Origin: Butyrivibrio sp. FCS014
GTDB lineage: Bacteria > Bacillota > Clostridia > Lachnospirales > Lachnospiraceae
Direction: 5' to 3'
Length of the DNA: 64,000 bases
Assembly: GCF_000526935.1 (NCBI RefSeq)
Contig: NZ_JAHA01000019.1
Span: 1-64,000, forward strand
Below, piece after piece: positions 1-64,000 of the stretch. The stretch's first letter is position 1, and every line of letters begins with the position of its first letter. The notes below the pieces were generated by a model. The model did not search any database. It had not been told where the DNA came from and saw only the letters and a list, made by a program, of their open reading frames with translations. Made by a program: the position numbers and the translations under genes.

Positions 1-12
1 CTCAGAACTCAT
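1..12 (-). CDS. start of a gene running off the left edge (4 codons)
   Basis: Reading the minus strand, a GGAGG box (18-22) sits five T residues before an ATG at 12-10, followed by codons for S-S-E. Only the first four codons lie in the window, so no function can be given. It lies downstream of the marR-type gene and behind its own promoter-like sequence, and could be a target of that regulator. Confidence 0.5.
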
Positions 13-30
13 AAAAACCTCCATAAAGAA

Positions 31-86
31 TGTGCGTTTTTGTTAATTTTTTGACTTGTTAAGACAAAAAGAAAATAAAACGCACA
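31..86. repeat. 10-bp inverted repeat, TGTGCGTTTT / AAAACGCACA
   Basis: The arms 31-40 and 77-86 are perfect inverse complements, separated by 36 nt. They lie between the promoter-like boxes at 101-128 and the start codon at 12, so they are in the 5' leader of the leftward gene. The arm begins with TGTGCG, which also occurs in the palindrome over the marR promoter (629-649). It could be a distal operator pair for the MarR-type regulator or an RNA stem. Function is inference. Confidence 0.5.
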
Positions 87-100
87 AATGACCGATTATC

Positions 101-128
101 ATTATATTTCTATAAGTTGAAAAAACAA
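101..128 (-). promoter_or_regulatory. sigma-A type promoter for the leftward gene
   Basis: On the minus strand TTGTTT (128-123) is followed after 16 nt by TATAAT (106-101). It points at the truncated gene whose ATG is at 12, with the inverted repeat 31-86 downstream of the predicted start site. Confidence 0.45.
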
Positions 129-139
129 TAAAGATTATC

Positions 140-583
140 TTACATTTCCAATAATCTTATATAAAAGATTGTAGAGAAGCTCTGATTCTTCAGGGGACAG
201 TTTAACACATGAGCCCATTGCAGGAGGAATAGAAAGAGCGCGCTCTCTAAGCTGCTCTCCCTCTTCGGTGATGGTAACCAGAAGATTACGCTCATCCTCA
301 TTGGATCTCTCTCTTGTTATATAGCCCTTGGATTCAAGCTTTTTAAGGACAGGAGTAAGTGTACCTGAATCAAGGTACAGTTTCTCCCCTAAGGTTTTTT
401 ACATTGAGTGACTTCTGCTCCCAAAGCACCATCATAGTAATATACTGGGTATAAGTCAGATCAATCTCATCAAGATATGGCTTATACTTTCTGATGATCT
501 CCCCTTTGAACAAGGCATAAAGCGGGAAAGCAAAGCTGATTCCCAAGTTTTAAAGTTTCGTATTTTTCCTCTTTTGCACTCAT
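140..583 (-). pseudogene. MarR/OhrR-family transcriptional regulator, frameshifted as sequenced
   Basis: Winged-helix DNA-binding repressor family that often senses peroxides or small organic compounds. Joined across frames, the product is about 147 residues, normal for the family. It carries the typical stretch Y-T-Q-Y-I-T-M-M-V-L-W-E, the recognition region L-D-S-G-T-L-T-P-V-L-K-K-L, and the wing with E-R-S-N-E-D-E-R. The ATG at 583-581 has a GGAGG box a few bases upstream, and the stop is TAA at 142-140. Reading continuity is lost near 395-405 and near 545, so no single frame covers it. The palindrome over its promoter fits autoregulation. Given similar breaks in every gene up to 6080, sequencing error is as likely as true inactivation. 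Confidence 0.75.
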
Positions 584-617
584 GTAAAACCTCCAAGAAT
601 AAATTTTATACTATTTA

Positions 618-649
618 ATTATATCACAAATTTGCGAATGCGCACAATT
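618..649 (-). promoter_or_regulatory. marR promoter overlapped by a 21-bp palindrome (probable auto-operator)
   Basis: TATAAT lies at 623-618 and a TTGTGC box 18 nt upstream at 647-642, reading toward the marR-type gene. The imperfect palindrome 629-649 (AATT-tGTGCG-CAT-TCGCAa-ATT pattern) covers the -35 box and the spacer, where a MarR dimer would block polymerase. The half-site TGTGCG recurs at 31-36 and, inverted, at 81-86. That this is the regulator's operator is inference from position and symmetry. Confidence 0.55.
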
Positions 650-702
650 AATTTTTTAAACCTTTTTTAGTTAATTCTATCTGAAATCTACTTTCGATAT
701 AG

Positions 703-3088
703 CTAAACAGCATAGTTTAAGTATCTCATAAACGGTTCTGTCGCTATTGCAAACAGCACAAACAACATAACACATTCAATCGAAACATATGATATAGAAA
801 AAAGATCATTAAAAATAAATGCTGCAACCACGATACCAACAACGCATCCAAGTATTACTCTCAACCTGTATTTGTTAAGAGGCATACAGATATTGGCAAG
901 GATAATGAATCCCACTATTGCAAGAAGGAAGGTGGCGGCAACTGAAACATCGGATGCCTTCACTCCAAAGGTATTGCCAAAAATAACCAGGGCTGCAATA
1001 GCCAGGAAATCCGTCAGAGCTGCGGCCATGGCCTTTAGAAGCACCTTAACAAGGAAATGTCCTTCTATCCTCTTGTTATTGGGCTCCATCGCAAGGAAGA
1101 ATCCGGGAATTCCAATGTTAAAAAGACTTTATCATGGTTATCTGTGACGGCTGCAAAGGATATGTTACCACATTGATAATGGAGAACAAAGCTAAAAGCA
1201 GCGAGAAAATGGTTCTTTACCAGGAACAGAGTCGCAGTTCTTTCTATATTATTGATATTCCTTCTGCCCCTCTGCCACTAATCATCGGCATCTTGGAAAA
1301 GTCGCTGTCCATAAGAACTACCTGGGCCAGCCTGAACTGCAGCTCGGAACCGGCAGCCATTGCTATGGGAGCAGTCCAGCATCCTTCATGGCCAGTATAT
1401 CGTTAACACCGTCCTCCCGTCCATGGCAACGGTAATGTCCATCTGCCTTAAGGGCTCTTACAATCTTCTGCTTCTGATCCGGTGTCACTCTTCCAAAAAC
1501 GGTATACTTCCTGACAGCATGGGGAATATCCTCATCCATCAGAGTTGTCGCATCAACATACCTGTCGGCATTATCAATTCCTGCATTTTTAGCAACTTCC
1601 GATACTGTCAGAGCATTATCACCGGATATAACCTTAACATTAACATTCTGCTTTTTGAAAAATGCAAAGGTTTCGAGTGCTGATTCTCTGATCGGGTTCT
1701 GGCAAAAGGATAAACATCATGGGAACCGTATTGGCCCCGTCAAGGTACCCTTCCGGTGCAGGAATCGAAGTACTTTCGGAAGTGGCCTCCACTGCCTGCG
1801 TTCCGTCAGCTCCTCCGAAATATCTTGCAAAGCAAAGGACTCTCAGTCCCTTTGCAGCATAACTGTCTATTATCTCCTTATACGCAGGATATTTGTCCGT
1901 AAGAAACATATTCCGGCGCGCCCAGGACATATGTAGCATTCTAAACTGTACAGAACTGTACTTGTACTTGGATGTGAAGGGATGGAAAGAAACGCTTCCA
2001 AGGCTGCTCCTTAAGGGAAATAGTCTTTCAAGAGCTCTCATGGTGATATTCTCATCAGGGATACAGCTAATATATTCCGCAACAATATCCACCACTCTCG
2101 GGAATTCCTCCCCGTCCTTGGTTCCGTCCGGCAGTACAGCATCGGCTACAAGCATGCTGTTATCGGTTATGGTAACCTGTCTTGTCGACGCATATGGTAT
2201 CAACTCTGGCAAGAGCTTCAAATACTTCTCATATCGTGAAGCATAACCCTCTGCCTTGCCAGTCTTATGGTACTAAGTCCGAGAGTAATACTAAGTAAAA
2301 GATATAATCCCTCCGGGATCATTCCGAATAACGGCTGCCACCATTGAAGGAACACTCTCGAAAAAGAATTACCCTGGATATAAAAGCTTTGTACAAAAAA
2401 GGCAGATTCCCGATAGGAATAATGATAAGTCCGGCAAAGGCTACAATCCTGTTAATGGATTTAACCATTTCACTCTGTTCAGAAGAAGGCATCTTCTTGG
2501 CTCTTAACATAAGCTGGGAAATATATGACTCATGTCCCACCTTTGTGAGCCTTTGCAAGACATTTTCCGGACACAACAAAGCTTCCGGACATAAGTGATG
2601 AACCGGCTGTCTTTACAATCTCATCAGCTTCACCGGTAAGAAGCGCCTCATTGACCGTTAACTTCACCGCTAATGACCTCTGCATCGCACAGATCTGAAC
2701 TTCCCCGCAGAAAGAACTATCACATCCCCGAGAAACAAGCTTATCTATCGCAAACTATCTTCTCCTTACCGTCACGTATCGCAGTAACGGTAGACTGGAA
2801 TTCAGGACCTTAAGAATCATCAAAGTATCTTCTTGCTCTTATCCCCTGAAATATTCCGATCAGCGCATTACATATGATAACAGGCAAAAAAGTCCAGCGA
2901 ATAAAAGCGCCGGATATGATAAGCAATATAGCCATGAAAAGAAGATCAGGTTAAAGTAATGGTGAAGATGTTTCTCTTTAATGATCTGACCGTTGTCTTA
3001 ACGATATTTTCAATTGTACATTGCCCTTCCTGATTATAAAGCTCTTTGGCTTTTTTCAGAGGAAAGGACCCATTATCTTATTATCCAT
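703..3088 (-). pseudogene. P-type (E1-E2) cation-transporting ATPase, multiply frameshifted
   Basis: Integral membrane pump that couples ATP hydrolysis to cation movement. Pieces in several frames line up in family order. First come N-terminal membrane helices (about 2850-3000) and the actuator motif L-L-T-G-E-A near 2618-2653. Next are helices 3-4 (2319-2579) and the phosphorylation motif D-K-T-G-T-I-T near 2160-2200, with one extra T. The nucleotide domain (1640-2160, with K-G-L-R-V-L), the hinge V-I-S-G-D-N-A-L-T-V-S (about 1610) and C-terminal helices (703-1089) follow. A full protein would be about 780 residues. At least six frame changes are needed. The substrate (Ca2+, Mg2+ or other) cannot be told. 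The ATG at 3088 is a guess, as no strong ribosome site is seen. Confidence 0.75.
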
Positions 3089-3106
3089 AATCACTTAGAA
3101 GTATGA

Positions 3107-3372
3107 TCATCGTTCTGTGATAGGTATATTTGCATAAAGTGCAGGAACAGTCTTACCCGTATTATCCTCAGTGTCCAGTCTGGGTAATATTGATATCTAG
3201 TATTCCATATCGATCTCTGCATATTGCGACAGAACTTCTATGATATCGCTGCGGATCTTCTGCATGATATCAGGTGAACATGTTGCTCTGTCAGATACAA
3301 GGACCAGTGTTTAAGTCTGTCTTTGCCACATCGCTGGAAGGATTTTTCCTTAAAAATATCAGATATTTTCAT
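3107..3372 (-). pseudogene. minE: cell division topological specificity factor MinE, frameshifted
   Basis: MinE binds MinD at the membrane and drives MinCD oscillation so that the septum forms at midcell. Joined across frames, the product reads A-K-D-R-L-K, then V-L-V-S-D-R-A-T-C-S-P and I-R-S-D-I-I-E-V-L-S-Q-Y, which are the family hallmarks, and ends Y-A-N-I-P-I-T-E-R. The ATG at 3372 has a GGAGA box nine bases upstream. The length of about 88 residues is normal. It follows minD by 13 nt, completing minC-minD-minE. At least two single-base indels break the frame (near 3310-3340 and 3190-3210). Confidence 0.8.
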
Positions 3373-3385
3373 AATCAAATTCTCC

Positions 3386-4181
3386 TTATCTCTTCCTTGA
3401 GAGCCAGCCAAACAGTCCCTTTCTGGCTTCAAGATCCAGGAAAGGAAACGTTCTCACCGGTAAACTCTGCGCAAATATCATGTAAGGCCTGTCCGCAAAG
3501 GAATTAATCTCCAACCAGCGCTCACCGTTATTGTGGGCAAATGACAATGTTCTCATCATCGGGAACCTGACCAATGATGTTCAACAGCCAGAATCTCCAC
3601 AAACGTCGTCTGCAGACATCATGGTCGCTCCCTTGAGAGAGGTCAGGACGAAAGTCTGTTTTACAAAAGCTGGTGATTCTTGATCTCTTTCGCCTCAAAG
3701 AAGACCGATGATGCCTGTCAGCATCAACGTACTGCAGATACTTCAGGTGTAGTTACAACAATTGCTCTGTCAGCACCTGCAATGGCAATTAAGGAAGCCC
3801 TGCTCGATTCCTGCCAGGACAGTCGAGAATGATGTAGTCAAACTCTTCCTTAAGTTCCTCTGTAAGTTTCTTCATCTGCTCAGGGTGTACGCTGTGCTTG
3901 TCCCTGGTCTGAGCAGCAGGCAAAAGAAACAGTGTGTCATATCTCTTGTCTTTAATAAGAGCCTGTCTTAAATTTACAGTTCTCCTCGATAACATCAACG
4001 ATGTTGTAGACGATACGGTTCTCAAGACCCATAACCAAACGTCAAGGTTTCTAAGGCCTATATCCGTATCAATAAGAACTACTTTTTTGTTTAATTTGGC
4101 AAGGCCGGTACCGATATTGGCCGTTGTTGTGGTTTTACCAACTCCGCCCTTACCTGATGTGATAACTATTACTTCTCCCAT
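3386..4181 (-). pseudogene. minD: septum site-determining ATPase MinD, frameshifted
   Basis: Deviant Walker ATPase that recruits MinC to the membrane. The N-terminus reads M-G-E-V-I-V-I-T-S-G-K-G-G-V-G-K-T-T (deviant P-loop), followed by the switch I-D-T-D-I-G-L-R-N-L-D. It continues Y-I-I-L-D-C-P. The C-terminus, in another frame, ends D-L-E-A-R-K-G-L-F-G-W-L, close to the amphipathic targeting helix region. Joined length is about 264 residues, as usual. It overlaps minC by about 13 nt and is followed by minE. Frame breaks occur near 4025, 3815 and 3575, typical of scattered base-calling errors. Confidence 0.85.
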
Positions 4182-4968
4182 ACTTTCCTCCGTTTAAAAT
4201 ACTGTAAAATCTTCTTAAAAAATGAAGTGTCATACGATGTCTTAACAATATGACCATTCTCTATATAAGCTACTTCTGCCATCTTATCGTTCCAAGGAAA
4301 TTTCTTCTTGGTTTTTGATCCTGGCACCCTTTTTCAGCATCAGGAGATATCGCGATTGCATCCCCGATCCTGACCTGAATAGGAGCAAGCTTAAGTGCCA
4401 TTATGACTGAATCGTTGTCGCCTTCACATCCGGCAAAGGCATTTACCTCTCAGCTCTCCGAGAATAAATATACTGCCCTTGGAGACAACATTTCCTCCCG
4501 GTTTTAACATCTCCTAGAACTAATAATGCTCTTGTCGCTCTTAAAATCCTGACCGGATCGCAAATTGCCTCTGTAAATAACAGCATCTCCGTCAGCAAAG
4601 GTCGTTATCCTGTGAAGCTTTCGGAGCATCCGAAGTTCTCCGTTACTGCGAAGTACTCCAAGCCTGATAAGTTCCTCCTTCTCAGACTGCTCATCAATAA
4701 TACAGATATGTGAAGATTGGAATTATCCTCAATGATCCTAACTATCTCCATCGGCTTCCACATCTGACAGGAACCTTCCTCTAAATATAAGTCCCATATC
4801 ATGTTTGCCCAAGAAAAGAAGAATGCTTCCCGCGAATTTCTCCGCAACCTTCTGTTTGAGATCATTGAAAGGAACAGACGGATCCAAGACCAGAATTATC
4901 CCTGACTTGGTCCCCTTGATAGTGACATTTGGCTTCCAACTAAGATCACCCACCCTTTTTTCATACAT
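4169..4968 (-). pseudogene. minC: septum formation inhibitor MinC, frameshifted
   Basis: FtsZ antagonist, first gene of min. The N-terminal domain is clear (N-V-T-I-K-G-T-K-S-G-I, then H-D-M-G-L-I-F-R-G-R). The C-terminal beta-helix domain is readable across frames as V-N-T-G-S-K, then G-E-L-R-G-N-A-F-A-G and A-L-K-L-A-P-I-Q-V-R-I-G. The last codons run into minD with a stop at 4171-4169. The start is uncertain: ATG 4968 is used here, but GTG 4995 or GTG 4953 are possible and none has a good ribosome site. Several frame changes occur near 4700, 4520 and 4330. Confidence 0.75.
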
Positions 4969-5080
4969 CTTGTATGTTCGGTCTTTCCTGAACACACCAT
5001 ATACAAGTATATGCTATTTGCCTCTAAAATTAAAACCGACAAAATACATAAATAATGGATGTTTTTTATTACAAAAAAAT

Positions 5081-5107
5081 GGAGCCCCGGGATAGTCCCG
5101 AGGCTCC
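5081..5107 (-). terminator. terminator of rpsB-tsf
   Basis: A 12-bp stem (GGAGCC-CGGGA type, one mismatch) with a CTA loop is followed on the minus strand by a run of seven T residues (5080-5073). It lies just after the tsf stop codon. Confidence 0.9.
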
Positions 5108-5122
5108 GATTAAAATCAGATA

Positions 5123-6080
5123 TTATTTAAGTGTACCAGCCTGCTTAGCAACTTCCTCAGCAAAGTTCTCGTTCTTCTTCTCGATACCCTCACCGGTCTC
5201 GAAACGAACGATCTTCTTGATCTTAATATTTGCGCCGTTGTTTCTTGCCAACCTGTGCAAGTACTGAGCTACAGTCTGCTTACCATCTTCAGCCTTAACG
5301 TAAACCTGCTCATTGAGGCAGATCTCCTTGAACTCTTTGTTAAGACGACCGATAAGCATCTTCTCGATGATCTCCTGAGGTTTTCTCTTTCCTTCAGGAA
5401 GCTCCTCGTTCTCCTTCATAGCCTGAGCAAGGAGGATCTCCTTCTCATGGTTTCTGTAATCCTCTGAAATATCCTCAGAAGAAATGAACTTGGGATTAAG
5501 AGCTGCAACCTGCATAGCTACATTCTTAACTGCATCCTTGATCTCATCGTTTACAACATCTGTATCAGCCTCAACAAGAACTGAGATTCTTCCGCCGCCG
5601 TGAACGTAAGGAACTACGATTACCGTTCTCAGCTACAACCTTCTCGAAAACGTCTGATTGAAAGCTTCTCAGAAATAACTGCTGTGATCTCAACAAGTGC
5701 ATCGTTAACAGTCTTGGAACCGTCCTCGATCCACTTCTCAGCCATAAAGGAATCAAGATCCTTGGAATCAGACTCAACTGCCTGCTTAGCAACAGCCTCA
5801 ACAAATGCCTGGAACTTCTCGTTCTGAGCAACGAAGTCTGTCTCTGAGTTAACCTCAACAACAGCTGCTGTCTTGTCATCCTTTTACTGCGATTCTTGTA
5901 AGACCCTCTGCAGCGATTCTGCTGGCCTTCTTCTCAGCCTTCATGATACCGTTCTTTCTAAGGTACTCTACGGCTGCATCCATATCTCCGTTAGTCTCTG
6001 TAAAGAGCCTTCTTGCACTCCATCATGCCGGCGCCTGTAGACTCACGTAACTCTTTAACCATTGCTGCTGTAATAGCCAT
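5123..6080 (-). pseudogene. tsf: translation elongation factor Ts, frameshifted as sequenced
   Basis: EF-Ts exchanges GDP for GTP on EF-Tu. The start has a GGAGG site and reads [23 protein letters not shown], the conserved UBA-like N-terminus. The core D-F-V-A-Q-N-E-K-F is present, and the C-terminal half (5123-5515) is intact. Total length would be about 318 residues, normal for Firmicutes. Frame changes occur near 6000, 5880 and 5640, and a compensated shift near 5240 alters a few residues. EF-Ts is essential in most bacteria, so these breaks most likely reflect sequence errors. It follows rpsB, the universal order. Confidence 0.9.
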
Positions 6081-6129
6081 TTATCTATCCTCCGTAAGAT
6101 GTGTGTTTATTAAAATTCAAAAGATCAGA

Positions 6130-6882
6130 TCAAGCCTCAACTGTCTCTTCTGCAGTAGCCTCTTCCTCTGCAGACTGCTCAGCTGCAACATCAGCCTCAG
6201 CACCCTGGTTAGCCTCGATAACAGCATCTGCCATCTTACCAACGATAAGCTTTACTGCTCTGATAGCATCATCGTTACCGGGGATGATGAAGTCAAGCTC
6301 CTCGGGATCGCAGTTTGTGTCGCCGATACCGATAAGAGTGATTCCAAGTGACTCAGCCTCCTGGATGCAGATTCTCTCCTTCTTAGGATCTACTACAAAG
6401 ATAGCATCGGGAATTCTCTTCATGTCTCTGATTCCGCCAAGGTTAGCCTGAAGCTTTGAAAGCTCCTTCTTAAGCTGAGCTACTTCCTTCTTGGGAAGAA
6501 CATCAAAAGTTCCGTCTTCCTGCATCTTCTCGATCTTCTTCATTCTGTCGATTCTTGACTGGATTGTCTTGAAGTTTGTAAGCATTCCGCCAAGCCATCT
6601 CTCGTTAACATAGTACATTCCGCAACGCTCTGCCTCAGTCTTAACTGCGTCCTGAGCCTGCTTCTTGGTACCTACGAAAAGGATTGTTCCACCCTGCTGT
6701 GCAATCTCGAATACTGCCTTGTAAGCCTCGTCAACCTTAACAACTGACTTCTGAAGGTCGATGATGTGGATTCCGTTTCTCTCTGTGAAGATGTAAGGAG
6801 CCATTTTAGGGTTCCATCTTCTGGTCTGGTGTCCGAAATGTACACCTGCTTCAAGTAACTGTTTCATTGATACAACGCTCAT
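6130..6882 (-). CDS. rpsB: 30S ribosomal protein S2
   Basis: Small-subunit ribosomal protein needed for S1 and initiation-factor docking. The 250-residue product opens [27 protein letters not shown] in family style and has the signature A-I-F-V-V-D-P plus R-W-L-G-G-M-L-T-N. The acidic Ala/Glu-rich C-terminal tail is common in clostridia. A GGAGG box precedes the ATG at 6882. tsf starts about 50 nt downstream. This is the first intact gene after the damaged left end. Confidence 0.97.
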
Positions 6883-7067
6883 TTTGATACCTCCGTTTGG
6901 TTAATCTTCCGTACACCTTGTGCCCGCTACTCCTGCAGTGCGTCTCCTGTCAGGCAGGCTCCTCTTCTGATCGACAATGCCGACACCGGAAAAAGAATCG
7001 GATGTACGTGTGTATTTGTTACTGCCATAGCCTTAAATGGGCATAAACAGCCCTATAAGCCCACAGC
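6883..7067 (-). promoter_or_regulatory. rpsB 5' leader, about 185 nt, with short hairpins
   Basis: Between the promoter and rpsB lies a non-coding leader holding small inverted repeats, for example GGGC/GCCC near 7039-7053 and CCTG/CAGG near 6946-6958. S2 is a known autoregulator of rpsB-tsf in some bacteria, so a regulatory fold is possible. I recognise no named RNA family. Confidence 0.35.
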
Positions 7068-7073
7068 TTTTAT

Positions 7074-7102
7074 ATATTATCATACGGATTTTGATAAATC
7101 AA
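7074..7102 (-). promoter_or_regulatory. sigma-A promoter of rpsB-tsf
   Basis: TTGATT (7102-7097) and TAATAT (7079-7074) are spaced by 17 nt on the minus strand. The promoter lies directly behind the terminator of the flagellar cluster. Confidence 0.6.
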
Positions 7103-7108
7103 CAAAAA

Positions 7109-7147
7109 AATAAGACATTATCCACATTTTTACGGTAATGTCTTATT
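7109..7147 (-). terminator. terminator at the end of the flagellar/chemotaxis cluster
   Basis: A perfect 12-bp stem (AATAAGACATTA and its complement, arms 7109-7120 and 7136-7147) is followed on the minus strand by seven T residues. Its upstream arm overlaps the stop codon of the MltG-like gene (7145-7143). Confidence 0.9.
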
Positions 7148-8259
7148 TCGTGATTATATTTGCAACCTGTTCGTAGCTTGCGCCCTCGGGAATTGTCTTT
7201 ACTCCCGAACGAATTATTCTGTCTATATGCTGTTCAACAAGATATCTGTTAAAAGAGCTTGCGTTGTCGATAAGTCCTTCTCTTTCAAGGATGGCTGCCA
7301 CCGCTTCAGAGCCAAGTCCGCCGGGGATTGTAACACTCTTTCCGGATGCTGTCTGAGTAGATGACTGCGAACCTGATGATGAGCTTGAACCTTGAGATGT
7401 CTCTGTTCCTGTCGATACGTTTGTACCGGTTCCCGTTCCTGTCCCGGATTCCGATGAGGTACTTGTTCCTGTTGAAGTACCGGAATTACCGGATGAAGTG
7501 CTTTCTGATGAAGAGCTTCCGGATGTATTGCCTGACGCAGAAGTCTTACCTGTACTTGTATCGCTTCCTTTCGTCGAAGAGTTTTTTCCGGAGGATGCAG
7601 TATCTGTGGAAGTGCCTGTCGCAGTTTCTGCCGAAGTACCGCTGGAAGTACCGGTTACCGTCTCTGTAGAATTACCACCGGATGACTTCCCGGTCGATGT
7701 TTCAGTTGAAGAACCGGTTGACTTCCCGGTTGATGTCTCAGTTGAAGAACCGGTTGACTTCCCGGTTGATGTCTCACTTGATGCGGAGGCTGACTTCCCG
7801 GTTGATGTCCCGGAACCCGTATCCTTGGCAGAAGCTACATCGGTAGTCTTTACCTGTCCTTCTGCTGCACCCTGAGCATCATCGCCTGAGCTTTCACTCT
7901 GAGATTCTCCCTCTTCTGCATCCGTACCTTCTCCTTCTTGCGCTTCTCCAGCCACGCCAGAAGAAGGTTGATCTGGCGAAGTGACTGTTTGGTCGACTTC
8001 CTCAGGTATTTTTTTCTCCTGCTTGACCCAATGGCGTATCGGATGAAGATGTATCTGTTTTTTCATTACTATTCCCTGCCTCTTTGCTGTTCTGAGAAAG
8101 TGTGCCGGTTCCGGCCTCTATCATTCCGAGCTCCTTGGCTCTTCTGATAACCTCGGCATCACTAATGGTGGTCTTCCTGCCACCAAGGGCAAAGCCCATG
8201 ACGATAGCGGTGAGAATTATGCCGATTCCCATACCGCGAAGATAATACTTTAGTTTCAT
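7143..8259 (-). CDS. membrane-anchored Ser/Thr/Gly-rich protein with C-terminal YceG/MltG-like domain; one apparent frameshift
   Basis: The N-terminus (start 8259, M-K-L-K-Y-Y-L-R-G-M-G-I-G-I-I) has one membrane segment, then a short helical stretch I-S-D-A-E-V-I-R-R-A-K-E-L-G-M. A long low-complexity region of Ser, Thr, Gly and Lys with a repeated S-T-G-K-S motif follows. The last ~65 residues (I-P-G-G-L-G-S-E-A-V-A-A-I-L-E through G-V-K-T-I-P-E-G-A-S-Y-E-Q-V) resemble the LysM-like N-terminal part of MltG endolytic transglycosylases, but the catalytic domain is absent, so enzyme activity is unlikely. The two halves are in different frames, joining near 8010-8020 beside a run of seven T residues, probably a homopolymer error. 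It is the last gene of the cluster. Confidence 0.6.
7684..7812. repeat. 36-bp coding tandem repeat (about 3.5 copies)
   Basis: Units start at 7684, 7720, 7756 and 7792. The first two are nearly identical, the third diverges in its last third and the fourth is partial. On the minus strand each unit encodes a 12-residue Ser/Thr/Gly-rich block in the linker of the MltG-like protein. Copy number is likely to vary by slippage. Confidence 0.85.
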
Positions 8260-8274
8260 TAAATATCTTTTCCT

Positions 8275-9231
8275 TTATCTTACTTTTCTGTGTTTGTTTG
8301 AAAGATCGATAACCAGTTTCACTTCACCTATTCCAAGGCCAAGTTCTCTGGCAATGACCATATTTGATTTGCCCTGCTTGTGCATCTCAAGGATCTGTCT
8401 GTTCTGGGAAGCGGGATCATTGGCTGTAAGTTCCTCCATGGATGTGTCAGGATTTTTGGCCTTGCCCTGAACTCTGACTGCTTCCTTAATGGGAATCACC
8501 TTTGAATCGGATTGCTGCTCTGTGTCGCCCTTTCCTCCAATAATATGGAGTCCGTTTAAATCCTCCGCATTCAGGATCTCAGCCGGAATCTCCTCAAGAA
8601 CTTCAAGTTCCTTAAGGTTCTTCTCATCGACGTAACCGCTCTCTATGCTGCCCTCAGGCTGGGGCTGTGAATTAACAGGAGCCGGTGCATCGGCGTCAGC
8701 CTGATCGTTCTTTTCTTTATATGGAATATGGATTCCACTGAGTTTATCCTCAGCTTCATCAATATACACTGCCCGAAGATTAGATGCCTCTTTTGCCTCC
8801 TTGGCTGTAGCCTGGGCATCAAGAACAGCCTGCTTGGCTTCATCAGTCTTTCTTGAGACTTCGGAGACAACAGACGTAAGATTTTTGTGCTTGTCATTGA
8901 GCATGTCATACATGAACATGACTTCATCATGATTTTTGTGGATATCATTGATAACGGTATCAGAGTACTCGCCGATGGCTGACATCTTCTCATTGGAGAT
9001 GCGCTCCATTGCTCTCTCTGTCCTGTCCAGAGTATTGTCAACGGTATCGTCGACCATATTTTCGATGGTTTCCTTCTGATCCTCGACCTCACGTCTAACA
9101 AGCTCACGAATTTCTTTTTCCATGAGCATCTTTTCTTCTTCATCCATTTCTTTACCGGCAGGAAGAAGGTAACCCAATATTATCGCAGCGAATCCTGCGA
9201 CGATGAGAACAATCTCTGTGATACTTATCAT
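8275..9231 (-). CDS. DUF6115-like membrane protein with coiled coil and C-terminal helix-turn-helix
   Basis: Conserved in the flagellar clusters of Lachnospiraceae; biochemical function is unknown to me. An N-terminal membrane segment (I-T-E-I-V-L-I-V-A-G-F-A-A-I-I-L-G-Y) is followed by a long charged coiled coil (about residues 25-155). A linker and a C-terminal HTH-like segment (I-L-E-M-H-K-Q-G-K-S-N-M-V-I-A-R-E-L-G-L then G-E-V-K-L-V-I-D-L) complete it. The ATG at 9231 is preferred over TTG 9243 because a GGAG box lies close before it. It sits between a small hypothetical gene and the MltG-like gene, after a possible promoter at 9294-9322. The HTH on a membrane-tethered coiled coil is unusual. 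Confidence 0.65.
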   Translation of the reverse strand: MISITEIVLIVAGFAAIILGYLLPAGKEMDEEEKMLMEKEIRELVRREVEDQKETIENMVDDTVDNTLDRTERAMERISNEKMSAIGEYSDTVINDIHKNHDEVMFMYDMLNDKHKNLTSVVSEVSRKTDEAKQAVLDAQATAKEAKEASNLRAVYIDEAEDKLSGIHIPYKEKNDQADADAPAPVNSQPQPEGSIESGYVDEKNLKELEVLEEIPAEILNAEDLNGLHIIGGKGDTEQQSDSKVIPIKEAVRVQGKAKNPDTSMEELTANDPASQNRQILEMHKQGKSNMVIARELGLGIGEVKLVIDLSNKHRKVR

Positions 9232-9293
9232 AACTCCGCCCAAAAAATCCCAACAAAAGAGTCGCGTTTTAAAAAAACACGTTTCTTTATTAT

Positions 9294-9322
9294 AATATAG
9301 AACCGTTAAATCTTCAAATCAA
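9294..9322 (-). promoter_or_regulatory. possible sigma-A promoter for the last two cluster genes
   Basis: TTGATT (9322-9317) and TATATT (9299-9294) are separated by 17 nt on the minus strand. The -35 box lies inside the end of the upstream gene. It could allow expression of the DUF6115-like and MltG-like genes apart from the flagellar genes. Confidence 0.4.
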
Positions 9323-9692
9323 ACCCCGATGACAGATGAAGGTCCACAGGTTTCCCATTCCTGTCCCTCATGTTATCTGCTATTTTTTCCATCTGCTCTG
9401 TGGTCAGCTGACGCTCAACAACCTCGTCGTCGTCCCCCTGGTTTCTACGACGATTTTTGCCTCCGTCTCCCATGTACTCATTAGAGCCCTTGTCTTCCGC
9501 ATCAGCGTTCATCCCGTCCTGTGAGATATCATTCTTGGTGTTGACCTGATGCTGTTGATTCTCAACCTCATTGTTGAACTGAGTCTGGAAGTTGTGCTGA
9601 TCCGCAAGGGGTCTGGCTTCCTCTGCAGCTTTAATGCTGGTTACATCCGTTGACGTAGCCATTACGCCAAAATCAATTCTGGTTATGGACAT
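9306..9692 (-). CDS. small hydrophilic flagellar-cluster protein of unknown function
   Basis: A 128-residue protein rich in Asn, Gln, Asp and Glu, with no membrane segment or signal peptide. It contains a charged R-R-R-N-Q-G-D-D-D-E stretch and a C-terminal helix (L-T-T-E-Q-M-E-K-I-A-D-N-M-R). A GGAGG box precedes the ATG at 9692. It lies between the FapA-like and DUF6115-like genes and is probably cotranscribed with the sigma-28 gene. I do not recognise the family; composition suggests a partly disordered cytoplasmic protein. Confidence 0.6.
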   Translation of the reverse strand: MSITRIDFGVMATSTDVTSIKAAEEARPLADQHNFQTQFNNEVENQQHQVNTKNDISQDGMNADAEDKGSNEYMGDGGKNRRRNQGDDDEVVERQLTTEQMEKIADNMRDRNGKPVDLHLSSGFDLKI

Positions 9693-9741
9693 CGCTCATA
9701 CACCTCCTCTCTCCCTTTATATATCGGCCTGCGAGCCTTTA

Positions 9742-11319
9742 TCATATAGGTGCAGTCCGTACATCTCCCGAGTTTATAACAAACTTACTGTATTGAACAG
9801 GCTTTTTTACTATCATGGAAAGCTCCCCTATGTTGACAGTCGTCCCGGGATATGCTGTCCCCTCAACAATAACTTCAGCTTCCTTGGACTCTGCCAGCTT
9901 TGCCATGAGCTCCGAATATTCTGCGGAATCCTGCTCAATCTGCTGCGTAAGGGTTTTGTTCATCTCTATAAGCTTCTTGGCATTGGCAACCTGGTCAGGA
10001 GTGAACTTGGCGCCGGCCTTAAGCATCTTGGTAAAACCATCGATGGTGGGCTTTATACTATCTATATTTTTGCTGGCTGTCTGGATGTTCTTCTGCAGCT
10101 CTTTTAACCGGATCTTAAGCTGCGGATCTGCACCGACTTCGATAATAGTATTGGCTCCCATCTCAGACCCCAGCACCTTTGCCCTTATCTTATCTGCTGC
10201 AGTAACCTTACCGCCTGCTATGAAGCCTCTTCTTCCGGTAACGGTTATCTCTGTTCCCGAGGCCACCGTCGAATGAAGTATACATTCGCTGGTGATACTG
10301 CCTTTGGCCATTATGGTGGCGTTCTCAATGAACTTGGTGACAACATTTCCGCCGGCTTTTATATTGCCGCCTGCCTTGGCTCCGCATTCAAGTATAACAT
10401 CTGCCCCGGCATCAAGTGTAGCCCCTTCTACGATTCCTTTTACAACAATATTTCCTCCGGCCTTTACGCTGAAATTAGAAGCTATGACACCCTTTACTTC
10501 AACGCTGCCTTCGTATTCGATATTACCTGTGGAAACATCGACATTCTCAAGTACAAGAACATCTGATACGGTGATCTTGCCTTCTTTTATGGTAACGTGG
10601 CCTGACTTTCCTGCTGTAAGTGTAAGCTTATCTTCGGAAAGGACCGTGTTTTTGCCGTATTTTATAAAAGCGGATTTCACGGCATGAGGCTTGATGTTCT
10701 CGCCGTGAACATTTATACCGGGTTCTCCCGGCTTTTCGGGATGCAGAGTAGCCAGAAGCTGTCCGGCTTCCACATTGTTAATAAGATTCAAATGGAAATA
10801 GTCAACACTTCCGTCCTCTTTAAGGGTAGGCTTTGCCCTGAGATTTGCATTGAAATGAAGCTCAACTTTCGCATCCCGGCCCTGGACAACAGGTTTTCCC
10901 TGAGCGACAACAAGCGTTTTACAGTACTGCCTGTGTTCAAAAAAGTTATGTATAACATCTTTGTTGATGCCATAATTAACTTTTCTGTAAGCGAGACTGC
11001 TAAGGACCTCATTCTCAGTCATCAGCTCCGCTCCGTTTGATGGCGGGTAAAAAAATGCTGTGACAGTCATGCGGTCCTGAGAAATGTCGAACTTACAAGC
11101 CTCACGTTCAGGAAGAATCTGAGCGTCATTAAAGAGAACGACACTTTCGTCTGCTTTTGTCACAGCGTCATTGATTACAACTACGTCGTATTGAATTTTC
11201 CGATCGTCAAGATAGTCTCTGACATCGTTGACGTTTAGCGGGTCCCCGCCATCTGTCGGTGCAAACACTTTGATGCCGGTGCCTTTTGGCGTGATCACCA
11301 GTTGAAAATAACCATTCAT
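9742..11319 (-). CDS. FapA-family (DUF342) polymer-forming protein
   Basis: A 525-residue protein with an N-terminal mixed domain. The middle (about residues 150-380) has the hallmark DUF342 pattern: V-D-Y-F-H-L-N-L-I-N-N-V-E-A-G-Q-L-L-A, G-E-P-G-I-N-V-H-G, and many beta-helix turns such as G-N-I-V-V-K-G-I-V-E-G-A-T-L-D-A. A coiled coil (L-K-E-L-Q-K-N-I-Q-T-A-S-K-N) and a short beta domain follow. Such proteins commonly sit beside sigma-28 and chemotaxis genes in Firmicutes and are proposed to form polymers affecting envelope or motility; the molecular role is unsettled. It starts 21 nt after fliA and is surely in the same transcript. Confidence 0.8.
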   Translation of the reverse strand: MNGYFQLVITPKGTGIKVFAPTDGGDPLNVNDVRDYLDDRKIQYDVVVINDAVTKADESVVLFNDAQILPEREACKFDISQDRMTVTAFFYPPSNGAELMTENEVLSSLAYRKVNYGINKDVIHNFFEHRQYCKTLVVAQGKPVVQGRDAKVELHFNANLRAKPTLKEDGSVDYFHLNLINNVEAGQLLATLHPEKPGEPGINVHGENIKPHAVKSAFIKYGKNTVLSEDKLTLTAGKSGHVTIKEGKITVSDVLVLENVDVSTGNIEYEGSVEVKGVIASNFSVKAGGNIVVKGIVEGATLDAGADVILECGAKAGGNIKAGGNVVTKFIENATIMAKGSITSECILHSTVASGTEITVTGRRGFIAGGKVTAADKIRAKVLGSEMGANTIIEVGADPQLKIRLKELQKNIQTASKNIDSIKPTIDGFTKMLKAGAKFTPDQVANAKKLIEMNKTLTQQIEQDSAEYSELMAKLAESKEAEVIVEGTAYPGTTVNIGELSMIVKKPVQYSKFVINSGDVRTAPI

Positions 11320-11340
11320 TCTTTTTACCCCGCAACCATA

Positions 11341-12114
11341 TTATCTTGAATTTGTGAGTATCCCTAGATATTTGCCGAGTTTCTCCCTCATCTTCTGAAG
11401 AGCCCTGGTGTGAAGCTGAGAAATTCTGGACTCAGAAACCTCAAGAACTTCGCTTATCTCCTTAAGTGTCAGTTCTTCATAATAATAAAGCAGTATGACT
11501 TTCTTCTCCTTGTCAGTCAGAAGTTCAAGAGACTCAGCCAGCATCTTCTTAAGCTCTTCCTTCTCAACCGCCTCCTCGGGCTTTACGAATGAAGAACTGT
11601 GATTATTGGAATCATCGGTAATGTCTGAACCCTGATCCATAAACTCGTTCAAAGAAACAACGCCGGTGACTTTCATCTGGTTCTGCCAGTTCTGATACTC
11701 ATCTTCGCTGATCTCCATTTTTGCAGCGATCTCGGCATCGGTGGCAACGTGGCCGCCATCTCTTTCTATCTCTCTGATAGCCGCATCGATTTTCTTCTGA
11801 CGTTGTCTGATGGTACGGGGAATCCAGTCCATTTTCCTTATCTGATCCAGAATAGCTCCGCGGATCCTAAGACTCGCATATGTCTCAAATTTAACGTCTT
11901 TCATAAGATCGAATTTATCTATGGCATCAATAAGTCCAAAGATACCATAGCCTACAAGATCATCGTATTCCACGTTAAATCCAAGGTACATACTAAGCCT
12001 TCCGGCAACCAGTTTTACCAGAGGAGCATACTCAAGTATCAGCTTCTCCCTGATATCAGCTGACTTGGTCTTATTATATTCAGTCCATAATTTATTTCTG
12101 CCTGCCTCGTCCAT
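11341..12114 (-). CDS. fliA: RNA polymerase sigma-28 (FliA/SigD/WhiG family)
   Basis: Directs transcription of late flagellar and chemotaxis genes. The 257-residue protein has region 2 (Y-A-P-L-V-K-L-V-A-G-R-L, Y-D-D-L-V-G-Y-G-I-F-G-L-I-D-A-I-D-K-F-D, F-E-T-Y-A-S-L-R-I-R-G-A-I-L-D), the W-I-P-R-T-I-R-Q motif, region 3, and region 4 (L-T-L-K-E-I-S-E-V-L-E-V-S-E-S-R-I-S-Q-L-H-T-R-A). Matching sites TAAA-N16-GCCGATAT and TTAA-N15-TCCGATAT occur upstream of cheA and fliK in this window, so it probably feeds back on its own cluster. No anti-sigma flgM is seen here. Confidence 0.95.
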   Translation of the reverse strand: MDEAGRNKLWTEYNKTKSADIREKLILEYAPLVKLVAGRLSMYLGFNVEYDDLVGYGIFGLIDAIDKFDLMKDVKFETYASLRIRGAILDQIRKMDWIPRTIRQRQKKIDAAIREIERDGGHVATDAEIAAKMEISEDEYQNWQNQMKVTGVVSLNEFMDQGSDITDDSNNHSSSFVKPEEAVEKEELKKMLAESLELLTDKEKKVILLYYYEELTLKEISEVLEVSESRISQLHTRALQKMREKLGKYLGILTNSR

Positions 12115-12141
12115 GCATCTTTTCCCCGGTCAATATTTTTT

Positions 12142-12483
12142 CTAGAAGTCAGATGTAATATTCTGGTCATCCACAGAGGTTACATCTTCACCACCCTCGG
12201 CTTCCATTGCGGCCCTTGCCTCTTCCTCAAGTCTTTCAGCCTCAGCTTTTTCGGCCATGGCTTTCTCGTAATTCACATCGAGGAACCTGTTTATCATCTT
12301 CTCAATGATAAGTCCGATGATAAGGAACACCACAACGGATGCAAAAACAATAATAAACCAATCACGTACCGGATAGTGCTTAAAGTAAGTGAAAAGAGCT
12401 ATGATCGCTGTACATCCAAGCACTATCAGCGGTGTGATCAGTTTTGTATTAACTTTTTTAATCTGTTCAATATCGGTATTCAT
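12142..12483 (-). CDS. small two-helix membrane protein of unknown function
   Basis: 113 residues with two predicted membrane segments (L-I-V-L-G-C-T-A-I-I-A-L-F and F-I-I-V-F-A-S-V-V-V-F-L-I-I-G-L-I-I), then a charged helical, Ala/Glu-rich tail that should lie in the cytoplasm. It overlaps the cheD stop by 4 nt and precedes fliA by 27 nt, implying coupled translation. Similar short membrane genes sit at this place in related clusters. I do not know a function. Confidence 0.65.
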   Translation of the reverse strand: MNTDIEQIKKVNTKLITPLIVLGCTAIIALFTYFKHYPVRDWFIIVFASVVVFLIIGLIIEKMINRFLDVNYEKAMAEKAEAERLEEEARAAMEAEGGEDVTSVDDQNITSDF

Positions 12484-12965
12484 ATGGTCTTCTCAGGCTT
12501 TCCTACAGCTCTGATAACAAAATTACCGTTCTCGGGATAAAAAATAACTGTCCTTCCGTAAGAATCTCCGGTATCCTGTGCCAAAACCGGAATGTTCATC
12601 TCCTTGAGCTTTTTAAGCGTGGCCTGAACATTTCTGTCGCCGACACGCATAGCGTTATTGCTTGACTGAAAAGCAAACATCTGAGCTCCGCCTGCGATCT
12701 TGGCCACAAGCCTTGATCTGCTGGCTCCTTTTGCAACTATCTGCTTTATGAGCTCTTCTATGCCCGTATCGGCAAACTTGGGGATATTAGAATTATTTTT
12801 TATCTCGGTTGAATCAGGTAGCATGATATGTGCCAGGCCGCCTATCTTGGTAACAGGGTCTCTCACAGCAATTCCCACACAGGAACCAAGTCCCAGTGTA
12901 GTGATTCCGTCAGGGCTGACACAAATATTCAGATCGGCCATACCAACCTTAATAATTTGGCTCAT
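12480..12965 (-). CDS. cheD: chemotaxis receptor glutamine deamidase CheD
   Basis: Deamidates glutamines on methyl-accepting receptors and is titrated by CheC. The 161-residue product shows the catalytic triad region: G-L-G-S-C-V-G-I-A (Cys about 28), G-G-L-A-H-I-M-L-P (His about 45) and a Thr/Ser site further on, with K-I-A-G-G-A-Q-M-F and G-D-R-N-V-Q-A. It follows cheC by 12 nt, the usual CheC/CheD pairing of B. subtilis-type adaptation. Confidence 0.93.
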   Translation of the reverse strand: MSQIIKVGMADLNICVSPDGITTLGLGSCVGIAVRDPVTKIGGLAHIMLPDSTEIKNNSNIPKFADTGIEELIKQIVAKGASRSRLVAKIAGGAQMFAFQSSNNAMRVGDRNVQATLKKLKEMNIPVLAQDTGDSYGRTVIFYPENGNFVIRAVGKPEKTI

Positions 12966-12977
12966 ATATTTCCCTCA

Positions 12978-13616
12978 TTAAACATCAATGTCTCCCATTC
13001 CGAGAGATGACAGAATCTTTTTGTAACCATCCATATCAGGCAAAAGAATGAAATATCCGCTAAGCTTAAGTTCATCAAAGAACTGAGTCTCAATCAGGAG
13101 TATCTTGTCGCCCATCATTCCGAACTGGATAGCCGGTACGCTAAGGATGGCAGCTGCCATATCAATGGCCACATAAGGAACCGAAGGAACAAGCTTAAGG
13201 TTTGTCATCATCGAAAGTGAATTCAGATAGGATCCGGTGATGATATTACCTACTTCCTTTAAGGCTGACATTTCAACCTCATCAAATTCCTGGTCTTCAG
13301 GTTTGGCGCCTGTTCCCATAAGCTTATCCACGAGATGTCTTGCAGCCTGCTTGCCAAGAAGGAACATGATACTTCCGTCTATATCTCCCTCCACTGCAAG
13401 ATAAATGCCTGCCATTATCTTCTCTGCTCCGCCCATCATATCCCCGACATCCTTGAAGTCAAGAAGTCGTACCTGAGGAACAGACATATCAACCTTTGTT
13501 CCAATCATCTGCGCCAAGGCTGTAGTGGCATTACCGGCTCCGATATTGCCCAGCTCCTTGAGCACATCAAAGTACTGGCTGGATAAATTATCCAGACTCA
13601 TTTCTCCCATATTCAA
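12978..13616 (-). CDS. cheC: CheY-P phosphatase CheC
   Basis: Dephosphorylates CheY-P and binds CheD. The 212-residue protein has two family phosphatase motifs of the form E-x3-N-x22-P: E-L-G-N-I-G-A-G-N-A-T-T-A-L and E-V-G-N-I-I-T-G-S-Y. It lies between cheW and cheD with short gaps. The ATG at 13616 is used; the internal Met (M-S-L-D-N-L) is possible. Confidence 0.93.
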   Translation of the reverse strand: MNMGEMSLDNLSSQYFDVLKELGNIGAGNATTALAQMIGTKVDMSVPQVRLLDFKDVGDMMGGAEKIMAGIYLAVEGDIDGSIMFLLGKQAARHLVDKLMGTGAKPEDQEFDEVEMSALKEVGNIITGSYLNSLSMMTNLKLVPSVPYVAIDMAAAILSVPAIQFGMMGDKILLIETQFFDELKLSGYFILLPDMDGYKKILSSLGMGDIDV

Positions 13617-13624
13617 TCCTCCAA

Positions 13625-14119
13625 TCAGCCTGCGTTAGAAGCCTTCTCTTTTACTTCCTTCTCAGCCACAACAGCGTCCAGATCAAGAATAGAAACGAGG
13701 CCGCCGTCGTAATGTCCGACACCGTTTACGAATGACGCATTGGCTTTGCCCTTCTTGTCGTCGTAACGTACCTTCTCAATATTGTTGGAATCAAGAGTAA
13801 GAACCTGATTAACCTGATCTACAATAATGCCCACAAGATCTCCTTCACCGGTCTTAAGAATGATGATCCTGCTCTTGCCGGTGATCTCATCTTCAGCAAG
13901 TCCCATCTTCATTCTTACGCTCATTACAGGAACGATCTCACCACGGATATTGATAACTCCCTTTAAGTAATCGTCAACCTTGGGAACTCTGGTGATCTGC
14001 TGCATTCTTACAATATTATCGATGAATTTGATGTTGATGCCATACTGCTCATCATCAATCTTAATAACTATATACTGGATAAGTTCTCCGCTTTCCTTAT
14101 TATCTCTCAGCTCATTCAT
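13625..14119 (-). CDS. cheW: chemotaxis coupling protein CheW
   Basis: Links receptors to CheA in the signalling array. The 164-residue SH3-like protein carries Y-I-V-I-K-I-D-D-E-Q-Y-G-I, V-P-K-V-D-D-Y-L-K-G-V-I-N-I-R-G-E-I-V-P-V and G-I-I-V-D-Q-V-N-Q-V, all typical of CheW. Its C-terminal tail (V-A-E-K-E-V-K-E-K) is charged. It directly follows cheA. Confidence 0.94.
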   Translation of the reverse strand: MNELRDNKESGELIQYIVIKIDDEQYGINIKFIDNIVRMQQITRVPKVDDYLKGVINIRGEIVPVMSVRMKMGLAEDEITGKSRIIILKTGEGDLVGIIVDQVNQVLTLDSNNIEKVRYDDKKGKANASFVNGVGHYDGGLVSILDLDAVVAEKEVKEKASNAG

Positions 14120-14138
14120 ATCGATAATCTCCCTTTCT

Positions 14139-16260
14139 TTAGATTATTGAATTGGTATCAAGGATAAGAGCAATCTCGCCGTCTCCAAGGATAGTAGCGC
14201 CGCTGATAAACTTACATTTAGCAGTGTACTTGCCAAGAGGCTTGATAACTATTTCCTGCTGTCCCATCAATTCGTCGATAACAAGTCCAACCTGCTGATC
14301 GCCCTTTCTGGCGATAACCACAACCATGTCCTCATCGGGAGATTTTGTGGATTCTGTATCAAGGACTTCATTGAGCCTTATGATAGGAGTTACGCTTCCA
14401 CGAAGATTGATAACTTCCCTGTTCTCAACCAGCTTAAGATCTGAAGGTGTTACATCTTCGATACTCTGGATGGAATCAAGAGGAATAGCATATTTCTCTT
14501 CGCCGATGATAACCATGAGAGCCTGGATGATAGCCAGTGTAAGAGGAAGTCTGATAACCCATGTGGAGCCCTCTCCAAGCTTTGTTCTAACCGTTACTTC
14601 ACCGGAAAGTGATTCTACCTTTGACTTAACAACGTCAAGGCCTACACCTCTTCCGGAAATTTCAGATACCTGCTTTGCAGTAGAGAATCCGGGATGGAAC
14701 AAGAGCTCAACGCACTGCTTCTCTGTAAGAAGAGCTGCCTGCTCGGGAGTAACTACGCCCTTTTCAATAGCCTTATTCTTAACTGCTTCTGCATCGATAC
14801 CGTTACCGTCATCACCAACCTCGATAACAACGCTGTTGCCATCCTGGAAAGCGTGAAGGAAAATCTGTCCTACATCGGGTTTGCCACGCTGTGCACGAAG
14901 TTCAGCTGACTCAATACCATGGTCGGCACTGTTTCTTATAAGGTGCATCAGAGGATCACCGATCTCATCAACCACTGTACGGTCCATTTCTGTCTCTTCA
15001 CCGGTCATGGTCAGTTCCATCTTCTTGCCCAGTGTCTTGTTAAGATCACGGATCATACGAGGGAATTTCTGAAGTACGCTCTCAATAGGAACCATTCGAA
15101 CTTTCATGACAGATTCATGAAGGTTTTGTGGTTACACTCTCAAGGTACTCAATCTGTTCATTTACGTTGCTTACGCCTGAAGTGTTGGCTGCGGAAATAA
15201 GTGAGTTCTTCGCAATGATAAGCTCACTTACCAGGTTCATGAGAACATCCAGTTTCTCTATATCAACACGAACTGTTCTGTTAACAACAGGCTTTCCGAC
15301 AGGCTTCTTGCCTCCGGCTCCGCCGGCTGCCGCTGCGGGTGCAGGTGCCTGAGCAGCTGCGGGAGCAGGTGCAGGTGCCGCTGCCTTAGCGGGTTCTGCT
15401 GCAGGTTCAGGTGCGGGAGCTTCTTCCTTATCTTCAGTGCTCTTGGCACCGCTTAAGTCAAATTCTCCGCATTCACAGCCTTCAACTTCCGAAACGGCCT
15501 TAACAATCTCTTCGACCTTTTCTTTGGATTCATCTGTAATCACAACAAGGCTGAAGCTATATTCAAATTTTTCGTCTTCAATATCCTGAGTTGAGGGATC
15601 CGATACTGCGATCTCACCAATTTCTTCCAGGCCTTTGAATACAAGGAAGCCTCTTGCTGCCTTAAGAATACAGGACTCCTGAATATGTACGGTCACGCCG
15701 TAAATCTTCTTGCCCTGAGAAGCAGCTTCTTCCAATGTGGATTTAACTGATGGATCGAGTTTGATAGCTCTGTAATCTGTTGTTCCGTCTGCGCCGGCGG
15801 GAGCATCAGATGCAGGTGCTGCTTCAGCTGCGGGAGCTGCATCGGCAGCAGGAGCTGCAGCGGCATCGCCGCCGCTTGTACCATTCCTGATATCTGCAAG
15901 AGCTTTTATGATGTTCTGGTGTTCATCAGTACCCTCGTCCTGATTCTCAGTGATGTTGTCTACATATCCCTGAATAGCATCAAGACACTGCAGGAGAACA
16001 TCAATATCCGCGGATTTGATCTTGATCTTGCCGCCACGAACATCGGAGAATACATCCTCCATATCGTGGGTAAGGTTCTGCATCCTTGTATAGCCCATTG
16101 TTCCAGCCATACCCTTCATGGAATGGGCAGATCTGAAGATCTCGTTGATACAATCCTCGTTCTCGGGATCCTGCTCCAGAGTCATAATGTTGTCATTAAG
16201 TGACTGAAGGTGCTCCTTGGCTTCATCGAGAAAGACACTTAGATACTGGGAAACATCCAT
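14139..16260 (-). CDS. cheA: chemotaxis histidine kinase CheA, one apparent frameshift
   Basis: Autophosphorylates in response to receptors and passes phosphate to CheY and CheB. The first frame (16260-15115) has the Hpt domain (F-R-S-A-H-S-M-K-G-M-A-G, His about 46), two Ala/Pro-rich linkers, a P2-like domain and the start of the dimerisation domain (M-N-L-V-S-E-L-I-I-A-K-N). The second frame (15107-14139) has the kinase N box (R-N-S-A-D-H-G-I-E), G1 (D-D-G-N-G-I-D), G2 (G-R-G-V-G-L-D-V-V) and a CheW-like domain. Deleting one A from the AAAA run near 15125 joins V-T-T to N-L-H-E-S-V-M-K-V-R-M-V-P, a normal CheA stretch. Sequencing error is likely. Confidence 0.93.
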
Positions 16261-16335
16261 AACCTATTTACCTCCATATAGAAATGTGATAGATTTCAAA
16301 AGCTTAGCACGTAATTGCGCATACTTTTGAACATA

Positions 16336-16363
16336 ATATCGGCATTCTGAATGGAGGAATTTA
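16336..16363 (-). promoter_or_regulatory. sigma-28 promoter upstream of cheA
   Basis: TAAA (16363-16360) and a perfect GCCGATAT (16343-16336) are separated by 16 nt on the minus strand, matching the sigma-D/sigma-28 consensus. The 145-nt cheB-cheA gap is otherwise empty, and the site lies about 75 nt before the cheA ATG. It would give cheA-W-C-D and fliA a separate late promoter. Confidence 0.7.
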
Positions 16364-16405
16364 GAAACATAAGATAAAAGAAAAATTAAAAAGTAATGAA
16401 AACCC

Positions 16406-17476
16406 TCAATTCACGCCGACATTCATTATGATTTCCTGGGCTACATTCTCAAGCTTTACAACCTGATCAACAAGTCCAGCTGTTGCAACTGCTTTGGGCA
16501 TTCCGTATACGGTGCAGGTACTTTCCTCCTGACCGATAACATGTACTTTTTTCTTAGATTTCAGATTCCTGATTCCTTCGGTACCGTCCGCTCCCATTCC
16601 GGTAAGTACGACACAACAGATCTCGTCGTAATCGGAATCCATGAGGGACTCGTACATATAATTTGCACAGGGCCTTACACCCTCTCTTGTGGGGCCGTCC
16701 ACATAGTGGATAGTGCTCTTACCGCCGCTCTTCACTACATGCATATGTTTGCCGCCCCTGGAGATGTAAACTGTTCCGGCCTGAAGAACATCGCCTTCAG
16801 CTGCCTCTTTTACGTGTACCTCTGACAGAGAATCAAGTCTCTCTGCAAGAGATGCCGTAAATCCTTCAGGCATATGCTGTACCAGAACTACCGGAGTCTT
16901 GAGGTTCTTAGGCAGCTTCGGAATAACTGACTGAAGTGCTCTGGGACCTCCTGTTGAACTGGCAATGGCAACGATCTTATTACCGGTAATCTTGCTGGCA
17001 GATTTGGTAACCAGCTCGATAACCTTGCGGGATTCCTTGGCTTCTTCAAAAGAGAATGCCTTGGGTGCGGTAGGTGCCTTACTGTTTGCCACAGCAGCCA
17101 ACGTGTTGATAAACTGCTTTGCAAAGTCCTCACCCCTGCACTCGGAAGCTCTGTCAGGCTTGTGCACAAAGTCAAGAGCTCCCAGATCGAGCGCATCCAT
17201 GGTAACCTTTGCACCTTCCTTGGTATCGGTGCTGGCCATCATGATCTTGGCTCTGATCTTGAGTCTCTGTACCTCTTTGAGCATCGTTATACCGTCCATA
17301 CGAGGCATGTTGATGTCAAGAACTACAGCGTCATAGGTATTCTTTTTAAGAAGTTCCAATCCCTCAATTCCGTCTTTGGCCTTGTCAACCACCTGGAATC
17401 TTGAATCTGCATTAATAATATCACTTAATACAGTTCTCATGAGTGCAGAGTCATCAATAATAAGAATTTTTTTCAT
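16406..17476 (-). CDS. cheB: chemotaxis protein-glutamate methylesterase CheB
   Basis: Removes methyl groups from receptors when phosphorylated by CheA. The receiver domain holds D-D-S-A-L-M-R and the phospho-acceptor in V-L-D-I-N-M-P-R-M-D (Asp about 54). The C-terminal esterase has the catalytic Ser in A-I-A-S-S-T-G-G-P-R, His in L-V-Q-H-M-P-E-G-F-T and Asp in G-M-G-A-D-G-T-E-G. The 356-residue length is normal. The product lies 3' of the PilZ gene with a 2-nt gap. No cheR is found in this window, so the partner methyltransferase must be elsewhere. Confidence 0.95.
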   Translation of the reverse strand: MKKILIIDDSALMRTVLSDIINADSRFQVVDKAKDGIEGLELLKKNTYDAVVLDINMPRMDGITMLKEVQRLKIRAKIMMASTDTKEGAKVTMDALDLGALDFVHKPDRASECRGEDFAKQFINTLAAVANSKAPTAPKAFSFEEAKESRKVIELVTKSASKITGNKIVAIASSTGGPRALQSVIPKLPKNLKTPVVLVQHMPEGFTASLAERLDSLSEVHVKEAAEGDVLQAGTVYISRGGKHMHVVKSGGKSTIHYVDGPTREGVRPCANYMYESLMDSDYDEICCVVLTGMGADGTEGIRNLKSKKKVHVIGQEESTCTVYGMPKAVATAGLVDQVVKLENVAQEIIMNVGVN

Positions 17477-17478
17477 AA

Positions 17479-18219
17479 TTAAGTCTGCTTCTTTCTGATT
17501 TTTCGTTCTTCCTCAAAGATAAAATGAATGATATCTTCTCTGGAGGTTTCCTCAATGTACACGTACTGAATGCGGTGCTCAAAAAGTCCCGGCCTGCTCT
17601 CCAGTTCCTGTACCTTCAACACGTTACAGATCATCTCATACTCTTTGGGGTAGGCAGTTCCCGGCAGATGGTATGCACAGTATATCGTGCTTCCCTCTTC
17701 GTATTTGAAATTAGCCACAAATCGAAGACCGCCGCCGCTGATGTCTACAACAACGCTCTTTTGGAGATTGTCCCCCGGCTCAACAAGATATTTCCTGTTC
17801 TTCTCGAAAGCCTCAAGCTCCTCCTTAGAGCACATTCTGGATTTTAACTCCAAAGCACAGCTGAATCTGTAGTACTCTCGCCTTTGCAGTTTCTGTAGTT
17901 CACTTGTCAGATCCAGAACCAGAATATACATGTTGTCGCTTCGGTATCTGTCGACAATCTTGGCAAAGCACTGAAAAAGCCCTCTCGTGCTGTAGAAGCA
18001 AAGGCTGTACTCACCATCAACAGGTAAAAGAACTATCTTCCCCCTCTCAAAGGGCATCAAGATCTCAATCCTGTCGTCTGAAGTCACATCCATTATCTTG
18101 CTCATATAGATGTGCTTGGTCCGTACATCCTCATCCATCCATATCTTGCCCGTAGCCTTCAGTTCCACTCTGTTGCCTGGTGAAATATAGTCAGTGAGCA
18201 TGTAATAAGTTATCTCCAA
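17479..18219 (-). CDS. YcgR-like flagellar brake protein with PilZ domain
   Basis: Probable cyclic di-GMP effector slowing or reversing the flagellar motor. The N-terminal YcgR-like beta domain (about residues 1-105) precedes a PilZ domain with the binding motifs R-R-E-Y-Y-R-F-S and D-I-S-G-G-G-L-R-F. The 246-residue length matches YpfA/YcgR homologues of Firmicutes. It lies between flhG and cheB. Intact RxxxR and DxSxxG motifs suggest that it binds cyclic di-GMP. Confidence 0.85.
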   Translation of the reverse strand: MEITYYMLTDYISPGNRVELKATGKIWMDEDVRTKHIYMSKIMDVTSDDRIEILMPFERGKIVLLPVDGEYSLCFYSTRGLFQCFAKIVDRYRSDNMYILVLDLTSELQKLQRREYYRFSCALELKSRMCSKEELEAFEKNRKYLVEPGDNLQKSVVVDISGGGLRFVANFKYEEGSTIYCAYHLPGTAYPKEYEMICNVLKVQELESRPGLFEHRIQYVYIEETSREDIIHFIFEEERKIRKKQT

Positions 18220-18243
18220 TCATTAATATAATAATATTATACC

Positions 18244-19176
18244 CTAATTTGGTGCTGCCGGTGAAGTCGATTGATTGGAAGGAATCTGCGTGCTGCTGAG
18301 CTTCCTTCCGGTGATGATATGGGAAAAGAATGCCGCCATTCCCCTCTGCTTGACTTCTGTAACATCTCCCGGATTCATGAGCTGGTTTGCAATATTCTCA
18401 AAGGCTCTTACAGACTTGGCATTGGGATATTGCAAAGAAACCGGCGACTGCTGCATAACACTCCTTGCAAGCATCTGGTCCTGCGGGATAGCCCCCATGT
18501 ATGTAAGCGGCAGTTTCAGATAGCGGGCGACAACTGCGTTGAGCTTGTTAAAGAGCTGCTGTCCCTCGTCATCAGATGAAACCCTGTTTGACACCACCTT
18601 GACTTTGGTATTCTCCCTGGAAAACCTCGGAGACTGATTGAGAGCCTTAAGCAGCGAATATGAATCGGTGATGGAAGTCGGCTCCGGTGTAGTCACCAGA
18701 ATGATCTCACCGCTTGCCACAAGGAACTCCATAACCGCGCTTGAAATTCCGGCTCCCGTGTCAACTATTATTATATCCGCAATCGCATCAAGCTCTGCCA
18801 GGTTGACAATAATATAAACGAGATAATCCCTGCTTAAGTTGTACATTCCGGAAATGCCGGATCCTCCTGAAATAAAGCCTATGCCTTCAGGCCCCCAGGT
18901 GATGATATCCTTTATATTCTTGCCCTGATAAATCAGATCGCTTAAATTGTGCTTCGGTATAGTTCCGAACATGATCTCTATGTTGGCCAGTCCAAAGTCC
19001 GCATCGAGAATGATGACTCTTTTGCCCATCTTCCTGAACTGTACAGCCAGGTTAATGGCTACATTGGATTTGCCGACGCCGCCCTTGCCGCTGGTCACCG
19101 TAATGATCCTGGCAAGAGGCCTTTGAGGCATGCCGGAGTTTTTGATTATATTTCTTAACTGTGTAGCCTGATCCAT
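18244..19176 (-). CDS. flhG: flagellar number regulator FlhG (YlxH/FleN), MinD-like ATPase
   Basis: Partner ATPase of FlhF controlling flagellar number and C-ring assembly. It has a deviant Walker A (S-G-K-G-G-V-G-K-S-N), switch I (L-D-A-D-F-G-L-A-N), Walker B (I-I-I-V-D-T-G-A-G-I) and a C-terminal amphipathic stretch before a Ser-rich end. The conserved N-terminal activator helix of FlhG is visible as D-Q-A-T-Q-L-R-N-I-I. 310 residues. It directly follows the broken flhF, so its partner may be missing or truncated. Confidence 0.92.
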   Translation of the reverse strand: MDQATQLRNIIKNSGMPQRPLARIITVTSGKGGVGKSNVAINLAVQFRKMGKRVIILDADFGLANIEIMFGTIPKHNLSDLIYQGKNIKDIITWGPEGIGFISGGSGISGMYNLSRDYLVYIIVNLAELDAIADIIIVDTGAGISSAVMEFLVASGEIILVTTPEPTSITDSYSLLKALNQSPRFSRENTKVKVVSNRVSSDDEGQQLFNKLNAVVARYLKLPLTYMGAIPQDQMLARSVMQQSPVSLQYPNAKSVRAFENIANQLMNPGDVTEVKQRGMAAFFSHIITGRKLSSTQIPSNQSTSPAAPN

Positions 19177-19193
19177 ATAAGATTACCCAACAA

Positions 19194-20063
19194 TTAACTC
19201 TTTCCACCCAATAAATTCTTGACTATGCGCTGTGCATCAAAGACAGCGATGTCATCAGGTACATTCTGACCGTTTGTGATATATGCGATCGGAGCCCCTG
19301 TATGTATCCTGATGTTGTAGAGATTGCCCTTGGCTCCCGTCTCGTCCATCTTGGTAAAGATGAGCTTGTAGGCCACCATCTCGGAGTAAGCATCTGCTAT
19401 TTCAATAAGATCCCTGTACTTGGTTGTGGCTGAAAGCACAAGATAATTCTCGCATTCCATCACATCCTCGAGAGTACGTATGAACGATTCCACGCCCTGC
19501 TTAAGTTCCTCGTTGTGAAGAGAATGTCCGGCAGTATCTACCATGATAAAATCATAGTCCTTGAAATCTTCCGCTGCCTGTCTCATCTCCTCCACCGAAT
19601 AGATAACCCTGAAGGGGATCTCAAGTATGGACGCATAGGTGCGAAGCTGCTCTGCCGCAGCAATACGGTATGTATCCACAGTCAAAAGAGCTACTTTCTT
19701 TTTCTGATTGATACGAAGTTCCGTTGCCAGCTTGGCTATTGTGGTTGTCTTGCCGACTCCGGTTGGTCCGATGAATATCTCAGCTCTGGGTCCTTCCGCA
19801 TTAATGTCAATGGGCTCTGATTTGCCGAACTTCAGAACCATTTTCTGGTAGACATTGGCAAGAGCATAATCAAAGGGAAGACCGGGTTTACTGATCTTCT
19901 CCACCTCGTCCGTGAGCTGATTTACGTATATCTCATCTACTTCATTCTCTATAAGAGTATTATACAATAATTTGATAAAGGAGAGTGTCTCCTCGGATAT
20001 AGACGGCGTAAATTTACTGTAGGATTCGAAAGGGTAGATTGCCCCTGTGATCAGTTCAGATGT
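19194..20063 (-). pseudogene. flhF: FlhF 3' part: NG GTPase domain, cut off by an insertion
   Basis: SRP-type GTPase that places the flagellum. This piece keeps the four-helix N domain (F-I-K-L-L-Y-N-T-L-I-E-N-E-V) and the whole G domain: P-loop G-P-T-G-V-G-K-T-T, D-T-Y-R-I-A-A-A-E-Q, D-T-A-G-H-S and T-K-M-D-E-T. The frame stays open back to a TGA at 20066-20064, beyond which the insertion lies. A TTG at 19967 could act as an internal start, giving a 257-residue protein. The N-terminal B domain is at 21777-22262, so FlhF cannot be made in one piece. Confidence 0.9.
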
Positions 20064-20096
20064 TCAAACCTTACTCATTATAGCGCCTGGTTGGAG

Positions 20097-20203
20097 GACA
20101 GTTCAAGGCTGTCATTCTAATCCTTGGTCTGTAGTCAAGCAGATCAAGGATAGGTGTGCGCTCTGGCGCACTTTATTCAAAGGCAGAGGCGTCAGCCTCT
20201 GGC
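20097..20203. repeat. cluster of four hairpins beside the transposase gene
   Basis: Four inverted repeats lie in about 107 bp. 20097-20113 is GACAG-N7-CTGTC. 20120-20151 has 12-bp arms with one mismatch. 20156-20171 is GTGCGC-TCTG-GCGCAC, perfect. 20184-20201 is CAGAGGC-GTCA-GCCTCTG, perfect. The last starts a few bases after the transposase stop and could end its transcript; the others may belong to the element's end. Confidence 0.8.
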
Positions 20204-20209
20204 TTCCTT

Positions 20210-21682
20210 TTAGAACAGTTTCCAGATGTAGTTATGCATTCCGATGCTCATCCACTTCTTCAGCTCTGAACTAAGCTCTACCTGTATGCTATCGACATAC
20301 TTTCCCCACGCCGGATGGGAATACTGTTTTTCTCTTACATGCGCTACTACAGTCTCTACTTCTTCTGCCCCAGCAGCCTTAGGCATTACTGTCTTCTGGT
20401 AACGCACAAGTTCCAGCATATCCCTTTTGTTCCATGTATAGGCACTGAGTCTTGCCATCTTATCAGCGCCTTTTCGACTCCAGCCCATTGGAGTCATGCT
20501 CATTCTTTTTGACAGGACATGACTGACATGACCTTCAGTACTACATCCAGGAATCCTCCTGTATCTAAGCCTTGTCTTGGCTGCAGACCAGTTATCAAGT
20601 ATATAATCAGCGCCTTCTTGCACACGTTTCATTTCCTTGTCGTTTGAGGCATGATATTCAAGCATATCTACCACAGACAGGAAATCTTCCTTACTTCCAT
20701 CCTTGATCATTTCACAGAGAAGCTTTCTGGCATCATCAGCACTATCCATCAAATGGTTTGTCATCTTTATCAGGTATTTTTTGAGGTGGAACTCGTCCAT
20801 CACATATGTGATGCCACTTATCCTTTTTCCCCCAGCCTTAATCCAGGCTCCACCATCTGCTCCTAGGTATATCCTCTTTATGCTGCTTATGTCATAGTTG
20901 TTGTCAATATATGTGTAGACTTCATCCCAGAGTTCACTGTTTGCTTTGCCTTCATAAGAACCACAGAAGAAATGGGCATTAACAAGGTGATGTCTTGTAC
21001 TCTTGGGAGCATCCTTTTCAATGCCCTCATGAACATAGATAAGCTTGTTTATCATTCCATTGAGTTTTCTTCCATACTGGTTGACCTGGAGATCCCCCTT
21101 TTCCTTCTGGAACTGAAGCGACACATGATCTTCATCAGCCTCTATATACAGATACTCAACCTTGCGTTTTCTGCCTCTTCTTTTCTGTTCCTTGGGGAAC
21201 TCGAGAGCATGTATCTTATCCTTTACAGTCTCTTTGCTGACCTCATCAAGGATGCTTGCTGCTTGTCCACCTTTACGATAAGAGGTCTGAACGCTCTCTG
21301 ATAAGAGCTGTGCTATGGCATCTTCTGACATCCTTTCATGAGGGTCAAATGAAAGCATGTCATCCAGTAGATATCTGCGTTCTCCAGTCACCTTGTTCTT
21401 AAACAGTGTCTTGGAAAACATAACCTTTCCAATTGAGGTGATAAGAGACTTCTCGTCAGTCCTTACCACTTCCCATCTTTCCTTTCTCACAGGACTGTCT
21501 TTTAATATCTGGTTGCAGGTTGTAAGGGTTTCAGAAATGTAATCCAACGCCATCTGAAGCGCTTCATTCCTGACCTTGTATATGAAACCTGCAAAGTCTC
21601 TCGGATCCTCTGAAAAATCTTTTGATGCCTTCTGAAGATTTGGTACTCCATTCTCAATAAAATGCTGTATACTATTTAACAC
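20210..21682 (-). CDS. ISLre2-family transposase
   Basis: 490-residue transposase of the ISLre2 (UPF0236) family, which moves DNA through a DDE-type nuclease. Family features visible are E-Y-L-Y-I-E-A-D-E-D-H-V (first acidic site), R-I-Y-L-G-A-D-G-G-A-W-I (second), Y-V-M-D-E-F-H-L-K-K-Y, and the C-terminal P-G-C-S-T-E-G-H-V-S-H-V-L-S-K-R-M (third). The start is GTG at 21682 with a GGAGGAG box upstream. Length is close to the usual for the family and no disruption is seen, so the element may still be active. It has the same orientation as flhF. Confidence 0.9.
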   Translation of the reverse strand: MLNSIQHFIENGVPNLQKASKDFSEDPRDFAGFIYKVRNEALQMALDYISETLTTCNQILKDSPVRKERWEVVRTDEKSLITSIGKVMFSKTLFKNKVTGERRYLLDDMLSFDPHERMSEDAIAQLLSESVQTSYRKGGQAASILDEVSKETVKDKIHALEFPKEQKRRGRKRKVEYLYIEADEDHVSLQFQKEKGDLQVNQYGRKLNGMINKLIYVHEGIEKDAPKSTRHHLVNAHFFCGSYEGKANSELWDEVYTYIDNNYDISSIKRIYLGADGGAWIKAGGKRISGITYVMDEFHLKKYLIKMTNHLMDSADDARKLLCEMIKDGSKEDFLSVVDMLEYHASNDKEMKRVQEGADYILDNWSAAKTRLRYRRIPGCSTEGHVSHVLSKRMSMTPMGWSRKGADKMARLSAYTWNKRDMLELVRYQKTVMPKAAGAEEVETVVAHVREKQYSHPAWGKYVDSIQVELSSELKKWMSIGMHNYIWKLF

Positions 21683-21776
21683 AAGGGGACTCCTCCGTTT
21701 GGTTATTTTGGCTTGGACACCGTAAATAACTATATCACGAAGGAAATCCCCTTTTTCAATTAATCCTACAAAAACT

Positions 21777-22262
21777 TTACGCTAGCTCGGATATATCCGG
21801 TGAAGGTGCAGCCTTTGTCACAGGCTCCTCAGGCTCTGCTGCAGCTTTTTCATAGGTCTTTGGTTCCTCTTTCTCGGTTTTTAAAAAGCTCTTTTCCAGA
21901 AGATTTGAGAGATTATCCAGCTTCTCTTCAATGGCGCTGTTATCATCCTTGACATCCGCCGCGGGTTTGAGGGCACTCCCGTTACTGGAAGCTATGATTG
22001 TATCTCTCTGCCCCGAATCCGACAACGCACTGTTTCTCCCCACAGGCCTGGCGTTCTTGTCCGGAGAATATGTCCTTACGGGCTTTTCCGATTCCTCCTC
22101 AAGAGCAACGGTCACCTCAATCTTCTGTGCCTGGAAGAAAGAAAAGAATCCACTTTTTTTAGCCGGGCGAACATTCATTACCACAATGTTTTGTCCCAGC
22201 TCCCTCTTGGCTTCTTCCGTAGCCTCACTCTCAGTTTTTCCAACATACTTTTTGATAATCAT
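21777..22262 (-). pseudogene. flhF: FlhF 5' part: N-terminal B domain, truncated by the insertion
   Basis: Starts M-I-I-K-K-Y-V-G-K-T-E-S-E-A-T-E-E-A-K-R-E-L-G in FlhF style, with the basic F-F-S-F-F-Q-A-Q segment, then a disordered charged linker. After S-P-D-I-S-E-L-A the frame hits TAA (21779-21777) inside the inserted DNA. The piece follows flhA with 1 nt between them and would give a 161-residue product without GTPase activity. Confidence 0.9.
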
Positions 22263-22263
22263 A

Positions 22264-24324
22264 CTATGCAGTTACCATCCCCACAGATTGTAATTCGATA
22301 GTCGGTTCTACTTCATTGTAGGATATTACAATAAGATCTTTGTAATAATCCTGGGTCATCTTCTTGAAATACATCCTCACAATAGGGGATGCCATGATGA
22401 TGGCCATTCTTCCGGAATCCTCCAGCTTTCTTACCTGCTCCCCGACAGCCGTGAGAATGGACTTGGTCCTTGCGGGATCCAGAGTCAGATATGCTCCGGT
22501 CTCTGTCTGCTTGATACTGCTCATGATCTCCTGCTCTATCTTGGGATCCAGGGTCACTACGCTGGTAGTCTCGCCGGGAATGAAGTACTTATTGGATATG
22601 GCTCTCTTAAGGCTCTGCCGTACATACTCCGTTAAAATATCCGGATCATGGGTTGAAGGTGCAAAGTCAGCCAGGGTCTCAAATATGGTAACAAGGTCTC
22701 TGATGGATATTCCCTCACTGAGGAGATTCTGGAGAACCTTCTCAATCTCACCAAGACTCATGAGCTTAGGCACAAGCTCGTCCACCAGTGCCGGATTGTT
22801 CTCCCTTAAGTTGTCCACAAGGTTCTGAACATCCTGCCTTGTAAGGAGCTCTGCGATATGCTCCCTGATGATCTCCGTAAGGTGTGTGGCAATGATCGAA
22901 GGTGGATCTACAACGGTATAGCCAAGGCTTTCCGCTCTCTCCCTCTGCCCCTCCGTGATCCATGTTGCGGGAAGATGGAATGAAGGCTCCACTGTAGGAA
23001 TACCTGTGATTTCCTCCTCAACATGTCCGGGATTCATGGCCATGTAGTGGTCAAAGAGAATCTCTCCGTCACTGACCTGTATACCCTTAATTTTAATGAT
23101 ATATTGATTGGGATTCAACTGAATATTATCACGCAATCTGATAATGGGAACTACAGTTCCAAGCTCCAGAGCCACCTGACGTCTGATCATAACAACTCGG
23201 TCAAGAAGGTCACCGCCCTGGTTAACATCAGCAAGCGGAATAATACCGTATCCAAATTCCAGCTCGATGGGATCCACCTGCAAAAGGCTCGTAACATTCT
23301 CAGGCTGCCTTATCTCTTCAGCCTCCTGTTCTTCAGGAGTTGCCACCTCTCCTTCTACAGCAACCTCTTCCATGGTCTGGCTTGTGATCCTTCCAAGAAC
23401 AATAAAAGCTGCACCAAAGGTGACATAAAGTATAGTCGGCAAAGGTGAAAAGATACCAAGGCCTGCCACTACGCCACCCACAAGATAAAGAGTCTTGGCT
23501 GTACCGAAAAGCTGGCCGATAAGTGCATGTCCGAAATCTGCCTCTTTTGACCCCTTTGTTACAAGGATACCGGTAGACATGGAGATCATCAGCGAAGGGA
23601 TCGAGCTTACAAGTCCGTCACCCATTGTCAGGATTGAGAAGGTGTTAATAGCTGTATTAACATCCATTCCCTGTCTGATAACACCCATGGCAATACCGCC
23701 AACAAGGTTGACCGCTGTGATGATAAGACCCGCGGTGGCATCTCCCTTTACGTACTTGGTAGCACCGTCCATGGCTCCGAAGAAGCTGGCCTCTTCCTGG
23801 ATCTTTTCCCTTCGGTTCTTGGCTTCGGCATCCGTGATGGCGCCGGTATTAAGGTCCGCGTCTATGGCCATCTGCTTACCGGGCATAGCGTCCAAAGTAA
23901 ATCTTGCCGATACTTCAGCTACACGCTCGGAACCTTTGTTGATAACCATCAGCTGAACGATGATGAGAATGATATAGATGATGGCTCCGACGATCAGATC
24001 GCCGCCGCCCACGAAGGAACCGAATACCTCAATAACCTGTCCGGCACTGCCCTGTGTCAGAATGAGCCTCGTAGATGATACGTTCAGCGCAATTCTGAAG
24101 ATCGTGGTAAACAACAGTACAGTCGGGAAAAAAGACATCTGCAAAACTTCAGTGGCGAACATGGCCGTAAACATGATCACAAAGGAAAGTGACATATCAA
24201 AAGCCAAAAGAACGTCAAGAAGCCAGTCCGGCAGAGGAATAATGAGCATGACAACAGCAGCCACAATGTAAAGTGCCAGACCATAATCAAATACACGACC
24301 TTTAATCTTACTAAGATCCATCAT
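22264..24324 (-). CDS. flhA: flagellar export gate protein FlhA
   Basis: Largest membrane component of the flagellar type III exporter. 686 residues: about eight membrane helices, the conserved FHIPEP-type loop here as A-R-F-T-L-D-A-M-P-G-K-Q-M-A-I-D-A-D-L, and a large cytoplasmic domain (from about residue 330) that forms the nonameric export ring and ends in E-V-E-P-T-I-E-L-Q. The ATG at 24324 is immediately followed by a second Met. It lies between flhB and flhF. Confidence 0.97.
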   Translation of the reverse strand: MMDLSKIKGRVFDYGLALYIVAAVVMLIIPLPDWLLDVLLAFDMSLSFVIMFTAMFATEVLQMSFFPTVLLFTTIFRIALNVSSTRLILTQGSAGQVIEVFGSFVGGGDLIVGAIIYIILIIVQLMVINKGSERVAEVSARFTLDAMPGKQMAIDADLNTGAITDAEAKNRREKIQEEASFFGAMDGATKYVKGDATAGLIITAVNLVGGIAMGVIRQGMDVNTAINTFSILTMGDGLVSSIPSLMISMSTGILVTKGSKEADFGHALIGQLFGTAKTLYLVGGVVAGLGIFSPLPTILYVTFGAAFIVLGRITSQTMEEVAVEGEVATPEEQEAEEIRQPENVTSLLQVDPIELEFGYGIIPLADVNQGGDLLDRVVMIRRQVALELGTVVPIIRLRDNIQLNPNQYIIKIKGIQVSDGEILFDHYMAMNPGHVEEEITGIPTVEPSFHLPATWITEGQRERAESLGYTVVDPPSIIATHLTEIIREHIAELLTRQDVQNLVDNLRENNPALVDELVPKLMSLGEIEKVLQNLLSEGISIRDLVTIFETLADFAPSTHDPDILTEYVRQSLKRAISNKYFIPGETTSVVTLDPKIEQEIMSSIKQTETGAYLTLDPARTKSILTAVGEQVRKLEDSGRMAIIMASPIVRMYFKKMTQDYYKDLIVISYNEVEPTIELQSVGMVTA

Positions 24325-24359
24325 TATCCTCCTTTCGGTTTATTACAGTTACAAACGGG

Positions 24360-25508
24360 TCAGACTTTACCCTGTAAGTGATATACATATGCAAGAACTT
24401 CAGCTACCGCCTTGTAGAGTTCAGGCGGAACAAGCTCGCCAACTTCCACGTTGGTGTACAGCATCCTGGCAAGAGGCTTGTTCTCTACTATTTCAACGTT
24501 GTTCTCTCTGGCCACTTCCTTGATCTTCTGAGCCAGATAGTCAGCACCCTTAGCAACAACTATAGGTGCATCGTTTTCATCCGCATCATATTTGATGGCA
24601 ACAGCAAAGTGAGTAGGGTTGGTGATTACAACGTCCGCCTCAGGCAGCTGCTGCATCATCCTTCGCCTTGAAGCCTCCATCATTCTTCGCTTCTGAGCAC
24701 CCTTTACAGCAGGATCTCCTTCCGAGTTCTTGTACTCGTCCTTTACTTCCTGCTTGGTCATCATCATGTCCTTATGGAACTTCCTGCGCTGATAGATAAG
24801 ATCAATAGCGGCTATAACGATATATGCGGCTGCAAGACGTATTCCAAGGTCTATGATAAGTGAGCCCATAAGCCCAATGGCCTGCTTGAGCGGTATGTCA
24901 TACAGAAGGAAAAGAGATTCCGTCCTTCCGGTAAAAAAGCTGTATATAACTGCTCCCATTATTACCAGCTTAAGTATTGATTTTCCTAGTTCAAAAAGCT
25001 TCCTGGTGGAAAAGATCTTTTTCATACCGGAAATAGGATTAAGCTTTGAGAGCTTTGGCTGCAGAGGCTTACTTGTAGGTTTGAATCCAACCTGAACAAG
25101 ATCGCTTACAAAAGCAATGATAAAAGCGATAATAAAAAACGGAGCTGAAATAATAAACATCGTAAATATGGCATTTGTCAAAAGGCTCCGCAGCAGTTCT
25201 ACGGGTATATACCCTTCGTAGGTTCTTGCCACGTTGGGGATGTTGTTATATATCCTGCTGAAGAGATTCTGAAAGTTGGTACCCATGAATCCATAGCCGA
25301 TCCTGAGTATCAGAAACAGAGCCATTAAAGAAAAGGCTGTCGCAACCTCCTGGCTCTTGGCTACCTGACCTTCCTTACGGGCATCATCCAGCTTTTTGGA
25401 TGTAGGCTCCTCTGATTTCTCGGCGCCGTTTGCATCTTCAGCAAAGAACTGCAGGTTATATTTAATTAGTAACCCGGATTCATCATCCGCCCTGCAAACT
25501 GTATACAA
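24360..25508 (-). CDS. flhB: flagellar export specificity switch FlhB
   Basis: Membrane component whose cytoplasmic domain cleaves itself at N-P-T-H to switch export from hook to filament proteins. The motif I-T-N-P-T-H-F-A-V-A-I-K-Y is intact. The N-terminus holds E-P-T-S-K-K-L-D-D-A-R-K-E-G-Q-V-A-K-S and four membrane helices. The start is uncertain: TTG 25508 lies inside the end of fliR (26-nt overlap) and has no clear ribosome site. The family start would be near L-I-K-Y-N-L-Q-F-F, which lacks a normal start codon, so coupling to fliR or a small indel is possible. Confidence 0.94.
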   Translation of the reverse strand: MYTVCRADDESGLLIKYNLQFFAEDANGAEKSEEPTSKKLDDARKEGQVAKSQEVATAFSLMALFLILRIGYGFMGTNFQNLFSRIYNNIPNVARTYEGYIPVELLRSLLTNAIFTMFIISAPFFIIAFIIAFVSDLVQVGFKPTSKPLQPKLSKLNPISGMKKIFSTRKLFELGKSILKLVIMGAVIYSFFTGRTESLFLLYDIPLKQAIGLMGSLIIDLGIRLAAAYIVIAAIDLIYQRRKFHKDMMMTKQEVKDEYKNSEGDPAVKGAQKRRMMEASRRRMMQQLPEADVVITNPTHFAVAIKYDADENDAPIVVAKGADYLAQKIKEVARENNVEIVENKPLARMLYTNVEVGELVPPELYKAVAEVLAYVYHLQGKV

Positions 25509-26268
25509 AATCAGTTATCAGCTCCTTTGTATTGATAAAGATAAAGTTAACTGCCTGATTCATCATGGCAACGGTAAAGAACATTATCACAAGTCCTATA
25601 ACGATCTTTATCTGTATACCAACCGAGAACATATTCATCTGAGGTGATACTTTGGCAAGAACACCCAGAATGACGTTGGTGGTAAAGGTAATGATAAATA
25701 TCGGGAGGCATATCCTGAATCCGATAACCATGTAATCCTTGGTGAAATTCAGAATTGCCTGAAGCATTCTGTCTGAATGAATAACTGCCCCGTTTATGGG
25801 GATGATCGTAAAGCTGTCCACCAGTGCCCTTAAAATAAACTGATACATTCCGGTAAGGATAAGAGCAACAGTAAGGAACTGTGAATAAAGCGAACCGGTT
25901 ATTGTCACCTGCTGGTTAGTGGAGCTGTCAAACATACTGACCATGGATAAACCGATCTGCATATCCGTAATGGTACCGGCAAATGCGGCTATCTGGTTAC
26001 ACAAAAGAACCGAAAGTCCTATTACCAGGCCAACCATGGCTTCCTTTAGAACAATAACGGCATAACCGGCCACCGTATTGTAATCCGGCGGATAAAAAGG
26101 AACCGCACCGTATAAAAGTATTGATATCATAAGCCCGTAGCCGATCTTGACCACATTTGGAGTCTGAGTTCCGCCAAAGAAAGGACAGACAAATATGAAA
26201 CTCATTATCCTTACGACAATAAGCAGATAAACTTCAAGATCGCCGTAGCTGAAGGTGTAATCTATCAT
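25483..26268 (-). CDS. fliR: flagellar export protein FliR
   Basis: Membrane subunit of the FliPQR export gate. 261 residues with about six membrane segments and the family pattern F-V-C-P-F-F-G-G-T-Q-T-P-N-V-V-K-I-G and A-P-V-M-type N-terminal helices. It ends V-Y-S-L-Q-G-G with a TGA at 25485-25483. The end overlaps the annotated start of flhB, and fliQ stops 9 nt before its ATG. Confidence 0.95.
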   Translation of the reverse strand: MIDYTFSYGDLEVYLLIVVRIMSFIFVCPFFGGTQTPNVVKIGYGLMISILLYGAVPFYPPDYNTVAGYAVIVLKEAMVGLVIGLSVLLCNQIAAFAGTITDMQIGLSMVSMFDSSTNQQVTITGSLYSQFLTVALILTGMYQFILRALVDSFTIIPINGAVIHSDRMLQAILNFTKDYMVIGFRICLPIFIITFTTNVILGVLAKVSPQMNMFSVGIQIKIVIGLVIMFFTVAMMNQAVNFIFINTKELITDFVYSLQGG

Positions 26269-26277
26269 AGTCTTCTC

Positions 26278-26550
26278 CTAGCGCACATACTTGGAGAAAT
26301 CCGACCACAGATTTGTAATGTATCCGGACAGCTCTGTCAGCATCCAGTTACCGATAAGTATTATCATCATGAACACTCCGATAACCTTAGGCACGAAGGT
26401 CAGGGTCTGCTCCTGAATGGAAGTAACCGTCTGAAAAATTGATATAACAAGTCCGATGGTCATTGAGGTCAAAAGAACCGGAAGTGACATCTGGATAATA
26501 AGAAAAAGAGCATCTCTCATTATCTGATTGATATCTGCTAAAGTGATCAT
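26278..26550 (-). CDS. fliQ: flagellar export protein FliQ
   Basis: Small two-helix subunit of the FliPQR gate. 90 residues, with V-G-L-V-I-S-I-F-Q-T-V-T-S-I-Q-E-Q-T-L-T-F-V-P-K, the strongly conserved cytoplasmic loop. It lies between fliP and fliR, as usual. Confidence 0.96.
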   Translation of the reverse strand: MITLADINQIMRDALFLIIQMSLPVLLTSMTIGLVISIFQTVTSIQEQTLTFVPKVIGVFMMIILIGNWMLTELSGYITNLWSDFSKYVR

Positions 26551-26568
26551 CTCTTAATCCCTCCTCTG

Positions 26569-27513
26569 CTAATAGAAGGACTTGACCAGGTTGCCTATGA
26601 TAAGGCTCCATCCGTCCGCAAGCACAAACAACAGTATCTTAAATGGTAACGATATAGTGGTAGGCGGCAGCATCATCATACCCATACTCATAAGTACCGA
26701 TGCCACTACCATGTCTATTACAATAAACGGTATGTAAATAAGGAAACCGATAATAAACGCCGTTCGAAGTTCACTTACTATAAAGCTTGGAACCAGCACT
26801 ACATTGGGAATGCTGTCCAGCTCCCCGTCCCATTCGATGCCGTCTATCTGCATAAAGAGCTTTACATCCTTGGTCTGGGTCTGTCCGTACATGAACTGTC
26901 TGAAGGGCTTCATCACTTCCGTCATGAACTCCTGTTGGTCCAGATCGCCGTTCTCAAAGGGAATGACCGCATCGTTATAAGCCGTTGTAAGTGTTGGCTG
27001 CATAATGAAAAGAGTCATAAAAAGTGCTATACCTATCATTACCAGGTTTGGCGGCGATGTCTGTGTACCGATGGCAGTTCTTGTGAAATGCAATGCTACG
27101 ACGATTCTGGTAAAAGAAGTCATCATAACAAGCAAAGTCGGCGCAAGAGCGATCAGAGTCAAAGTGATCAGTATCCTCAATGCACCGTTTAACGTACCGT
27201 TTCCATTGTCATAGGTAACAGTTACGGTATTTGCAATATTAAGCTTTTTAAGATCATCGGGATCTTCCGAGGAACCGGGATCGTTTATATTGGTCCTCTC
27301 ATCTGTGGTTCCCGTAAGATTGGATTCTCTTTCTGTAGTGGGATCTGTGGGAGTGGTATCTACAACGACACTTTCCGTAGCCTTTGCCTGAAGAGGAACC
27401 GCAAAGGTGAGGAAAGAAAACATAAAAAGAAGGGCAAGGGCCGCAATAAGCCCTTTCCTCAGAAGTCTTCTGACAGAATTATCCAGTTTAAACACTCCCC
27501 GTCTTTTGTTCAT
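26569..27513 (-). CDS. fliP: flagellar export protein FliP
   Basis: Forms the export pore with FliQ and FliR. The 314-residue precursor starts with a cleavable-type signal (L-I-A-A-L-A-L-L-F-M-F-S-F-L-T-F, A-x-A near residue 45), then a Thr/Asp-rich stretch longer than in enteric FliP, and conserved helices with M-M-T-S-F-T-R-I-V-V-A-L, Q-T-S-P-P-N and F-V-L-A-D-G-W-S-L-I-I-G-N-L-V-K-S-F. The ATG directly abuts the fliO stop codon. Confidence 0.95.
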   Translation of the reverse strand: MNKRRGVFKLDNSVRRLLRKGLIAALALLFMFSFLTFAVPLQAKATESVVVDTTPTDPTTERESNLTGTTDERTNINDPGSSEDPDDLKKLNIANTVTVTYDNGNGTLNGALRILITLTLIALAPTLLVMMTSFTRIVVALHFTRTAIGTQTSPPNLVMIGIALFMTLFIMQPTLTTAYNDAVIPFENGDLDQQEFMTEVMKPFRQFMYGQTQTKDVKLFMQIDGIEWDGELDSIPNVVLVPSFIVSELRTAFIIGFLIYIPFIVIDMVVASVLMSMGMMMLPPTTISLPFKILLFVLADGWSLIIGNLVKSFY

Positions 27514-27870
27514 CTACTTCTTTTTCTCACTCTTAAATTTTTCAAGGATATCCTTGAAACTTAAGGCATCTTCAGGTCCATCCTCCTTGAAAACAAGGTC
27601 CTCCTTGGATATATCCCCTAAAAATGTTACTTCATCTTTGCCCACGGCAATAGCAAAGTACCTCTGCCCTACCCGGACTATCTGAATATACTTTGTAGTT
27701 GATATCCTGGCAGTCTCCAGGATCTCTATGTTACCGGTAGAGGTCTTTTCCTTCTGGTAGCCTGCCATCCATTTGGTAAAAAAGTAGGTGGCAGCCAGTA
27801 CGATTACGAATACCAGTAACATAGTCACGAACTGCAAAAAAGAATTCATTCCCCTAAATATGCTCCCCAA
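27514..27870 (-). CDS. fliO: flagellar protein FliO
   Basis: Assembly factor for FliP. 118 residues: an N-terminal membrane helix (F-V-T-M-L-L-V-F-V-I-V-L-A-A-T-Y-F) and a short cytoplasmic domain with V-G-Q-R-Y-F-A-I-A-V-G-K-D-E-V. It sits between fliY and fliP with no gaps. Sequence conservation in FliO is weak, so position carries much of the weight. Confidence 0.88.
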   Translation of the reverse strand: MGSIFRGMNSFLQFVTMLLVFVIVLAATYFFTKWMAGYQKEKTSTGNIEILETARISTTKYIQIVRVGQRYFAIAVGKDEVTFLGDISKEDLVFKEDGPEDALSFKDILEKFKSEKKK

Positions 27871-29118
27871 TCACTGTACAATTTCAGTTACACGGACGCC
27901 AAAACTTTCTTCGATAACTACTACTTCTCCCTTGGCTACAAACTTGCCGTTAACAAGAACATCCACAGGCTCACCGGCAACCTTATCAAGCTCGATGATG
28001 GTACCCGGCGCAAAATCAAGGATATCTGAAATAGGCTTAGCTGTTCGTCCAAGCTCAACAGTAACTTCAAGCGGTACATCTTTGATGATTCCAATGTTCT
28101 CCCCGCCTGCCATAATGGTGGTTCCGCCTGCGAAGGTCTGGAACTGGGCCGGCTGGATGTTCATATTCATCATCTGAGGTGTCATCTGCATCTGAGGCAT
28201 AGCCATCTGGGGCATTCCCATCTGTGGCATTGCCATCTGCGGCATAGGCTGTGCCATCATGGAAGGATCCATTGCAGGCATAGGAGAAGGTGCCGGTGCA
28301 GGCATGGGCTCCGGTGCAGGTGCGGGCGCAGGTGCCGGTGCAGGCTCGGGTTCTGAGGATGTGGCATCTCCTGCAATGACCGTATCCTTAAGAGCCTTGG
28401 CAAAGTCAATGGGATACAGCTGCATAAGAGTTGAATCCACAAGATCTCCCACCTGCATCTTGAAGGAAATCTTAACGAAGGTTCCCGTCAAGAATTCTGC
28501 AATATCAGAAGGATCATTGTTGATCATATCCAGCAGTGTAGCCTGAGGCGGACTGATATCAACCTTCTGATTGATCATGGTGGAAAGAGATGTGGCAGCA
28601 GCACCCATCATCTGGTTCATAGCCTCAGAGATGGCTGACAGCTGAAGTTCTCCGATCTCACCGTCTGTATTGGTTCCGTCACCACCCATCATAAGGTCGG
28701 TGATGACCATTACATCGTGTTCCTTAAGAATAAGAATATTGGTTCCGTCAAGACCTACAGTATATTTGATCTGGATAAATACACAGGGCCTCTCATAGTT
28801 GTCGATGACATTCTCCCAGTTGGCAAGTTCAACCTGAGGTGTTGTGATATTTACCTTCTGATTAACCAGTGAATACAGCGTAGTAGCTGAAGATCCCATA
28901 CTGATATTGGCTACTTCACCAATGGCATCCTTTTCAGAGTCAGTCAGAAGAGTCTCATCAATATTACCTCCCCCTATAGGCGGTGATGCGGCAGCAGCTT
29001 CCGCCGGTGCCTCCATACCAGAATCTACAGGAGCATCTGCAGGCGCAGCGTCCCCACCGGAAGTATCCATACCGGCTAACAAAGCATTAATTTCGTCCTG
29101 AGATAACATTCCATCCAT
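27871..29118 (-). CDS. fliY: flagellar motor switch phosphatase FliY (FliN-like C-terminus)
   Basis: C-ring protein that also dephosphorylates CheY-P. The N-terminal peptide L-S-Q-D-E-I-N-A-L-L resembles the FliM CheY-binding motif. A CheC-like domain (about residues 50-245) has two E-x3-N type motifs (E-V-A-N-I-S-M-G, E-A-M-N-Q-M-M-G). A Pro/Ala then Met/Pro/Gln-rich linker (about 250-320) leads to the FliN/SpoA domain (V-P-L-E-V-T-V-E-L-G-R-T, I-I-E-L-D-K-V-A-G-E-P-V-D-V-L-V-N). 415 residues. In many clostridia cheY follows fliY; here fliO follows instead. Confidence 0.95.
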   Translation of the reverse strand: MDGMLSQDEINALLAGMDTSGGDAAPADAPVDSGMEAPAEAAAASPPIGGGNIDETLLTDSEKDAIGEVANISMGSSATTLYSLVNQKVNITTPQVELANWENVIDNYERPCVFIQIKYTVGLDGTNILILKEHDVMVITDLMMGGDGTNTDGEIGELQLSAISEAMNQMMGAAATSLSTMINQKVDISPPQATLLDMINNDPSDIAEFLTGTFVKISFKMQVGDLVDSTLMQLYPIDFAKALKDTVIAGDATSSEPEPAPAPAPAPAPEPMPAPAPSPMPAMDPSMMAQPMPQMAMPQMGMPQMAMPQMQMTPQMMNMNIQPAQFQTFAGGTTIMAGGENIGIIKDVPLEVTVELGRTAKPISDILDFAPGTIIELDKVAGEPVDVLVNGKFVAKGEVVVIEESFGVRVTEIVQ

Positions 29119-29122
29119 GCTC

Positions 29123-30106
29123 CTACTCTTCCTCCTCTCTTACAACCGACGTTATACGTACGGCATATTTATCTTTTGCGGTACCGGGCAAAGCTGTGAA
29201 TTTATATATATTGCCCACGTAAACCTGCATATCTGTATTAACTCTGTTATCAAGTCTGATAATATCTCCCGCCTGCAAATGTACAAAGTCATTGACCGAT
29301 ACATTGCACTTGCCAAGGATTGCCTTAACAGGCACATCCACATGCCTTACCATAGCTTCCAGATTCTCCTTGTAATCCTCTTCCGCATTCTTCTGCATTG
29401 TGGAGAACCAGAACTTGGTATTCAGCTTGTCCATAACACTCTCTAAAGTGAAATATGGAAGACACACATTCATAAGTCCCTCTGTATCACCGATCTTAAT
29501 ATTCAGTGTTACAATGGCGATCATGTCTGTGGGAGAAATAACCTGGGCGAACTGCGGGTTGGTCTCAATCCTCTCCATTACAGGATTGATGGCAACTACG
29601 TTCTGCCATGGCTCCACCATAAGCTGCATGCATATGGTTACAAGCTTCTCTATAAGCGGCATTTCAATATCAGTAAAAGGTCTTGGCTTATCAAGGCCGG
29701 TGCCTTCTCCTCCAAGCATTCTGTCTATGAAGGAAAAGCCTATATTGGCCTGCAGCTCAAGAATGATCGTTCCCTGCAGCGGGAGGAAACTGATAACTCC
29801 CAAAATAACAGGATTCGACAAGGCATTGCTGAACTCCGAATAAGTAACAGTCTCAGAGTTGGCTACAGATACCTGTACATTCTTTCGCAGATAAAGAGGT
29901 AACGTGGTAGATAGCAGTCGTCCGTAATGTTCGTAGATCATCTCCAGCGTTCGAAGATGTTCCTTTGAGAACTTGGCCGGACGTTTAAAGTCATAATCCT
30001 TGACCTTTTTCTCGTCCGAGGCCTGCATCTGATCCACATCGAGCTCACCTGTACTGAGTGCTGAAAGCAGACTATCTATTTCGCTTTGTGACAGTACTTC
30101 ACTCAA
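29123..30106 (-). CDS. fliM: flagellar motor switch protein FliM
   Basis: C-ring component that binds CheY-P. The N-terminal CheY-binding peptide L-S-Q-S-E-I-D-S-L-L-S-A-L is present, then the middle CheC-like domain (Y-E-H-Y-G-R-L-L-S-T, I-D-R-M-L-G-G-E-G) and a C-terminal SpoA domain (V-D-V-P-V-K-A-I-L-G, L-Q-A-G-D-I-I-R-L-D). 327 residues, ending in an E-E-E tail. fliY starts 4 nt downstream of its stop. Confidence 0.97.
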   Translation of the reverse strand: MSEVLSQSEIDSLLSALSTGELDVDQMQASDEKKVKDYDFKRPAKFSKEHLRTLEMIYEHYGRLLSTTLPLYLRKNVQVSVANSETVTYSEFSNALSNPVILGVISFLPLQGTIILELQANIGFSFIDRMLGGEGTGLDKPRPFTDIEMPLIEKLVTICMQLMVEPWQNVVAINPVMERIETNPQFAQVISPTDMIAIVTLNIKIGDTEGLMNVCLPYFTLESVMDKLNTKFWFSTMQKNAEEDYKENLEAMVRHVDVPVKAILGKCNVSVNDFVHLQAGDIIRLDNRVNTDMQVYVGNIYKFTALPGTAKDKYAVRITSVVREEEE

Positions 30107-30147
30107 AACGTATCTCCTCTCAATTTAGTCAGCTTTTAGTCAGTCCA

Positions 30148-30687
30148 TCAGGAAAAGATAACTTTACTGAAGCTCACACTGTAGATAAAGTTTGAGCCAA
30201 ACAGTTCCTGAATGGCATCAAGGATTTCTGTCTGTATACCTTCCGTGTCAGCCTGAATCTCTTCCATGGAATGTGCAGAGATCACATCATTAACCTTGGA
30301 CTTCATAAGTTCCTTCATGCTGGTAAGCTTCTCTTCGGTACCCATGGTGGCGTAATCCGGTGAAGCTGTGTTCATGGAGAAAACGATATCAACAACCATG
30401 ATATGGCTGGATCCGTCGGAGCTGGGTTTCAAATTGATCATCATCTCATCGTCACCGGCCAGGTTGAATACTGCCAGGTCAGTAACAGCAACGTTGCCTG
30501 ATGCGGAGCCGGAAAATCCTCCGGTATTGCCGCCGTTAGCTTCAAGTTCAAGAGCTCCCGCAATGTCAGAGATAAGCTTTGCTGTCTGAGAGTTAGTGGT
30601 CATGACACTTAGCATCATGAATCCGGTCATGGCAAGGTTAACTATTACAAGTGCCAGGATAATGATCGCTAAAAGATTCTTTTTCAT
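30148..30687 (-). CDS. fliL: flagellar basal body-associated protein FliL
   Basis: Single-pass protein around the stator; it supports motor output. 179 residues: an N-terminal membrane helix (L-A-I-I-I-L-A-L-V-I-V-N-L-A-M) and an extracytoplasmic domain with K-S-K-V-N-D-V-I-S-A-H-S and the C-terminal F-I-Y-S-V-S-F-S-K. It lies between motB and fliM. FliL diverges widely, so the name rests partly on position. Confidence 0.88.
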   Translation of the reverse strand: MKKNLLAIIILALVIVNLAMTGFMMLSVMTTNSQTAKLISDIAGALELEANGGNTGGFSGSASGNVAVTDLAVFNLAGDDEMMINLKPSSDGSSHIMVVDIVFSMNTASPDYATMGTEEKLTSMKELMKSKVNDVISAHSMEEIQADTEGIQTEILDAIQELFGSNFIYSVSFSKVIFS

Positions 30688-30708
30688 AAGATTTATTCTC
30701 CTTACGCT

Positions 30709-31539
30709 TTAATATGAAGCACTAAGTGGATTGTAGATCTTTATTTCAACACGTCTGTTTCTGGCTCTGCCTTCATCCGTAGAATTGTCGGCTATGGGGT
30801 CATACTGTCCTCTTCCTGTATGAACAAGATTGGAAGGGTCAAGGTTTGTGTTCTCCGTAAGGTAATAGAAAATGGTAAGAGCTCTTCCGGCACTCAGTTC
30901 ATCATTGTTGGCATATTTGCCGCCGCCTGACATGGGAACATTGTCCGTATGGCCTTCTATCTCTATTGTTCCTCCGGCATAGGTCTCAAGTATCTGACCC
31001 ACCTTTTCTATAACCGGAAGGGCATCTTCCTTGATATCCGTCTTACCTGAATCAAAGAGAATTGCTCCCTGGATCGTAAGCTGTACATACTGGCTGGTAT
31101 AGTTAAGAGATACCACATCATCGATGGCTCCGTTCTCAAGAGCATCTTCTATTTTGCCCGCCAGTTCCTCGGAAGCTTCCAGCTGCTCTTTCTCAGCAGC
31201 TTCCAAAAGCTCTTCCTGTTCCATATCCTCTGCTTCCCTGTCTTCCTGCTTGGTCTTGTCTTCCTGAGCAATACCCATGGAAGTCACATAAGCGGAAAGC
31301 TGCGTCAGCTGGGATATACCGTCTCCAATAAGAGCTCCCTGGCCTATGGCCATCTCACCGCCGTTAAAGATACCGAATGCAGAACTGAATGAAGCAGCAA
31401 CCTCTTCAAACTTGGCTGCATCCATATTAGCCATTGAGAAAAGCAAAACGAAGAAGCAAAGGAGCAGGTTCATCAGATCTCCGAAGGTACCCTGCCACGC
31501 CGGCAAGCCGGGTTTTATTTCTTCCTGTCTTTTTGCCAT
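30709..31539 (-). CDS. motB: flagellar stator protein MotB
   Basis: Peptidoglycan-binding stator subunit. The N-terminal helix holds the proton-channel Asp in T-F-G-D-L-M-N-L-L-L-C-F-F-V-L-L-F-S-M (Asp 21). The C-terminal OmpA-like domain has I-E-G-H-T-D-N-V-P and E-L-S-A-G-R-A. A coiled, Glu/Gln-rich linker (about residues 95-135) joins them. 276 residues. motA and motB overlap at the stop/start. Confidence 0.96.
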   Translation of the reverse strand: MAKRQEEIKPGLPAWQGTFGDLMNLLLCFFVLLFSMANMDAAKFEEVAASFSSAFGIFNGGEMAIGQGALIGDGISQLTQLSAYVTSMGIAQEDKTKQEDREAEDMEQEELLEAAEKEQLEASEELAGKIEDALENGAIDDVVSLNYTSQYVQLTIQGAILFDSGKTDIKEDALPVIEKVGQILETYAGGTIEIEGHTDNVPMSGGGKYANNDELSAGRALTIFYYLTENTNLDPSNLVHTGRGQYDPIADNSTDEGRARNRRVEIKIYNPLSASY

Positions 31540-32342
31540 TATTCTCCGCCTCCGTCGCCGCTGCCGTTCTCGGCCTCGTAAGCTGCCCTGTCAGCAGGTG
31601 ACAGGAATGATTTAAGCTTCTCTTCTGTAACACGAGGGTTCTCACCTGCCTGGATTGAGAGAAGTCCCTCTATAACAATGCTCTTAAGCATATATTCCGC
31701 ATTACTTCTTGCCTTGAGCTTGTTCTCTGCAGGATAGCAGAACCAGTTGGCAAGAACGGAACCGTAGAATGTCGTAATGAGGGCAACCGCCATGGAAGGT
31801 CCGATTGACGAAGGGTCCGACATGTTCTGAAGCATAAGAACCAGACCCAGCAGGGTTCCGATCATACCCCAGGAAGGTCCCATTCCGGCAACATCGCCAA
31901 AGAATGAATAATTGGATTTATGGCGCTCAGCCATGGCATCTATTTCAGCTTCAAGAATGCTCTTAACAAGTTCAGGCTCTGTACCGTCGACTATAAGCAT
32001 GACACCCTTTTTCATGAAGGCATCCTCAAGACCGCCGGCAGCTTCTTCAAGAGCAAGAAGTCCTTCCTTTCTTGCTGTATTGGAAAGATCAATTATGGAC
32101 TTGATAACAGACTTTGTATCATCATTGGGCATCTTGAATATCAGTGTGTATGACTTAAGTCCGCTGAGGAAACTGGGAAGGCTTCGTGATCCCAGAACCG
32201 CCATGAACGCTCCGCCGAATGTGATCATGGCCGAAGGAGCATCCAGGAAGTACTTTACACCTGTGATTCCCGCAGAAAATACAATACTGAGGATCATGAA
32301 TATGAAACATAATCCTACTCCAAGCAATGACGCAATATCCAC
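31539..32342 (-). CDS. motA: flagellar stator protein MotA
   Basis: Four-helix stator subunit forming the ion channel with MotB. 267 residues, with the N-terminal helix, F-G-G-A-F-M-A-V-L-G-S, the charged cytoplasmic loop, and P-S-W-G-M-I-G-T-L-L-G-L-V-L-M-L and A-L-I-T-T-F-Y-G-S-V-L-A-N of the last helices. The Asp/Glu-rich C-terminus ends G-D-G-G-G-E. It starts about 50 nt after flbD. Confidence 0.97.
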   Translation of the reverse strand: MDIASLLGVGLCFIFMILSIVFSAGITGVKYFLDAPSAMITFGGAFMAVLGSRSLPSFLSGLKSYTLIFKMPNDDTKSVIKSIIDLSNTARKEGLLALEEAAGGLEDAFMKKGVMLIVDGTEPELVKSILEAEIDAMAERHKSNYSFFGDVAGMGPSWGMIGTLLGLVLMLQNMSDPSSIGPSMAVALITTFYGSVLANWFCYPAENKLKARSNAEYMLKSIVIEGLLSIQAGENPRVTEEKLKSFLSPADRAAYEAENGSGDGGGE

Positions 32343-32391
32343 AAAAATACCTCCTTGTTATATAGAAAGCTGCTTGCTGATCATTTACGTA

Positions 32392-32565
32392 TTAATCATT
32401 ACCTATTATTCTGATGATCTCTTCAGGACTCTCTTTCACCAGAAGTTTCCTTCCGGAGTACAAAATCAGGACTGTATCAGGCGTAGCCTCAACAGTCTCG
32501 ATAAAATCACTGTTAACAAGAATCCTTCTTGTATCCATCTTTGTAAGTTCTATAAGTTTACTCAT
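32392..32565 (-). CDS. flbD: FlbD-family flagellar protein
   Basis: Small protein (57 residues from the ATG at 32565) with the family pattern I-L-V-N-S-D-F-I-E-T-V-E-A-T-P-D-T-V-L-I-L-Y-S-G-R-K-L-L-V-K-E-S. Its role is unknown; this is not the Caulobacter transcription factor of the same name. The frame is open further upstream to 32679, but the family begins at about this Met, and no ribosome site supports the longer start. It is the first gene after the terminator downstream of flgE and probably leads the motAB-fliL transcript. Confidence 0.85.
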   Translation of the reverse strand: MSKLIELTKMDTRRILVNSDFIETVEATPDTVLILYSGRKLLVKESPEEIIRIIGND

Positions 32566-32786
32566 AATTTCACTATTTAGAAATATTTCACCGATATTTG
32601 AAACTTTATTTCCGCATACTATTATTTTAACACTTAATACACCCAAAATCTGCTGCTTACGTTCACATTTTGGACACATTTGAACTATAATTTCATTTGT
32701 TGGGAAGCTTGATGAAATTTTATTTAGAACATCCTGTCTTCCCCCAACACACCATCCATGAAGATTGCCAAAGAGAATTATGGCAT

Positions 32787-32833
32787 AATACTACATATTG
32801 TGGTATTTAAATAATTGTACCACTATTTGTCAA
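32787..32833 (-). promoter_or_regulatory. possible flbD-motAB promoter with overlapping palindromes
   Basis: A TTGACA box (32833-32828) is followed after 17 nt by TTAAAT (32810-32805), pointing at flbD. Two imperfect palindromes overlap this area: 32787-32807 (AATAC...GTATT) and 32801-32822 (TGGTA-N12-TACCA). The -10 box is weak. The spacing between promoter and gene (about 240 nt) is long. Nothing else is seen in the 32566-32870 gap. Confidence 0.45.
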
Positions 32834-32870
32834 AGATAAATAGCCTTTTTTGAAAATTAGATAATAAAAA

Positions 32871-32907
32871 TGGACCCCTTGGGCATAGTTTCGGTCCAAG
32901 GGGTCCA
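32871..32907 (-). terminator. terminator downstream of flgE
   Basis: Perfect 12-bp arms, TGGACCCCTTGG and its complement, with a 13-nt loop, are followed on the minus strand by TTTTTATT. A T-run also follows on the plus strand (about 32914-32921), so it may work both ways. It splits the flagellar cluster into fliK-flgD-flgE and flbD onward. Confidence 0.85.
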
Positions 32908-33013
32908 TCCCATATTTTTTTAGTGATCTGTTCCTTCCGTGTACAGTTATTATTCTACTTGTAACGAAGGTTCTATTCTATGGGAATTCTATGAAACTTT
33001 AATTAAATAATTA

Positions 33014-36000
33014 TTATCTCTTGAGGTTTGTAAGCTCCTCGAGAAGTGTATCGGATACTGTGATGATACGGCTGTTAGCCTGGAATCCACGCTGTGTTGT
33101 GATCATCTCGGTAAACTGTGCCGAAAGGTCTACGTTGGACATTTCCAGAACACCGGTGTTCATGTAGCCACCGTCAGTGGTGATATCCTGAACTGTAGGA
33201 TCTCCTGAGTTAAGGGTTGATGTATACAGGTTGTCTCCCTCTTTTGAAAGACCGGATGCATTAGCAAACTGAGCTGATGCGATCTGTCCAAGGAGCTTTG
33301 TCTGTCCGTTTGAATATGTTGCGTAGATCTGTCCGTCTGTACTTACGGATACACCGTTCATCTCACCAACCGCACGGCCTGTGTTAAGGCTTCTCTTGTC
33401 TCCCTTTACAGCTTTGATTGTTGAGGAACCGTTGGTGTTGTAGTTTGTAAGAGCTGCGAAATCGATGGTCATGTTTCCGGCCTTATCAGCCTCATCGGGA
33501 TTTGATGCTGATGCCTGGAAACCGAAGGCTTCAAGTCCGGGATAATCCTGGTTGAACTTCATTGTTACAAGGCCGCTCTTTTCGCCGTCTGCTGTTACAA
33601 GCGCACCGTTTGCTGCGTTGAATGCAAGCTGTACAGTGTGATCACCGATTGTAAGCTTGATGCTTCCGTTGTCTGAACCACTGGAGGAGATGATCTCATA
33701 GGTTCCGTCTGTTCCGTATGCATCTGCTGCTTCATCGGAAATTCCGTATACTTTCTTCAAAAGACCTGCTGTATCGGTCTTGGCTGCCTCGAGAAGGTCA
33801 GCGATATTTCCCTTTACGGGAACATCTCCGAATGCACGAAGTGATGTGTAATTTGATGTTCCGTCTCCGTTATCGGCTGCTGTGTACTCATCTGTTGTGT
33901 TCTTGGGATCCTCTGTTACATTGTGGGAAATGCTTACAAGTCCGTCTCCTGAGAAGGAAATCTTGTAATCATAACCTTCGATGTTGTTAAGAAGATTCTG
34001 AACGTCCTCATTGGTTGAGAATACATTTGTAAGGATCTCTTTGTAAACATTGCTATCCTCTGTGAACATTCCGGCATTGGATGTAAGGGAATAAGCCTTT
34101 GCATACTTGTTGCTGTCAGTGTTCTTATATACGTAGGAAGGAGATGTTGTAGGAATCTCATAAGGAGCCTGAAGGCTTCCTTCTGCCTCGTTCTTAAGCT
34201 TGAAAGTTGTATCCCATGCAATAGGATTCTGTGCGTACTGCTTTGTGGGATAATCGATGATAAAAGCAGGTGTTCCTGATACTGATCCAAGGAAGAAGCT
34301 GATATCACTTCTGTCTCCTGTGTAACCGCCGATTTCCTCGGTGGAAATTGTATCCATCTGTCCATTCACCCAGGTTGAAATCTGGCTTGCTGTATCCCTG
34401 ATGTCCTGTGCAGTAACTCCGTTTTCGTTAAGCAGGTCTGCGTAAGGAGCAAAAGCTGCATCATCCATACCGCTTACTTCAGTAAGAAGTGCAAGAGTAA
34501 GATTTGCTGTTCCGGGATGTTCTGTGGAAATAATGTCATAAAGGCAATCATAACTTGTCTGAGAAAGATAGTTTGGATCACTTGTGTCTGTAGTATTTAC
34601 TGCATAGTTGGTTGTTGTATCCTTGGTCTCAAGTCCTTCGTTGAGGATTGTCAGAACCTTTGTTGTTCCGTTGTATTTGTAGAACAGCTTATCTTCTGTA
34701 TTGTTTGCAGGATCCTGTGCCTTCCATGCATCAATTGCTGCCTGAAGAGTTGTGCCGTTTCCGTCATCGAAGTAATCCTTCTCATTTGCTGTTACAAGAG
34801 CTGACGCCTGATAAGACTGTCTCTCTGCTGATGTAGCAACAAGGCCAAGCTTCTTCTGGATAGCAATGCTTCCGCTTGCATATGTGTAAGTATAGTCTGA
34901 GCTTACATAAGTTGCTGCATTGGAAATTCCGAATACAGTTGTGAGGTAATCTGCATTGAGATCTCCTGCATTTCCGTTTGAATCAGGGATGAGGTAGGAA
35001 GATCTTGTTGCAGGATCAACGAAGTACTTATCGCTGGTTGATGAGAAAGCATAGTTTGCTGTAGCATATGCTCCGTTGGAAACATCATTCTGTGTATAGG
35101 AAATTGTGATGGCTCCGGTTGTAGGGTTGATCTCGTAGGTTGCGTTTACCTTATCTGCGTAAGCTGCCTCGTCACCGTCTGTTACGCCATAAGCTGACTT
35201 AAGAAGTCCCTTATAGCTCTTTTTACTTGTGCTGAGAATATCTGCAAGGTTACCGGACTGGGGAACGTTCTCGTACTTAACATCTCCGCCTTCTGCATTG
35301 ATGGTAACGTGCTCGCCGGTTGCATCTGTAACGAATGAGTACTTGGAATCAGCTGCTATATCCTGAGTTCTTGTGGTTGCCTCTGTATCTCCGAAAGTAA
35401 TGTTATCAAGAACGCCTGATCCAAGAGACTTTCCTGTGGAATCAAGTACGTCTGAAAGTGAAAGTGCATAGAGGTGATCTGTTGCTGTATTTTTAAGGAT
35501 GAATTTGCCTGTGTAAAGATATCCCTTGTTGTCATAGAACTCAAGGGTGATGGTCTTACCGTCATCTGAGAGGATGTTAGTATCGTTGTCGTCGATGTTT
35601 CCTGAGAACAGGGATGCTGTTGTGGAAGCAGGTGAATATGTGCTGTTAGCAGCGCTCATGATCTGAAGGCTTGAAAGACCGCCGTTCTTATTGATCGTGA
35701 TGGCACCTGTCTCTCTGTCTTCCTGTGCTACCCAGCCCTGTACAAGATATCCGTTTGACTGCATTGCCAGGTTTCCTGCACCGTCAACGTAGAAAGAACC
35801 GTCTCTTGTATAGAGGTTCTCTGTACCGTTGTTAACGATAAAGAATGAGTTACCTGTGATCATGATATCAAAGGGATTGTTTGTGGTCTGAGTTGCACCC
35901 TGAGATGTAATTGCTGTATTGATAGCACCTGACTTAGCGCCAAGACCGATCTGACGTGCGTTTACACCACCCTTTGTCTCGGTAGCGCCTGATGCGGTCT

Positions 36001-36148
36001 GGGTTGTCTGGTACATAAGGTCTGAAAATGTAATAGACTGGGATTTGAAAGATGTGGTGTTAACATTGGCAATGTTGTTACCAATAACATCCATCTTGGT
36101 CTGATGTGTCTTGAGTCCGGCTACACCAGAATAAAGTGATCTCATCAT
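33014..36148 (-). CDS. flgE: flagellar hook protein FlgE, greatly enlarged (1044 residues)
   Basis: Forms the flexible hook. The N-terminal motif is canonical (L-Y-S-G-V-A-G-L-K-T-H-Q, G-N-N-I-A-N-V-N-T), as is the C-terminus (S-N-V-D-L-S-A-Q-F-T-E-M-I, T-T-Q-R-G-F-Q-A-N-S-R). Most FlgE proteins are about 260-550 residues; here a central insertion of about 600 residues (about 250-860) makes the exposed domains. It contains a repeated module: residues 298-345 (G-N-L-A-D-I-L..Y-G-V..A-T-Y-E-I) and 779-823 (G-N-I-A-D-L-L..Y-G-I..G-T-Y-E-I). It is preceded by a GGAGG site and followed by a strong terminator. Confidence 0.93.
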   Translation of the reverse strand: MMRSLYSGVAGLKTHQTKMDVIGNNIANVNTTSFKSQSITFSDLMYQTTQTASGATETKGGVNARQIGLGAKSGAINTAITSQGATQTTNNPFDIMITGNSFFIVNNGTENLYTRDGSFYVDGAGNLAMQSNGYLVQGWVAQEDRETGAITINKNGGLSSLQIMSAANSTYSPASTTASLFSGNIDDNDTNILSDDGKTITLEFYDNKGYLYTGKFILKNTATDHLYALSLSDVLDSTGKSLGSGVLDNITFGDTEATTRTQDIAADSKYSFVTDATGEHVTINAEGGDVKYENVPQSGNLADILSTSKKSYKGLLKSAYGVTDGDEAAYADKVNATYEINPTTGAITISYTQNDVSNGAYATANYAFSSTSDKYFVDPATRSSYLIPDSNGNAGDLNADYLTTVFGISNAATYVSSDYTYTYASGSIAIQKKLGLVATSAERQSYQASALVTANEKDYFDDGNGTTLQAAIDAWKAQDPANNTEDKLFYKYNGTTKVLTILNEGLETKDTTTNYAVNTTDTSDPNYLSQTSYDCLYDIISTEHPGTANLTLALLTEVSGMDDAAFAPYADLLNENGVTAQDIRDTASQISTWVNGQMDTISTEEIGGYTGDRSDISFFLGSVSGTPAFIIDYPTKQYAQNPIAWDTTFKLKNEAEGSLQAPYEIPTTSPSYVYKNTDSNKYAKAYSLTSNAGMFTEDSNVYKEILTNVFSTNEDVQNLLNNIEGYDYKISFSGDGLVSISHNVTEDPKNTTDEYTAADNGDGTSNYTSLRAFGDVPVKGNIADLLEAAKTDTAGLLKKVYGISDEAADAYGTDGTYEIISSSGSDNGSIKLTIGDHTVQLAFNAANGALVTADGEKSGLVTMKFNQDYPGLEAFGFQASASNPDEADKAGNMTIDFAALTNYNTNGSSTIKAVKGDKRSLNTGRAVGEMNGVSVSTDGQIYATYSNGQTKLLGQIASAQFANASGLSKEGDNLYTSTLNSGDPTVQDITTDGGYMNTGVLEMSNVDLSAQFTEMITTQRGFQANSRIITVSDTLLEELTNLKR

Positions 36149-36279
36149 AAGGCAAAGTCCTCCATCATTTGAAAATATCAGATTTCGGACGAAGCAAGAG
36201 TTTTGCTGTAGATCCCGGCAGTCTGTCCGGGTTCAGAAGATTTCCTGGCGGTGAAACATCGGTCACCGCTTCGGTCCAA

Positions 36280-36705
36280 TCATGCAATAACTGCTCCGTC
36301 TATGTTCGTGAATACATTACTCTTGTTTTCTGTCTGATCCATTGCTGTTACCACCGTATTATTAGGGACGTTTACGATGAATGCCAGCTGATCAACAAGA
36401 ATCAGTGAATCTTTGATGCCCTTTTCACCGGCTTCTATCTTGCCCTGGTTCAGTCTCTGCATCTGATCCTGAGTGAGCTCGATATTACGAAGGCTTAGCC
36501 TGTTCATGGCATGCTTTGAAAACTTAACAGTTCCTTCACTGTTAATATTATCGGCACCACTTTGGATTTTATTTAGAACAGATGCAAAAGAATTTTCTCC
36601 CACAGGCAAAGATTCTTTTTCTTTGCCTGTTTTGGGAGTATTAGGATTCAGATACTGATCCTGGACCTGTCCGATTGAAAAGAACTGACGATCATCCATT
36701 AACAT
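36280..36705 (-). CDS. TIGR02530-family flagellar operon protein
   Basis: 141 residues of unknown exact role, constant between flgD and flgE in Gram-positive flagellar operons. It has the family core F-S-K-H-A-M-N-R-L-S-L-R-N-I-E-L-T, G-I-K-D-S-L-I-L-V-D-Q-L-A-F-I-V-N-V and the C-terminal N-V-F-T-N-I-D-G-A-V-I. A GGAGG box lies before the ATG at 36705. Confidence 0.92.
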   Translation of the reverse strand: MLMDDRQFFSIGQVQDQYLNPNTPKTGKEKESLPVGENSFASVLNKIQSGADNINSEGTVKFSKHAMNRLSLRNIELTQDQMQRLNQGKIEAGEKGIKDSLILVDQLAFIVNVPNNTVVTAMDQTENKSNVFTNIDGAVIA

Positions 36706-36727
36706 GCTCGTTATTCCTCCAATTTAT

Positions 36728-37405
36728 TTACTCTTCGGTCTTGAAAGTCCTGTAGTTGTCGCCTCTGAGTTCATCAATCCTGTTAACATACTGAAGAAGT
36801 GATGTTACGTAGTTGGGATTCATGAGACCCTTGGCTTTGTCTGTCATGTTGTTCATGTAAATTGTATACATGGCATCGATGGTTGCTCCGTGCTGCTCAT
36901 CGCTGATCTCTTCAAGGTTCGGGAGCTTATCGATCTCTTTTTCGAAATCAGCTATCATATCGAGAGCCTGTGTATAGTTGGAATCCAGAACCTGAACAAC
37001 ATCGTCCACATTGTAGTTCTCACCGTTGATGTTCACATAAGCTTTGTTGCCGCTGTAGGTCACGAAATCAACCGTTCCCTGAACCTCAGAGGTTGTTCCC
37101 TTATCGGCGTTGGTCTGCTGAACGATAACTGTTTTTCCTACAAGCTCCGATGCCCTTGACAGTGACATGGAGTTTGCCATATTGTTCAGCTGCTCAACCT
37201 GTGTGAATGTTGCATACTGTGAGATGTATTCAGTATTAGATGTGGGTTCCATGGGATCCTGATATTTCATCTGTGCAACCAGGATCTTAAGAAAAGAATC
37301 TTTGTCGTAACCGGTAGGCGCAGCGTTTTCGGATTTGGTCTTGTTTTCGCCGTTTACGACTTCACCGTTTTTAATAATAGCGCTTACAGAATTAACGTCG
37401 CTCAT
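36728..37405 (-). CDS. flgD: flagellar hook assembly scaffold FlgD
   Basis: Hook cap that guides FlgE polymerisation. The N-terminal region has the FlgD hallmark F-L-K-I-L-V-A-Q-M-K-Y-Q-D-P-M-E-P and T-E-Y-I-S-Q-Y-A-T-F-T-Q-V-E-Q-L. ATG 37405 is preferred over 37423 because the AAAGG box lies right before it. 225 residues. It lacks an evident full C-terminal Ig/tudor domain, ending instead in a helical segment. Confidence 0.92.
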   Translation of the reverse strand: MSDVNSVSAIIKNGEVVNGENKTKSENAAPTGYDKDSFLKILVAQMKYQDPMEPTSNTEYISQYATFTQVEQLNNMANSMSLSRASELVGKTVIVQQTNADKGTTSEVQGTVDFVTYSGNKAYVNINGENYNVDDVVQVLDSNYTQALDMIADFEKEIDKLPNLEEISDEQHGATIDAMYTIYMNNMTDKAKGLMNPNYVTSLLQYVNRIDELRGDNYRTFKTEE

Positions 37406-37431
37406 AATTACCGTTCCTTTCATTACTCAGA

Positions 37432-38916
37432 TCAGGCGCTGAAATCAACTGTATTTCCGTTCATTGCCATCATCTGAACCGCGATCCTCTCGGCGTCGCT
37501 CATCTCTTCAACGGGAGTTTCCTCTTCCACCTCTGAAAGGTTGATCCTTCTAAGAGGCTTTGTCCCCTTATTTCCCTGAGCATCCGAGGGGTCTCTGTTT
37601 TCATTGCCCTGCTCCAGATTCTGTTCGAATGCGTGGCTTGCGATGGTGATCTCGATTGAGGTTACTTTTATGCCCTGCTCTTCAAACTTCTGCTGAAGCT
37701 GTACCATCTGGCTCTCCACAGCCTCTTTTACCAGTTCGTTCTGAGCTGTGAATTTGGCTGTGATCCCGTCCTTACCGCTCTGTAAAAGAACATTCACATT
37801 ACCCAGGCTTGCAGGATGAAGCGCAAGTTCAAGGGATGTCTCCTCCGGTCCCTGCATGATTGTGATCCTGTCTGTGATCTGGCGGATGATGTTCTCCATC
37901 TGTGCTCTGTCGGTGTAGCTCACCTGACTGAAGCTCTGTGTCTCGGGAACTGCCTCTGTTATGTTGTTTACGATCTGGTTAAAAAGATTTGTGGATTCCG
38001 CGCCCCTGTGAAGATCCTGCTTGCTGCTGTCATTGCTGCCTTTATTTGCATTCTCGGTAACAATCTCTACCTTGGGTTCTTCTTCGGGCTGATCTGAGAA
38101 TACCTCAGACTGTGGTGCTTTATCTAATATCTGCTCTTTGCCGATCACCGCTTCCTTATTGATGTTCTTTGCATCTTCGGGAACAGCTTCCTCGACGTTC
38201 TGCTGTAATACCGCTCCAAAGTTTTCCTTGGTGTCATCAATTGCGGCTTTCAGCTCTTCTTCTGATAAGTCGAACTCATTCATAAGCTCGCTTCTCATAC
38301 TTTCCGCACCCTCCATGAGGTCCTGCAGTGAAGTATAAATATCAGAATCTGTTATAAGTTCGGTGACATCCTCCGATCCGGAAACCTGTGCTACCAGCGG
38401 TATTATGGTCTCGGGATTCATCATATCCGCTGCCATAAGTCCAAGTACCTGCATAGCATTTATCATTGCATCTTCCGGAAGTTCAAATGCATCTGTGATC
38501 TTCTCTATGATCACCTTGCCATCCTCATTGATGGCCTCCTGCAGCTCTTCATTAGCCTCCGTGCCCTGTGTTTCGTTTGTCTGTACTGTGTCTGCAACCT
38601 TTGCTGCATCATCTTGTCCCTGGGTGGATGATACTTCTTCAGTTGCCTTGGCATCTTCGGCGATCCTGTTTGTATACTCGGTAGTGTCATTCTTTGAAGC
38701 CTTCGTCTCATTCAAAGCTTTTTTCACTTCCCTGCTTGCCGCCTGGCTTCTGTCGCTTACAAGATTGTCCGTAACCTTGCTGAGCACTTTATCAAAGCTC
38801 TTGTCCTGTGACTGTACGTTCTGCTTTTGGCTTGTGACATTCGAAACAGTTGTGGCTGCAGTGCCCTGTGACAGGTAAGCTGCGATCGCGCCTACCACGT
38901 TGTTCGCACTGCTCAT
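37432..38916 (-). CDS. fliK: flagellar hook-length control protein FliK
   Basis: Secreted molecular ruler that triggers the FlhB switch. 494 residues from ATG 38916, which has an AAGGAGGG box; the upstream in-frame Met at 38955 has no such site. The N-terminal two-thirds is Gln/Asn/Ser/Glu-rich and disordered. The C-terminal FliK domain has E-T-S-L-E-L-A-L-H-P-A-S-L-G-N-V-N-V, the conserved LxPxxLG motif. It is the first gene of this cluster: fliI/fliJ and the rod genes that precede fliK in relatives are absent here, with tyrS upstream. Confidence 0.92.
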   Translation of the reverse strand: MSSANNVVGAIAAYLSQGTAATTVSNVTSQKQNVQSQDKSFDKVLSKVTDNLVSDRSQAASREVKKALNETKASKNDTTEYTNRIAEDAKATEEVSSTQGQDDAAKVADTVQTNETQGTEANEELQEAINEDGKVIIEKITDAFELPEDAMINAMQVLGLMAADMMNPETIIPLVAQVSGSEDVTELITDSDIYTSLQDLMEGAESMRSELMNEFDLSEEELKAAIDDTKENFGAVLQQNVEEAVPEDAKNINKEAVIGKEQILDKAPQSEVFSDQPEEEPKVEIVTENANKGSNDSSKQDLHRGAESTNLFNQIVNNITEAVPETQSFSQVSYTDRAQMENIIRQITDRITIMQGPEETSLELALHPASLGNVNVLLQSGKDGITAKFTAQNELVKEAVESQMVQLQQKFEEQGIKVTSIEITIASHAFEQNLEQGNENRDPSDAQGNKGTKPLRRINLSEVEEETPVEEMSDAERIAVQMMAMNGNTVDFSA

Positions 38917-38978
38917 CAAAACCCTCCTTTCATATTTGGAACAGGCATAATCCACCTGACCATATTCTTACGTAATGT

Positions 38979-39005
38979 ATATCGGAATAATATCTTTATA
39001 CTTAA
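38979..39005 (-). promoter_or_regulatory. sigma-28-like promoter in front of fliK
   Basis: TTAA (39005-39002), 15-nt spacer, TCCGATAT (38986-38979) on the minus strand, one mismatch in each box from TAAA-N15-GCCGATAT. It lies about 63 nt before the fliK ATG. A sigma-28 start for hook genes would be unusual, so a sigma-A signal may exist as well. Confidence 0.55.
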
Positions 39006-39040
39006 CCCTGTTTTCATTATTTTTTTCGATCAAAAGAAAT

Positions 39041-39067
39041 AGCGGCAACAGTCCAAGCTGTGCCGCC
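39041..39067 (-). terminator. terminator downstream of tyrS
   Basis: A GC-rich stem (GGCGGCACAG against CTGTTGCCGC, with one bulged T) and a 6-nt loop are followed on the minus strand by a mixed T-rich run (ATTTCTTTT). It starts about 22 nt after the tyrS stop. Confidence 0.7.
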
Positions 39068-39088
39068 ATTTTAGGTTTCTTAACTTAA

Positions 39089-40309
39089 TTATACCGTAAC
39101 TTTCTTGAAGGACTTCTTGCCCTTTCTTACCATAACGCCGTCCCCGAAGGAATCCTTTGTGTAGGTTGTCTTAACATCGGTTACCTTCTCGTCGTTGAAC
39201 AGAACACCGCCCTGCTCAACTGCACGTCTTGCCTCACTTCTTGTTGTGCAAAGACCTGCAGAAACAAGAACCTGAAGGATATCAACAACGCCGTCTCTGA
39301 AATCCTCTTCCTTAAGAGCAACAGAAGGCACGTTTGCCATGTCTCCACCGCCTGCAAAAAGAGCTCTCGCAGCATCCTGGGCTTTCTGAGCTTCCTCTTT
39401 TCCATGAACAAGAGCTGTAAGCTCGAAAGCAAGGATCTCCTTCTTCTCGTTGATGCGTGATCCGTCCCACTTCTCCATCTCCTGGATCTCCTCGATAGGA
39501 ATGAAGGTGAGCATCTTGATGCACTTATCAACATCGGCGTCACCGACATTTCTCCAGTACTGGTAGAAATCGAAAGGTGATGTCTTGTTGGGATCAAGCC
39601 ATACAGCGTTTCCTGCGGTCTTGCCCATCTTGTTGCCGTTGGAATCGGTAAGAAGTGTGATGGTCATGGCATGAGCGTCCTTGCCGAGCTTTCTTCTGAT
39701 AAGCTCTGTGCCGCCCAGCATGTTGCTCCACTGGTCATCTCCGCCGAACTCCAGGTTGCAGTTGTACTTCTGGAACATGTAGTAGAAGTCGTAGGACTGC
39801 ATGATCATGTAGTTGAATTCAAGGAAGGAAAGTCCCTTCTCCATACGCTGCTTGTAGCACTCTGCTCTAAGCATGTTATTAACCGAGAAGCACGCTCCGA
39901 CCTCTCTTAAGAGCTCGATGTAGTTCAGGTTCATGAGCCAGTCGGCATTGTTTACCATCATAGCCTTGCCTTCACCAAAATCAATGAACTTCTCCATCTG
40001 TCTCTTGAAGCACTCTGCGTTATGATCGATGTCTTCTCTTGTGAGCATCTTTCTCATGTCGGTTCTTCCTGAAGGATCACCGATCATGGTTGTGCCGCCG
40101 CCGATAAGGGCGATGGGCTTGTTGCCTGCCTCCTGAAGTCTCTTCATAAGAGTAAGGGCCATAAAGTGTCCTGCAGTAAGGCTGTCTGCAGTACAGTCAA
40201 AGCCGATGTAGAACGTGGCCTTTCCTGCGTTTACCAGTTCCCTGATCTGCTCCTCGTCAGTAACCTGAGCGATCAGGCCTCTTGCCTTAAGTTCCTCATA
40301 GATCTGCAT
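39089..40309 (-). CDS. tyrS: tyrosyl-tRNA synthetase
   Basis: Charges tRNA-Tyr. 406 residues with a Rossmann core: G-F-D-C-T-A-D-S-L-T-A-G-H-F (HIGH-like), D-P-S-G-R, Q-S-Y-D-F, G-G-D-D-Q-W-S-N, and K-M-G-K-T-A-G-N-A-V-W-L-D (KMSKS-like). A C-terminal S4 domain (L-C-T-T-R-S-E-A-R-R-A-V-E-Q-G-G-V) completes it. ATG 40309 is chosen over 40336 because the AGGAGG box lies just before it. Expression is controlled by a T-box leader with a UAC specifier. Confidence 0.97.
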   Translation of the reverse strand: MQIYEELKARGLIAQVTDEEQIRELVNAGKATFYIGFDCTADSLTAGHFMALTLMKRLQEAGNKPIALIGGGTTMIGDPSGRTDMRKMLTREDIDHNAECFKRQMEKFIDFGEGKAMMVNNADWLMNLNYIELLREVGACFSVNNMLRAECYKQRMEKGLSFLEFNYMIMQSYDFYYMFQKYNCNLEFGGDDQWSNMLGGTELIRRKLGKDAHAMTITLLTDSNGNKMGKTAGNAVWLDPNKTSPFDFYQYWRNVGDADVDKCIKMLTFIPIEEIQEMEKWDGSRINEKKEILAFELTALVHGKEEAQKAQDAARALFAGGGDMANVPSVALKEEDFRDGVVDILQVLVSAGLCTTRSEARRAVEQGGVLFNDEKVTDVKTTYTKDSFGDGVMVRKGKKSFKKVTV

Positions 40310-40346
40310 AATGCACCTCCTAAGTGTTGTGATCACGAAGGGTAAT

Positions 40347-40640
40347 AAAAAATCCTCCGCGACCAGTTAATGATCACGAAGGACGAATTAATCGTGTTAC
40401 CACCTTCATTCACGTATGACTCACGCCATGCGCCTCAATAAGTACCGGGTCAAAAGAATCTTTGACTTTTATACTCTTCCGAACTGACGCTTCGGTTCTC
40501 GTCACGGCTTACTTGGATTGTCCGTTTTTCCGTGCAGCTTACGGAGGTATTCACCAATATTCTTAACTTGCGCCTCTCACCATCCGGCAACTCTCTGTAG
40601 TCAGTCAATATTTGTTACTTATTCCGGTCACAGCCTTTAG
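40347..40640 (-). promoter_or_regulatory. tyrosine T-box riboswitch
   Basis: The leader has the T-box motif AAGGTGGTAACACG (40405-40392), a Stem I region, and a UAC (Tyr) specifier at 40549-40547 in the context GGTGAATACC. A terminator hairpin (about 40382-40352, 12-bp arms with G-U pairs) ends in a TTTTTT run. Uncharged tRNA-Tyr should favour the antiterminator and let tyrS be transcribed. TGATCACGAAGG occurs twice (40330-40341 and 40371-40382), once beyond the terminator. Confidence 0.92.
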
Positions 40641-40657
40641 TATTTAATTACTTAATG

Positions 40658-40686
40658 ATTTTATGTTCTTGATTAAAAAAAGTCAA
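40658..40686 (-). promoter_or_regulatory. sigma-A promoter of tyrS
   Basis: TTGACT (40686-40681), 17-nt spacer, TAAAAT (40663-40658) on the minus strand. It lies just outside the T-box leader and a few bases after the stop codon of the tandem binding protein gene. Confidence 0.75.
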
Positions 40687-40689
40687 CCC

Positions 40690-42585
40690 TTAGTACAGCC
40701 TCTTCCTTATATATTCATCCGCAACCGCCTGGTCATAAACCTTCTCATCGGTGATGATGCGGAAAGGCATCTGCTTGCCGCTGCAAAGATCCCGTATTGC
40801 CTTCATAAGCTGTGGTCCGATAACGGGATTACACTCAACGGCGCAGGAAAGCTCGCCTCTTACCATGGCTTCAAAGGCCTCCGTGGTGGCATCCACCGAG
40901 ATTATCTTAACGTCAACATCGGGCTTTATGCCGTGTTCCTTAAGCTCTTCGATTGCTCCAAGGGCCATATCATCATTCTGGGAAAAGATAATGTCGATAT
41001 CCCACTCATTGTTCTCGAGATATTCACGGACTACTTTTCTTCCTCCCTCAAAGGTGAAGTCGCCGTAGTCGGAATAGCTGATCTCATACCCGGGATTTTC
41101 CAAAAGAATTTCCCTGAAGCCCTGATCTCTTTCTTCTGTGGGAGAGGCGCCCACATTGCCCATGATCTCCATTATTCTCAAGGTGTCCTTGGTTTTACTT
41201 ACATTATCCCTGATCCATCGCATGGCCCTTCGGCCCTCTTCCACAAAGTCAGCCCCAATATAAGTGGTGGTGAGGTTCTCCTCGCGGTTCTCAACAACCA
41301 CGTTTCTATCGGACATGATAACAGGAATCCCGGCAGCTTTGGCTTCTCTTAAAACCTCATCCCAGCCCGTTTCAACAACGGGAGAGACCACGATAACATC
41401 CACGCCTTCATTTATAAAAGATCTGATGGCCTCAAACTGCTTCTCCTGAGACTGATCGGCTATCTCCATGTGAAGATCAATATTAAACTCTTTTGCCGAC
41501 TCTTCAATGGATTTGGTATTGGCAAGACGCCAGTTACTCTCCTGGCCTACCTGTGAATAGCCTACCTTTATCTTCCTGCCGTCATCAGCGGTTTCTGCAT
41601 TGATGCGGCTTAAATTTTCTTCAACATTTGTACTGTCAATAATATTGCTTCGAAGGATGACCTGCTTAGGAACGCCACTTTCGTTATTAAGGATGGAAAG
41701 GGCGTAGTCAATAGCTTCTTTTCCGCCTATAGGACAGGAAACGGTGGCCTTAAGCCTTCCCTGGGATACCAGGTCAAGCCCCTCGTCCACTCCTTTAAAG
41801 CCGTCGCAGTCTACAGTCATGACTTTTTTATCCAGCCCCATGAACCTTAAGGCATCGCAGACTCCGAGGGCCATACTGTCACTGTAGGTGAATACCACAT
41901 CGGCGTCTTTAACAATGCGCTTGGCAGTGATGGTCATATCATAGGCGGCATCCTTGGACTCTGTGCCAAGATAGACCTCATGGATATTTATGTTCTTTAC
42001 ATTTTCAACGGCGCTCTTAAATCCGGAGAGCCTCTCTGTTCCCTGGACAGAGGTGGGATTTCCGGACAGCACAACAACATCTCCTCCTTTTTCACCAAGG
42101 AGATTTACAATATAATTTCCTGCCTGCTGACCGATAACTTCATTGTCGGGACCGATATAAAGCGTGTAATCGAATCCTTCTACCGCTCTGTCCATAACGA
42201 TAACGGGAATGCCGCTGTCATGGACCTCTTTGATCTTATCTCCCATTATCTTCTCGTCGCAGGGAGAAATGATAAGAAGATCGATTCCAAAGCCTATGAG
42301 ATTGTCTATATCCTGGATCTGCTTGGAAGCATTTCCGGTAGCATCCGTTGTAACAATGCGAATGTCTTCGTATTTATCGGTCTCTTCCCTAAGCTCATTG
42401 ATAAGGGCGACTCTCCACTCCTCTCGCATATTGGCCTGGGACACGCCGATGATGGAAGACACGCCGTCCTTATTGCCACCTTCCCCGAAGGGAATATAGT
42501 GACAGCCGTAAAGAGCGATAGACAGGGAAGCCACCGCGATGAGCACAGCAAGAATATGCCATTTTGTTTTTATATATTCCGTCAC
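40690..42585 (-). CDS. membrane-anchored tandem sugar-binding protein (two Peripla_BP_4 domains), probable kinase co-sensor
   Basis: 631 residues. An N-terminal hydrophobic segment (L-A-V-L-I-A-V-A-S-L-S-I-A-L-Y) ends in a possible lipobox Cys 28. Domain 1 (about 44-318) is RbsB/LacI-like (I-G-V-S-Q-A-N, I-D-L-L-I-I-S-P-C-D, V-I-V-M-D-R-A). Domain 2 (about 338-628) is YtfQ-like (V-G-Y-S-Q-V-G-Q-E-S-N-W-R, V-S-P-V-V-E-T-G-W, D-D-M-A-L-G-A-I-E) and parallels the transporter's own binding protein at 48040. It overlaps the histidine kinase stop by 4 nt, so the two are translationally coupled. I infer it presents ligand to the kinase rather than to the ABC permease. Two domains in one chain are unusual. 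Confidence 0.8.
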   Translation of the reverse strand: MTEYIKTKWHILAVLIAVASLSIALYGCHYIPFGEGGNKDGVSSIIGVSQANMREEWRVALINELREETDKYEDIRIVTTDATGNASKQIQDIDNLIGFGIDLLIISPCDEKIMGDKIKEVHDSGIPVIVMDRAVEGFDYTLYIGPDNEVIGQQAGNYIVNLLGEKGGDVVVLSGNPTSVQGTERLSGFKSAVENVKNINIHEVYLGTESKDAAYDMTITAKRIVKDADVVFTYSDSMALGVCDALRFMGLDKKVMTVDCDGFKGVDEGLDLVSQGRLKATVSCPIGGKEAIDYALSILNNESGVPKQVILRSNIIDSTNVEENLSRINAETADDGRKIKVGYSQVGQESNWRLANTKSIEESAKEFNIDLHMEIADQSQEKQFEAIRSFINEGVDVIVVSPVVETGWDEVLREAKAAGIPVIMSDRNVVVENREENLTTTYIGADFVEEGRRAMRWIRDNVSKTKDTLRIMEIMGNVGASPTEERDQGFREILLENPGYEISYSDYGDFTFEGGRKVVREYLENNEWDIDIIFSQNDDMALGAIEELKEHGIKPDVDVKIISVDATTEAFEAMVRGELSCAVECNPVIGPQLMKAIRDLCSGKQMPFRIITDEKVYDQAVADEYIRKRLY

Positions 42586-44372
42586 CTTATGCCATTCTCC
42601 TCTTCAATATATGGAATGTATATGGAGATCCTGGTGCCGATATCTTCGGTACTCTCGACTTCAACCCTGTAATCGTCATGGTATCTTTGCTGGAGTCTTT
42701 CTTTTACATAGAAAAGTCCAAAGCTCTCCTTGTCGTCAGCCTTTATCTCAGTGGACCCGGTACCGGTCTTTAGAAGTTCTCTTAAAGAATCTCTGGTGTG
42801 CTCATCCATTCCCTTTCCGTCATCCTCAACAGTCATGCAAATGCTGTCCTCTATGCGGTGTACGGAAATATTGATATGCCCGGTTCCTCTCTTAAGCTTA
42901 ATGCCGTGATAGATGGCATTCTCCACAAGAGGCTGAAGGATAAGCTTGGGAACCTGGTGCTTCTCGCAGTCCTCATCGGAATCTATCTCAAAAAGAAGCT
43001 TGTCTTCATATCTTGTCTTCTGAACGTAAAGGTAACTGGATATATAGTTGATCTCTTCCTTGATGGTTATATAATCCTTGCCGTGGGAAAGGCTTATTCT
43101 GAAAACGTTTGTCAGAGCGTCCACGAGACTCACTATATCTTTTGCCCCGTGCTCACGGGCCATCCAGTTGATGGTATCTAACGTGTTATAGAGAAAGTGT
43201 GGCTTGAACTGCTCCTGAACGATCTTAAGCTCCGCCTTCCTTTTGAGGTCTTCCTCCTGCCTTACCCTGTCAAGAAGCTCCTGGATCCTTTCGATCATGT
43301 GGTTGAAACTCATGCCAAGGTCATAGATCTCGTCGCGGCTGTTGCTCTCAAACCTCAAGGAAAGATTACCTTCCCTGGTCTTTCTCATAAGATCACGAAG
43401 GTGCTTGATTGGTCTTGTAATGTTGTCGGAAACCCTAAGGGACAGATACTGAACCAGGAAAAGAGTCGCCACCAGAATTCCGCCGAAGACCCACATCATC
43501 CTGTTGTAATCCCCCATCAGCTCATCATAGGAGGTGACGCTGACAGTCTTCCAGCCGGTCATATCCGACCTCTTAAAGCGCACAAGGTACCTGCTGTTTC
43601 CGATGCCGACGGATATGGTCTCGTTTTCGTCGGTGAGCCACTTAGGGTCTATCCTGTAGACCACCGGATTGATGGGCGTGTACACCATGTGGTCCTCTTC
43701 ATCCAGCACGAAAACAAAGCCCTCGCCTCCAAGCTGAGAGTCCCTAATGGCTGAGGAAATGATGCTGTGCCCTATGTCCACCAAAAGAACACCTTCAACT
43801 TCATCGCTGTCTTTGTCCTTGACCGCTTTGACTATGGAAAAAACATCATCCACTGAATATCCAACATCTGTGGCTATATTCCTGCCGGTGACGGTACTTA
43901 TCATGTGACTTGAATCAGGATCCAAAAGAGCTGCTTTGTACCAGCTCTCCTTTTGAAAAGAGTCCCTGGAAATTCTGGTGATGCCGGTACTTATATAGGC
44001 GTCCCCGGAATCCGCATAGAGCATCCCTGCGATCTCATCGTACCTGCCCATAACATTCTGCATGGTCTTTATGATCTCGCCTGCCTTCACATCACCGCCG
44101 CCCTTAATGTCTGCAGCAGCAATCTCATCAGATAAGGTAAGAACCAGCTTATCAAGGTCCTCCATATAGGTGTCCAGAGTACGGCTTACCTGAGTCACGG
44201 TCTGAGATGACCTTTGAGTTATATTCTTTCTTGCTTCACCGGCCGAGAAGGTGATTCCCACGATTCCGACCAAAATAAAGGGGATGAGGGCAATGAATAT
44301 CTGTGACAGGATCAGCTTGGTTCGTATCTTGGTTATTCCCGCTCCTGTCCTTAGCATATTCATTACTCTCAT
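42582..44372 (-). CDS. YesM/LytS-type sensor histidine kinase
   Basis: 596 residues. Two membrane helices (about 20-42 and 293-313) enclose an extracytoplasmic dCache-like domain. HAMP follows (about 314-366), then the His_kinase domain with Q-F-K-P-H-F-L-Y-N-T-L-D-T-I (His 392) and an ATPase domain (V-E-N-A-I-Y-H-G, D-D-G-K-G-M, S-F-G-L-F-Y-V-K-E-R). It lies between the yjfF-type permease and the tandem binding protein gene. The likely partner is the AraC-type regulator at 50430-51647, the only response regulator of that class here. Confidence 0.92.
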   Translation of the reverse strand: MRVMNMLRTGAGITKIRTKLILSQIFIALIPFILVGIVGITFSAGEARKNITQRSSQTVTQVSRTLDTYMEDLDKLVLTLSDEIAAADIKGGGDVKAGEIIKTMQNVMGRYDEIAGMLYADSGDAYISTGITRISRDSFQKESWYKAALLDPDSSHMISTVTGRNIATDVGYSVDDVFSIVKAVKDKDSDEVEGVLLVDIGHSIISSAIRDSQLGGEGFVFVLDEEDHMVYTPINPVVYRIDPKWLTDENETISVGIGNSRYLVRFKRSDMTGWKTVSVTSYDELMGDYNRMMWVFGGILVATLFLVQYLSLRVSDNITRPIKHLRDLMRKTREGNLSLRFESNSRDEIYDLGMSFNHMIERIQELLDRVRQEEDLKRKAELKIVQEQFKPHFLYNTLDTINWMAREHGAKDIVSLVDALTNVFRISLSHGKDYITIKEEINYISSYLYVQKTRYEDKLLFEIDSDEDCEKHQVPKLILQPLVENAIYHGIKLKRGTGHINISVHRIEDSICMTVEDDGKGMDEHTRDSLRELLKTGTGSTEIKADDKESFGLFYVKERLQQRYHDDYRVEVESTEDIGTRISIYIPYIEEENGIR

Positions 44373-44398
44373 CCCCGATTCGCTTGATATTTGATATG

Positions 44399-45403
44399 TC
44401 AGGCAGCTGCCAGGCTCTTGCCCTTAGCAGACTCAGCCCTAACAGCAATGATCCTCTGAACCACGATAAAGAAACAAAGAAGACCCGCGATGGTTACCTT
44501 GGTCCACCATGTATTCAGATTCTCGTATGTAACAATGGTCTGGATGATGCCCTGTATCATGGCACCTACAGCAGTTCCAAACACCGATCCGACACCGCCG
44601 GTAAGAAGTGTTCCCCCGATAACCGCTGAAGAAATGGCATCAAGCTCCATACCCATGTTCTGCAGTCCGTATCCTGCCAGGGTGTAGAAACTAAATACAA
44701 CACCGGCCAAAGATGCGCAGAAACTGCTTATAATATACGCTCCAATCTTGGTTCTTGCAACATTAAGACCCATAAGTTCTGCAGACTGTTCACTTCCTCC
44801 GATGGCATATACCGCTCTTCCGAAGGGAGTCTTTTTGAGAATATAAAGACCTGCCACAAGAACTGCCACAAATATAAGAACGTAATAGTAAATCTTTCCG
44901 TTAAGCGCCTTGGATTCACCAAGCTTTATCTGTATCCTTCCAAGAGCCATGAACTTGAAGAACTCATCCGTGATGGGGATGGATGCTTCGCTTATAACGA
45001 CGCACAATCCTCTCATTAGGAACTGTCCCGCCAGAGTAACGATGAATGGCTGAAGCTTAAAGTAGTGGATAAGACTTCCCTGCACTGCTCCGATGATTAT
45101 ACCGATGATCAGCGCCATGGGAATTACAATATAAGAAGGAATTCCCTTCTGAAGGCTGTAGGCCATGAACACACCGGTAAAGGCTATGGTTGAGGAGATT
45201 GAAATATCAATGCCTCCTGTTATAAGAACGAAGGTAATACCTATACCCGCTATCATCAGATATGCATTGTCATTAAAAAGGTTTAAGAAAGTAGACAATG
45301 AAAAGAAATGGTCATATCTCACTGATCCGAAGATAAACATTATCAGGAACAGCACAATTGTCATTGTCAGTGAAATATTCTTTATACGCAGCTTCTCTCT
45401 CAT
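44399..45403 (-). CDS. ABC sugar permease, YjfF-type
   Basis: 334-residue BPD_transp_2 (ribose/xylose/arabinose family) permease with about ten membrane helices. G-G-I-D-I-S-I-S-S-T-I-A-F-T-G and A-I-G-G-S-E-Q-S-A-E-L-M-G-L-N-V are the family loops contacting the ATPase. Order and paired arrangement match ytfQ-ytfR-ytfT-yjfF of the galactofuranose transporter. It overlaps the preceding permease by 4 nt. Confidence 0.88.
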   Translation of the reverse strand: MREKLRIKNISLTMTIVLFLIMFIFGSVRYDHFFSLSTFLNLFNDNAYLMIAGIGITFVLITGGIDISISSTIAFTGVFMAYSLQKGIPSYIVIPMALIIGIIIGAVQGSLIHYFKLQPFIVTLAGQFLMRGLCVVISEASIPITDEFFKFMALGRIQIKLGESKALNGKIYYYVLIFVAVLVAGLYILKKTPFGRAVYAIGGSEQSAELMGLNVARTKIGAYIISSFCASLAGVVFSFYTLAGYGLQNMGMELDAISSAVIGGTLLTGGVGSVFGTAVGAMIQGIIQTIVTYENLNTWWTKVTIAGLLCFFIVVQRIIAVRAESAKGKSLAAA

Positions 45404-46440
45404 AATGCAACTGCCTCCTCTTTCTTCTTGCTTACTGCAATCTTGCTGATATGCAGCTTGAATTTGCCGGACTGTGAAAGGCAGATCACAATGATAAGAA
45501 GCGCTTTAAGCACTCTGATATAAGCTGCGGGTACGCCCAAGGCAAGAACTGTTGTGGTGATACTCTGAACGATAAGAGCTCCTATTACACTTGAGAAGAT
45601 TGAAAATCTTCCGCCCATGAGGTTGGTTCCGCCGATGGCTACAGCAAGAATGGCATCAAGCTCAATATTAAGTCCTGCATTATTACAGTCAGCGCCTTTG
45701 ATTCCTGCACTCTCAATAAGTCCCGCAACTGATGCGAAGGCTCCTGAAATAGTGTAGATTGCAAGAAGGAATCTGTTTACCTTGATTCCCGCAAACTTTG
45801 AAGCCAGTGAATTACATCCGATGGATTCAAGGAAAAGTCCGAAAGCAGATCTATGAACAAACAGCAGCAAGATCCCTACAAGGAAAAGAACTATGTACAA
45901 TGGGAATGGGAGTCCGAATATATATCCTCCGTTTATGAAGTAATACGCATCGGAATTGATAGTGATGATCTTGCCGCTGGTGATCAGCTGTGCAATACCG
46001 CGTCCCGCAACCAGCAGGATCATGGTTGCAACGATTGGCTGTATCTTGATCTGGGCTACCAGGAATCCGTTCCAGAGACCGCAGATGATTCCTGCGCAAA
46101 CTGCAAGGATTATAGCCATGGCAACATTGCCGCCCAGTCCGGGAAGCAGGTTCCCGTTTATGATGCTGCAGGCAATGGCTCCGCTTATAGCCATAACAGA
46201 ACCTACGGAAATATCGGTTCCGCCGGTAGCCAGTACCATGGTCATGCCTGCTGCAAGGATCATGAGCTTTCCGCCGTTTCTGAAAATATCAATGATCCTG
46301 CCGTAGAAATGTCCGTCCACTATGGAAATGGATAAGAACTCACCTTTTGTCATTATGGTGTTGAACAATATGATGGTCAGGAAAATAATCACAGGCCAGA
46401 AAGCCTGTTTCTGGGATAATTTATTTATCTTATTTTTCAT
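45400..46440 (-). CDS. ABC sugar permease, YtfT-type
   Basis: 346-residue BPD_transp_2 permease. It shows V-L-A-T-G-G-T-D-I-S-V-G-S-V-M-A-I-S-G and E-S-I-G-C-N-S-L-A-S-K-F-A-G-I, with A-V-A-I-G-G-T-N-L-M-G-G-R-F near the end. It overlaps the ATPase stop by 4 nt and the second permease by 4 nt, so the three are coupled. Together with the YjfF-type protein it forms a heterodimeric channel. Confidence 0.9.
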   Translation of the reverse strand: MKNKINKLSQKQAFWPVIIFLTIILFNTIMTKGEFLSISIVDGHFYGRIIDIFRNGGKLMILAAGMTMVLATGGTDISVGSVMAISGAIACSIINGNLLPGLGGNVAMAIILAVCAGIICGLWNGFLVAQIKIQPIVATMILLVAGRGIAQLITSGKIITINSDAYYFINGGYIFGLPFPLYIVLFLVGILLLFVHRSAFGLFLESIGCNSLASKFAGIKVNRFLLAIYTISGAFASVAGLIESAGIKGADCNNAGLNIELDAILAVAIGGTNLMGGRFSIFSSVIGALIVQSITTTVLALGVPAAYIRVLKALLIIVICLSQSGKFKLHISKIAVSKKKEEAVAL

Positions 46441-47966
46441 TTACCTTCTCCTCCTGCCATGATCTGCATTACCGCTCCTTCTGAGATGTTGTCCCCTACA
46501 ACTTCTCCTGCCTTCTCCATATCCTTGAGAACGACAATTCTTCTGCAGCATCTAAGCTCTTCATCAAGCTCGGATGATATAAAGAGAACGGCCATACCCT
46601 GTGCTGCAAGATCAATGACTATCTTCTGGATCTCGGCCTTTGTACCGATATCGATTCCCCTGGTGGGCTCATCCAGCATAAGAAGCTGCGGATTTGTGGC
46701 AAGCCATCTTGCAAGGATAACCTTCTGCTGATTGCCTCCCGACAGGTTCTTTATAAGCTGATCCGCGTTGGGAGTTTTTATCTCCAGCTTCTTGATGTAT
46801 TCGTCGGCTATCTTCTGAGCCTCTTTTTTCGATATCTTTTTAAACAGACCTTTCTTGGCCTGAAGTGCCAGAGCCATGTTGTCCCTGATGGAGAGGTCTC
46901 CTATGATACCTTCCGTCTTTCTGTTCTCAGGGCAAAATGCCAGGTCTTTTCTTATGGCATCCAGAGGATGCTTTAGGTGAACCTTCTCCCCGTTGATAGT
47001 AAGTTCACCTTCATTTACCTGATCTATTCCAAACAGTACTCTTGCCGTTTCCGATCTTCCGGATCCAAGAAGTCCTGAAAGCCCCAGTACCTCACCTCGT
47101 GAAATTGTAAGATCCATACCCGAGATACTTCCCTGATGTGATACGTTCTTCATGGAAATCAGCTCATCGCCTGTTTTTGTTCCTTCTTTTTCGGCCTGAC
47201 CTTCCTTCAAAGATTCATTAAGGGCCTGATAGTCCTTACCGATCATCTTTGATACCAGTTCCATTCTGGGAAGATCGGCGGTATTGTAAGTGCCTACATA
47301 CCCGCCGCTTCTAAGAATTGTGATCCTGTCTGTTACTTCATAAACCTGATCAAGGAAGTGGGTTACGAAGATGATTCCCATTCCTTCCTCACGAAGCCTC
47401 TTCATGATTGCAAACAACTTATCTACTTCAACCTTGGACAGTGAGCTCGTGGGCTCATCCAGAATCAGTACCTTCGCCTGTATGTCACTGGCTCTTGCTA
47501 TTGCCACCATCTGCTGAATAGCTACCGAATAGTTATCCAGTCTCTTATTTACATCAAGTTTAAGATCAAATTTCTCAAGAAGTTTTGTAGCCTCTTTGCT
47601 CATGGTTGCCCAGTCGATGGAGCCCATCTTTGTTCTGGGCGCTCTGCCGATATATATGTTCTCAGCAACCGACAGGTTGGGACACAGATTAACCTCCTGA
47701 TAAACCGTTGAAATGCCCAGCTGCTGGGCTTCATTGGTGGATCTTGGATGGATCTTTTTCCCCTCCAGCTCGATCTTGCCTTCATCTCTTTCCTCTACAC
47801 CGGTAAGTACCTTTATAAGTGTTGACTTGCCGGCACCGTTTTCCCCAAGAAGTGCGTGGATCTCTCTCGCTTCAAGCTCAAAATGTACATCGTGCAGCGC
47901 GATCACTGCCTTGCCGAAGGTCTTGGTTATACCTTCCATTGTTAAGAGTTTGGTCTGACTGCTCAC
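46437..47966 (-). CDS. ABC sugar importer ATPase with two nucleotide-binding domains, YtfR-type
   Basis: 509 residues. Domain 1 has Walker A G-E-N-G-A-G-K-S-T-L and Walker B L-I-L-D-E-P-T. Domain 2 has the relaxed P-loop L-S-G-L-L-G-S-G-R-S-E-T usual for this family, with the signature L-S-G-G-N-Q-Q-K-V and Walker B L-M-L-D-E-P-T-R-G-I-D. It follows the binding protein gene by 73 nt. Confidence 0.93.
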   Translation of the reverse strand: MSSQTKLLTMEGITKTFGKAVIALHDVHFELEAREIHALLGENGAGKSTLIKVLTGVEERDEGKIELEGKKIHPRSTNEAQQLGISTVYQEVNLCPNLSVAENIYIGRAPRTKMGSIDWATMSKEATKLLEKFDLKLDVNKRLDNYSVAIQQMVAIARASDIQAKVLILDEPTSSLSKVEVDKLFAIMKRLREEGMGIIFVTHFLDQVYEVTDRITILRSGGYVGTYNTADLPRMELVSKMIGKDYQALNESLKEGQAEKEGTKTGDELISMKNVSHQGSISGMDLTISRGEVLGLSGLLGSGRSETARVLFGIDQVNEGELTINGEKVHLKHPLDAIRKDLAFCPENRKTEGIIGDLSIRDNMALALQAKKGLFKKISKKEAQKIADEYIKKLEIKTPNADQLIKNLSGGNQQKVILARWLATNPQLLMLDEPTRGIDIGTKAEIQKIVIDLAAQGMAVLFISSELDEELRCCRRIVVLKDMEKAGEVVGDNISEGAVMQIMAGGEGK

Positions 47967-48039
47967 CCTTCTCCTCCTTTAGAAAATCCGCTCCGAAGTG
48001 TAAACGGAGCGGATTATTTTTTTATAGACTATAGACTGA

Positions 48040-49086
48040 TCAATATGCGCGGGAATCGATCACATCTGCAGCGATATCTGAAGTGAATACGCCGTCCACT
48101 GACTTAACCCACTTTTCAACTGACTCGCCGTTCTTAAGCTTTGCAGCTGTCTCGAAGAAGAGCGGTCCAAGAAGAGGGTTACACTCAACTGTGCAGTTAG
48201 CCTCGCCTGCTACCATAGCCTCGAAGATGCCCTTTACGCCGTCTACAGAAACTGTAACGATGTCTTCGCCGGGCTTAAGGCCAGCTTCTTTGATAGCTTC
48301 GATTGCGCCAAGAGCCATGTCGTCGTTGTGAGCGTATACGCCTACGATATCAGGATTGGACTTAAGGAATGACTCCATAACTTCCTTACCCTGTGCTCTT
48401 GTGAAGTCACCTGTCTGAGAAGCTACGATCTCGATGTCGGGATAGTTTGCAGCTATCTCCTCATCAAAACCTGTCTTTCTGTCTGTTGCAGCAGAAGCAC
48501 CAACTGTTCCCTCAAGCTCTACGATCTTACCCTTGCCGCCGATGAGCTCTGCCATCTGCTTAGCAGCTTCTTTTCCCTCTTCGATGAAGTCGGAACCGAT
48601 GAATGTAGCATAGAGGCTCTCATCAACATCTGCTGTTCTGTCAAGAAGAATGATGGGGATTCCTGCATCCTGTGCCTCAGCAAAAACCTGATCCCAACCG
48701 GTCTCAACTACAGGTGCAAGTCCGATAACATCAACGTCCTGCTCGATGAAGCTCTTGATAGCCTTGATCTGGTTCTCCTGCTTCTGCTGAGCATCAGCGA
48801 ACTTCAGCTCTACAGTATCAGTATGCTCTGCAGCATAAGTCTGGATTGACATTGTCTCGGCATCTCTCCAGCCTGACTCCTGTCCGATCTGAGCGAAACC
48901 AACAACAAGCTTCTCGCTTCCTGCATCCTCAGTTGCAGGTGCCTCAGCCTTGGGAGCCTCAGCCTCTTCAATTGTAGCGGCAGGTGCCTCTGATGCAGCA
49001 GGTGCAGGAGCAGCGCTTCCGCAGCCGGCGATTGATGCAGCAACCATAGCTGCACACAGAATTGAGCTTAAAAATCTTTTCTTCAT
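48040..49086 (-). CDS. sugar ABC transporter substrate-binding lipoprotein, YtfQ-type
   Basis: 348 residues: a signal with lipobox A-S-I-A-G-C-G (Cys 22), an Ala/Pro/Glu-rich linker, then a Peripla_BP_4 domain from about residue 58. It closely follows E. coli YtfQ patterns: V-G-F-A-Q-I-G-Q-E-S-G-W-R, A-D-A-Q-Q-K-Q-E-N-Q-I-K-A, L-A-P-V-V-E-T-G-W, T-G-D-F-T-R-A-Q-G-K-E-V-M-E-S-F and A-H-N-D-D-M-A-L-G-A-I. YtfQ binds galactofuranose; arabinofuranose-type ligands fit the neighbouring GH43 gene. Ligand remains inference. A strong AAGGAGG precedes the ATG. Confidence 0.92.
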   Translation of the reverse strand: MKKRFLSSILCAAMVAASIAGCGSAAPAPAASEAPAATIEEAEAPKAEAPATEDAGSEKLVVGFAQIGQESGWRDAETMSIQTYAAEHTDTVELKFADAQQKQENQIKAIKSFIEQDVDVIGLAPVVETGWDQVFAEAQDAGIPIILLDRTADVDESLYATFIGSDFIEEGKEAAKQMAELIGGKGKIVELEGTVGASAATDRKTGFDEEIAANYPDIEIVASQTGDFTRAQGKEVMESFLKSNPDIVGVYAHNDDMALGAIEAIKEAGLKPGEDIVTVSVDGVKGIFEAMVAGEANCTVECNPLLGPLFFETAAKLKNGESVEKWVKSVDGVFTSDIAADVIDSRAY

Positions 49087-49239
49087 ATTATCCTCCTTGG
49101 TGGCCTGTCCCCCAGGCCTTACGTTTGTTTACAATACTGATTCTAGCTAAGGAGGATATAAATGTATTTAGATTGATTTGTCCGGATTTTATACTTTTTT
49201 GTTCTTGCGGGTGCTGACAACGATTTTGGTGCAAAAAAT

Positions 49240-49267
49240 GAGCCCGACATATTAATATGCCGGACTC
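49240..49267 (-). terminator. terminator downstream of the Rpn-type gene
   Basis: A 13-bp stem with a two-base loop (GAG-CCG-CATAT arms around TA, three G-T mismatches) is followed on the minus strand by ATTTTTTG. It separates the nuclease gene from the transporter genes. Confidence 0.8.
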
Positions 49268-49299
49268 TCAATGCTATATCTTACTCACTACAATATTAT

Positions 49300-50214
49300 T
49301 TACTTTTTCTTATTTGCCTCTTTATATTCAGCAAAGAGTTTCTCTAGATACTCCGGGTCATTTGAAGCTTTCTTGACATCCTCATCACGGTTCTGGGAAA
49401 AGAGCCAGCTTATAAGATTGGACATACTGTTTATGCCCTTCTTCTCACCATTAATTTGGCCTTTTTTGTAATTTGCCCTCGCTATTAACTGTTTTGCATT
49501 TAATTCCTGCAATTCTTCTGATAACATATTTGCCACCTCCGCCATATGTTCTCTGAGAAATGGTTTTAAAATGAAGTCCTCCGGCATTACTCCCAATGCC
49601 CTGCCTACAGCTTCTCCTATATCTTTCAGCTCTTTTCTGAATTCTCGTATAGTCTGTATAAACCATGAATACTCATAAAGTGGTCTACAGGCTTCCATAA
49701 GTTCTTTGTTTCGCCCATAGTTTATATTTATCATCCTGACCTTTACTTCTATATCTGCATTTTTCCTTGTACTCTTGGAAAAAGAATCGCTGAGCCTAAG
49801 TATCTTTTCATCAGGCTCATCCTTTGTTCCATTGTAGAATACAACCAGCTTAGGTGTAGGTATCCGCAATAATTCCTCACCATATTTATCAAGATCATTG
49901 GATGATATATATCCATCATATACCGCCGATATGTACTGCATCATCCTGAGGGGCATATTGGGATTATATGTTGATTGATGTTCATACAAACTGATATATC
50001 CTGCAAATAAGAATGACGTATCATTCTTCATATGCACATAAAGATATTCCTCAAGCGTATTAAACTCAATCTCAGTTTCGTCTTCATAGGAAGAACCATT
50101 AACTGCATTGTACAGACTAAGTGTCCATTTCTTGTTTTCCGGTCTTCCGAAAACGAAGTTAAAGAGCCGATCCTTGTGTTCCCGGCTTGCGCTTATTACT
50201 TGTAATTCTTTCAA
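49300..50214 (-). CDS. Rpn-family PD-(D/E)XK nuclease / transposase-like protein
   Basis: 304 residues of the Rpn (recombination-promoting nuclease; formerly transposase_31) family, abundant in Lachnospiraceae. Seen: D-R-L-F-N-F-V-F-G, the acidic nuclease strand Y-V-H-M-K-N-D-T-S-F-L-F-A, then L-Y-E-H-Q-S-T-Y-N-P-N-M-P-L-R and P-K-L-V-V-F-Y-N-G-T-K-D. The C-terminal half is helical with E-K-K-G-I-N-S-M and a Lys-rich end. The start is TTG 50214 with an AAGGAG box. It is flanked by terminators on both sides and interrupts the sugar locus, so it is its own unit and may have arrived by transfer. Confidence 0.85.
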   Translation of the reverse strand: MKELQVISASREHKDRLFNFVFGRPENKKWTLSLYNAVNGSSYEDETEIEFNTLEEYLYVHMKNDTSFLFAGYISLYEHQSTYNPNMPLRMMQYISAVYDGYISSNDLDKYGEELLRIPTPKLVVFYNGTKDEPDEKILRLSDSFSKSTRKNADIEVKVRMININYGRNKELMEACRPLYEYSWFIQTIREFRKELKDIGEAVGRALGVMPEDFILKPFLREHMAEVANMLSEELQELNAKQLIARANYKKGQINGEKKGINSMSNLISWLFSQNRDEDVKKASNDPEYLEKLFAEYKEANKKK

Positions 50215-50390
50215 TAATTACTTCTCCTTTAATTATAAATTTTAGCTTTTTCCTTATCAAGGGAATTTGCAGTGAAATACTGCGCTTGCCATGAACATGA
50301 CAAGAATGCTCAGAACTGAGCAAATAGAATAATAACATAGAAAAATATGATTGTAAAATCACAAAAAAGGAAAAGAGATATAACAAAAGA

Positions 50391-50422
50391 CTAGCCAGTC
50401 CCCTTAAAACAGGCCTGGCTAG
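50391..50422 (-). terminator. terminator of the AraC-type response regulator gene
   Basis: Perfect 8-bp arms, CTAGCCAG (50391-50398) and CTGGCTAG (50415-50422), are followed on the minus strand by TCTTTTGTT. It lies 8 nt after the regulator's stop codon. Confidence 0.8.
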
Positions 50423-50429
50423 CTTGATC

Positions 50430-51647
50430 TTATTTATTCTCCTTAATAGATTGCCTGTACTCGGCAGGACTGATTCCAAGTTTCTTCTTGAACACAAGAC
50501 TGAAATACTGCTGGGAGGTGTAACCCACCTTCTCTGCCACCTCGTAGATCTTCATCTCCTCATCGTGAAGAAGGATACTCGCCTTCCTCATTCGAAGATT
50601 GGTGAGATAATCAACAAAGGTACATCCGGCCTCCTTACGGAAGATTCGGCTTAAGTATGCCACCGAAAGTCCTACATTGTCTGCGGCCTCCTGAAGAGAG
50701 AATTCCTCTCTGGAATAGTTCTCCTGGATCAGCTGCATTACAGCTTCAAGAATTGAGGAATATCCGGTATTCTCAGAAGCCTTGGAAAGTGCTTCCTGAT
50801 AAGCGGCTGCAATCGAGCCGGCTCCGTTTCCTGCGGAAGTTTCTATTACACACTTAACAGGGAGGATTCCGGAAATGTAATTTATATACTCATTGCATTT
50901 CTCTTCCAGTTCCTCTGAAGAAATCTGATCTGTAACAAGAACCAGGTTCCCTGACTCGTCCCTGCACCTGCTCTCAAGGGCAAGGGATGCAAACATCTCA
51001 AGAGCGATGTTCTCGGAGACAAAGTATAGAAGGTCCTCATTCCAGTTGCTGTCGATATCCTCAGTGGGCTTTGTATCTATTCGGACAAGGATCAGGGAAT
51101 ATTCCTCAGGGAGCTTTAAATTCAGATATTTGCACTCTTGAGTGATCTCATCCTCTGAAAGCCGTCCATCGATTATCTTCTTGGAAAGCTCCGCAATAAG
51201 CAGTTCCCTGCTCTCGTTCATCTTGTCCCTGGCCCACTCCAGGTACTTCTTTTCCATCTCTTCGTCGCTGCGCTTGCTTAGAGCCTCCCGGATCCTTCCA
51301 ATGAGCTCATCGAAAGGATCCTCCATAAGAGGCTTTAATACATAGTCAAATACACCAAGGCCAACAGCCTTTCTTGCATATTCAAAAAGATCATATCCTG
51401 TCACTATCACTACAAGTGCCTGAGGGTAAAGCTTTTTCAGCTCCTTTATGAAATCCAGGCCGTTCAAAAAAGGCATGTTGATGTCCACAAAAAACACATC
51501 TATTACTGTGGACTTGGCCTTCTCAAGGGCCACCTCACCGTCTTCCGCTTCAGCCACAACTTCAAAGTCGTCGTAGGCTTTAAGAAAACTAATGATACCT
51601 CTTCTGATCATAGGTTCATCATCTGCTACAAGAGTTCTGTATTTCAT
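50430..51647 (-). CDS. YesN-type response regulator with AraC DNA-binding domain
   Basis: 405 residues. The receiver domain holds V-A-D-D-E-P-M-I-R-R-G and the phospho-acceptor in F-F-V-D-I-N-M-P-F (Asp 55), ending Y-V-L-K-P-L. A central helical region (about 140-300) is followed by a double HTH (F-S-L-Q-E-A-A-D-N-V-G-L-S-V-A-Y-L-S-R-I-F-R-K, then Y-E-V-A-E-K-V-G-Y-T-S-Q-Q-Y-F-S). A GGGGG ribosome site precedes the ATG. It lies 67 nt after the GH43 gene and is probably the partner of the kinase at 42582-44372. Confidence 0.93.
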   Translation of the reverse strand: MKYRTLVADDEPMIRRGIISFLKAYDDFEVVAEAEDGEVALEKAKSTVIDVFFVDINMPFLNGLDFIKELKKLYPQALVVIVTGYDLFEYARKAVGLGVFDYVLKPLMEDPFDELIGRIREALSKRSDEEMEKKYLEWARDKMNESRELLIAELSKKIIDGRLSEDEITQECKYLNLKLPEEYSLILVRIDTKPTEDIDSNWNEDLLYFVSENIALEMFASLALESRCRDESGNLVLVTDQISSEELEEKCNEYINYISGILPVKCVIETSAGNGAGSIAAAYQEALSKASENTGYSSILEAVMQLIQENYSREEFSLQEAADNVGLSVAYLSRIFRKEAGCTFVDYLTNLRMRKASILLHDEEMKIYEVAEKVGYTSQQYFSLVFKKKLGISPAEYRQSIKENK

Positions 51648-51657
51648 AAAACACCCC

Positions 51658-51671
51658 CGGAAACGTTTTCA
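51658..51671. promoter_or_regulatory. possible catabolite-responsive element (cre)
   Basis: CGGAAACGTTTTCA agrees with the cre consensus TGWAANCGNTNWCA at 12 of 14 positions. It lies between the GH43 stop and the regulator ATG. CcpA control is typical for such loci in Firmicutes, but one short match is weak evidence. Confidence 0.3.
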
Positions 51672-51714
51672 TGCCCATATATCATAACTTTTCAGATCAT
51701 GACAAACAAGTATC

Positions 51715-54700
51715 TTAAAACCATTTAAGTATCTTTTTTATAATACTTGTCACTACCCTGGCAACAGTCTTGACCACTGTCTTAACAACTGCTGTGATAG
51801 CCTGTACTACTTTCTCTACAGGAACCTTCGGAGCTTCCGGTTTGTCGGGCTCATCAGGTGTATCCGGTTCATCAGGAGTATCTGGCTCTTCAGGATCCTC
51901 AGGATTCTCGGGCTCTTCAGGTTCCTCAATTACCGGAGGCTCAGGATTGGGAGCGGTTGCACTCTCATAATCGCAGTACTCAATGTAGTCCAGAGCCGCT
52001 GTCTCTTTTCCGCTTACACCTGTTACGATAACGGTATTGCTGCCTTCATTCAAAGCCACCTTAAGTTCGTATCCGAACCAGTTGTCTACGCACAGTCTGT
52101 TGCCTGAGTTTGCGTTAAAGTTGTAAACAGCTTTCTCATATTCCTGTCCGTTGACGATTGCCTTAAGTGCAGCACCGTTAACATTTGCTGATGCGCCAAG
52201 ATACAGCATGTACTCTCCAGCCTGTGCCACATCAAAGGTAAACTCAGCGGTCTTTGACTCGTCATCAAATCCATATACACATGCATCAGCTGATGAATTG
52301 TAAGTCTGAGTCGCACCAAGTCCTGAAAGCACTGCATCCTCAGCCTCAAGTCGTACATAGGAAGCCTTCTTTGTTCCTGAAGGTGTCTTGATCATGTCAG
52401 TATACTCCGCTGCAGTTCCGAGGAAAGGTGTGCCGTCTTCATTCCAGTAGGATCTCTGTACTCTTACGCCTCTTCCGTTCCAGCCGCCTCCTGCATAAAC
52501 TGTTGCGTGATAAACAAGGTAGTCCTCCTTGCCATCGGGAGATTTAACAAAGCATGCATGACCTGTTGAGAAGGTTGTGCTGTCGTTCTTTTCAAATACA
52601 GGCTTTGTTGCCTTGATCCAGGATGACTTCTCCATGGGATCCGCACCCTTCTTGAGTGTCAGGCATCCGAGGCAGTAAGTATCGGACCAGGAACCGCTTG
52701 CTGAATATACGATATTAACTGTTCCGTCAGGAGCTACAGCGATTTCAGGTCCCTCATTGATTGTGGGATGCTCGTTAACTTCCCATGCAAATTCAGGTCT
52801 TGAAAGCTCAACTCTGTCTCCGGAAATTGTTGTGGGTGAATCCATCTTTGCAATGTAGAGTCTCTGCTCTCCATCGACAAATCCATCCCAGCCTGACCAG
52901 ATTGCATAGAGCTGTCCGTCAAGTTCAAGAACAGTCTGGTCAATAGCCCATCTGTCAGTCTCAGGGCTCATCTTGCCCTTAAATACGTACTCACCCTGCG
53001 CATCGTCAGTAACGCTTTCAAGAACCATCATGCGATGATCTGCTCCGGCGCCGGCGGTGTAGTAGATGTACCACTTGCCGTCAATAAAGTGAAGCTCAGG
53101 TGCCCAGAGCTCTCTTGTGGGCTGATCTCCTGAAGGCATGTATACGCATACGGGCTCTACTTCGCCGATCCTTGAAAGCTCAGCGGACTTTGTAACCCAG
53201 ATTCCGGTGTCGTTGCGGCCCATACGAACATAGTAGTAATATCCGTCATGGTAAGTAACGAAGGGATCTGCTCCGTAGTTTACGATCATGCTCTCAAAGG
53301 TGTCGGTTGAATTAAATCTGACCGTATACTTCTGGACATAGGAAGGATCGTCAGTGTTATAAACAGTCACGTAGCTCTCCGGCCTTTCTGCGGTTGCCTG
53401 AGTAACCTGTGCCTTGAAGCTTTCGTTTGCGCCATCTTCAAACTTAACGGATACAGCAGGGAGATTCTCCAGGTCACCTTCAACGGTATATACCTTCTTA
53501 TCTCTGCTAAATCCCTCAAGAGCTGTATCTCCGATCATGATCTCATACTCAGGTTCTTCCATAGTATGGAAAAGAATGTAATCCAGTTCCGCAAAGCTGT
53601 TGTCACGGCCTGAGTGAGAAACGCTGAAGGTGTTCTCACCTTCCTTAAGATCAACGTATACGCTGTAAAGTGACCATACATCCCAAACAGTTGCCTTGGT
53701 ATATTCAACAACCTTAGCAGATGCCTCGTCGCCGTTTACCCAGTATCTGTGGGAAGTATTGGGGAATGCTCCCTTGTCGCCGTCTGCAGCGATGTCTACT
53801 CTGTAGGTTCCATCTGCAGGGGCATTTATCTTCATGGTTACAACAGATGATGTATCATCGATATATCCAACTTTGTAGCCGCCGGAAGCATCGCCTCTTT
53901 GAGTGACTCTTGCCTTTCCGGTAACTGTTCCGCTCTCAGCCTCAATCTTAACGGTGATAGCCGTAATCTCTTTTGCCCCGATCTCATCCATGGTAAGTGC
54001 TCTGTTGTAAATCTTAAGGTTGTCGATATAGCCCTTAAAATTCCTTCCTCCTGTAAGTGATCTGCCAAGGAACATATCAAGGTCTCTTCCAAGCTCGGAG
54101 AGGTTTCTGTTCTTGACACTTCCAAGATACAGTCCGTCGGCATAGAAAGCAATCACATGATCATTCACGGTGAGGTCAAGATGGATCCATCTGCCGTTAT
54201 TTCCGTAGCTTGCACTGCGAACGCTCTTAACGCCCTTTGTTCCTCTTGCTGTGTTTCCGGCTGCGGTCTCATCGTCAGTTACTCTCACAAAGAGATACTT
54301 ATCGGAACTGCCGCCAAGTCCAAGAACCATGCTCTCGGAATCTGCGGAAAGAGCCTTAACATCAAGGCTTATTGTCAGTTCTTTTGCCCCGTCAAAAGAG
54401 CCTTTGCCAAAAGCAGCATAAGCTTCATCTGAGCCATCAAGATAAAGAGCTTTGCCGTTTGCCTCGTCCTTAAGGACTGCGCCTCCAAGGAGGTTAAGTC
54501 CAAGATCTTCGCCCTTGGATACTGCCTTAGTACCGTCTACGTTCTCGAAATCATACTCAGCTACAGGCTCTGCCTGTCTGTCTAATTTGGCAAAAGAGCC
54601 TTCTGCTACGCCGTAAGCTTCAACAAGCCTTTCATACTCAGTTGCGGTAACAGGAAGGATTACGCCGTGCTTGCAACCTTCCTGGGCTGTGTATTCATCC

Positions 54701-57700
54701 TCATTAAGAACATGGATGCTGTTAGGGACGCTAAGATCGGTGGTTGTGAAAGGAATATATCCTCTTGTTGCTCCGCCGTACTCATCCAGCATTACGCACC
54801 ATTCATCCCTATCATTGAACTTGAACATGGTGCCACCCTCGTAATTTCCTCTGAAAGACTCAATGCAGCCTTCTGCTGTGTTTGCAATGTAGCTGTAGTT
54901 ATTGCCAACCACGTTAAAGGTCAGGTTACCTATTGTCTTAGTGGTCACCTCATCGCCATAGGAGCGAAGCTTGCCGCTGGCCTTATCAAGTCTTACGTAC
55001 ATTCCGTCTTCTATCTTGGTAAGTCTGTAGTAATCGTCTCCAACCTTCAGCATGGAAGTATCGATATTGCTTCCGAAGTTATTGAAGAGCTCAGGCTCTG
55101 TAAAGTTGTAGAAGTCTCTTGTTCTTGAAACAAAGGTATACTGTCTTGCATAGTTGTCAGCTGCGATCTTGCTGGCCCAGAATACAAGGTACTCTCCTGT
55201 TGCCTCATCATAGATTGCTTCAGGAGCCCATGCACATCCGCCGCCGATGGAACCTGCTACATCAACATTTCTTTCGTTGGTCCAGTTCACAAGGTCTGTG
55301 GACTCCCAGATTGTAAGAGCTGTGCTGCCCTGAGTTGAAAGTCTGTCCCAGGGAATGTTATTGCCGTACTTGTAGATATCCTGATCTGTTGCAAGAAGGA
55401 AGAATCTGTCTCCCTCAGCGCTTCTTATGATATAAGGATCTCTTGTTGCTTTGTCACTTACGTCTGACTTAAGTACTGCCTCGTTGCCGTTAAGAGCTGT
55501 CCAGTTAAGACCGTCGTCGCTTATACCGTAAAAAATATCCTGCTCACCCTTTTCTCCGGGAATTTCCTTGAAGTGTGCATAGAGATATCCAACGTAAGCT
55601 TCATCAGCATTTTCTTTTGCAAGAACAGTGACTTCAAATTCCCTGGAAAGAGAAACACCGTCAATAGTTCCGGTAACGGTAAGTGTTACCTTCTCGTTCT
55701 TGCTGCCTCTTGTAACAACGCCTGCAGGGATGTCATAATAGCCATCCTGCTCTTTGTCTTTGGAAGTGATCACTTCTTCGTTGTCAGACTTCCAGGACAG
55801 CTCTGCCTCTCCGGAAACTGAAGGAAGTGTGATGTTTCCTCTAATGGCATCTGCTCCGGGGATTACAAGCTCATCCAGGATCTTTTTGAGGTCTTCCTTG
55901 ATCTTGGCATCTCCCAGGATAACAGTACAGGTAACTGAGAGATCTGCATCTCCAAGGTTCTCCACTTCTTCGGGAAGAGTTACTGCTCCCTCTACCTCAA
56001 TGGATTTACCCTTAAAATCAGTGTCTTTTACGTTATTCCAGGTTACAGATGCAGTATGGTCGCCTTTACTTGTTGCTACTGTTACTTCTGTGGGAAGTGC
56101 CGCATTTACATCTTCAGCGTCCGCATCGTCCGAAACCTTTATATCATCGGGATTTACTGCTTCGATGAAGTTTGCCACATCCACCGCTCCTGAAGGGAGT
56201 CTCTGGGGTGTAATGGTGGGTCCCATTACCTCAAGAACAGTCTCGCCGTTGGCGTCCTTGGTGAAGTGTATCCTGTCTATGCACAGCTGCCTTGGCTCAG
56301 TGCTGTTAAGATCATGGTGGCTGTGATAAACAATGAACAGCTCAGTTCCGTCGGGAGATACTGTGATGCCGTGATGTCCCGTACCGTGAACTGTCGAATT
56401 GGATTTCATTATGGGGTTATAATCGTATTTCTTAAAGTCACCAAGAGGTGAATCAGACACAGCAAAGGCTGAACCGTAGTGGATGCTCTGGAAATGAGCT
56501 CCTGAATAGGTGAGGTAATACTTGCCCTCATAAGTCAGCATGAAGGGTCCCTCATTGATGTTGCCCATATCCTGATCCCAGCCCTGGTTAGCTGCAACGA
56601 TCTGCTTTAAGGTATCTTTTTTGATGGTCTTCATGTCATCTGAAAGCTCAGCGCCCCAGATAACATTTCCGCCTGTGAAGCGAACATAATAGATGTAATA
56701 TTTCCCTGAAGCTTCATCATAGAAAATATGTGCATCTATATTCTTCTCAGTTTGGTCCATGGGCTCTTTAACTTCCTGAGTGAAAGGTCCCAGAGGAGAA
56801 TCACTTGTTGCTACACAGATCTGCTCATTTGCCACATAGTACATGTAGAAGGTTCCGTCTTTTTCGATAAGGTCGGGAGCCCAGAATCCGGTTGTACCCC
56901 AGCAGTCTTCTTTGCTGAGTGCATAGCCCTGATCTGTCCAGTGAACAAGATCCGTAGATGTGTAAACCTTTATTCCATGGGTGTCGTCTCCGGCATTGGT
57001 GGGATAAAGGAAATAAGTTCCGTTGTGATACAGAACATCGGGATCTGCGCAGTGATTCAGAAGAGGATTTGTATAGCTGTCATATAAAGCTTCCTCGTCA
57101 TACTCACTTACCGCAAGATTTTTAAAGCTTGAATGAGAAAGCCAGTTCCTCATTCCGATTCCGCCGCTAGCGTGAGTTGTATCGTTGATATAGAGCTTGG
57201 CGTAATTCTCACCGTTATAATCCGCATAGCAGGTAATATGAGAACCGCTGGCAACTACGGTAAGATGATAGCTTTTGCCATACTCAACCTTCATCTTCTT
57301 GGTAGCTATCTCATACCAGTTGTTTCCGGAGCATCGTCCAAGGATCATCTCCTGTCCTTTGGCGTTGATTCCAAGATAATATCCGAAATACCCGTCGTTT
57401 TGGCGATCGGCACCTTTTGATGCACGGAAAAGGATTCCGCCCTGGGCACTGGATTTATCGGAAAGATCCGCCTGTCTTTCTACGGTTACATCTGCTTCCA
57501 GCACAAAGTTGTCAAAGTCCTGTCTCTTAGAGATTGCCTTGTTTCCATGACCGCCGTCGATCCTTACCACATCATCTGATGCAGACCAGGTTCCCTGTGC
57601 AGGACCTGTGTAAAGATCGAACTGTGACAGATCATTCATGTCTACTGCCCAGAGAAGATCTCCTCTTCCGGGAACAGCTGTCTGTCTTGGATCTGTCGCA

Positions 57701-58089
57701 GGTGCGCTCTTTGCAGTTACAAAAAATTCTTCTGATTCTTCCTCGAGTTCCTCCTCAGGTTCTTCCTTATCGAGTTCTTCCTCGACTTCCTCCTCGGGCT
57801 CTTCCTCGTCTTCCGGGATCTCGCCTTTAGCAGCCTTATCTTTTTCTTCTTCAGGCTTTTCCTCATCTTCATTTACGATATTGGAACTTTTCTCTTTTCC
57901 GGCTTCTAAATCCTCTGAATTAGCAGCGCCGTTTCCGGCCGAACCTTCGTCCGTCTGATCATTCTCAGCTTCAGTCGGAGCATCATTTACCGGCATTTCT
58001 TCAGCCGCATAGGCAACCTGTGAGCCTATGGTCTGCAAACCCAAAGCTGCGGCCAGAGCCAGTGCATAGAACCTACTGTTCTTTTTCAA
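51715..58089 (-). CDS. secreted multidomain GH43 arabinanase/arabinofuranosidase-like protein, 2124 residues
   Basis: Order of parts: signal peptide (1-29); Glu-rich stretch (35-122); concanavalin-like domain (145-330). GH43 module 1 is about 341-630, with acidic sites in H-C-A-D-P (D349), N-I-D-A-H (D452) and N-I-N-E-G-P (E513). Two Ig-like domains follow (660-725, 728-823), then a GH43-like propeller 2 (831-1160, T-R-D-P-Y, N-I-D-T-S, N-Y-E-G-G), a LamG domain (1175-1365) and a CBM6/35-like domain (1377-1508). Module 3 is about 1600-1890 (G-A-D-P-F D1608, A-I-D-Q D1717, T-I-N-E-G-P E1779). Last are a CBM6/35-like domain (1910-2042), a Pro/Glu/Asp linker and a cationic tail (2090-2124). Probably hydrolyses arabinan-type side chains at the cell surface. 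The start is TTG 58089 with a GGGGG box. No LPxTG or SLH domain is seen. Confidence 0.88.
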   Translation of the reverse strand: MKKNSRFYALALAAALGLQTIGSQVAYAAEEMPVNDAPTEAENDQTDEGSAGNGAANSEDLEAGKEKSSNIVNEDEEKPEEEKDKAAKGEIPEDEEEPEEEVEEELDKEEPEEELEEESEEFFVTAKSAPATDPRQTAVPGRGDLLWAVDMNDLSQFDLYTGPAQGTWSASDDVVRIDGGHGNKAISKRQDFDNFVLEADVTVERQADLSDKSSAQGGILFRASKGADRQNDGYFGYYLGINAKGQEMILGRCSGNNWYEIATKKMKVEYGKSYHLTVVASGSHITCYADYNGENYAKLYINDTTHASGGIGMRNWLSHSSFKNLAVSEYDEEALYDSYTNPLLNHCADPDVLYHNGTYFLYPTNAGDDTHGIKVYTSTDLVHWTDQGYALSKEDCWGTTGFWAPDLIEKDGTFYMYYVANEQICVATSDSPLGPFTQEVKEPMDQTEKNIDAHIFYDEASGKYYIYYVRFTGGNVIWGAELSDDMKTIKKDTLKQIVAANQGWDQDMGNINEGPFMLTYEGKYYLTYSGAHFQSIHYGSAFAVSDSPLGDFKKYDYNPIMKSNSTVHGTGHHGITVSPDGTELFIVYHSHHDLNSTEPRQLCIDRIHFTKDANGETVLEVMGPTITPQRLPSGAVDVANFIEAVNPDDIKVSDDADAEDVNAALPTEVTVATSKGDHTASVTWNNVKDTDFKGKSIEVEGAVTLPEEVENLGDADLSVTCTVILGDAKIKEDLKKILDELVIPGADAIRGNITLPSVSGEAELSWKSDNEEVITSKDKEQDGYYDIPAGVVTRGSKNEKVTLTVTGTIDGVSLSREFEVTVLAKENADEAYVGYLYAHFKEIPGEKGEQDIFYGISDDGLNWTALNGNEAVLKSDVSDKATRDPYIIRSAEGDRFFLLATDQDIYKYGNNIPWDRLSTQGSTALTIWESTDLVNWTNERNVDVAGSIGGGCAWAPEAIYDEATGEYLVFWASKIAADNYARQYTFVSRTRDFYNFTEPELFNNFGSNIDTSMLKVGDDYYRLTKIEDGMYVRLDKASGKLRSYGDEVTTKTIGNLTFNVVGNNYSYIANTAEGCIESFRGNYEGGTMFKFNDRDEWCVMLDEYGGATRGYIPFTTTDLSVPNSIHVLNEDEYTAQEGCKHGVILPVTATEYERLVEAYGVAEGSFAKLDRQAEPVAEYDFENVDGTKAVSKGEDLGLNLLGGAVLKDEANGKALYLDGSDEAYAAFGKGSFDGAKELTISLDVKALSADSESMVLGLGGSSDKYLFVRVTDDETAAGNTARGTKGVKSVRSASYGNNGRWIHLDLTVNDHVIAFYADGLYLGSVKNRNLSELGRDLDMFLGRSLTGGRNFKGYIDNLKIYNRALTMDEIGAKEITAITVKIEAESGTVTGKARVTQRGDASGGYKVGYIDDTSSVVTMKINAPADGTYRVDIAADGDKGAFPNTSHRYWVNGDEASAKVVEYTKATVWDVWSLYSVYVDLKEGENTFSVSHSGRDNSFAELDYILFHTMEEPEYEIMIGDTALEGFSRDKKVYTVEGDLENLPAVSVKFEDGANESFKAQVTQATAERPESYVTVYNTDDPSYVQKYTVRFNSTDTFESMIVNYGADPFVTYHDGYYYYVRMGRNDTGIWVTKSAELSRIGEVEPVCVYMPSGDQPTRELWAPELHFIDGKWYIYYTAGAGADHRMMVLESVTDDAQGEYVFKGKMSPETDRWAIDQTVLELDGQLYAIWSGWDGFVDGEQRLYIAKMDSPTTISGDRVELSRPEFAWEVNEHPTINEGPEIAVAPDGTVNIVYSASGSWSDTYCLGCLTLKKGADPMEKSSWIKATKPVFEKNDSTTFSTGHACFVKSPDGKEDYLVYHATVYAGGGWNGRGVRVQRSYWNEDGTPFLGTAAEYTDMIKTPSGTKKASYVRLEAEDAVLSGLGATQTYNSSADACVYGFDDESKTAEFTFDVAQAGEYMLYLGASANVNGAALKAIVNGQEYEKAVYNFNANSGNRLCVDNWFGYELKVALNEGSNTVIVTGVSGKETAALDYIEYCDYESATAPNPEPPVIEEPEEPENPEDPEEPDTPDEPDTPDEPDKPEAPKVPVEKVVQAITAVVKTVVKTVARVVTSIIKKILKWF

Positions 58090-58167
58090 AATTCTTTCCC
58101 CCTTTACTTTTTTTCAATATCTTCTCTTGTTCTAAGAAGGCTCTTTTACCGGCTAAAATCCCCATAA

Positions 58168-58227
58168 AAATACAGCCGGAAAGCCCCCACGATTGATATT
58201 CTATCATCGGGTTTTCCGACTGTATTT
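58168..58227 (-). promoter_or_regulatory. long hairpin in the leader of the GH43 gene (possible attenuator)
   Basis: A 60-nt imperfect hairpin: outer arms AAATACAG and CTGTATTT are perfect, the CGGAAA part has one mismatch, and the inner part (CCCGATGATA-GAA-TATC-ATCG-GGG) also pairs. On the minus strand TTTTTAT follows. It is about 80 nt before the GH43 start, so it could terminate transcription early or stabilise the leader. I recognise no riboswitch class. Confidence 0.55.
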
Positions 58228-58524
58228 ATAATATTTGAGCTTGTTTTTATAGATTTTTGACCGGCTTATAATTATCGCCCTATTTACAAAAGTGTTCTAT
58301 TGTACAAATGAGAATTGTTTTTTTCTTGTGTTGGAAGTGATTAGGCGCTGTATGCCGAGGGATATGTGAATTGAGTCCTCTCCGACGCAAAGCATTCTAC
58401 AAGCTGATTGAGTCGGTAAAATATCCCAAAAACTTGACGCTATATCGACAAATAGCCTGTTTGAGCACTTAATTATCGTGATAGCGTTTGTGTTTCGTGA
58501 ATTCTTTACATTATTTCGCAAATA
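58228..58524. other. AT-rich intergenic stretch, nothing recognised
   Basis: About 300 bases with no convincing gene. Open frames here are short and lack ribosome sites. A CCGACGCA copy occurs at 58382-58389, matching the hairpin arms at 58528-58562. A promoter for the GH43 gene should lie here; TATTAT/TATAAAT strings near 58225-58235 are candidates, but no good -35 box accompanies them. Confidence 0.4.
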
Positions 58525-58698
58525 TCACCGACGCAAAACTCCATAACAGACAAATGCGTCGGAAGTGCCGTTGCCGAAATCATCGAAATCTTGTAAGTCC
58601 TCAGCATATATCCAATTACGCAATCTGAGAATCAGTCTATACCAGCCATAATTATTATCAACACAAATGTAAAAAGGAATATATTTATTTGATACCGA
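58525..58698 (-). other. open frame directly after surE, possible small ORF or gene remnant
   Basis: In frame with surE and immediately after its TAA, 57 sense codons run to a TGA at 58527-58525. The encoded peptide (Y-I-C-V-D-N-N-Y-G-W-Y-R-L-I-L, then N-W-I-Y-A-E-D-L-Q-D-F-D-D-F) looks protein-like in composition, but there is no ATG and no ribosome site; an in-frame TTG is the only option. It may be a remnant or chance. I do not recognise it. Confidence 0.25.
58528..58562. repeat. inverted repeat CCGACGCA ... TGCGTCGG
   Basis: Perfect 8-bp arms (58528-58535 and 58555-58562) with a 19-nt loop, overlapping the end of the small open frame after surE. A third copy of CCGACGCA lies at 58382-58389. 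Function is unknown; it could be a weak terminator for surE, although no T-run follows. Confidence 0.5.
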
Positions 58699-59418
58699 TT
58701 AGCTTATGTTCCTTACAACGCCTACGGATACGTGATTTGAAAGGATGGCACCGTAGTCTGTTCCCTCATCTTTCTTGGGGTTGTATACTCCGTCTACGCT
58801 CACCAGCATGCCTCCGTCGGGAAGCTTTTCATCAACCTTGTATCTGTCGTCAAAAAAGGACATTCTCGAAACCTTCCTGTCCCAAAGTACGCCCTTGCAC
58901 TCAGCGAGGGTGCATCCCGGGAAGTTCACATTCCATACCTGTCCGGGAACATACTCCTTATCGATGAGTTCTCCCAATATCTCCACAAGATATCTGTCCG
59001 TCACCTCATGTTCGTCTCCAAAGTGCTCAGAAAAAGCAATGGCAGGAATACCCTGAAACTCTGCTTCAAAGGCAGCTCCAAGGGTTGCGGAATACTGAAT
59101 ATCCGCAGCCACATTGTAGCCGTAGTTGATACCCGTAAGAACCACATCGGGAAACTTTGGCATAACATTAAGCTTACCCACTCTTATGCAATCCGCAGGC
59201 GTGCCCGTACAGGAAAAGCCATGTACACCTGGAATACCCATATCGTAGGGATGAACCTCAAAGGACTTTCTTAATGTGATGCTGTGAGATGCGGCGCTTC
59301 TCTGATCGTGAGGCGCCACAACCCATACCTCTCCGAATTTACTTGCCGCAAAGGCAAGTCTTCTTATTCCGTCTGCATCTATTCCATCATCGTTGGTTAT
59401 AAGAATGTTTCTGCTCAT
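58699..59418 (-). CDS. surE: 5'/3'-nucleotidase SurE
   Basis: Metal-dependent phosphatase acting on nucleoside monophosphates, linked to stationary-phase survival. 239 residues with the metal-binding start I-L-I-T-N-D-D-G-I-D-A-D-G (D10, D11), then A-P-H-D-Q-R-S-A-A-S-H-S, C-T-G-T-P-A-D-C and L-T-G-I-N-Y-G-Y-N-V. It shares one base with the stop codon of the upstream lipoprotein gene, implying coupled translation. Confidence 0.94.
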   Translation of the reverse strand: MSRNILITNDDGIDADGIRRLAFAASKFGEVWVVAPHDQRSAASHSITLRKSFEVHPYDMGIPGVHGFSCTGTPADCIRVGKLNVMPKFPDVVLTGINYGYNVAADIQYSATLGAAFEAEFQGIPAIAFSEHFGDEHEVTDRYLVEILGELIDKEYVPGQVWNVNFPGCTLAECKGVLWDRKVSRMSFFDDRYKVDEKLPDGGMLVSVDGVYNPKKDEGTDYGAILSNHVSVGVVRNIS

Positions 59419-61109
59419 TATTTTTCCTTTATCTTAAATTCATAGCCTGTATTGTAGCATGCAACATAGAGTGTATCATCCACTGCCTTGATGAATTCAG
59501 GCGCAGAGTTTACGGGAATTGTTTCAATTCTCTCTCCTGTGTATCTGTCCAGTATATAAAGATAATCAGGCTCCGCGGTAAATCCGTAGCCGCAGATAAT
59601 ACAGTCATCTATGACCTCAAAGGTCTCTGCATTTGCAGTCTGAGGCTCCGATCTGAAGGCGAGCTGTCCGGATTCAACATTTATTCCTACGATATAACTT
59701 GAGTCCGGCTCTTCCGACGCATATCCGTTCATGCTCAGCTCAACGTACAGCATGTCATCAACAAGCCTTGCCCATCTGATATACTGAGTTTCTGCAGAGT
59801 ACTTATCAGATTCCTCATCAGGTCCGTTTGCCAGAGTATAGAGATCAAAATCATAGAGTTTCTCGGAACTTGCTGCGTCATAGATTTCCAATCCCGTATA
59901 CATATAATCATATTCCACAGATGCGTCGGGAACATACCTGTAAGTTCCATCCTCATAGGGGAATTCTTTTCTGGGGATGTTATTATCATCACACCATACA
60001 GAGATGTCGATCCAGTCTGTCTTATCTTCCTTGGTCTTTTCCAGGGTAACATACTGAGGGTTCTCTTTACTGTAGCTATAGTTGGTAAAGCCTTCCCAGC
60101 AGGGATTTGCTATAGTTGCAGAGCCTTCATATACGGGTTCCTCGGGCCCTACCTCAGTAATCTCCGGATCTTCCTCATATTTTACATACCTATCTGCATC
60201 AAATTTCTCCGCAATCTTAAATGCATCAAGTACCAGCCCGGGATACTCGGAATCAGGGAAATTCATCTCAAGGTACCCTGTTGCATAGGAAGCAACATCG
60301 TAGGGTGAAAAGTAAATCCAAAGCCCATCCGGAAGAACAGCCCAGTTGAACCTGTCCTCAATAAGTTTCTGTTCAAAAGTATCGATCTCTTCGTTGGTCT
60401 CATAGTCAAATCCGATGTCGTAGGACTTAAATTCCTCCTCGCACTCGGGGTATGTATCGTATAGTCTTTGCCAAAACATCTGTGAAGTCTCAGCTCCGGG
60501 TTTAGCGGTTATCACATCCGTCAAAGGCACAGTGTTTCCGGTTACAGGATCAAAGTTATAATATTCTGTACTGTGAAAGGGATGAGCGCCGCCGGAAAAT
60601 TCATAATTAGACACCGCAAAGGTAAAGAGCCTGTCATCCGCTCTTACAATGTTTACGGTTTTCTCAACAGTATAAGCCCCGTCGGTAGCATAATTATCAA
60701 TAAGCTTAAAGTGCCCGTAGGCTTTTACCGTTCCTTCAGTTTCCTCTTTCCAGCTGGCGTTATATCTCTCTAAAGTATCACGAAGCTTGGGGAATTTTGC
60801 AGAAAATTCATCCGTGAAATAAAACTCGGGATATTTGCCGGTGCAGATCACATCTCCTTCGCTTACGCAATGAATATTGTGATTTATAATAGTGATCTGT
60901 CCCTCCGAATTCTCTTCACTTTTTTCGTTATTTTCCTCATTTGTCTCAGGGAAAAGAGCCTCCGTCAGCGTAGACTCTACTGAAGAAGCAGCGTTTTCTT
61001 CACTGTCTTCTTTTTTGAAACTGCAACCTGAAATTACAGAAACGCATAGTGCAGAAACAAGCGCCATTGTAAGCGCCTTTTTAAAATAAAACATACATTT
61101 TCTTTTCAT
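59418..61109 (-). CDS. lipoprotein with DUF3298-like domain and C-terminal repeat domain
   Basis: 563 residues from the ATG at 61109, which has an AGGAG box. A signal with lipobox (S-V-I-S-G-C-S, Cys about 28) and a Glu/Ser-rich linker are followed by a domain with G-G-A-H-P-F-H-S-T-E-Y-Y-N-F-D-P. That domain is characteristic of DUF3298/RsiV-like proteins, which occur in lysozyme-sensing anti-sigma factors and PdaC-type deacetylases. No deacetylase domain is visible. The C-terminal half has beta-rich repeats with Y-D-A-A-S-S-E-K-L-Y-D and D-D-T-L-Y-V, like a propeller. It should be anchored outside the membrane. It overlaps surE by one base. Function unknown. Confidence 0.7.
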   Translation of the reverse strand: MKRKCMFYFKKALTMALVSALCVSVISGCSFKKEDSEENAASSVESTLTEALFPETNEENNEKSEENSEGQITIINHNIHCVSEGDVICTGKYPEFYFTDEFSAKFPKLRDTLERYNASWKEETEGTVKAYGHFKLIDNYATDGAYTVEKTVNIVRADDRLFTFAVSNYEFSGGAHPFHSTEYYNFDPVTGNTVPLTDVITAKPGAETSQMFWQRLYDTYPECEEEFKSYDIGFDYETNEEIDTFEQKLIEDRFNWAVLPDGLWIYFSPYDVASYATGYLEMNFPDSEYPGLVLDAFKIAEKFDADRYVKYEEDPEITEVGPEEPVYEGSATIANPCWEGFTNYSYSKENPQYVTLEKTKEDKTDWIDISVWCDDNNIPRKEFPYEDGTYRYVPDASVEYDYMYTGLEIYDAASSEKLYDFDLYTLANGPDEESDKYSAETQYIRWARLVDDMLYVELSMNGYASEEPDSSYIVGINVESGQLAFRSEPQTANAETFEVIDDCIICGYGFTAEPDYLYILDRYTGERIETIPVNSAPEFIKAVDDTLYVACYNTGYEFKIKEK

Positions 61110-61183
61110 AACCACTCCTCTTTACAGGCAATCGCCCTATTTACGCAAAAAAAGCCTGTCACCCAATTTTACAAAAACATATC

Positions 61184-61212
61184 TTGTATTACAAGGACAA
61201 ATACAGTATTAT
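61184..61212 (+). promoter_or_regulatory. sigma-A promoter of folT
   Basis: TTGTAT (61184-61189), 17-nt spacer, TATTAT (61207-61212) on the plus strand. The THF riboswitch begins about 15 nt after the expected start of transcription. Confidence 0.7.
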
Positions 61213-61234
61213 GAATTCGTAAAAAATAACAAAC

Positions 61235-61331
61235 GCAGAGTAGACATTAAAGCGTTAAGTGCCCGGTGAACAGGGAGTTGTCACTGGGACGAAGGGTCTT
61301 TTCCCGCGGTTTTAGTGTCGCATCCCGCTGC
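61235..61331 (+). promoter_or_regulatory. tetrahydrofolate (THF) riboswitch
   Basis: The folT-type THF motif: closing stem GCAG (61235-61238) with CTGC (61328-61331), then GAGTAGA, AGCGTTAAGTG, GGTGAACAGGGAGTTGTCAC, GGGACGAAGGG, CCCGCGGT and GTCGCATCCCGC, in the published order. Downstream, GTCCTCC (about 61350-61356) lies in an ACATCG/CGATGT stem and could pair with the AAGGAGG site before folT, so control of translation is likely. Confidence 0.92.
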
Positions 61332-61391
61332 TACATCGCCTGTGAGTATGTCCTCCGATGTGGTTAAAGGAACTGCAAAGGAGGTGTTTTT

Positions 61392-61958
61392 ATGTCTAAT
61401 AACAATTCTTTGTACCGGAAATCCAACGTATCTTCTCTTTCAAGGCTTAAGGAGACAAAGGTTCTGACCTTCTGCGGAATGATGGGCGCCCTGGCTGTCA
61501 TCCTGGGCTATGTTGCCACAATCAAGGTAGGTCAGTTCATCAGGATCGGCTTTTCCAATCTTCCCAACCAGATAGTTGATTATCTGTTCGGACCCTGGAT
61601 CGGAGCTATCTTCGGTGGAGCAATGGATGTTATCAAGTGGTTTGCCTCAGGTGATGGCAATTTCTTCCCCGGTTTTACCGTAACTGCCATGCTTGGAGCC
61701 GTGATCTTCGGTATTTTCCTTTACAACAAGCCTCTTAGTGTTAAGAACGTTGTCATTTCTCAGCTTGTTCAGAAGATCATCTGTAACCTTGTTCTAAACA
61801 CTCTATGGCTCAATCTTCTTTATGGCCAGGCAATCGCAGCAATCCTTCCAGGAAGGATCATATCCAACGCTGTAATGCTTCCCATCGACTGCTTTATCAT
61901 GTATGCAGTACTGAAGGTTGTCAGCAAGGTGGTTAAGCCCTACTTCGATGCGAAGTAA
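61392..61958 (+). CDS. folT: folate ECF transporter S component FolT
   Basis: Membrane substrate-binding subunit of an energy-coupling factor importer for folates. 188 residues with about six helices. A soluble Ser/Lys-rich start precedes T-K-V-L-T-F-C-G-M-M-G-A-L, followed by G-F-S-N-L-P-N-Q-I-V-D-Y-L-F-G-P and G-A-I-F-G-G-A-M-D. The AAGGAGGTG site is nearly perfect. The EcfAAT energising module is not in the window. It is the only plus-strand gene, convergent with folC across a shared terminator. Confidence 0.93.
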   Translation: MSNNNSLYRKSNVSSLSRLKETKVLTFCGMMGALAVILGYVATIKVGQFIRIGFSNLPNQIVDYLFGPWIGAIFGGAMDVIKWFASGDGNFFPGFTVTAMLGAVIFGIFLYNKPLSVKNVVISQLVQKIICNLVLNTLWLNLLYGQAIAAILPGRIISNAVMLPIDCFIMYAVLKVVSKVVKPYFDAK

Positions 61959-61977
61959 ATATTGGTAAATAACGATA

Positions 61978-62016
61978 AAAGAGCCATGTATCATTCCCTG
62001 TGATACATGGCTCTTT
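61978..62016. terminator. bidirectional terminator between folT and folC
   Basis: Perfect 16-bp arms (AAAGAGCCATGTATCA and its complement) with a 7-nt loop; T-rich runs follow on both strands (TTTCTTTTGG rightwards, TTTTATCG leftwards). It lies between convergent genes. Confidence 0.88.
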
Positions 62017-62046
62017 CTTTTGGTTTCATTTCTATTGATCCCGCGT

Positions 62047-63405
62047 TCAAATATGCTCTTTAAGTTTTGTTACTTCAGATATAACTGAGGTTGTTCCCAG
62101 TATCACTGCAGGCTTTCCAATAGCCTTGGCTTTTTCTATGGCATCCTTTACAGATGCTGTGGGAATAGCTTTAATACCCTCTTTCTCCAGTTCTTCGCAC
62201 TGCTTTGATGGACTGAATACGTAATGAGGATTGCCGGACTTTGTGATAATAACTGTGTCTGCAAGTGACTTCATCATGCGAGCCACCCCGGCATAATCCT
62301 TATCATCGGGAATTCCTATGATAACCGTTGCCTTTTCAATTTCATAGCTTTTCAAAACATCAATAACATTCTGACAGCTGGCGGAGTTGATACAGGCATC
62401 AAGGATCATAAAGGGGTTGCGTGATATAACTTCCATTCTTCCGGGATAGCTTAGCTTCTGAAGCTCCCTTCTTGCCATGTCTTCATCAAGACCGTTAAAA
62501 CCATCAAGACTATCATCAAAGCTGTCAAGACCATTAAGACTATCAATACCACCAAGAATATCTGCAGCAGCTGCCATGGCCAGTGCGCAGTTTCTCGCCT
62601 GGTGCACACCAAGAAGCGGAATTGTAATATCTCTAAACAGTGCTTCTCCTATTACAACATCAAAGATCATCCCGCCCTGAGAATATCTTACATTCGTAGC
62701 CATAAAGTCTTTTCCGTATTCCTTAAGAGTAACTCCAAGGCTGTCTGCTCTATCCAGTATCACCTTCATGACTTCGGGCTTCTGAGGCGCCACATAAACG
62801 CATTTCTGCTCTCCCGTAATAACATGGGATTTATCCCTTGCAATCTCCTCCAGCGTCTTTCCAAGTTCTCTCGTGTGCTCCAAAAAGATGCTGTTTATCA
62901 CCGCATACTCATGTTTTGCATTATTGGCATCGTCAAACTCTGCACCTTTGCCGCACTCGATAACATTAAAGTCCGTGCCCATATCATTAAAGTAAGTCAG
63001 CGCCAGATCCGCCTGTATCCCGATGGGACTGATACATACATCTTCCGGAAGAGTTTTCTCAATCTCATCAAGTTCAGGCTTTATCAAAGTCATATACTTT
63101 GCAAAATCGTCATCGCTGATCTTCTCCCCATCAATCCTGAACCTGTCGTTGAAGTCAGTAATATGAGGGCTTGTAAAAAGACCAACCTTATACCTGTCCT
63201 TGAGAAGGCAGGAAAGCATATTGGCAACAGAGCCCTTTCCCTTGCTTCCGGTTATCACAACCGCCGGGGAAACGGACTTTCTCCTCAGCAATTCATAAGT
63301 AAGATCAGGCCTTCTTTTGACTGAGTCCTTTGCATTATAGTCCCAGTGTTTTTCAGCCTTCAGATATGAGCTGTATACGTAATCCTCAGCTTCCTGTCTG
63401 TTCAT
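62047..63405 (-). CDS. folC: folylpolyglutamate synthase / dihydrofolate synthase-like Mur ligase
   Basis: Adds glutamate to folates (and may make dihydrofolate). 452 residues: P-loop V-I-T-G-S-K-G-K-G-S-V-A-N-M, folate loop F-T-S-P-H-I-T-D-F-N-D-R-F-R-I, E-C-G-K-G-A-E-F-D-D-A-N-N in place of the usual ExGxGGRxDxT, and I-F-L-E-H-T-R-E-L-G. The C-terminal domain begins near Y-P-G-R-M-E-V-I. ATG 63405 is preferred to TTG 63411 because GGGG lies at the right distance. It overlaps the ATP-grasp gene by 20 nt. The altered glycine loop means a related Mur-type activity cannot be excluded, but the folT neighbour supports folate. Confidence 0.8.
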   Translation of the reverse strand: MNRQEAEDYVYSSYLKAEKHWDYNAKDSVKRRPDLTYELLRRKSVSPAVVITGSKGKGSVANMLSCLLKDRYKVGLFTSPHITDFNDRFRIDGEKISDDDFAKYMTLIKPELDEIEKTLPEDVCISPIGIQADLALTYFNDMGTDFNVIECGKGAEFDDANNAKHEYAVINSIFLEHTRELGKTLEEIARDKSHVITGEQKCVYVAPQKPEVMKVILDRADSLGVTLKEYGKDFMATNVRYSQGGMIFDVVIGEALFRDITIPLLGVHQARNCALAMAAAADILGGIDSLNGLDSFDDSLDGFNGLDEDMARRELQKLSYPGRMEVISRNPFMILDACINSASCQNVIDVLKSYEIEKATVIIGIPDDKDYAGVARMMKSLADTVIITKSGNPHYVFSPSKQCEELEKEGIKAIPTASVKDAIEKAKAIGKPAVILGTTSVISEVTKLKEHI

Positions 63406-64000
63406 CCTCAAAGTCCCCTTTGATAGTCTCCATGATCATCCCTGCAATGTTCTTACCTGATGACTCCTCGATCCCCTCAAGCCCCGGCATTACATTTATC
63501 TCGCAAAAATACGGTTTATCCTCTCCAAATAAAAGATCTATCCCGACAAATTCAACACTGCTGCAAAGATAAATATCCCGCGCCAGAAGCCTTATACTGT
63601 CTGTGATCTCAAGGGGTTCCACCGATGCCCCAAGGGCCACATTGGCTCTGAAATCTCCCTGGGATTTTCTGATCATACCGGCTATAACTTCCCCTCGCAG
63701 ACTGAATATCCTCATATCCCGCCCATAGCTTGTGGAAATGTATTCTTCAAACAACAGCTCTTTTTCCGGGCCGTAGGTATCAAGGAGCCTTCTGTAATCC
63801 TCCGGGGATTCTACAAGAGAAATCTGCTCCCCCATGGAGCTCTCAAGCCCTTTAGCCACAAACGGCGTTCCCACTTTCCTGACCACTTCCTCATAGGGCA
63901 AAAGAGCTGTCCCAAGAACATACTTTGGAACTAGGAAATCAAGGGATTTGATATCTCTTAGCTGTTGATACTTGTTGATATACCTGTTAAAGGAGTGAAT
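63386..64000 (-). CDS. RimK-like ATP-grasp ligase, C-terminal part (runs off the right edge)
   Basis: 204 codons are visible, open to the edge. The ATP-grasp core is clear: T-P-F-V-A-K-G-L-E-S-S-M-G-E-Q-I-S-L-V, F-E-E-Y-I-S-T-S-Y-G-R-D-M-R-I-F, G-D-F-R-A-N-V-A-L-G-A and the metal site F-V-G-I-D-L-L-F-G-E followed by F-C-E-I-N-V-M-P-G-L-E-G-I. Relatives ligate amino acids such as glutamate to proteins or cofactors. Overlap with the Mur-type gene suggests a shared pathway, perhaps glutamylation of a folate-like cofactor; this is inference. Confidence 0.85.
   Translation of the reverse strand: MHSFNRYINKYQQLRDIKSLDFLVPKYVLGTALLPYEEVVRKVGTPFVAKGLESSMGEQISLVESPEDYRRLLDTYGPEKELLFEEYISTSYGRDMRIFSLRGEVIAGMIRKSQGDFRANVALGASVEPLEITDSIRLLARDIYLCSSVEFVGIDLLFGEDKPYFCEINVMPGLEGIEESSGKNIAGMIMETIKGDFEDEQTGS

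Follow-up and report, generated by a model that had tools for sequence, protein, structure and literature searches.

The locus described here raises the question whether a protein with two sugar-binding domains in one chain, encoded beside a sensor histidine kinase and a sugar ABC transporter, imports sugar or reports on it. The window, i.e. the whole stretch of 64,000 nt from Butyrivibrio sp. FCS014 that was analysed, carries the gene of this tandem protein at 40690..42585, on the minus strand like all the features given below. The protein probably serves a three-component sensor as ligand-binding co-receptor: its C-terminal half (C-half) would read a furanose, and docking on the dCache domain of the kinase would occur mainly through the N-terminal half (N-half).

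The tandem gene and its locus

The tandem gene has a GTG start and encodes 631 aa, with two Peripla_BP_4 stretches (Pfam) in the one chain. The N-terminal anchor (residues 1–28; 42502..42585) is a hydrophobic stretch ending at residue 28 in the lipobox-like pattern LYGC, at which cleavage and lipidation are predicted. The N-half (residues 44–325; 41611..42456) is an RbsB-like binding domain; its closest NCBIfam model is RbsB (154 bits, below the equivalog cut-off of 337) and its nearest solved chain is 2X7X, deposited as ‘SENSOR PROTEIN’. A variable linker (residues 326–337; 41575..41610) was delimited by column entropy, which averages 3.2 bits over residues 325–337 versus 1.6 and 1.4 bits in the halves. 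The C-half (residues 338–631; 40693..41574) is a YtfQ/GafA-like furanose-binding domain by its closest NCBIfam model, YtfQ (320.9 bits, below the equivalog cut-off of 510), by its pocket letters and by its nearest solved chains, 6HYH, 6HBD, 5OCP and 2VK2. The first-pass annotation, which had placed an RbsB-like and a YtfQ-like domain behind a membrane anchor in one chain, is thus borne out. The search at E ≤ 1e-20 gave 1514 relatives; the 120 listed are each 579–648 aa long with query coverage of at least 92%, so the tandem length is not that of a chance ORF. The source names of the listed relatives mention only substrate binding or sugar transport.

The transporter's own YtfQ/GafA-like binding protein (48040..49086; Pfam, NCBIfam) likewise scores below the YtfQ cut-off of 510, at 356.0 bits. 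The parallel earlier drawn between it and the C-half holds, with 44% identity (129/294). A recent duplication of this neighbouring gene was rejected, as the domain tree places the two window halves and the transporter protein in three distinct sets, each well supported. In the same tree the N-halves do not group strictly together, nor do the C-halves, and a single fusion origin therefore lacks support.

The kinase gene (42582..44372; ORF list, Pfam and kinase trees) encodes a YesM-type sensor histidine kinase of 596 aa with dCache_1 (residues 50–278), HAMP (316–365), His_kinase (380–459) and HATPase_c (477–588) domains (Pfam). The extracellular dCache_1 domain (43539..44225) is the putative docking site. 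The kinase stop and the tandem start share the four nucleotides GTGA (42582..42585), an overlap already seen in the first pass. Upstream of the kinase gene lie genes for a YjfF-type permease (44399..45403; above the NCBIfam cut-off), a YtfT-type permease (45400..46440) and a YtfR-type double ABC ATPase (46437..47966), the latter two below their NCBIfam cut-offs. The tandem, kinase and YtfQ-type transporter genes form an apparent operon, and a gene for a response regulator with an AraC-type HTH (50430..51647; ORF list, Pfam) lies upstream. This regulator gene lies on the far side of the transporter genes, with five genes between it and the kinase gene; it likely encodes the partner of the kinase, because its homologues adjoin the kinase and tandem genes in most other loci. 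A 2124-aa GH43 protein (51715..58089), similar in its middle region to an alpha-arabinofuranosidase model although the score stays under the cut-off, is a possible source of furanose.

Pockets of the two halves and the kinase lineage

Nine of 11 pocket positions in the C-half are invariant among 46 proteins. The letters W352, R353, D426, R427, R486, F510, N537, D538, D565 and E584 are those of 2VK2 and 5OCP; all of them occur in 46/46 rows, except F510 (42/46). The furanose pocket of GafA comprises a Trp, a Phe and an Arg38/Asp111 pair (precursor numbering) among other residues, as given in the available text of PMC10191376; the counterpart of GafA Asp110/111 in the C-half is residue 426, an Asp in 46/46. 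GafA/YtfQ is, according to that text, a single-domain transporter protein, whereas the C-half, with like pocket letters, is part of a sensor module. Exceptions lie outside the 46 rows: L090 has Phe at 352, and L096 and L098 lack most pocket residues.

The ligand of the C-half is predicted to be L-arabinofuranose or D-galactofuranose. Around the relatives we examined 103 ORFs of 300–1300 aa (from 114 listed, nine being dropped as probable antisense and two by size; eight near-duplicate loci were omitted), in which 118 Pfam families were found. GH2 and GH43_C2 domains are present among these ORFs, and no arabinose isomerase or ribulokinase family is among the 25 commonest families, so that arabinose genes around the relatives were rejected as proof of the ligand. 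The Phe of Shewanella GafA that is said to exclude galactofuranose corresponds to Asn in 41/46 and His in 5/46 tandem rows. Since neither the Pfam count nor this position favours one sugar, the furanose forms of L-arabinose and D-galactose both fit.

The N-half pocket varies. Asp132 is replaced by Gly in all 18 Bacilli rows, eight of which also have W57R, R58Q and R185T, and the rest of the module is retained; Asp132 and Arg133 are kept in all 28 non-Bacilli rows, the window included. In the window the pocket is nearly intact, one of nine positions being off the canonical set, and a second ligand is therefore possible there. The earlier suggestion that the two domains read two sugars, or one sugar and a competitor, is accordingly weakly supported, the C-half pocket being near-invariant but that of the N-half altered in the Bacilli. 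A sensor in which each half binds a sugar (L-arabinofuranose and another monosaccharide, for instance), with the kinase responding to both together, strikes us as unlikely, if the best of the alternatives. The conservation of Asp132 and Arg133 outside the Bacilli speaks for it, as do the pocket positions as a set (a fraction of 0.0006 of random position sets is as conserved) and the full set kept by lone sensor proteins in 3/3 loci; it is opposed by the Bacilli substitutions in a module that is still kept, and by Ser at residue 235 of the window N-half, where most lone relatives (some of them from very short contigs, and so possibly cut tandem genes) have Asn.

The lone relatives also bear on the origin of the N-half. 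Three Paenibacillus genomes contain paralogous sets of a histidine kinase, a response regulator and a lone N-type protein, and the kinases of these sets belong to the tandem-kinase clade. Kinase trees were built from 58 rows, in which the L027 row is a different kinase of its locus and L081 duplicates the window, and again from 48 rows, with the correct L027 kinase and two kinases of divergent tandems. In neither tree do the lone-protein kinases fall outside the tandem kinases: they sit inside one subclade in the 58-row tree and have no resolved position in the 48-row tree. The L016 kinase carries the label ‘other’ in both trees but groups with the tandem kinases. Over 36 loci, kinase distances are tracked better by the N-half (partial r 0.44/0.67) than by the C-half (0.33/0.47), a modest and phylogeny-confounded correlation. 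This correlation and the shared ancestry suggest that docking on the kinase may go through the N-half.

In the reading that we favour, the N-half is the old kinase partner, to which the C-half was added to read L-arabinofuranose or galactofuranose. Rather more tentatively, and at somewhat less than even odds, the protein could be a mosaic co-receptor: the N-half would be an inherited kinase-docking protein whose own pocket is dispensable and the C-half a head added from the transporter-protein lineage, so that one kinase family would have been re-aimed at a new sugar by an extended co-receptor, with the kinase itself unchanged. The L096/L098 branch, in which both pockets are changed, would then serve another ligand or operon.

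It is improbable that the kinase senses the sugar itself and the tandem protein merely restrains or tunes it. The kinase does carry a dCache_1 domain (Pfam), and dCache domains often bind ligands. In addition, the two-component pair of the CuaDSR system still responded, less efficiently, when its binding protein was absent, according to the available text of PMC10384115; the same text, however, reports that the outer region of CuaS had no affinity for three sugars tested by calorimetry. Here kinase and tandem protein are conserved together, and the furanose pocket of its C-half is near-invariant, both of which argue against such a subordinate role.

Gene neighbourhoods of tandem and single-domain proteins

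We surveyed the co-occurrence of fused double binding domains with kinases in Bacillota and Spirochaetota. Upstream sequence is available for 44 loci, and in every one of them the gene immediately before the tandem gene encodes a regulator (35) or a kinase (9); L016, where the tandem is split over two ORFs, was excluded rather than joined, and L040 runs into a contig end. The gaps to the preceding gene, −68 to +64 nt, are rough, since each start was set at the earliest potential start codon. A kinase of the tandem-type family is within reach in 41/44 loci; in L045 it lies downstream, and none was found in the stretch at L035 and L039. In a second draw 11 of 12 tandem loci showed the same adjacency and the twelfth was cut by a contig end; this draw overlaps the first, which already held three of the 11 contigs and the cut one.

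As controls we took 34 loci of single-domain GafA. The binding protein directly follows a kinase or regulator gene on the same strand in none of them, in a comparison unmatched by taxon: 18 of the 34 come from outside the Paenibacillaceae, with a kinase or regulator in the stretch in only one case, compared with 15 of the 16 Paenibacillaceae. Overall such genes occur in 16/34 control stretches with regulators counted from 30 bits, or 15/34 with a 100-bit limit, and a divergent kinase lies within 400 nt in 7/34, all Paenibacillaceae. Kinase linkage as such is therefore not peculiar to the tandem proteins.

A separate transporter-type binding protein is present in 40/46 tandem loci (L001–L046), with transporter genes in varying order around the kinase/tandem module and on the opposite strand in L024. 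At L135 and L136, divergent tandems are accompanied by a kinase and a regulator, and no GafA-type transporter gene was found in the stretch. One lipobox pattern matched 36/40 transporter proteins versus 15/45 tandem proteins; with a looser pattern 20 of the 45 tandem proteins whose N-terminus could be read matched, and 20 have no anchor Cys. The anchors are thus often unlike those of transporter proteins. Together with the adjacency of 44/44 versus 0/34, the separate transport proteins and the L135 and L136 loci, this supports the first-pass view of a co-sensor that is not part of the transporter; a transporter-only role was rejected as the main reading on the strict adjacency and on L135 and L136. 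Very improbably, the tandem protein would be an extra binding protein widening the importer's range beside an incidental kinase, as the apparent operon shared with the YtfQ-type transporter, the 44% identity of the C-half and the second single-domain GafA-like protein in some Paenibacillaceae GafA operons (with kinases near many) might suggest, but it adjoins kinase or regulator genes rather than permeases, its module is kept in L135 and L136, and many tandem proteins lack the lipobox that transporter proteins of the same locus have. Since the pairing of tandem and kinase genes recurs in distant bacteria, the co-sensor role is the most likely one, the protein signalling the presence of a plant sugar to the kinase rather than importing it.

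A putative furanose sensor and its known relatives

Judged from sequence, the system could work as follows. The tandem protein would be tethered outside the membrane, where secreted glycosidases would release furanose and the C-half would close on L-arabinofuranose or D-galactofuranose; the transporter binding protein at 48040 probably takes the same furanose. The sugar-bound protein would dock on the dCache domain of the kinase, or change its contact with it, with the N-half, a relative of the lone binding proteins that partner kinases, as the main point of contact. In response the kinase would phosphorylate the AraC-type regulator, and the phosphorylated regulator may turn on the genes of the furanose transporter and enzymes.

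Several known systems resemble this arrangement. BvgS-type kinases carry tandem Venus-flytrap domains of another binding-protein family fused to the kinase; as is proposed for the tandem protein, successive flytrap domains signal to a single kinase. The chain closest to the N-half, 2X7X, we take to be a BT1754-type hybrid two-component sensor from Bacteroides, which has one binding domain fused to the kinase, in contrast to the separate tandem chain. In XylFII-LytS-YesN of Clostridium beijerinckii, a sugar-binding co-sensor with a single, xylose-binding domain is reportedly complexed with the outer domain of the LytS kinase; 5XSD and 5XSJ, presumably XylFII chains, are among the weak structure matches of the N-half, while the tandem protein differs in having two domains, and its N-half is only distantly similar. 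AraPST of Geobacillus stearothermophilus is said to consist of an arabinose-linked binding protein, a kinase and a regulator near an ABC transporter, as here. This system, named in the available text of PMC4194401, may be an already described member of the tandem kind.

CuaDSR of Ruminiclostridium cellulolyticum, as far as the available text of PMC10384115 goes, comprises a lipoprotein binding protein, a HAMP-bearing kinase and a YesN/AraC-type regulator, encoded next to a sugar ABC importer with a second binding protein of its own, and the sensor protein contacts the outer part of the kinase. The window has the same set of components, including the separate binding protein of the importer; yet CuaD is, in that text, a 410-aa cellobiose-binding protein, whereas here there are two Peripla_BP_4 halves in one chain and a furanose-type pocket. 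The first-pass remark that the arrangement is little described thus stands for the tandem form, which had no account in the literature searched, but not for binding-protein co-sensors of such kinases, well known from CuaDSR and XylFII-LytS. We regard the tandem form as a variant of the known three-component systems.

Such co-sensors are known one by one. In the present family one half goes with the lineage of the kinase, whereas the near-invariant sugar pocket belongs to the other; domain swaps could thus address how co-sensors change ligand without losing their kinase, and the tandem protein is a concrete candidate for a furanose sensor in Butyrivibrio and its kin.

The tandem gene and its surroundings

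The tandem gene (40690-42585, minus strand) is an ORF with a GTG start encoding 631 aa, in which a domain search found two Peripla_BP_4 stretches. The nearest family to the N-terminal half (N-half) is RbsB and its nearest solved chain is 2X7X ('SENSOR PROTEIN'), which we take to be the BT1754 fructose sensor; the C-terminal half (C-half) is nearest to YtfQ/GafA chains, GafA being a single-domain furanose-binding transporter protein. The first-pass annotation had described RbsB-like and YtfQ-like domains in one chain and a 4-nt overlap with the histidine kinase (HK) gene, and both descriptions are correct: the four bases GTGA are common to the two genes. The kinase ORF (42582-44372, minus strand, 596 aa) has dCache_1, HAMP, His_kinase and HATPase_c domains. 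A lipobox-like LYGC closes the N-terminal stretch of the tandem protein, of which the window's genome carries one full-length copy.

Closely spaced upstream of the kinase are homologues of YjfF, YtfT and YtfR with a YtfQ-like binding protein (44399-49086, minus strand). Further upstream and in the same direction lies a response regulator (RR) with an AraC-type HTH (50430-51647, minus strand). A 2124-aa GH43 protein (51715-58089, minus strand) contains two GH43 stretches, Laminin_G_3 and CBM_35: chains matching the first GH43 part are labelled endo-1,4-beta-xylanase, those matching the last are labelled GH43, beta-xylosidase and arabinofuranosidase, and the middle region scored 164 bits with an alpha-arabinofuranosidase model, below the cut-off of 500. 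Between the RR gene and the transporter genes, upstream of the latter, sits a PD-(D/E)XK/Rpn-like gene (49300-50214, minus strand) with a weak Transposase_31 match; no Rpn match was seen in loci L001-L050.

A riboswitch and a possible T-box were observed elsewhere in the window. The THF riboswitch (61234-61332, 89.4 bits) immediately precedes the gene of an ECF transporter (61392-61958, plus strand). On visual inspection the leader at 40340-40690 resembles a T-box and has a terminator-like stem (40384-40352); it precedes what we assume to be a tyrosyl-tRNA synthetase gene; an Rfam scan of this leader gave no family at gathering score.

Distribution and gene position of the tandem form

The tandem architecture is conserved. 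A protein search yielded 1514 relatives at E <= 1e-20 (7999 scored), and all 120 listed have tandem length. A scan of genome contigs produced at least 593 confirmed candidates, of which the best 80 loci were retained; 46 of these (L001-L046) matched most of the tandem protein, and 45 of the 46 have an intact long ORF. The exception, L016 from Blautia sp. An249, has the gene divided between two ORFs (7860-9805) and was left out of the counts. An ATPase and both permease types are present in 39/45 tandem loci, the other six stretches ending at contig ends. Hosts include Lachnospiraceae, Eubacteriaceae, Oscillospiraceae, Acutalibacteraceae, Sporomusaceae, Clostridiaceae, Bacillaceae, Paenibacillaceae and Spirochaetota. 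The trait is widespread yet patchy: 13 genomes in an even draw of 392 from the window's order matched at E <= 1e-120 (three of the 18 listed from the window's genus), and 11 of 398 phylum genomes matched at E <= 1e-100, only two of them across both halves.

The distinguishing mark of the tandem gene is its fixed place immediately behind a kinase or regulator. Among the best 80 loci, all 44 tandem loci with upstream sequence have an RR (35) or an HK (9) directly before the tandem gene, at gaps of -68 to +64 nt, whereas in none of the 34 controls (L047-L080, with a single GafA-like protein as best match) does a binding protein directly follow an HK/RR on the same strand. From the order draw, 11 of 12 loci besides the window have the tandem gene directly behind an HK or RR, and the twelfth is cut; four of these 12 loci are on contigs already in the first locus set. 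Sixteen controls have an HK/RR somewhere in the stretch and seven have a kinase within 400 nt, divergent every time. Since 15 of the 16 Paenibacillaceae controls have an HK/RR in the stretch, GafA operons of this family commonly have a kinase nearby. In the Paenibacillus and Cohnella rows of L047-L077, kinases of a different clade are encoded divergently from many GafA-type transporters; most of these transporters include, as the last gene of the operon, another single-domain GafA-like protein.

Sugar pockets and membrane anchor

The C-half pocket is nearly invariant and the N-half pocket varied (window residue numbering throughout), which makes the C-half the likely part to read the furanose that is transported. 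Of 11 C-half positions in 46 proteins, nine are invariant, one is kept in 45 and one is Phe (42) or Tyr (4); 2VK2, 5OCP and the transporter protein of the window carry the same letters. Five of six further tandems keep this set, with Phe or Tyr at 510; in L090 Trp352 is replaced by Phe. L096 and L098 show changes in both pockets. In the N-half, W57 is kept in 37 of the 46, R58 in 32, D132 in 28, R185 in 38 and N235 in 25; the window's copy departs only at N235 (Ser). Residue 132 is Gly in 18/18 Bacilli and Asp in 28/28 others. Among 94 N-half relatives of 270-360 aa, drawn from 120 listed of 222 and possibly including some cut tandems, 61 have the full set and 84 have D132. Judged by these residues, one lineage can do without the N-half pocket, while in others it may still have a ligand. 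That two domains read two sugars is the less likely reading, although in the window's protein, whose N-half pocket is nearly complete, a second ligand may bind.

The GafA study reports that L-arabinofuranose is bound by such proteins, some of which also accept D-galactofuranose, and one Phe is held to exclude the latter (PMC10191376). Because this Phe is absent from tandem C-halves, both furanoses are possible C-half ligands.

By one lipobox pattern, 36 of 40 transporter binding proteins are positive (the other four are from spirochaetes) versus 15 of 45 tandem proteins of the same loci. A looser pattern, applied to the 45 tandem proteins with a readable N-terminus, gave 20 with a lipobox (the window's included), 20 with no anchor cysteine and five unclear; many tandem proteins are therefore probably held by an uncleaved helix.

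Two genomes of the window's order have a divergent tandem, with both pockets changed, behind a kinase and regulator (L135, 7628-12443; L136, 7838-12659) and with URO-D family genes nearby. No GafA-type transporter was found in either stretch. A CUT2 permease of another kind and a distant binding protein are present in L135; in L136 there is just one weak match to a binding protein (29 bits), close to where the stretch ends. Here the scaffold may serve a non-canonical ligand.

Origin of the fusion and the proposed sensor

In a domain tree of 109 rows (25 of 46 tandems included), N-halves group with lone binding proteins and C-halves with GafA proteins, the two sets far apart. Neither is one strict group: N-halves require three changes (two forced by well-supported branches) and C-halves two (one forced), with single-domain Paenibacillaceae GafA-like proteins among the C-halves. 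Lone proteins P0153 and P0158 (100/96) and, weakly, P0169 (96/60) branch outside the N-halves, a topology that favours fusion of a protein that was originally separate. By contrast, P0128, P0130 and P0134 fall inside, beside Clostridium tandems.

Of four Paenibacillus genomes queried with P0158, three contain close N-type genes that stand alone. In each of the three, the genes for kinase, regulator and lone protein are consecutive and adjoin a CUT2 transporter (L121-L123), whose own binding protein also scores closer to the N-half than the C-half. NCBIfam, run on L121, gave RbsB 129 versus YtfQ 110 bits for the lone sensor and YtfQ 146 versus RbsB 140 bits for the transporter protein; the permease matched RbsC. 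A second set of kinase, regulator and binding protein adjoins the first in L122 (1168-5640) and L123 (646-5163). The kinases of the three lone-protein sets (L121-L123) form one clade with the tandem kinases (99/98; 37 rows: 31 tandem, three lone, two divergent tandem and L016), apart from 11 others; kinase trees did not settle the order of lone and tandem forms. After removal of mean transporter distance, partial correlations over 36 loci between kinase and N-half distances were 0.44 (outer domain) and 0.67 (catalytic part), versus 0.33 and 0.47 for the C-half; all four exceed permutations (p 0.001), though shared ancestry remains in such tests.

Co-sensing binding proteins as such are already known; of the tandem form, a literature search thin on subscription journals gave no account among the papers listed, though AraP, the arabinose-linked binding protein of Geobacillus, may be a described member. 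A 2026 paper on Parageobacillus describes a non-lipoprotein PF13407 protein that adjoins a YesM-YesN pair and is suggested possibly to act on it (PMC13068155); this protein may be a member of the tandem family. The nearest tested parallel is the cellobiose sensor CuaDSR of Ruminiclostridium cellulolyticum; its co-sensor is a high-affinity lipoprotein distinct from the transporter's protein and touches the kinase both with and without sugar (PMC10384115).

Kinase, tandem protein and RR read as a three-component sensor, whose architecture and conservation the sequences show and whose ligand, contact and signal direction we infer. The membrane-tethered tandem protein would bind a furanose in its C-half and, mainly by way of its N-half, display this loaded form to the kinase. 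From there the signal would pass to the AraC-type regulator, which would raise the transporter and perhaps also the GH43 enzyme.
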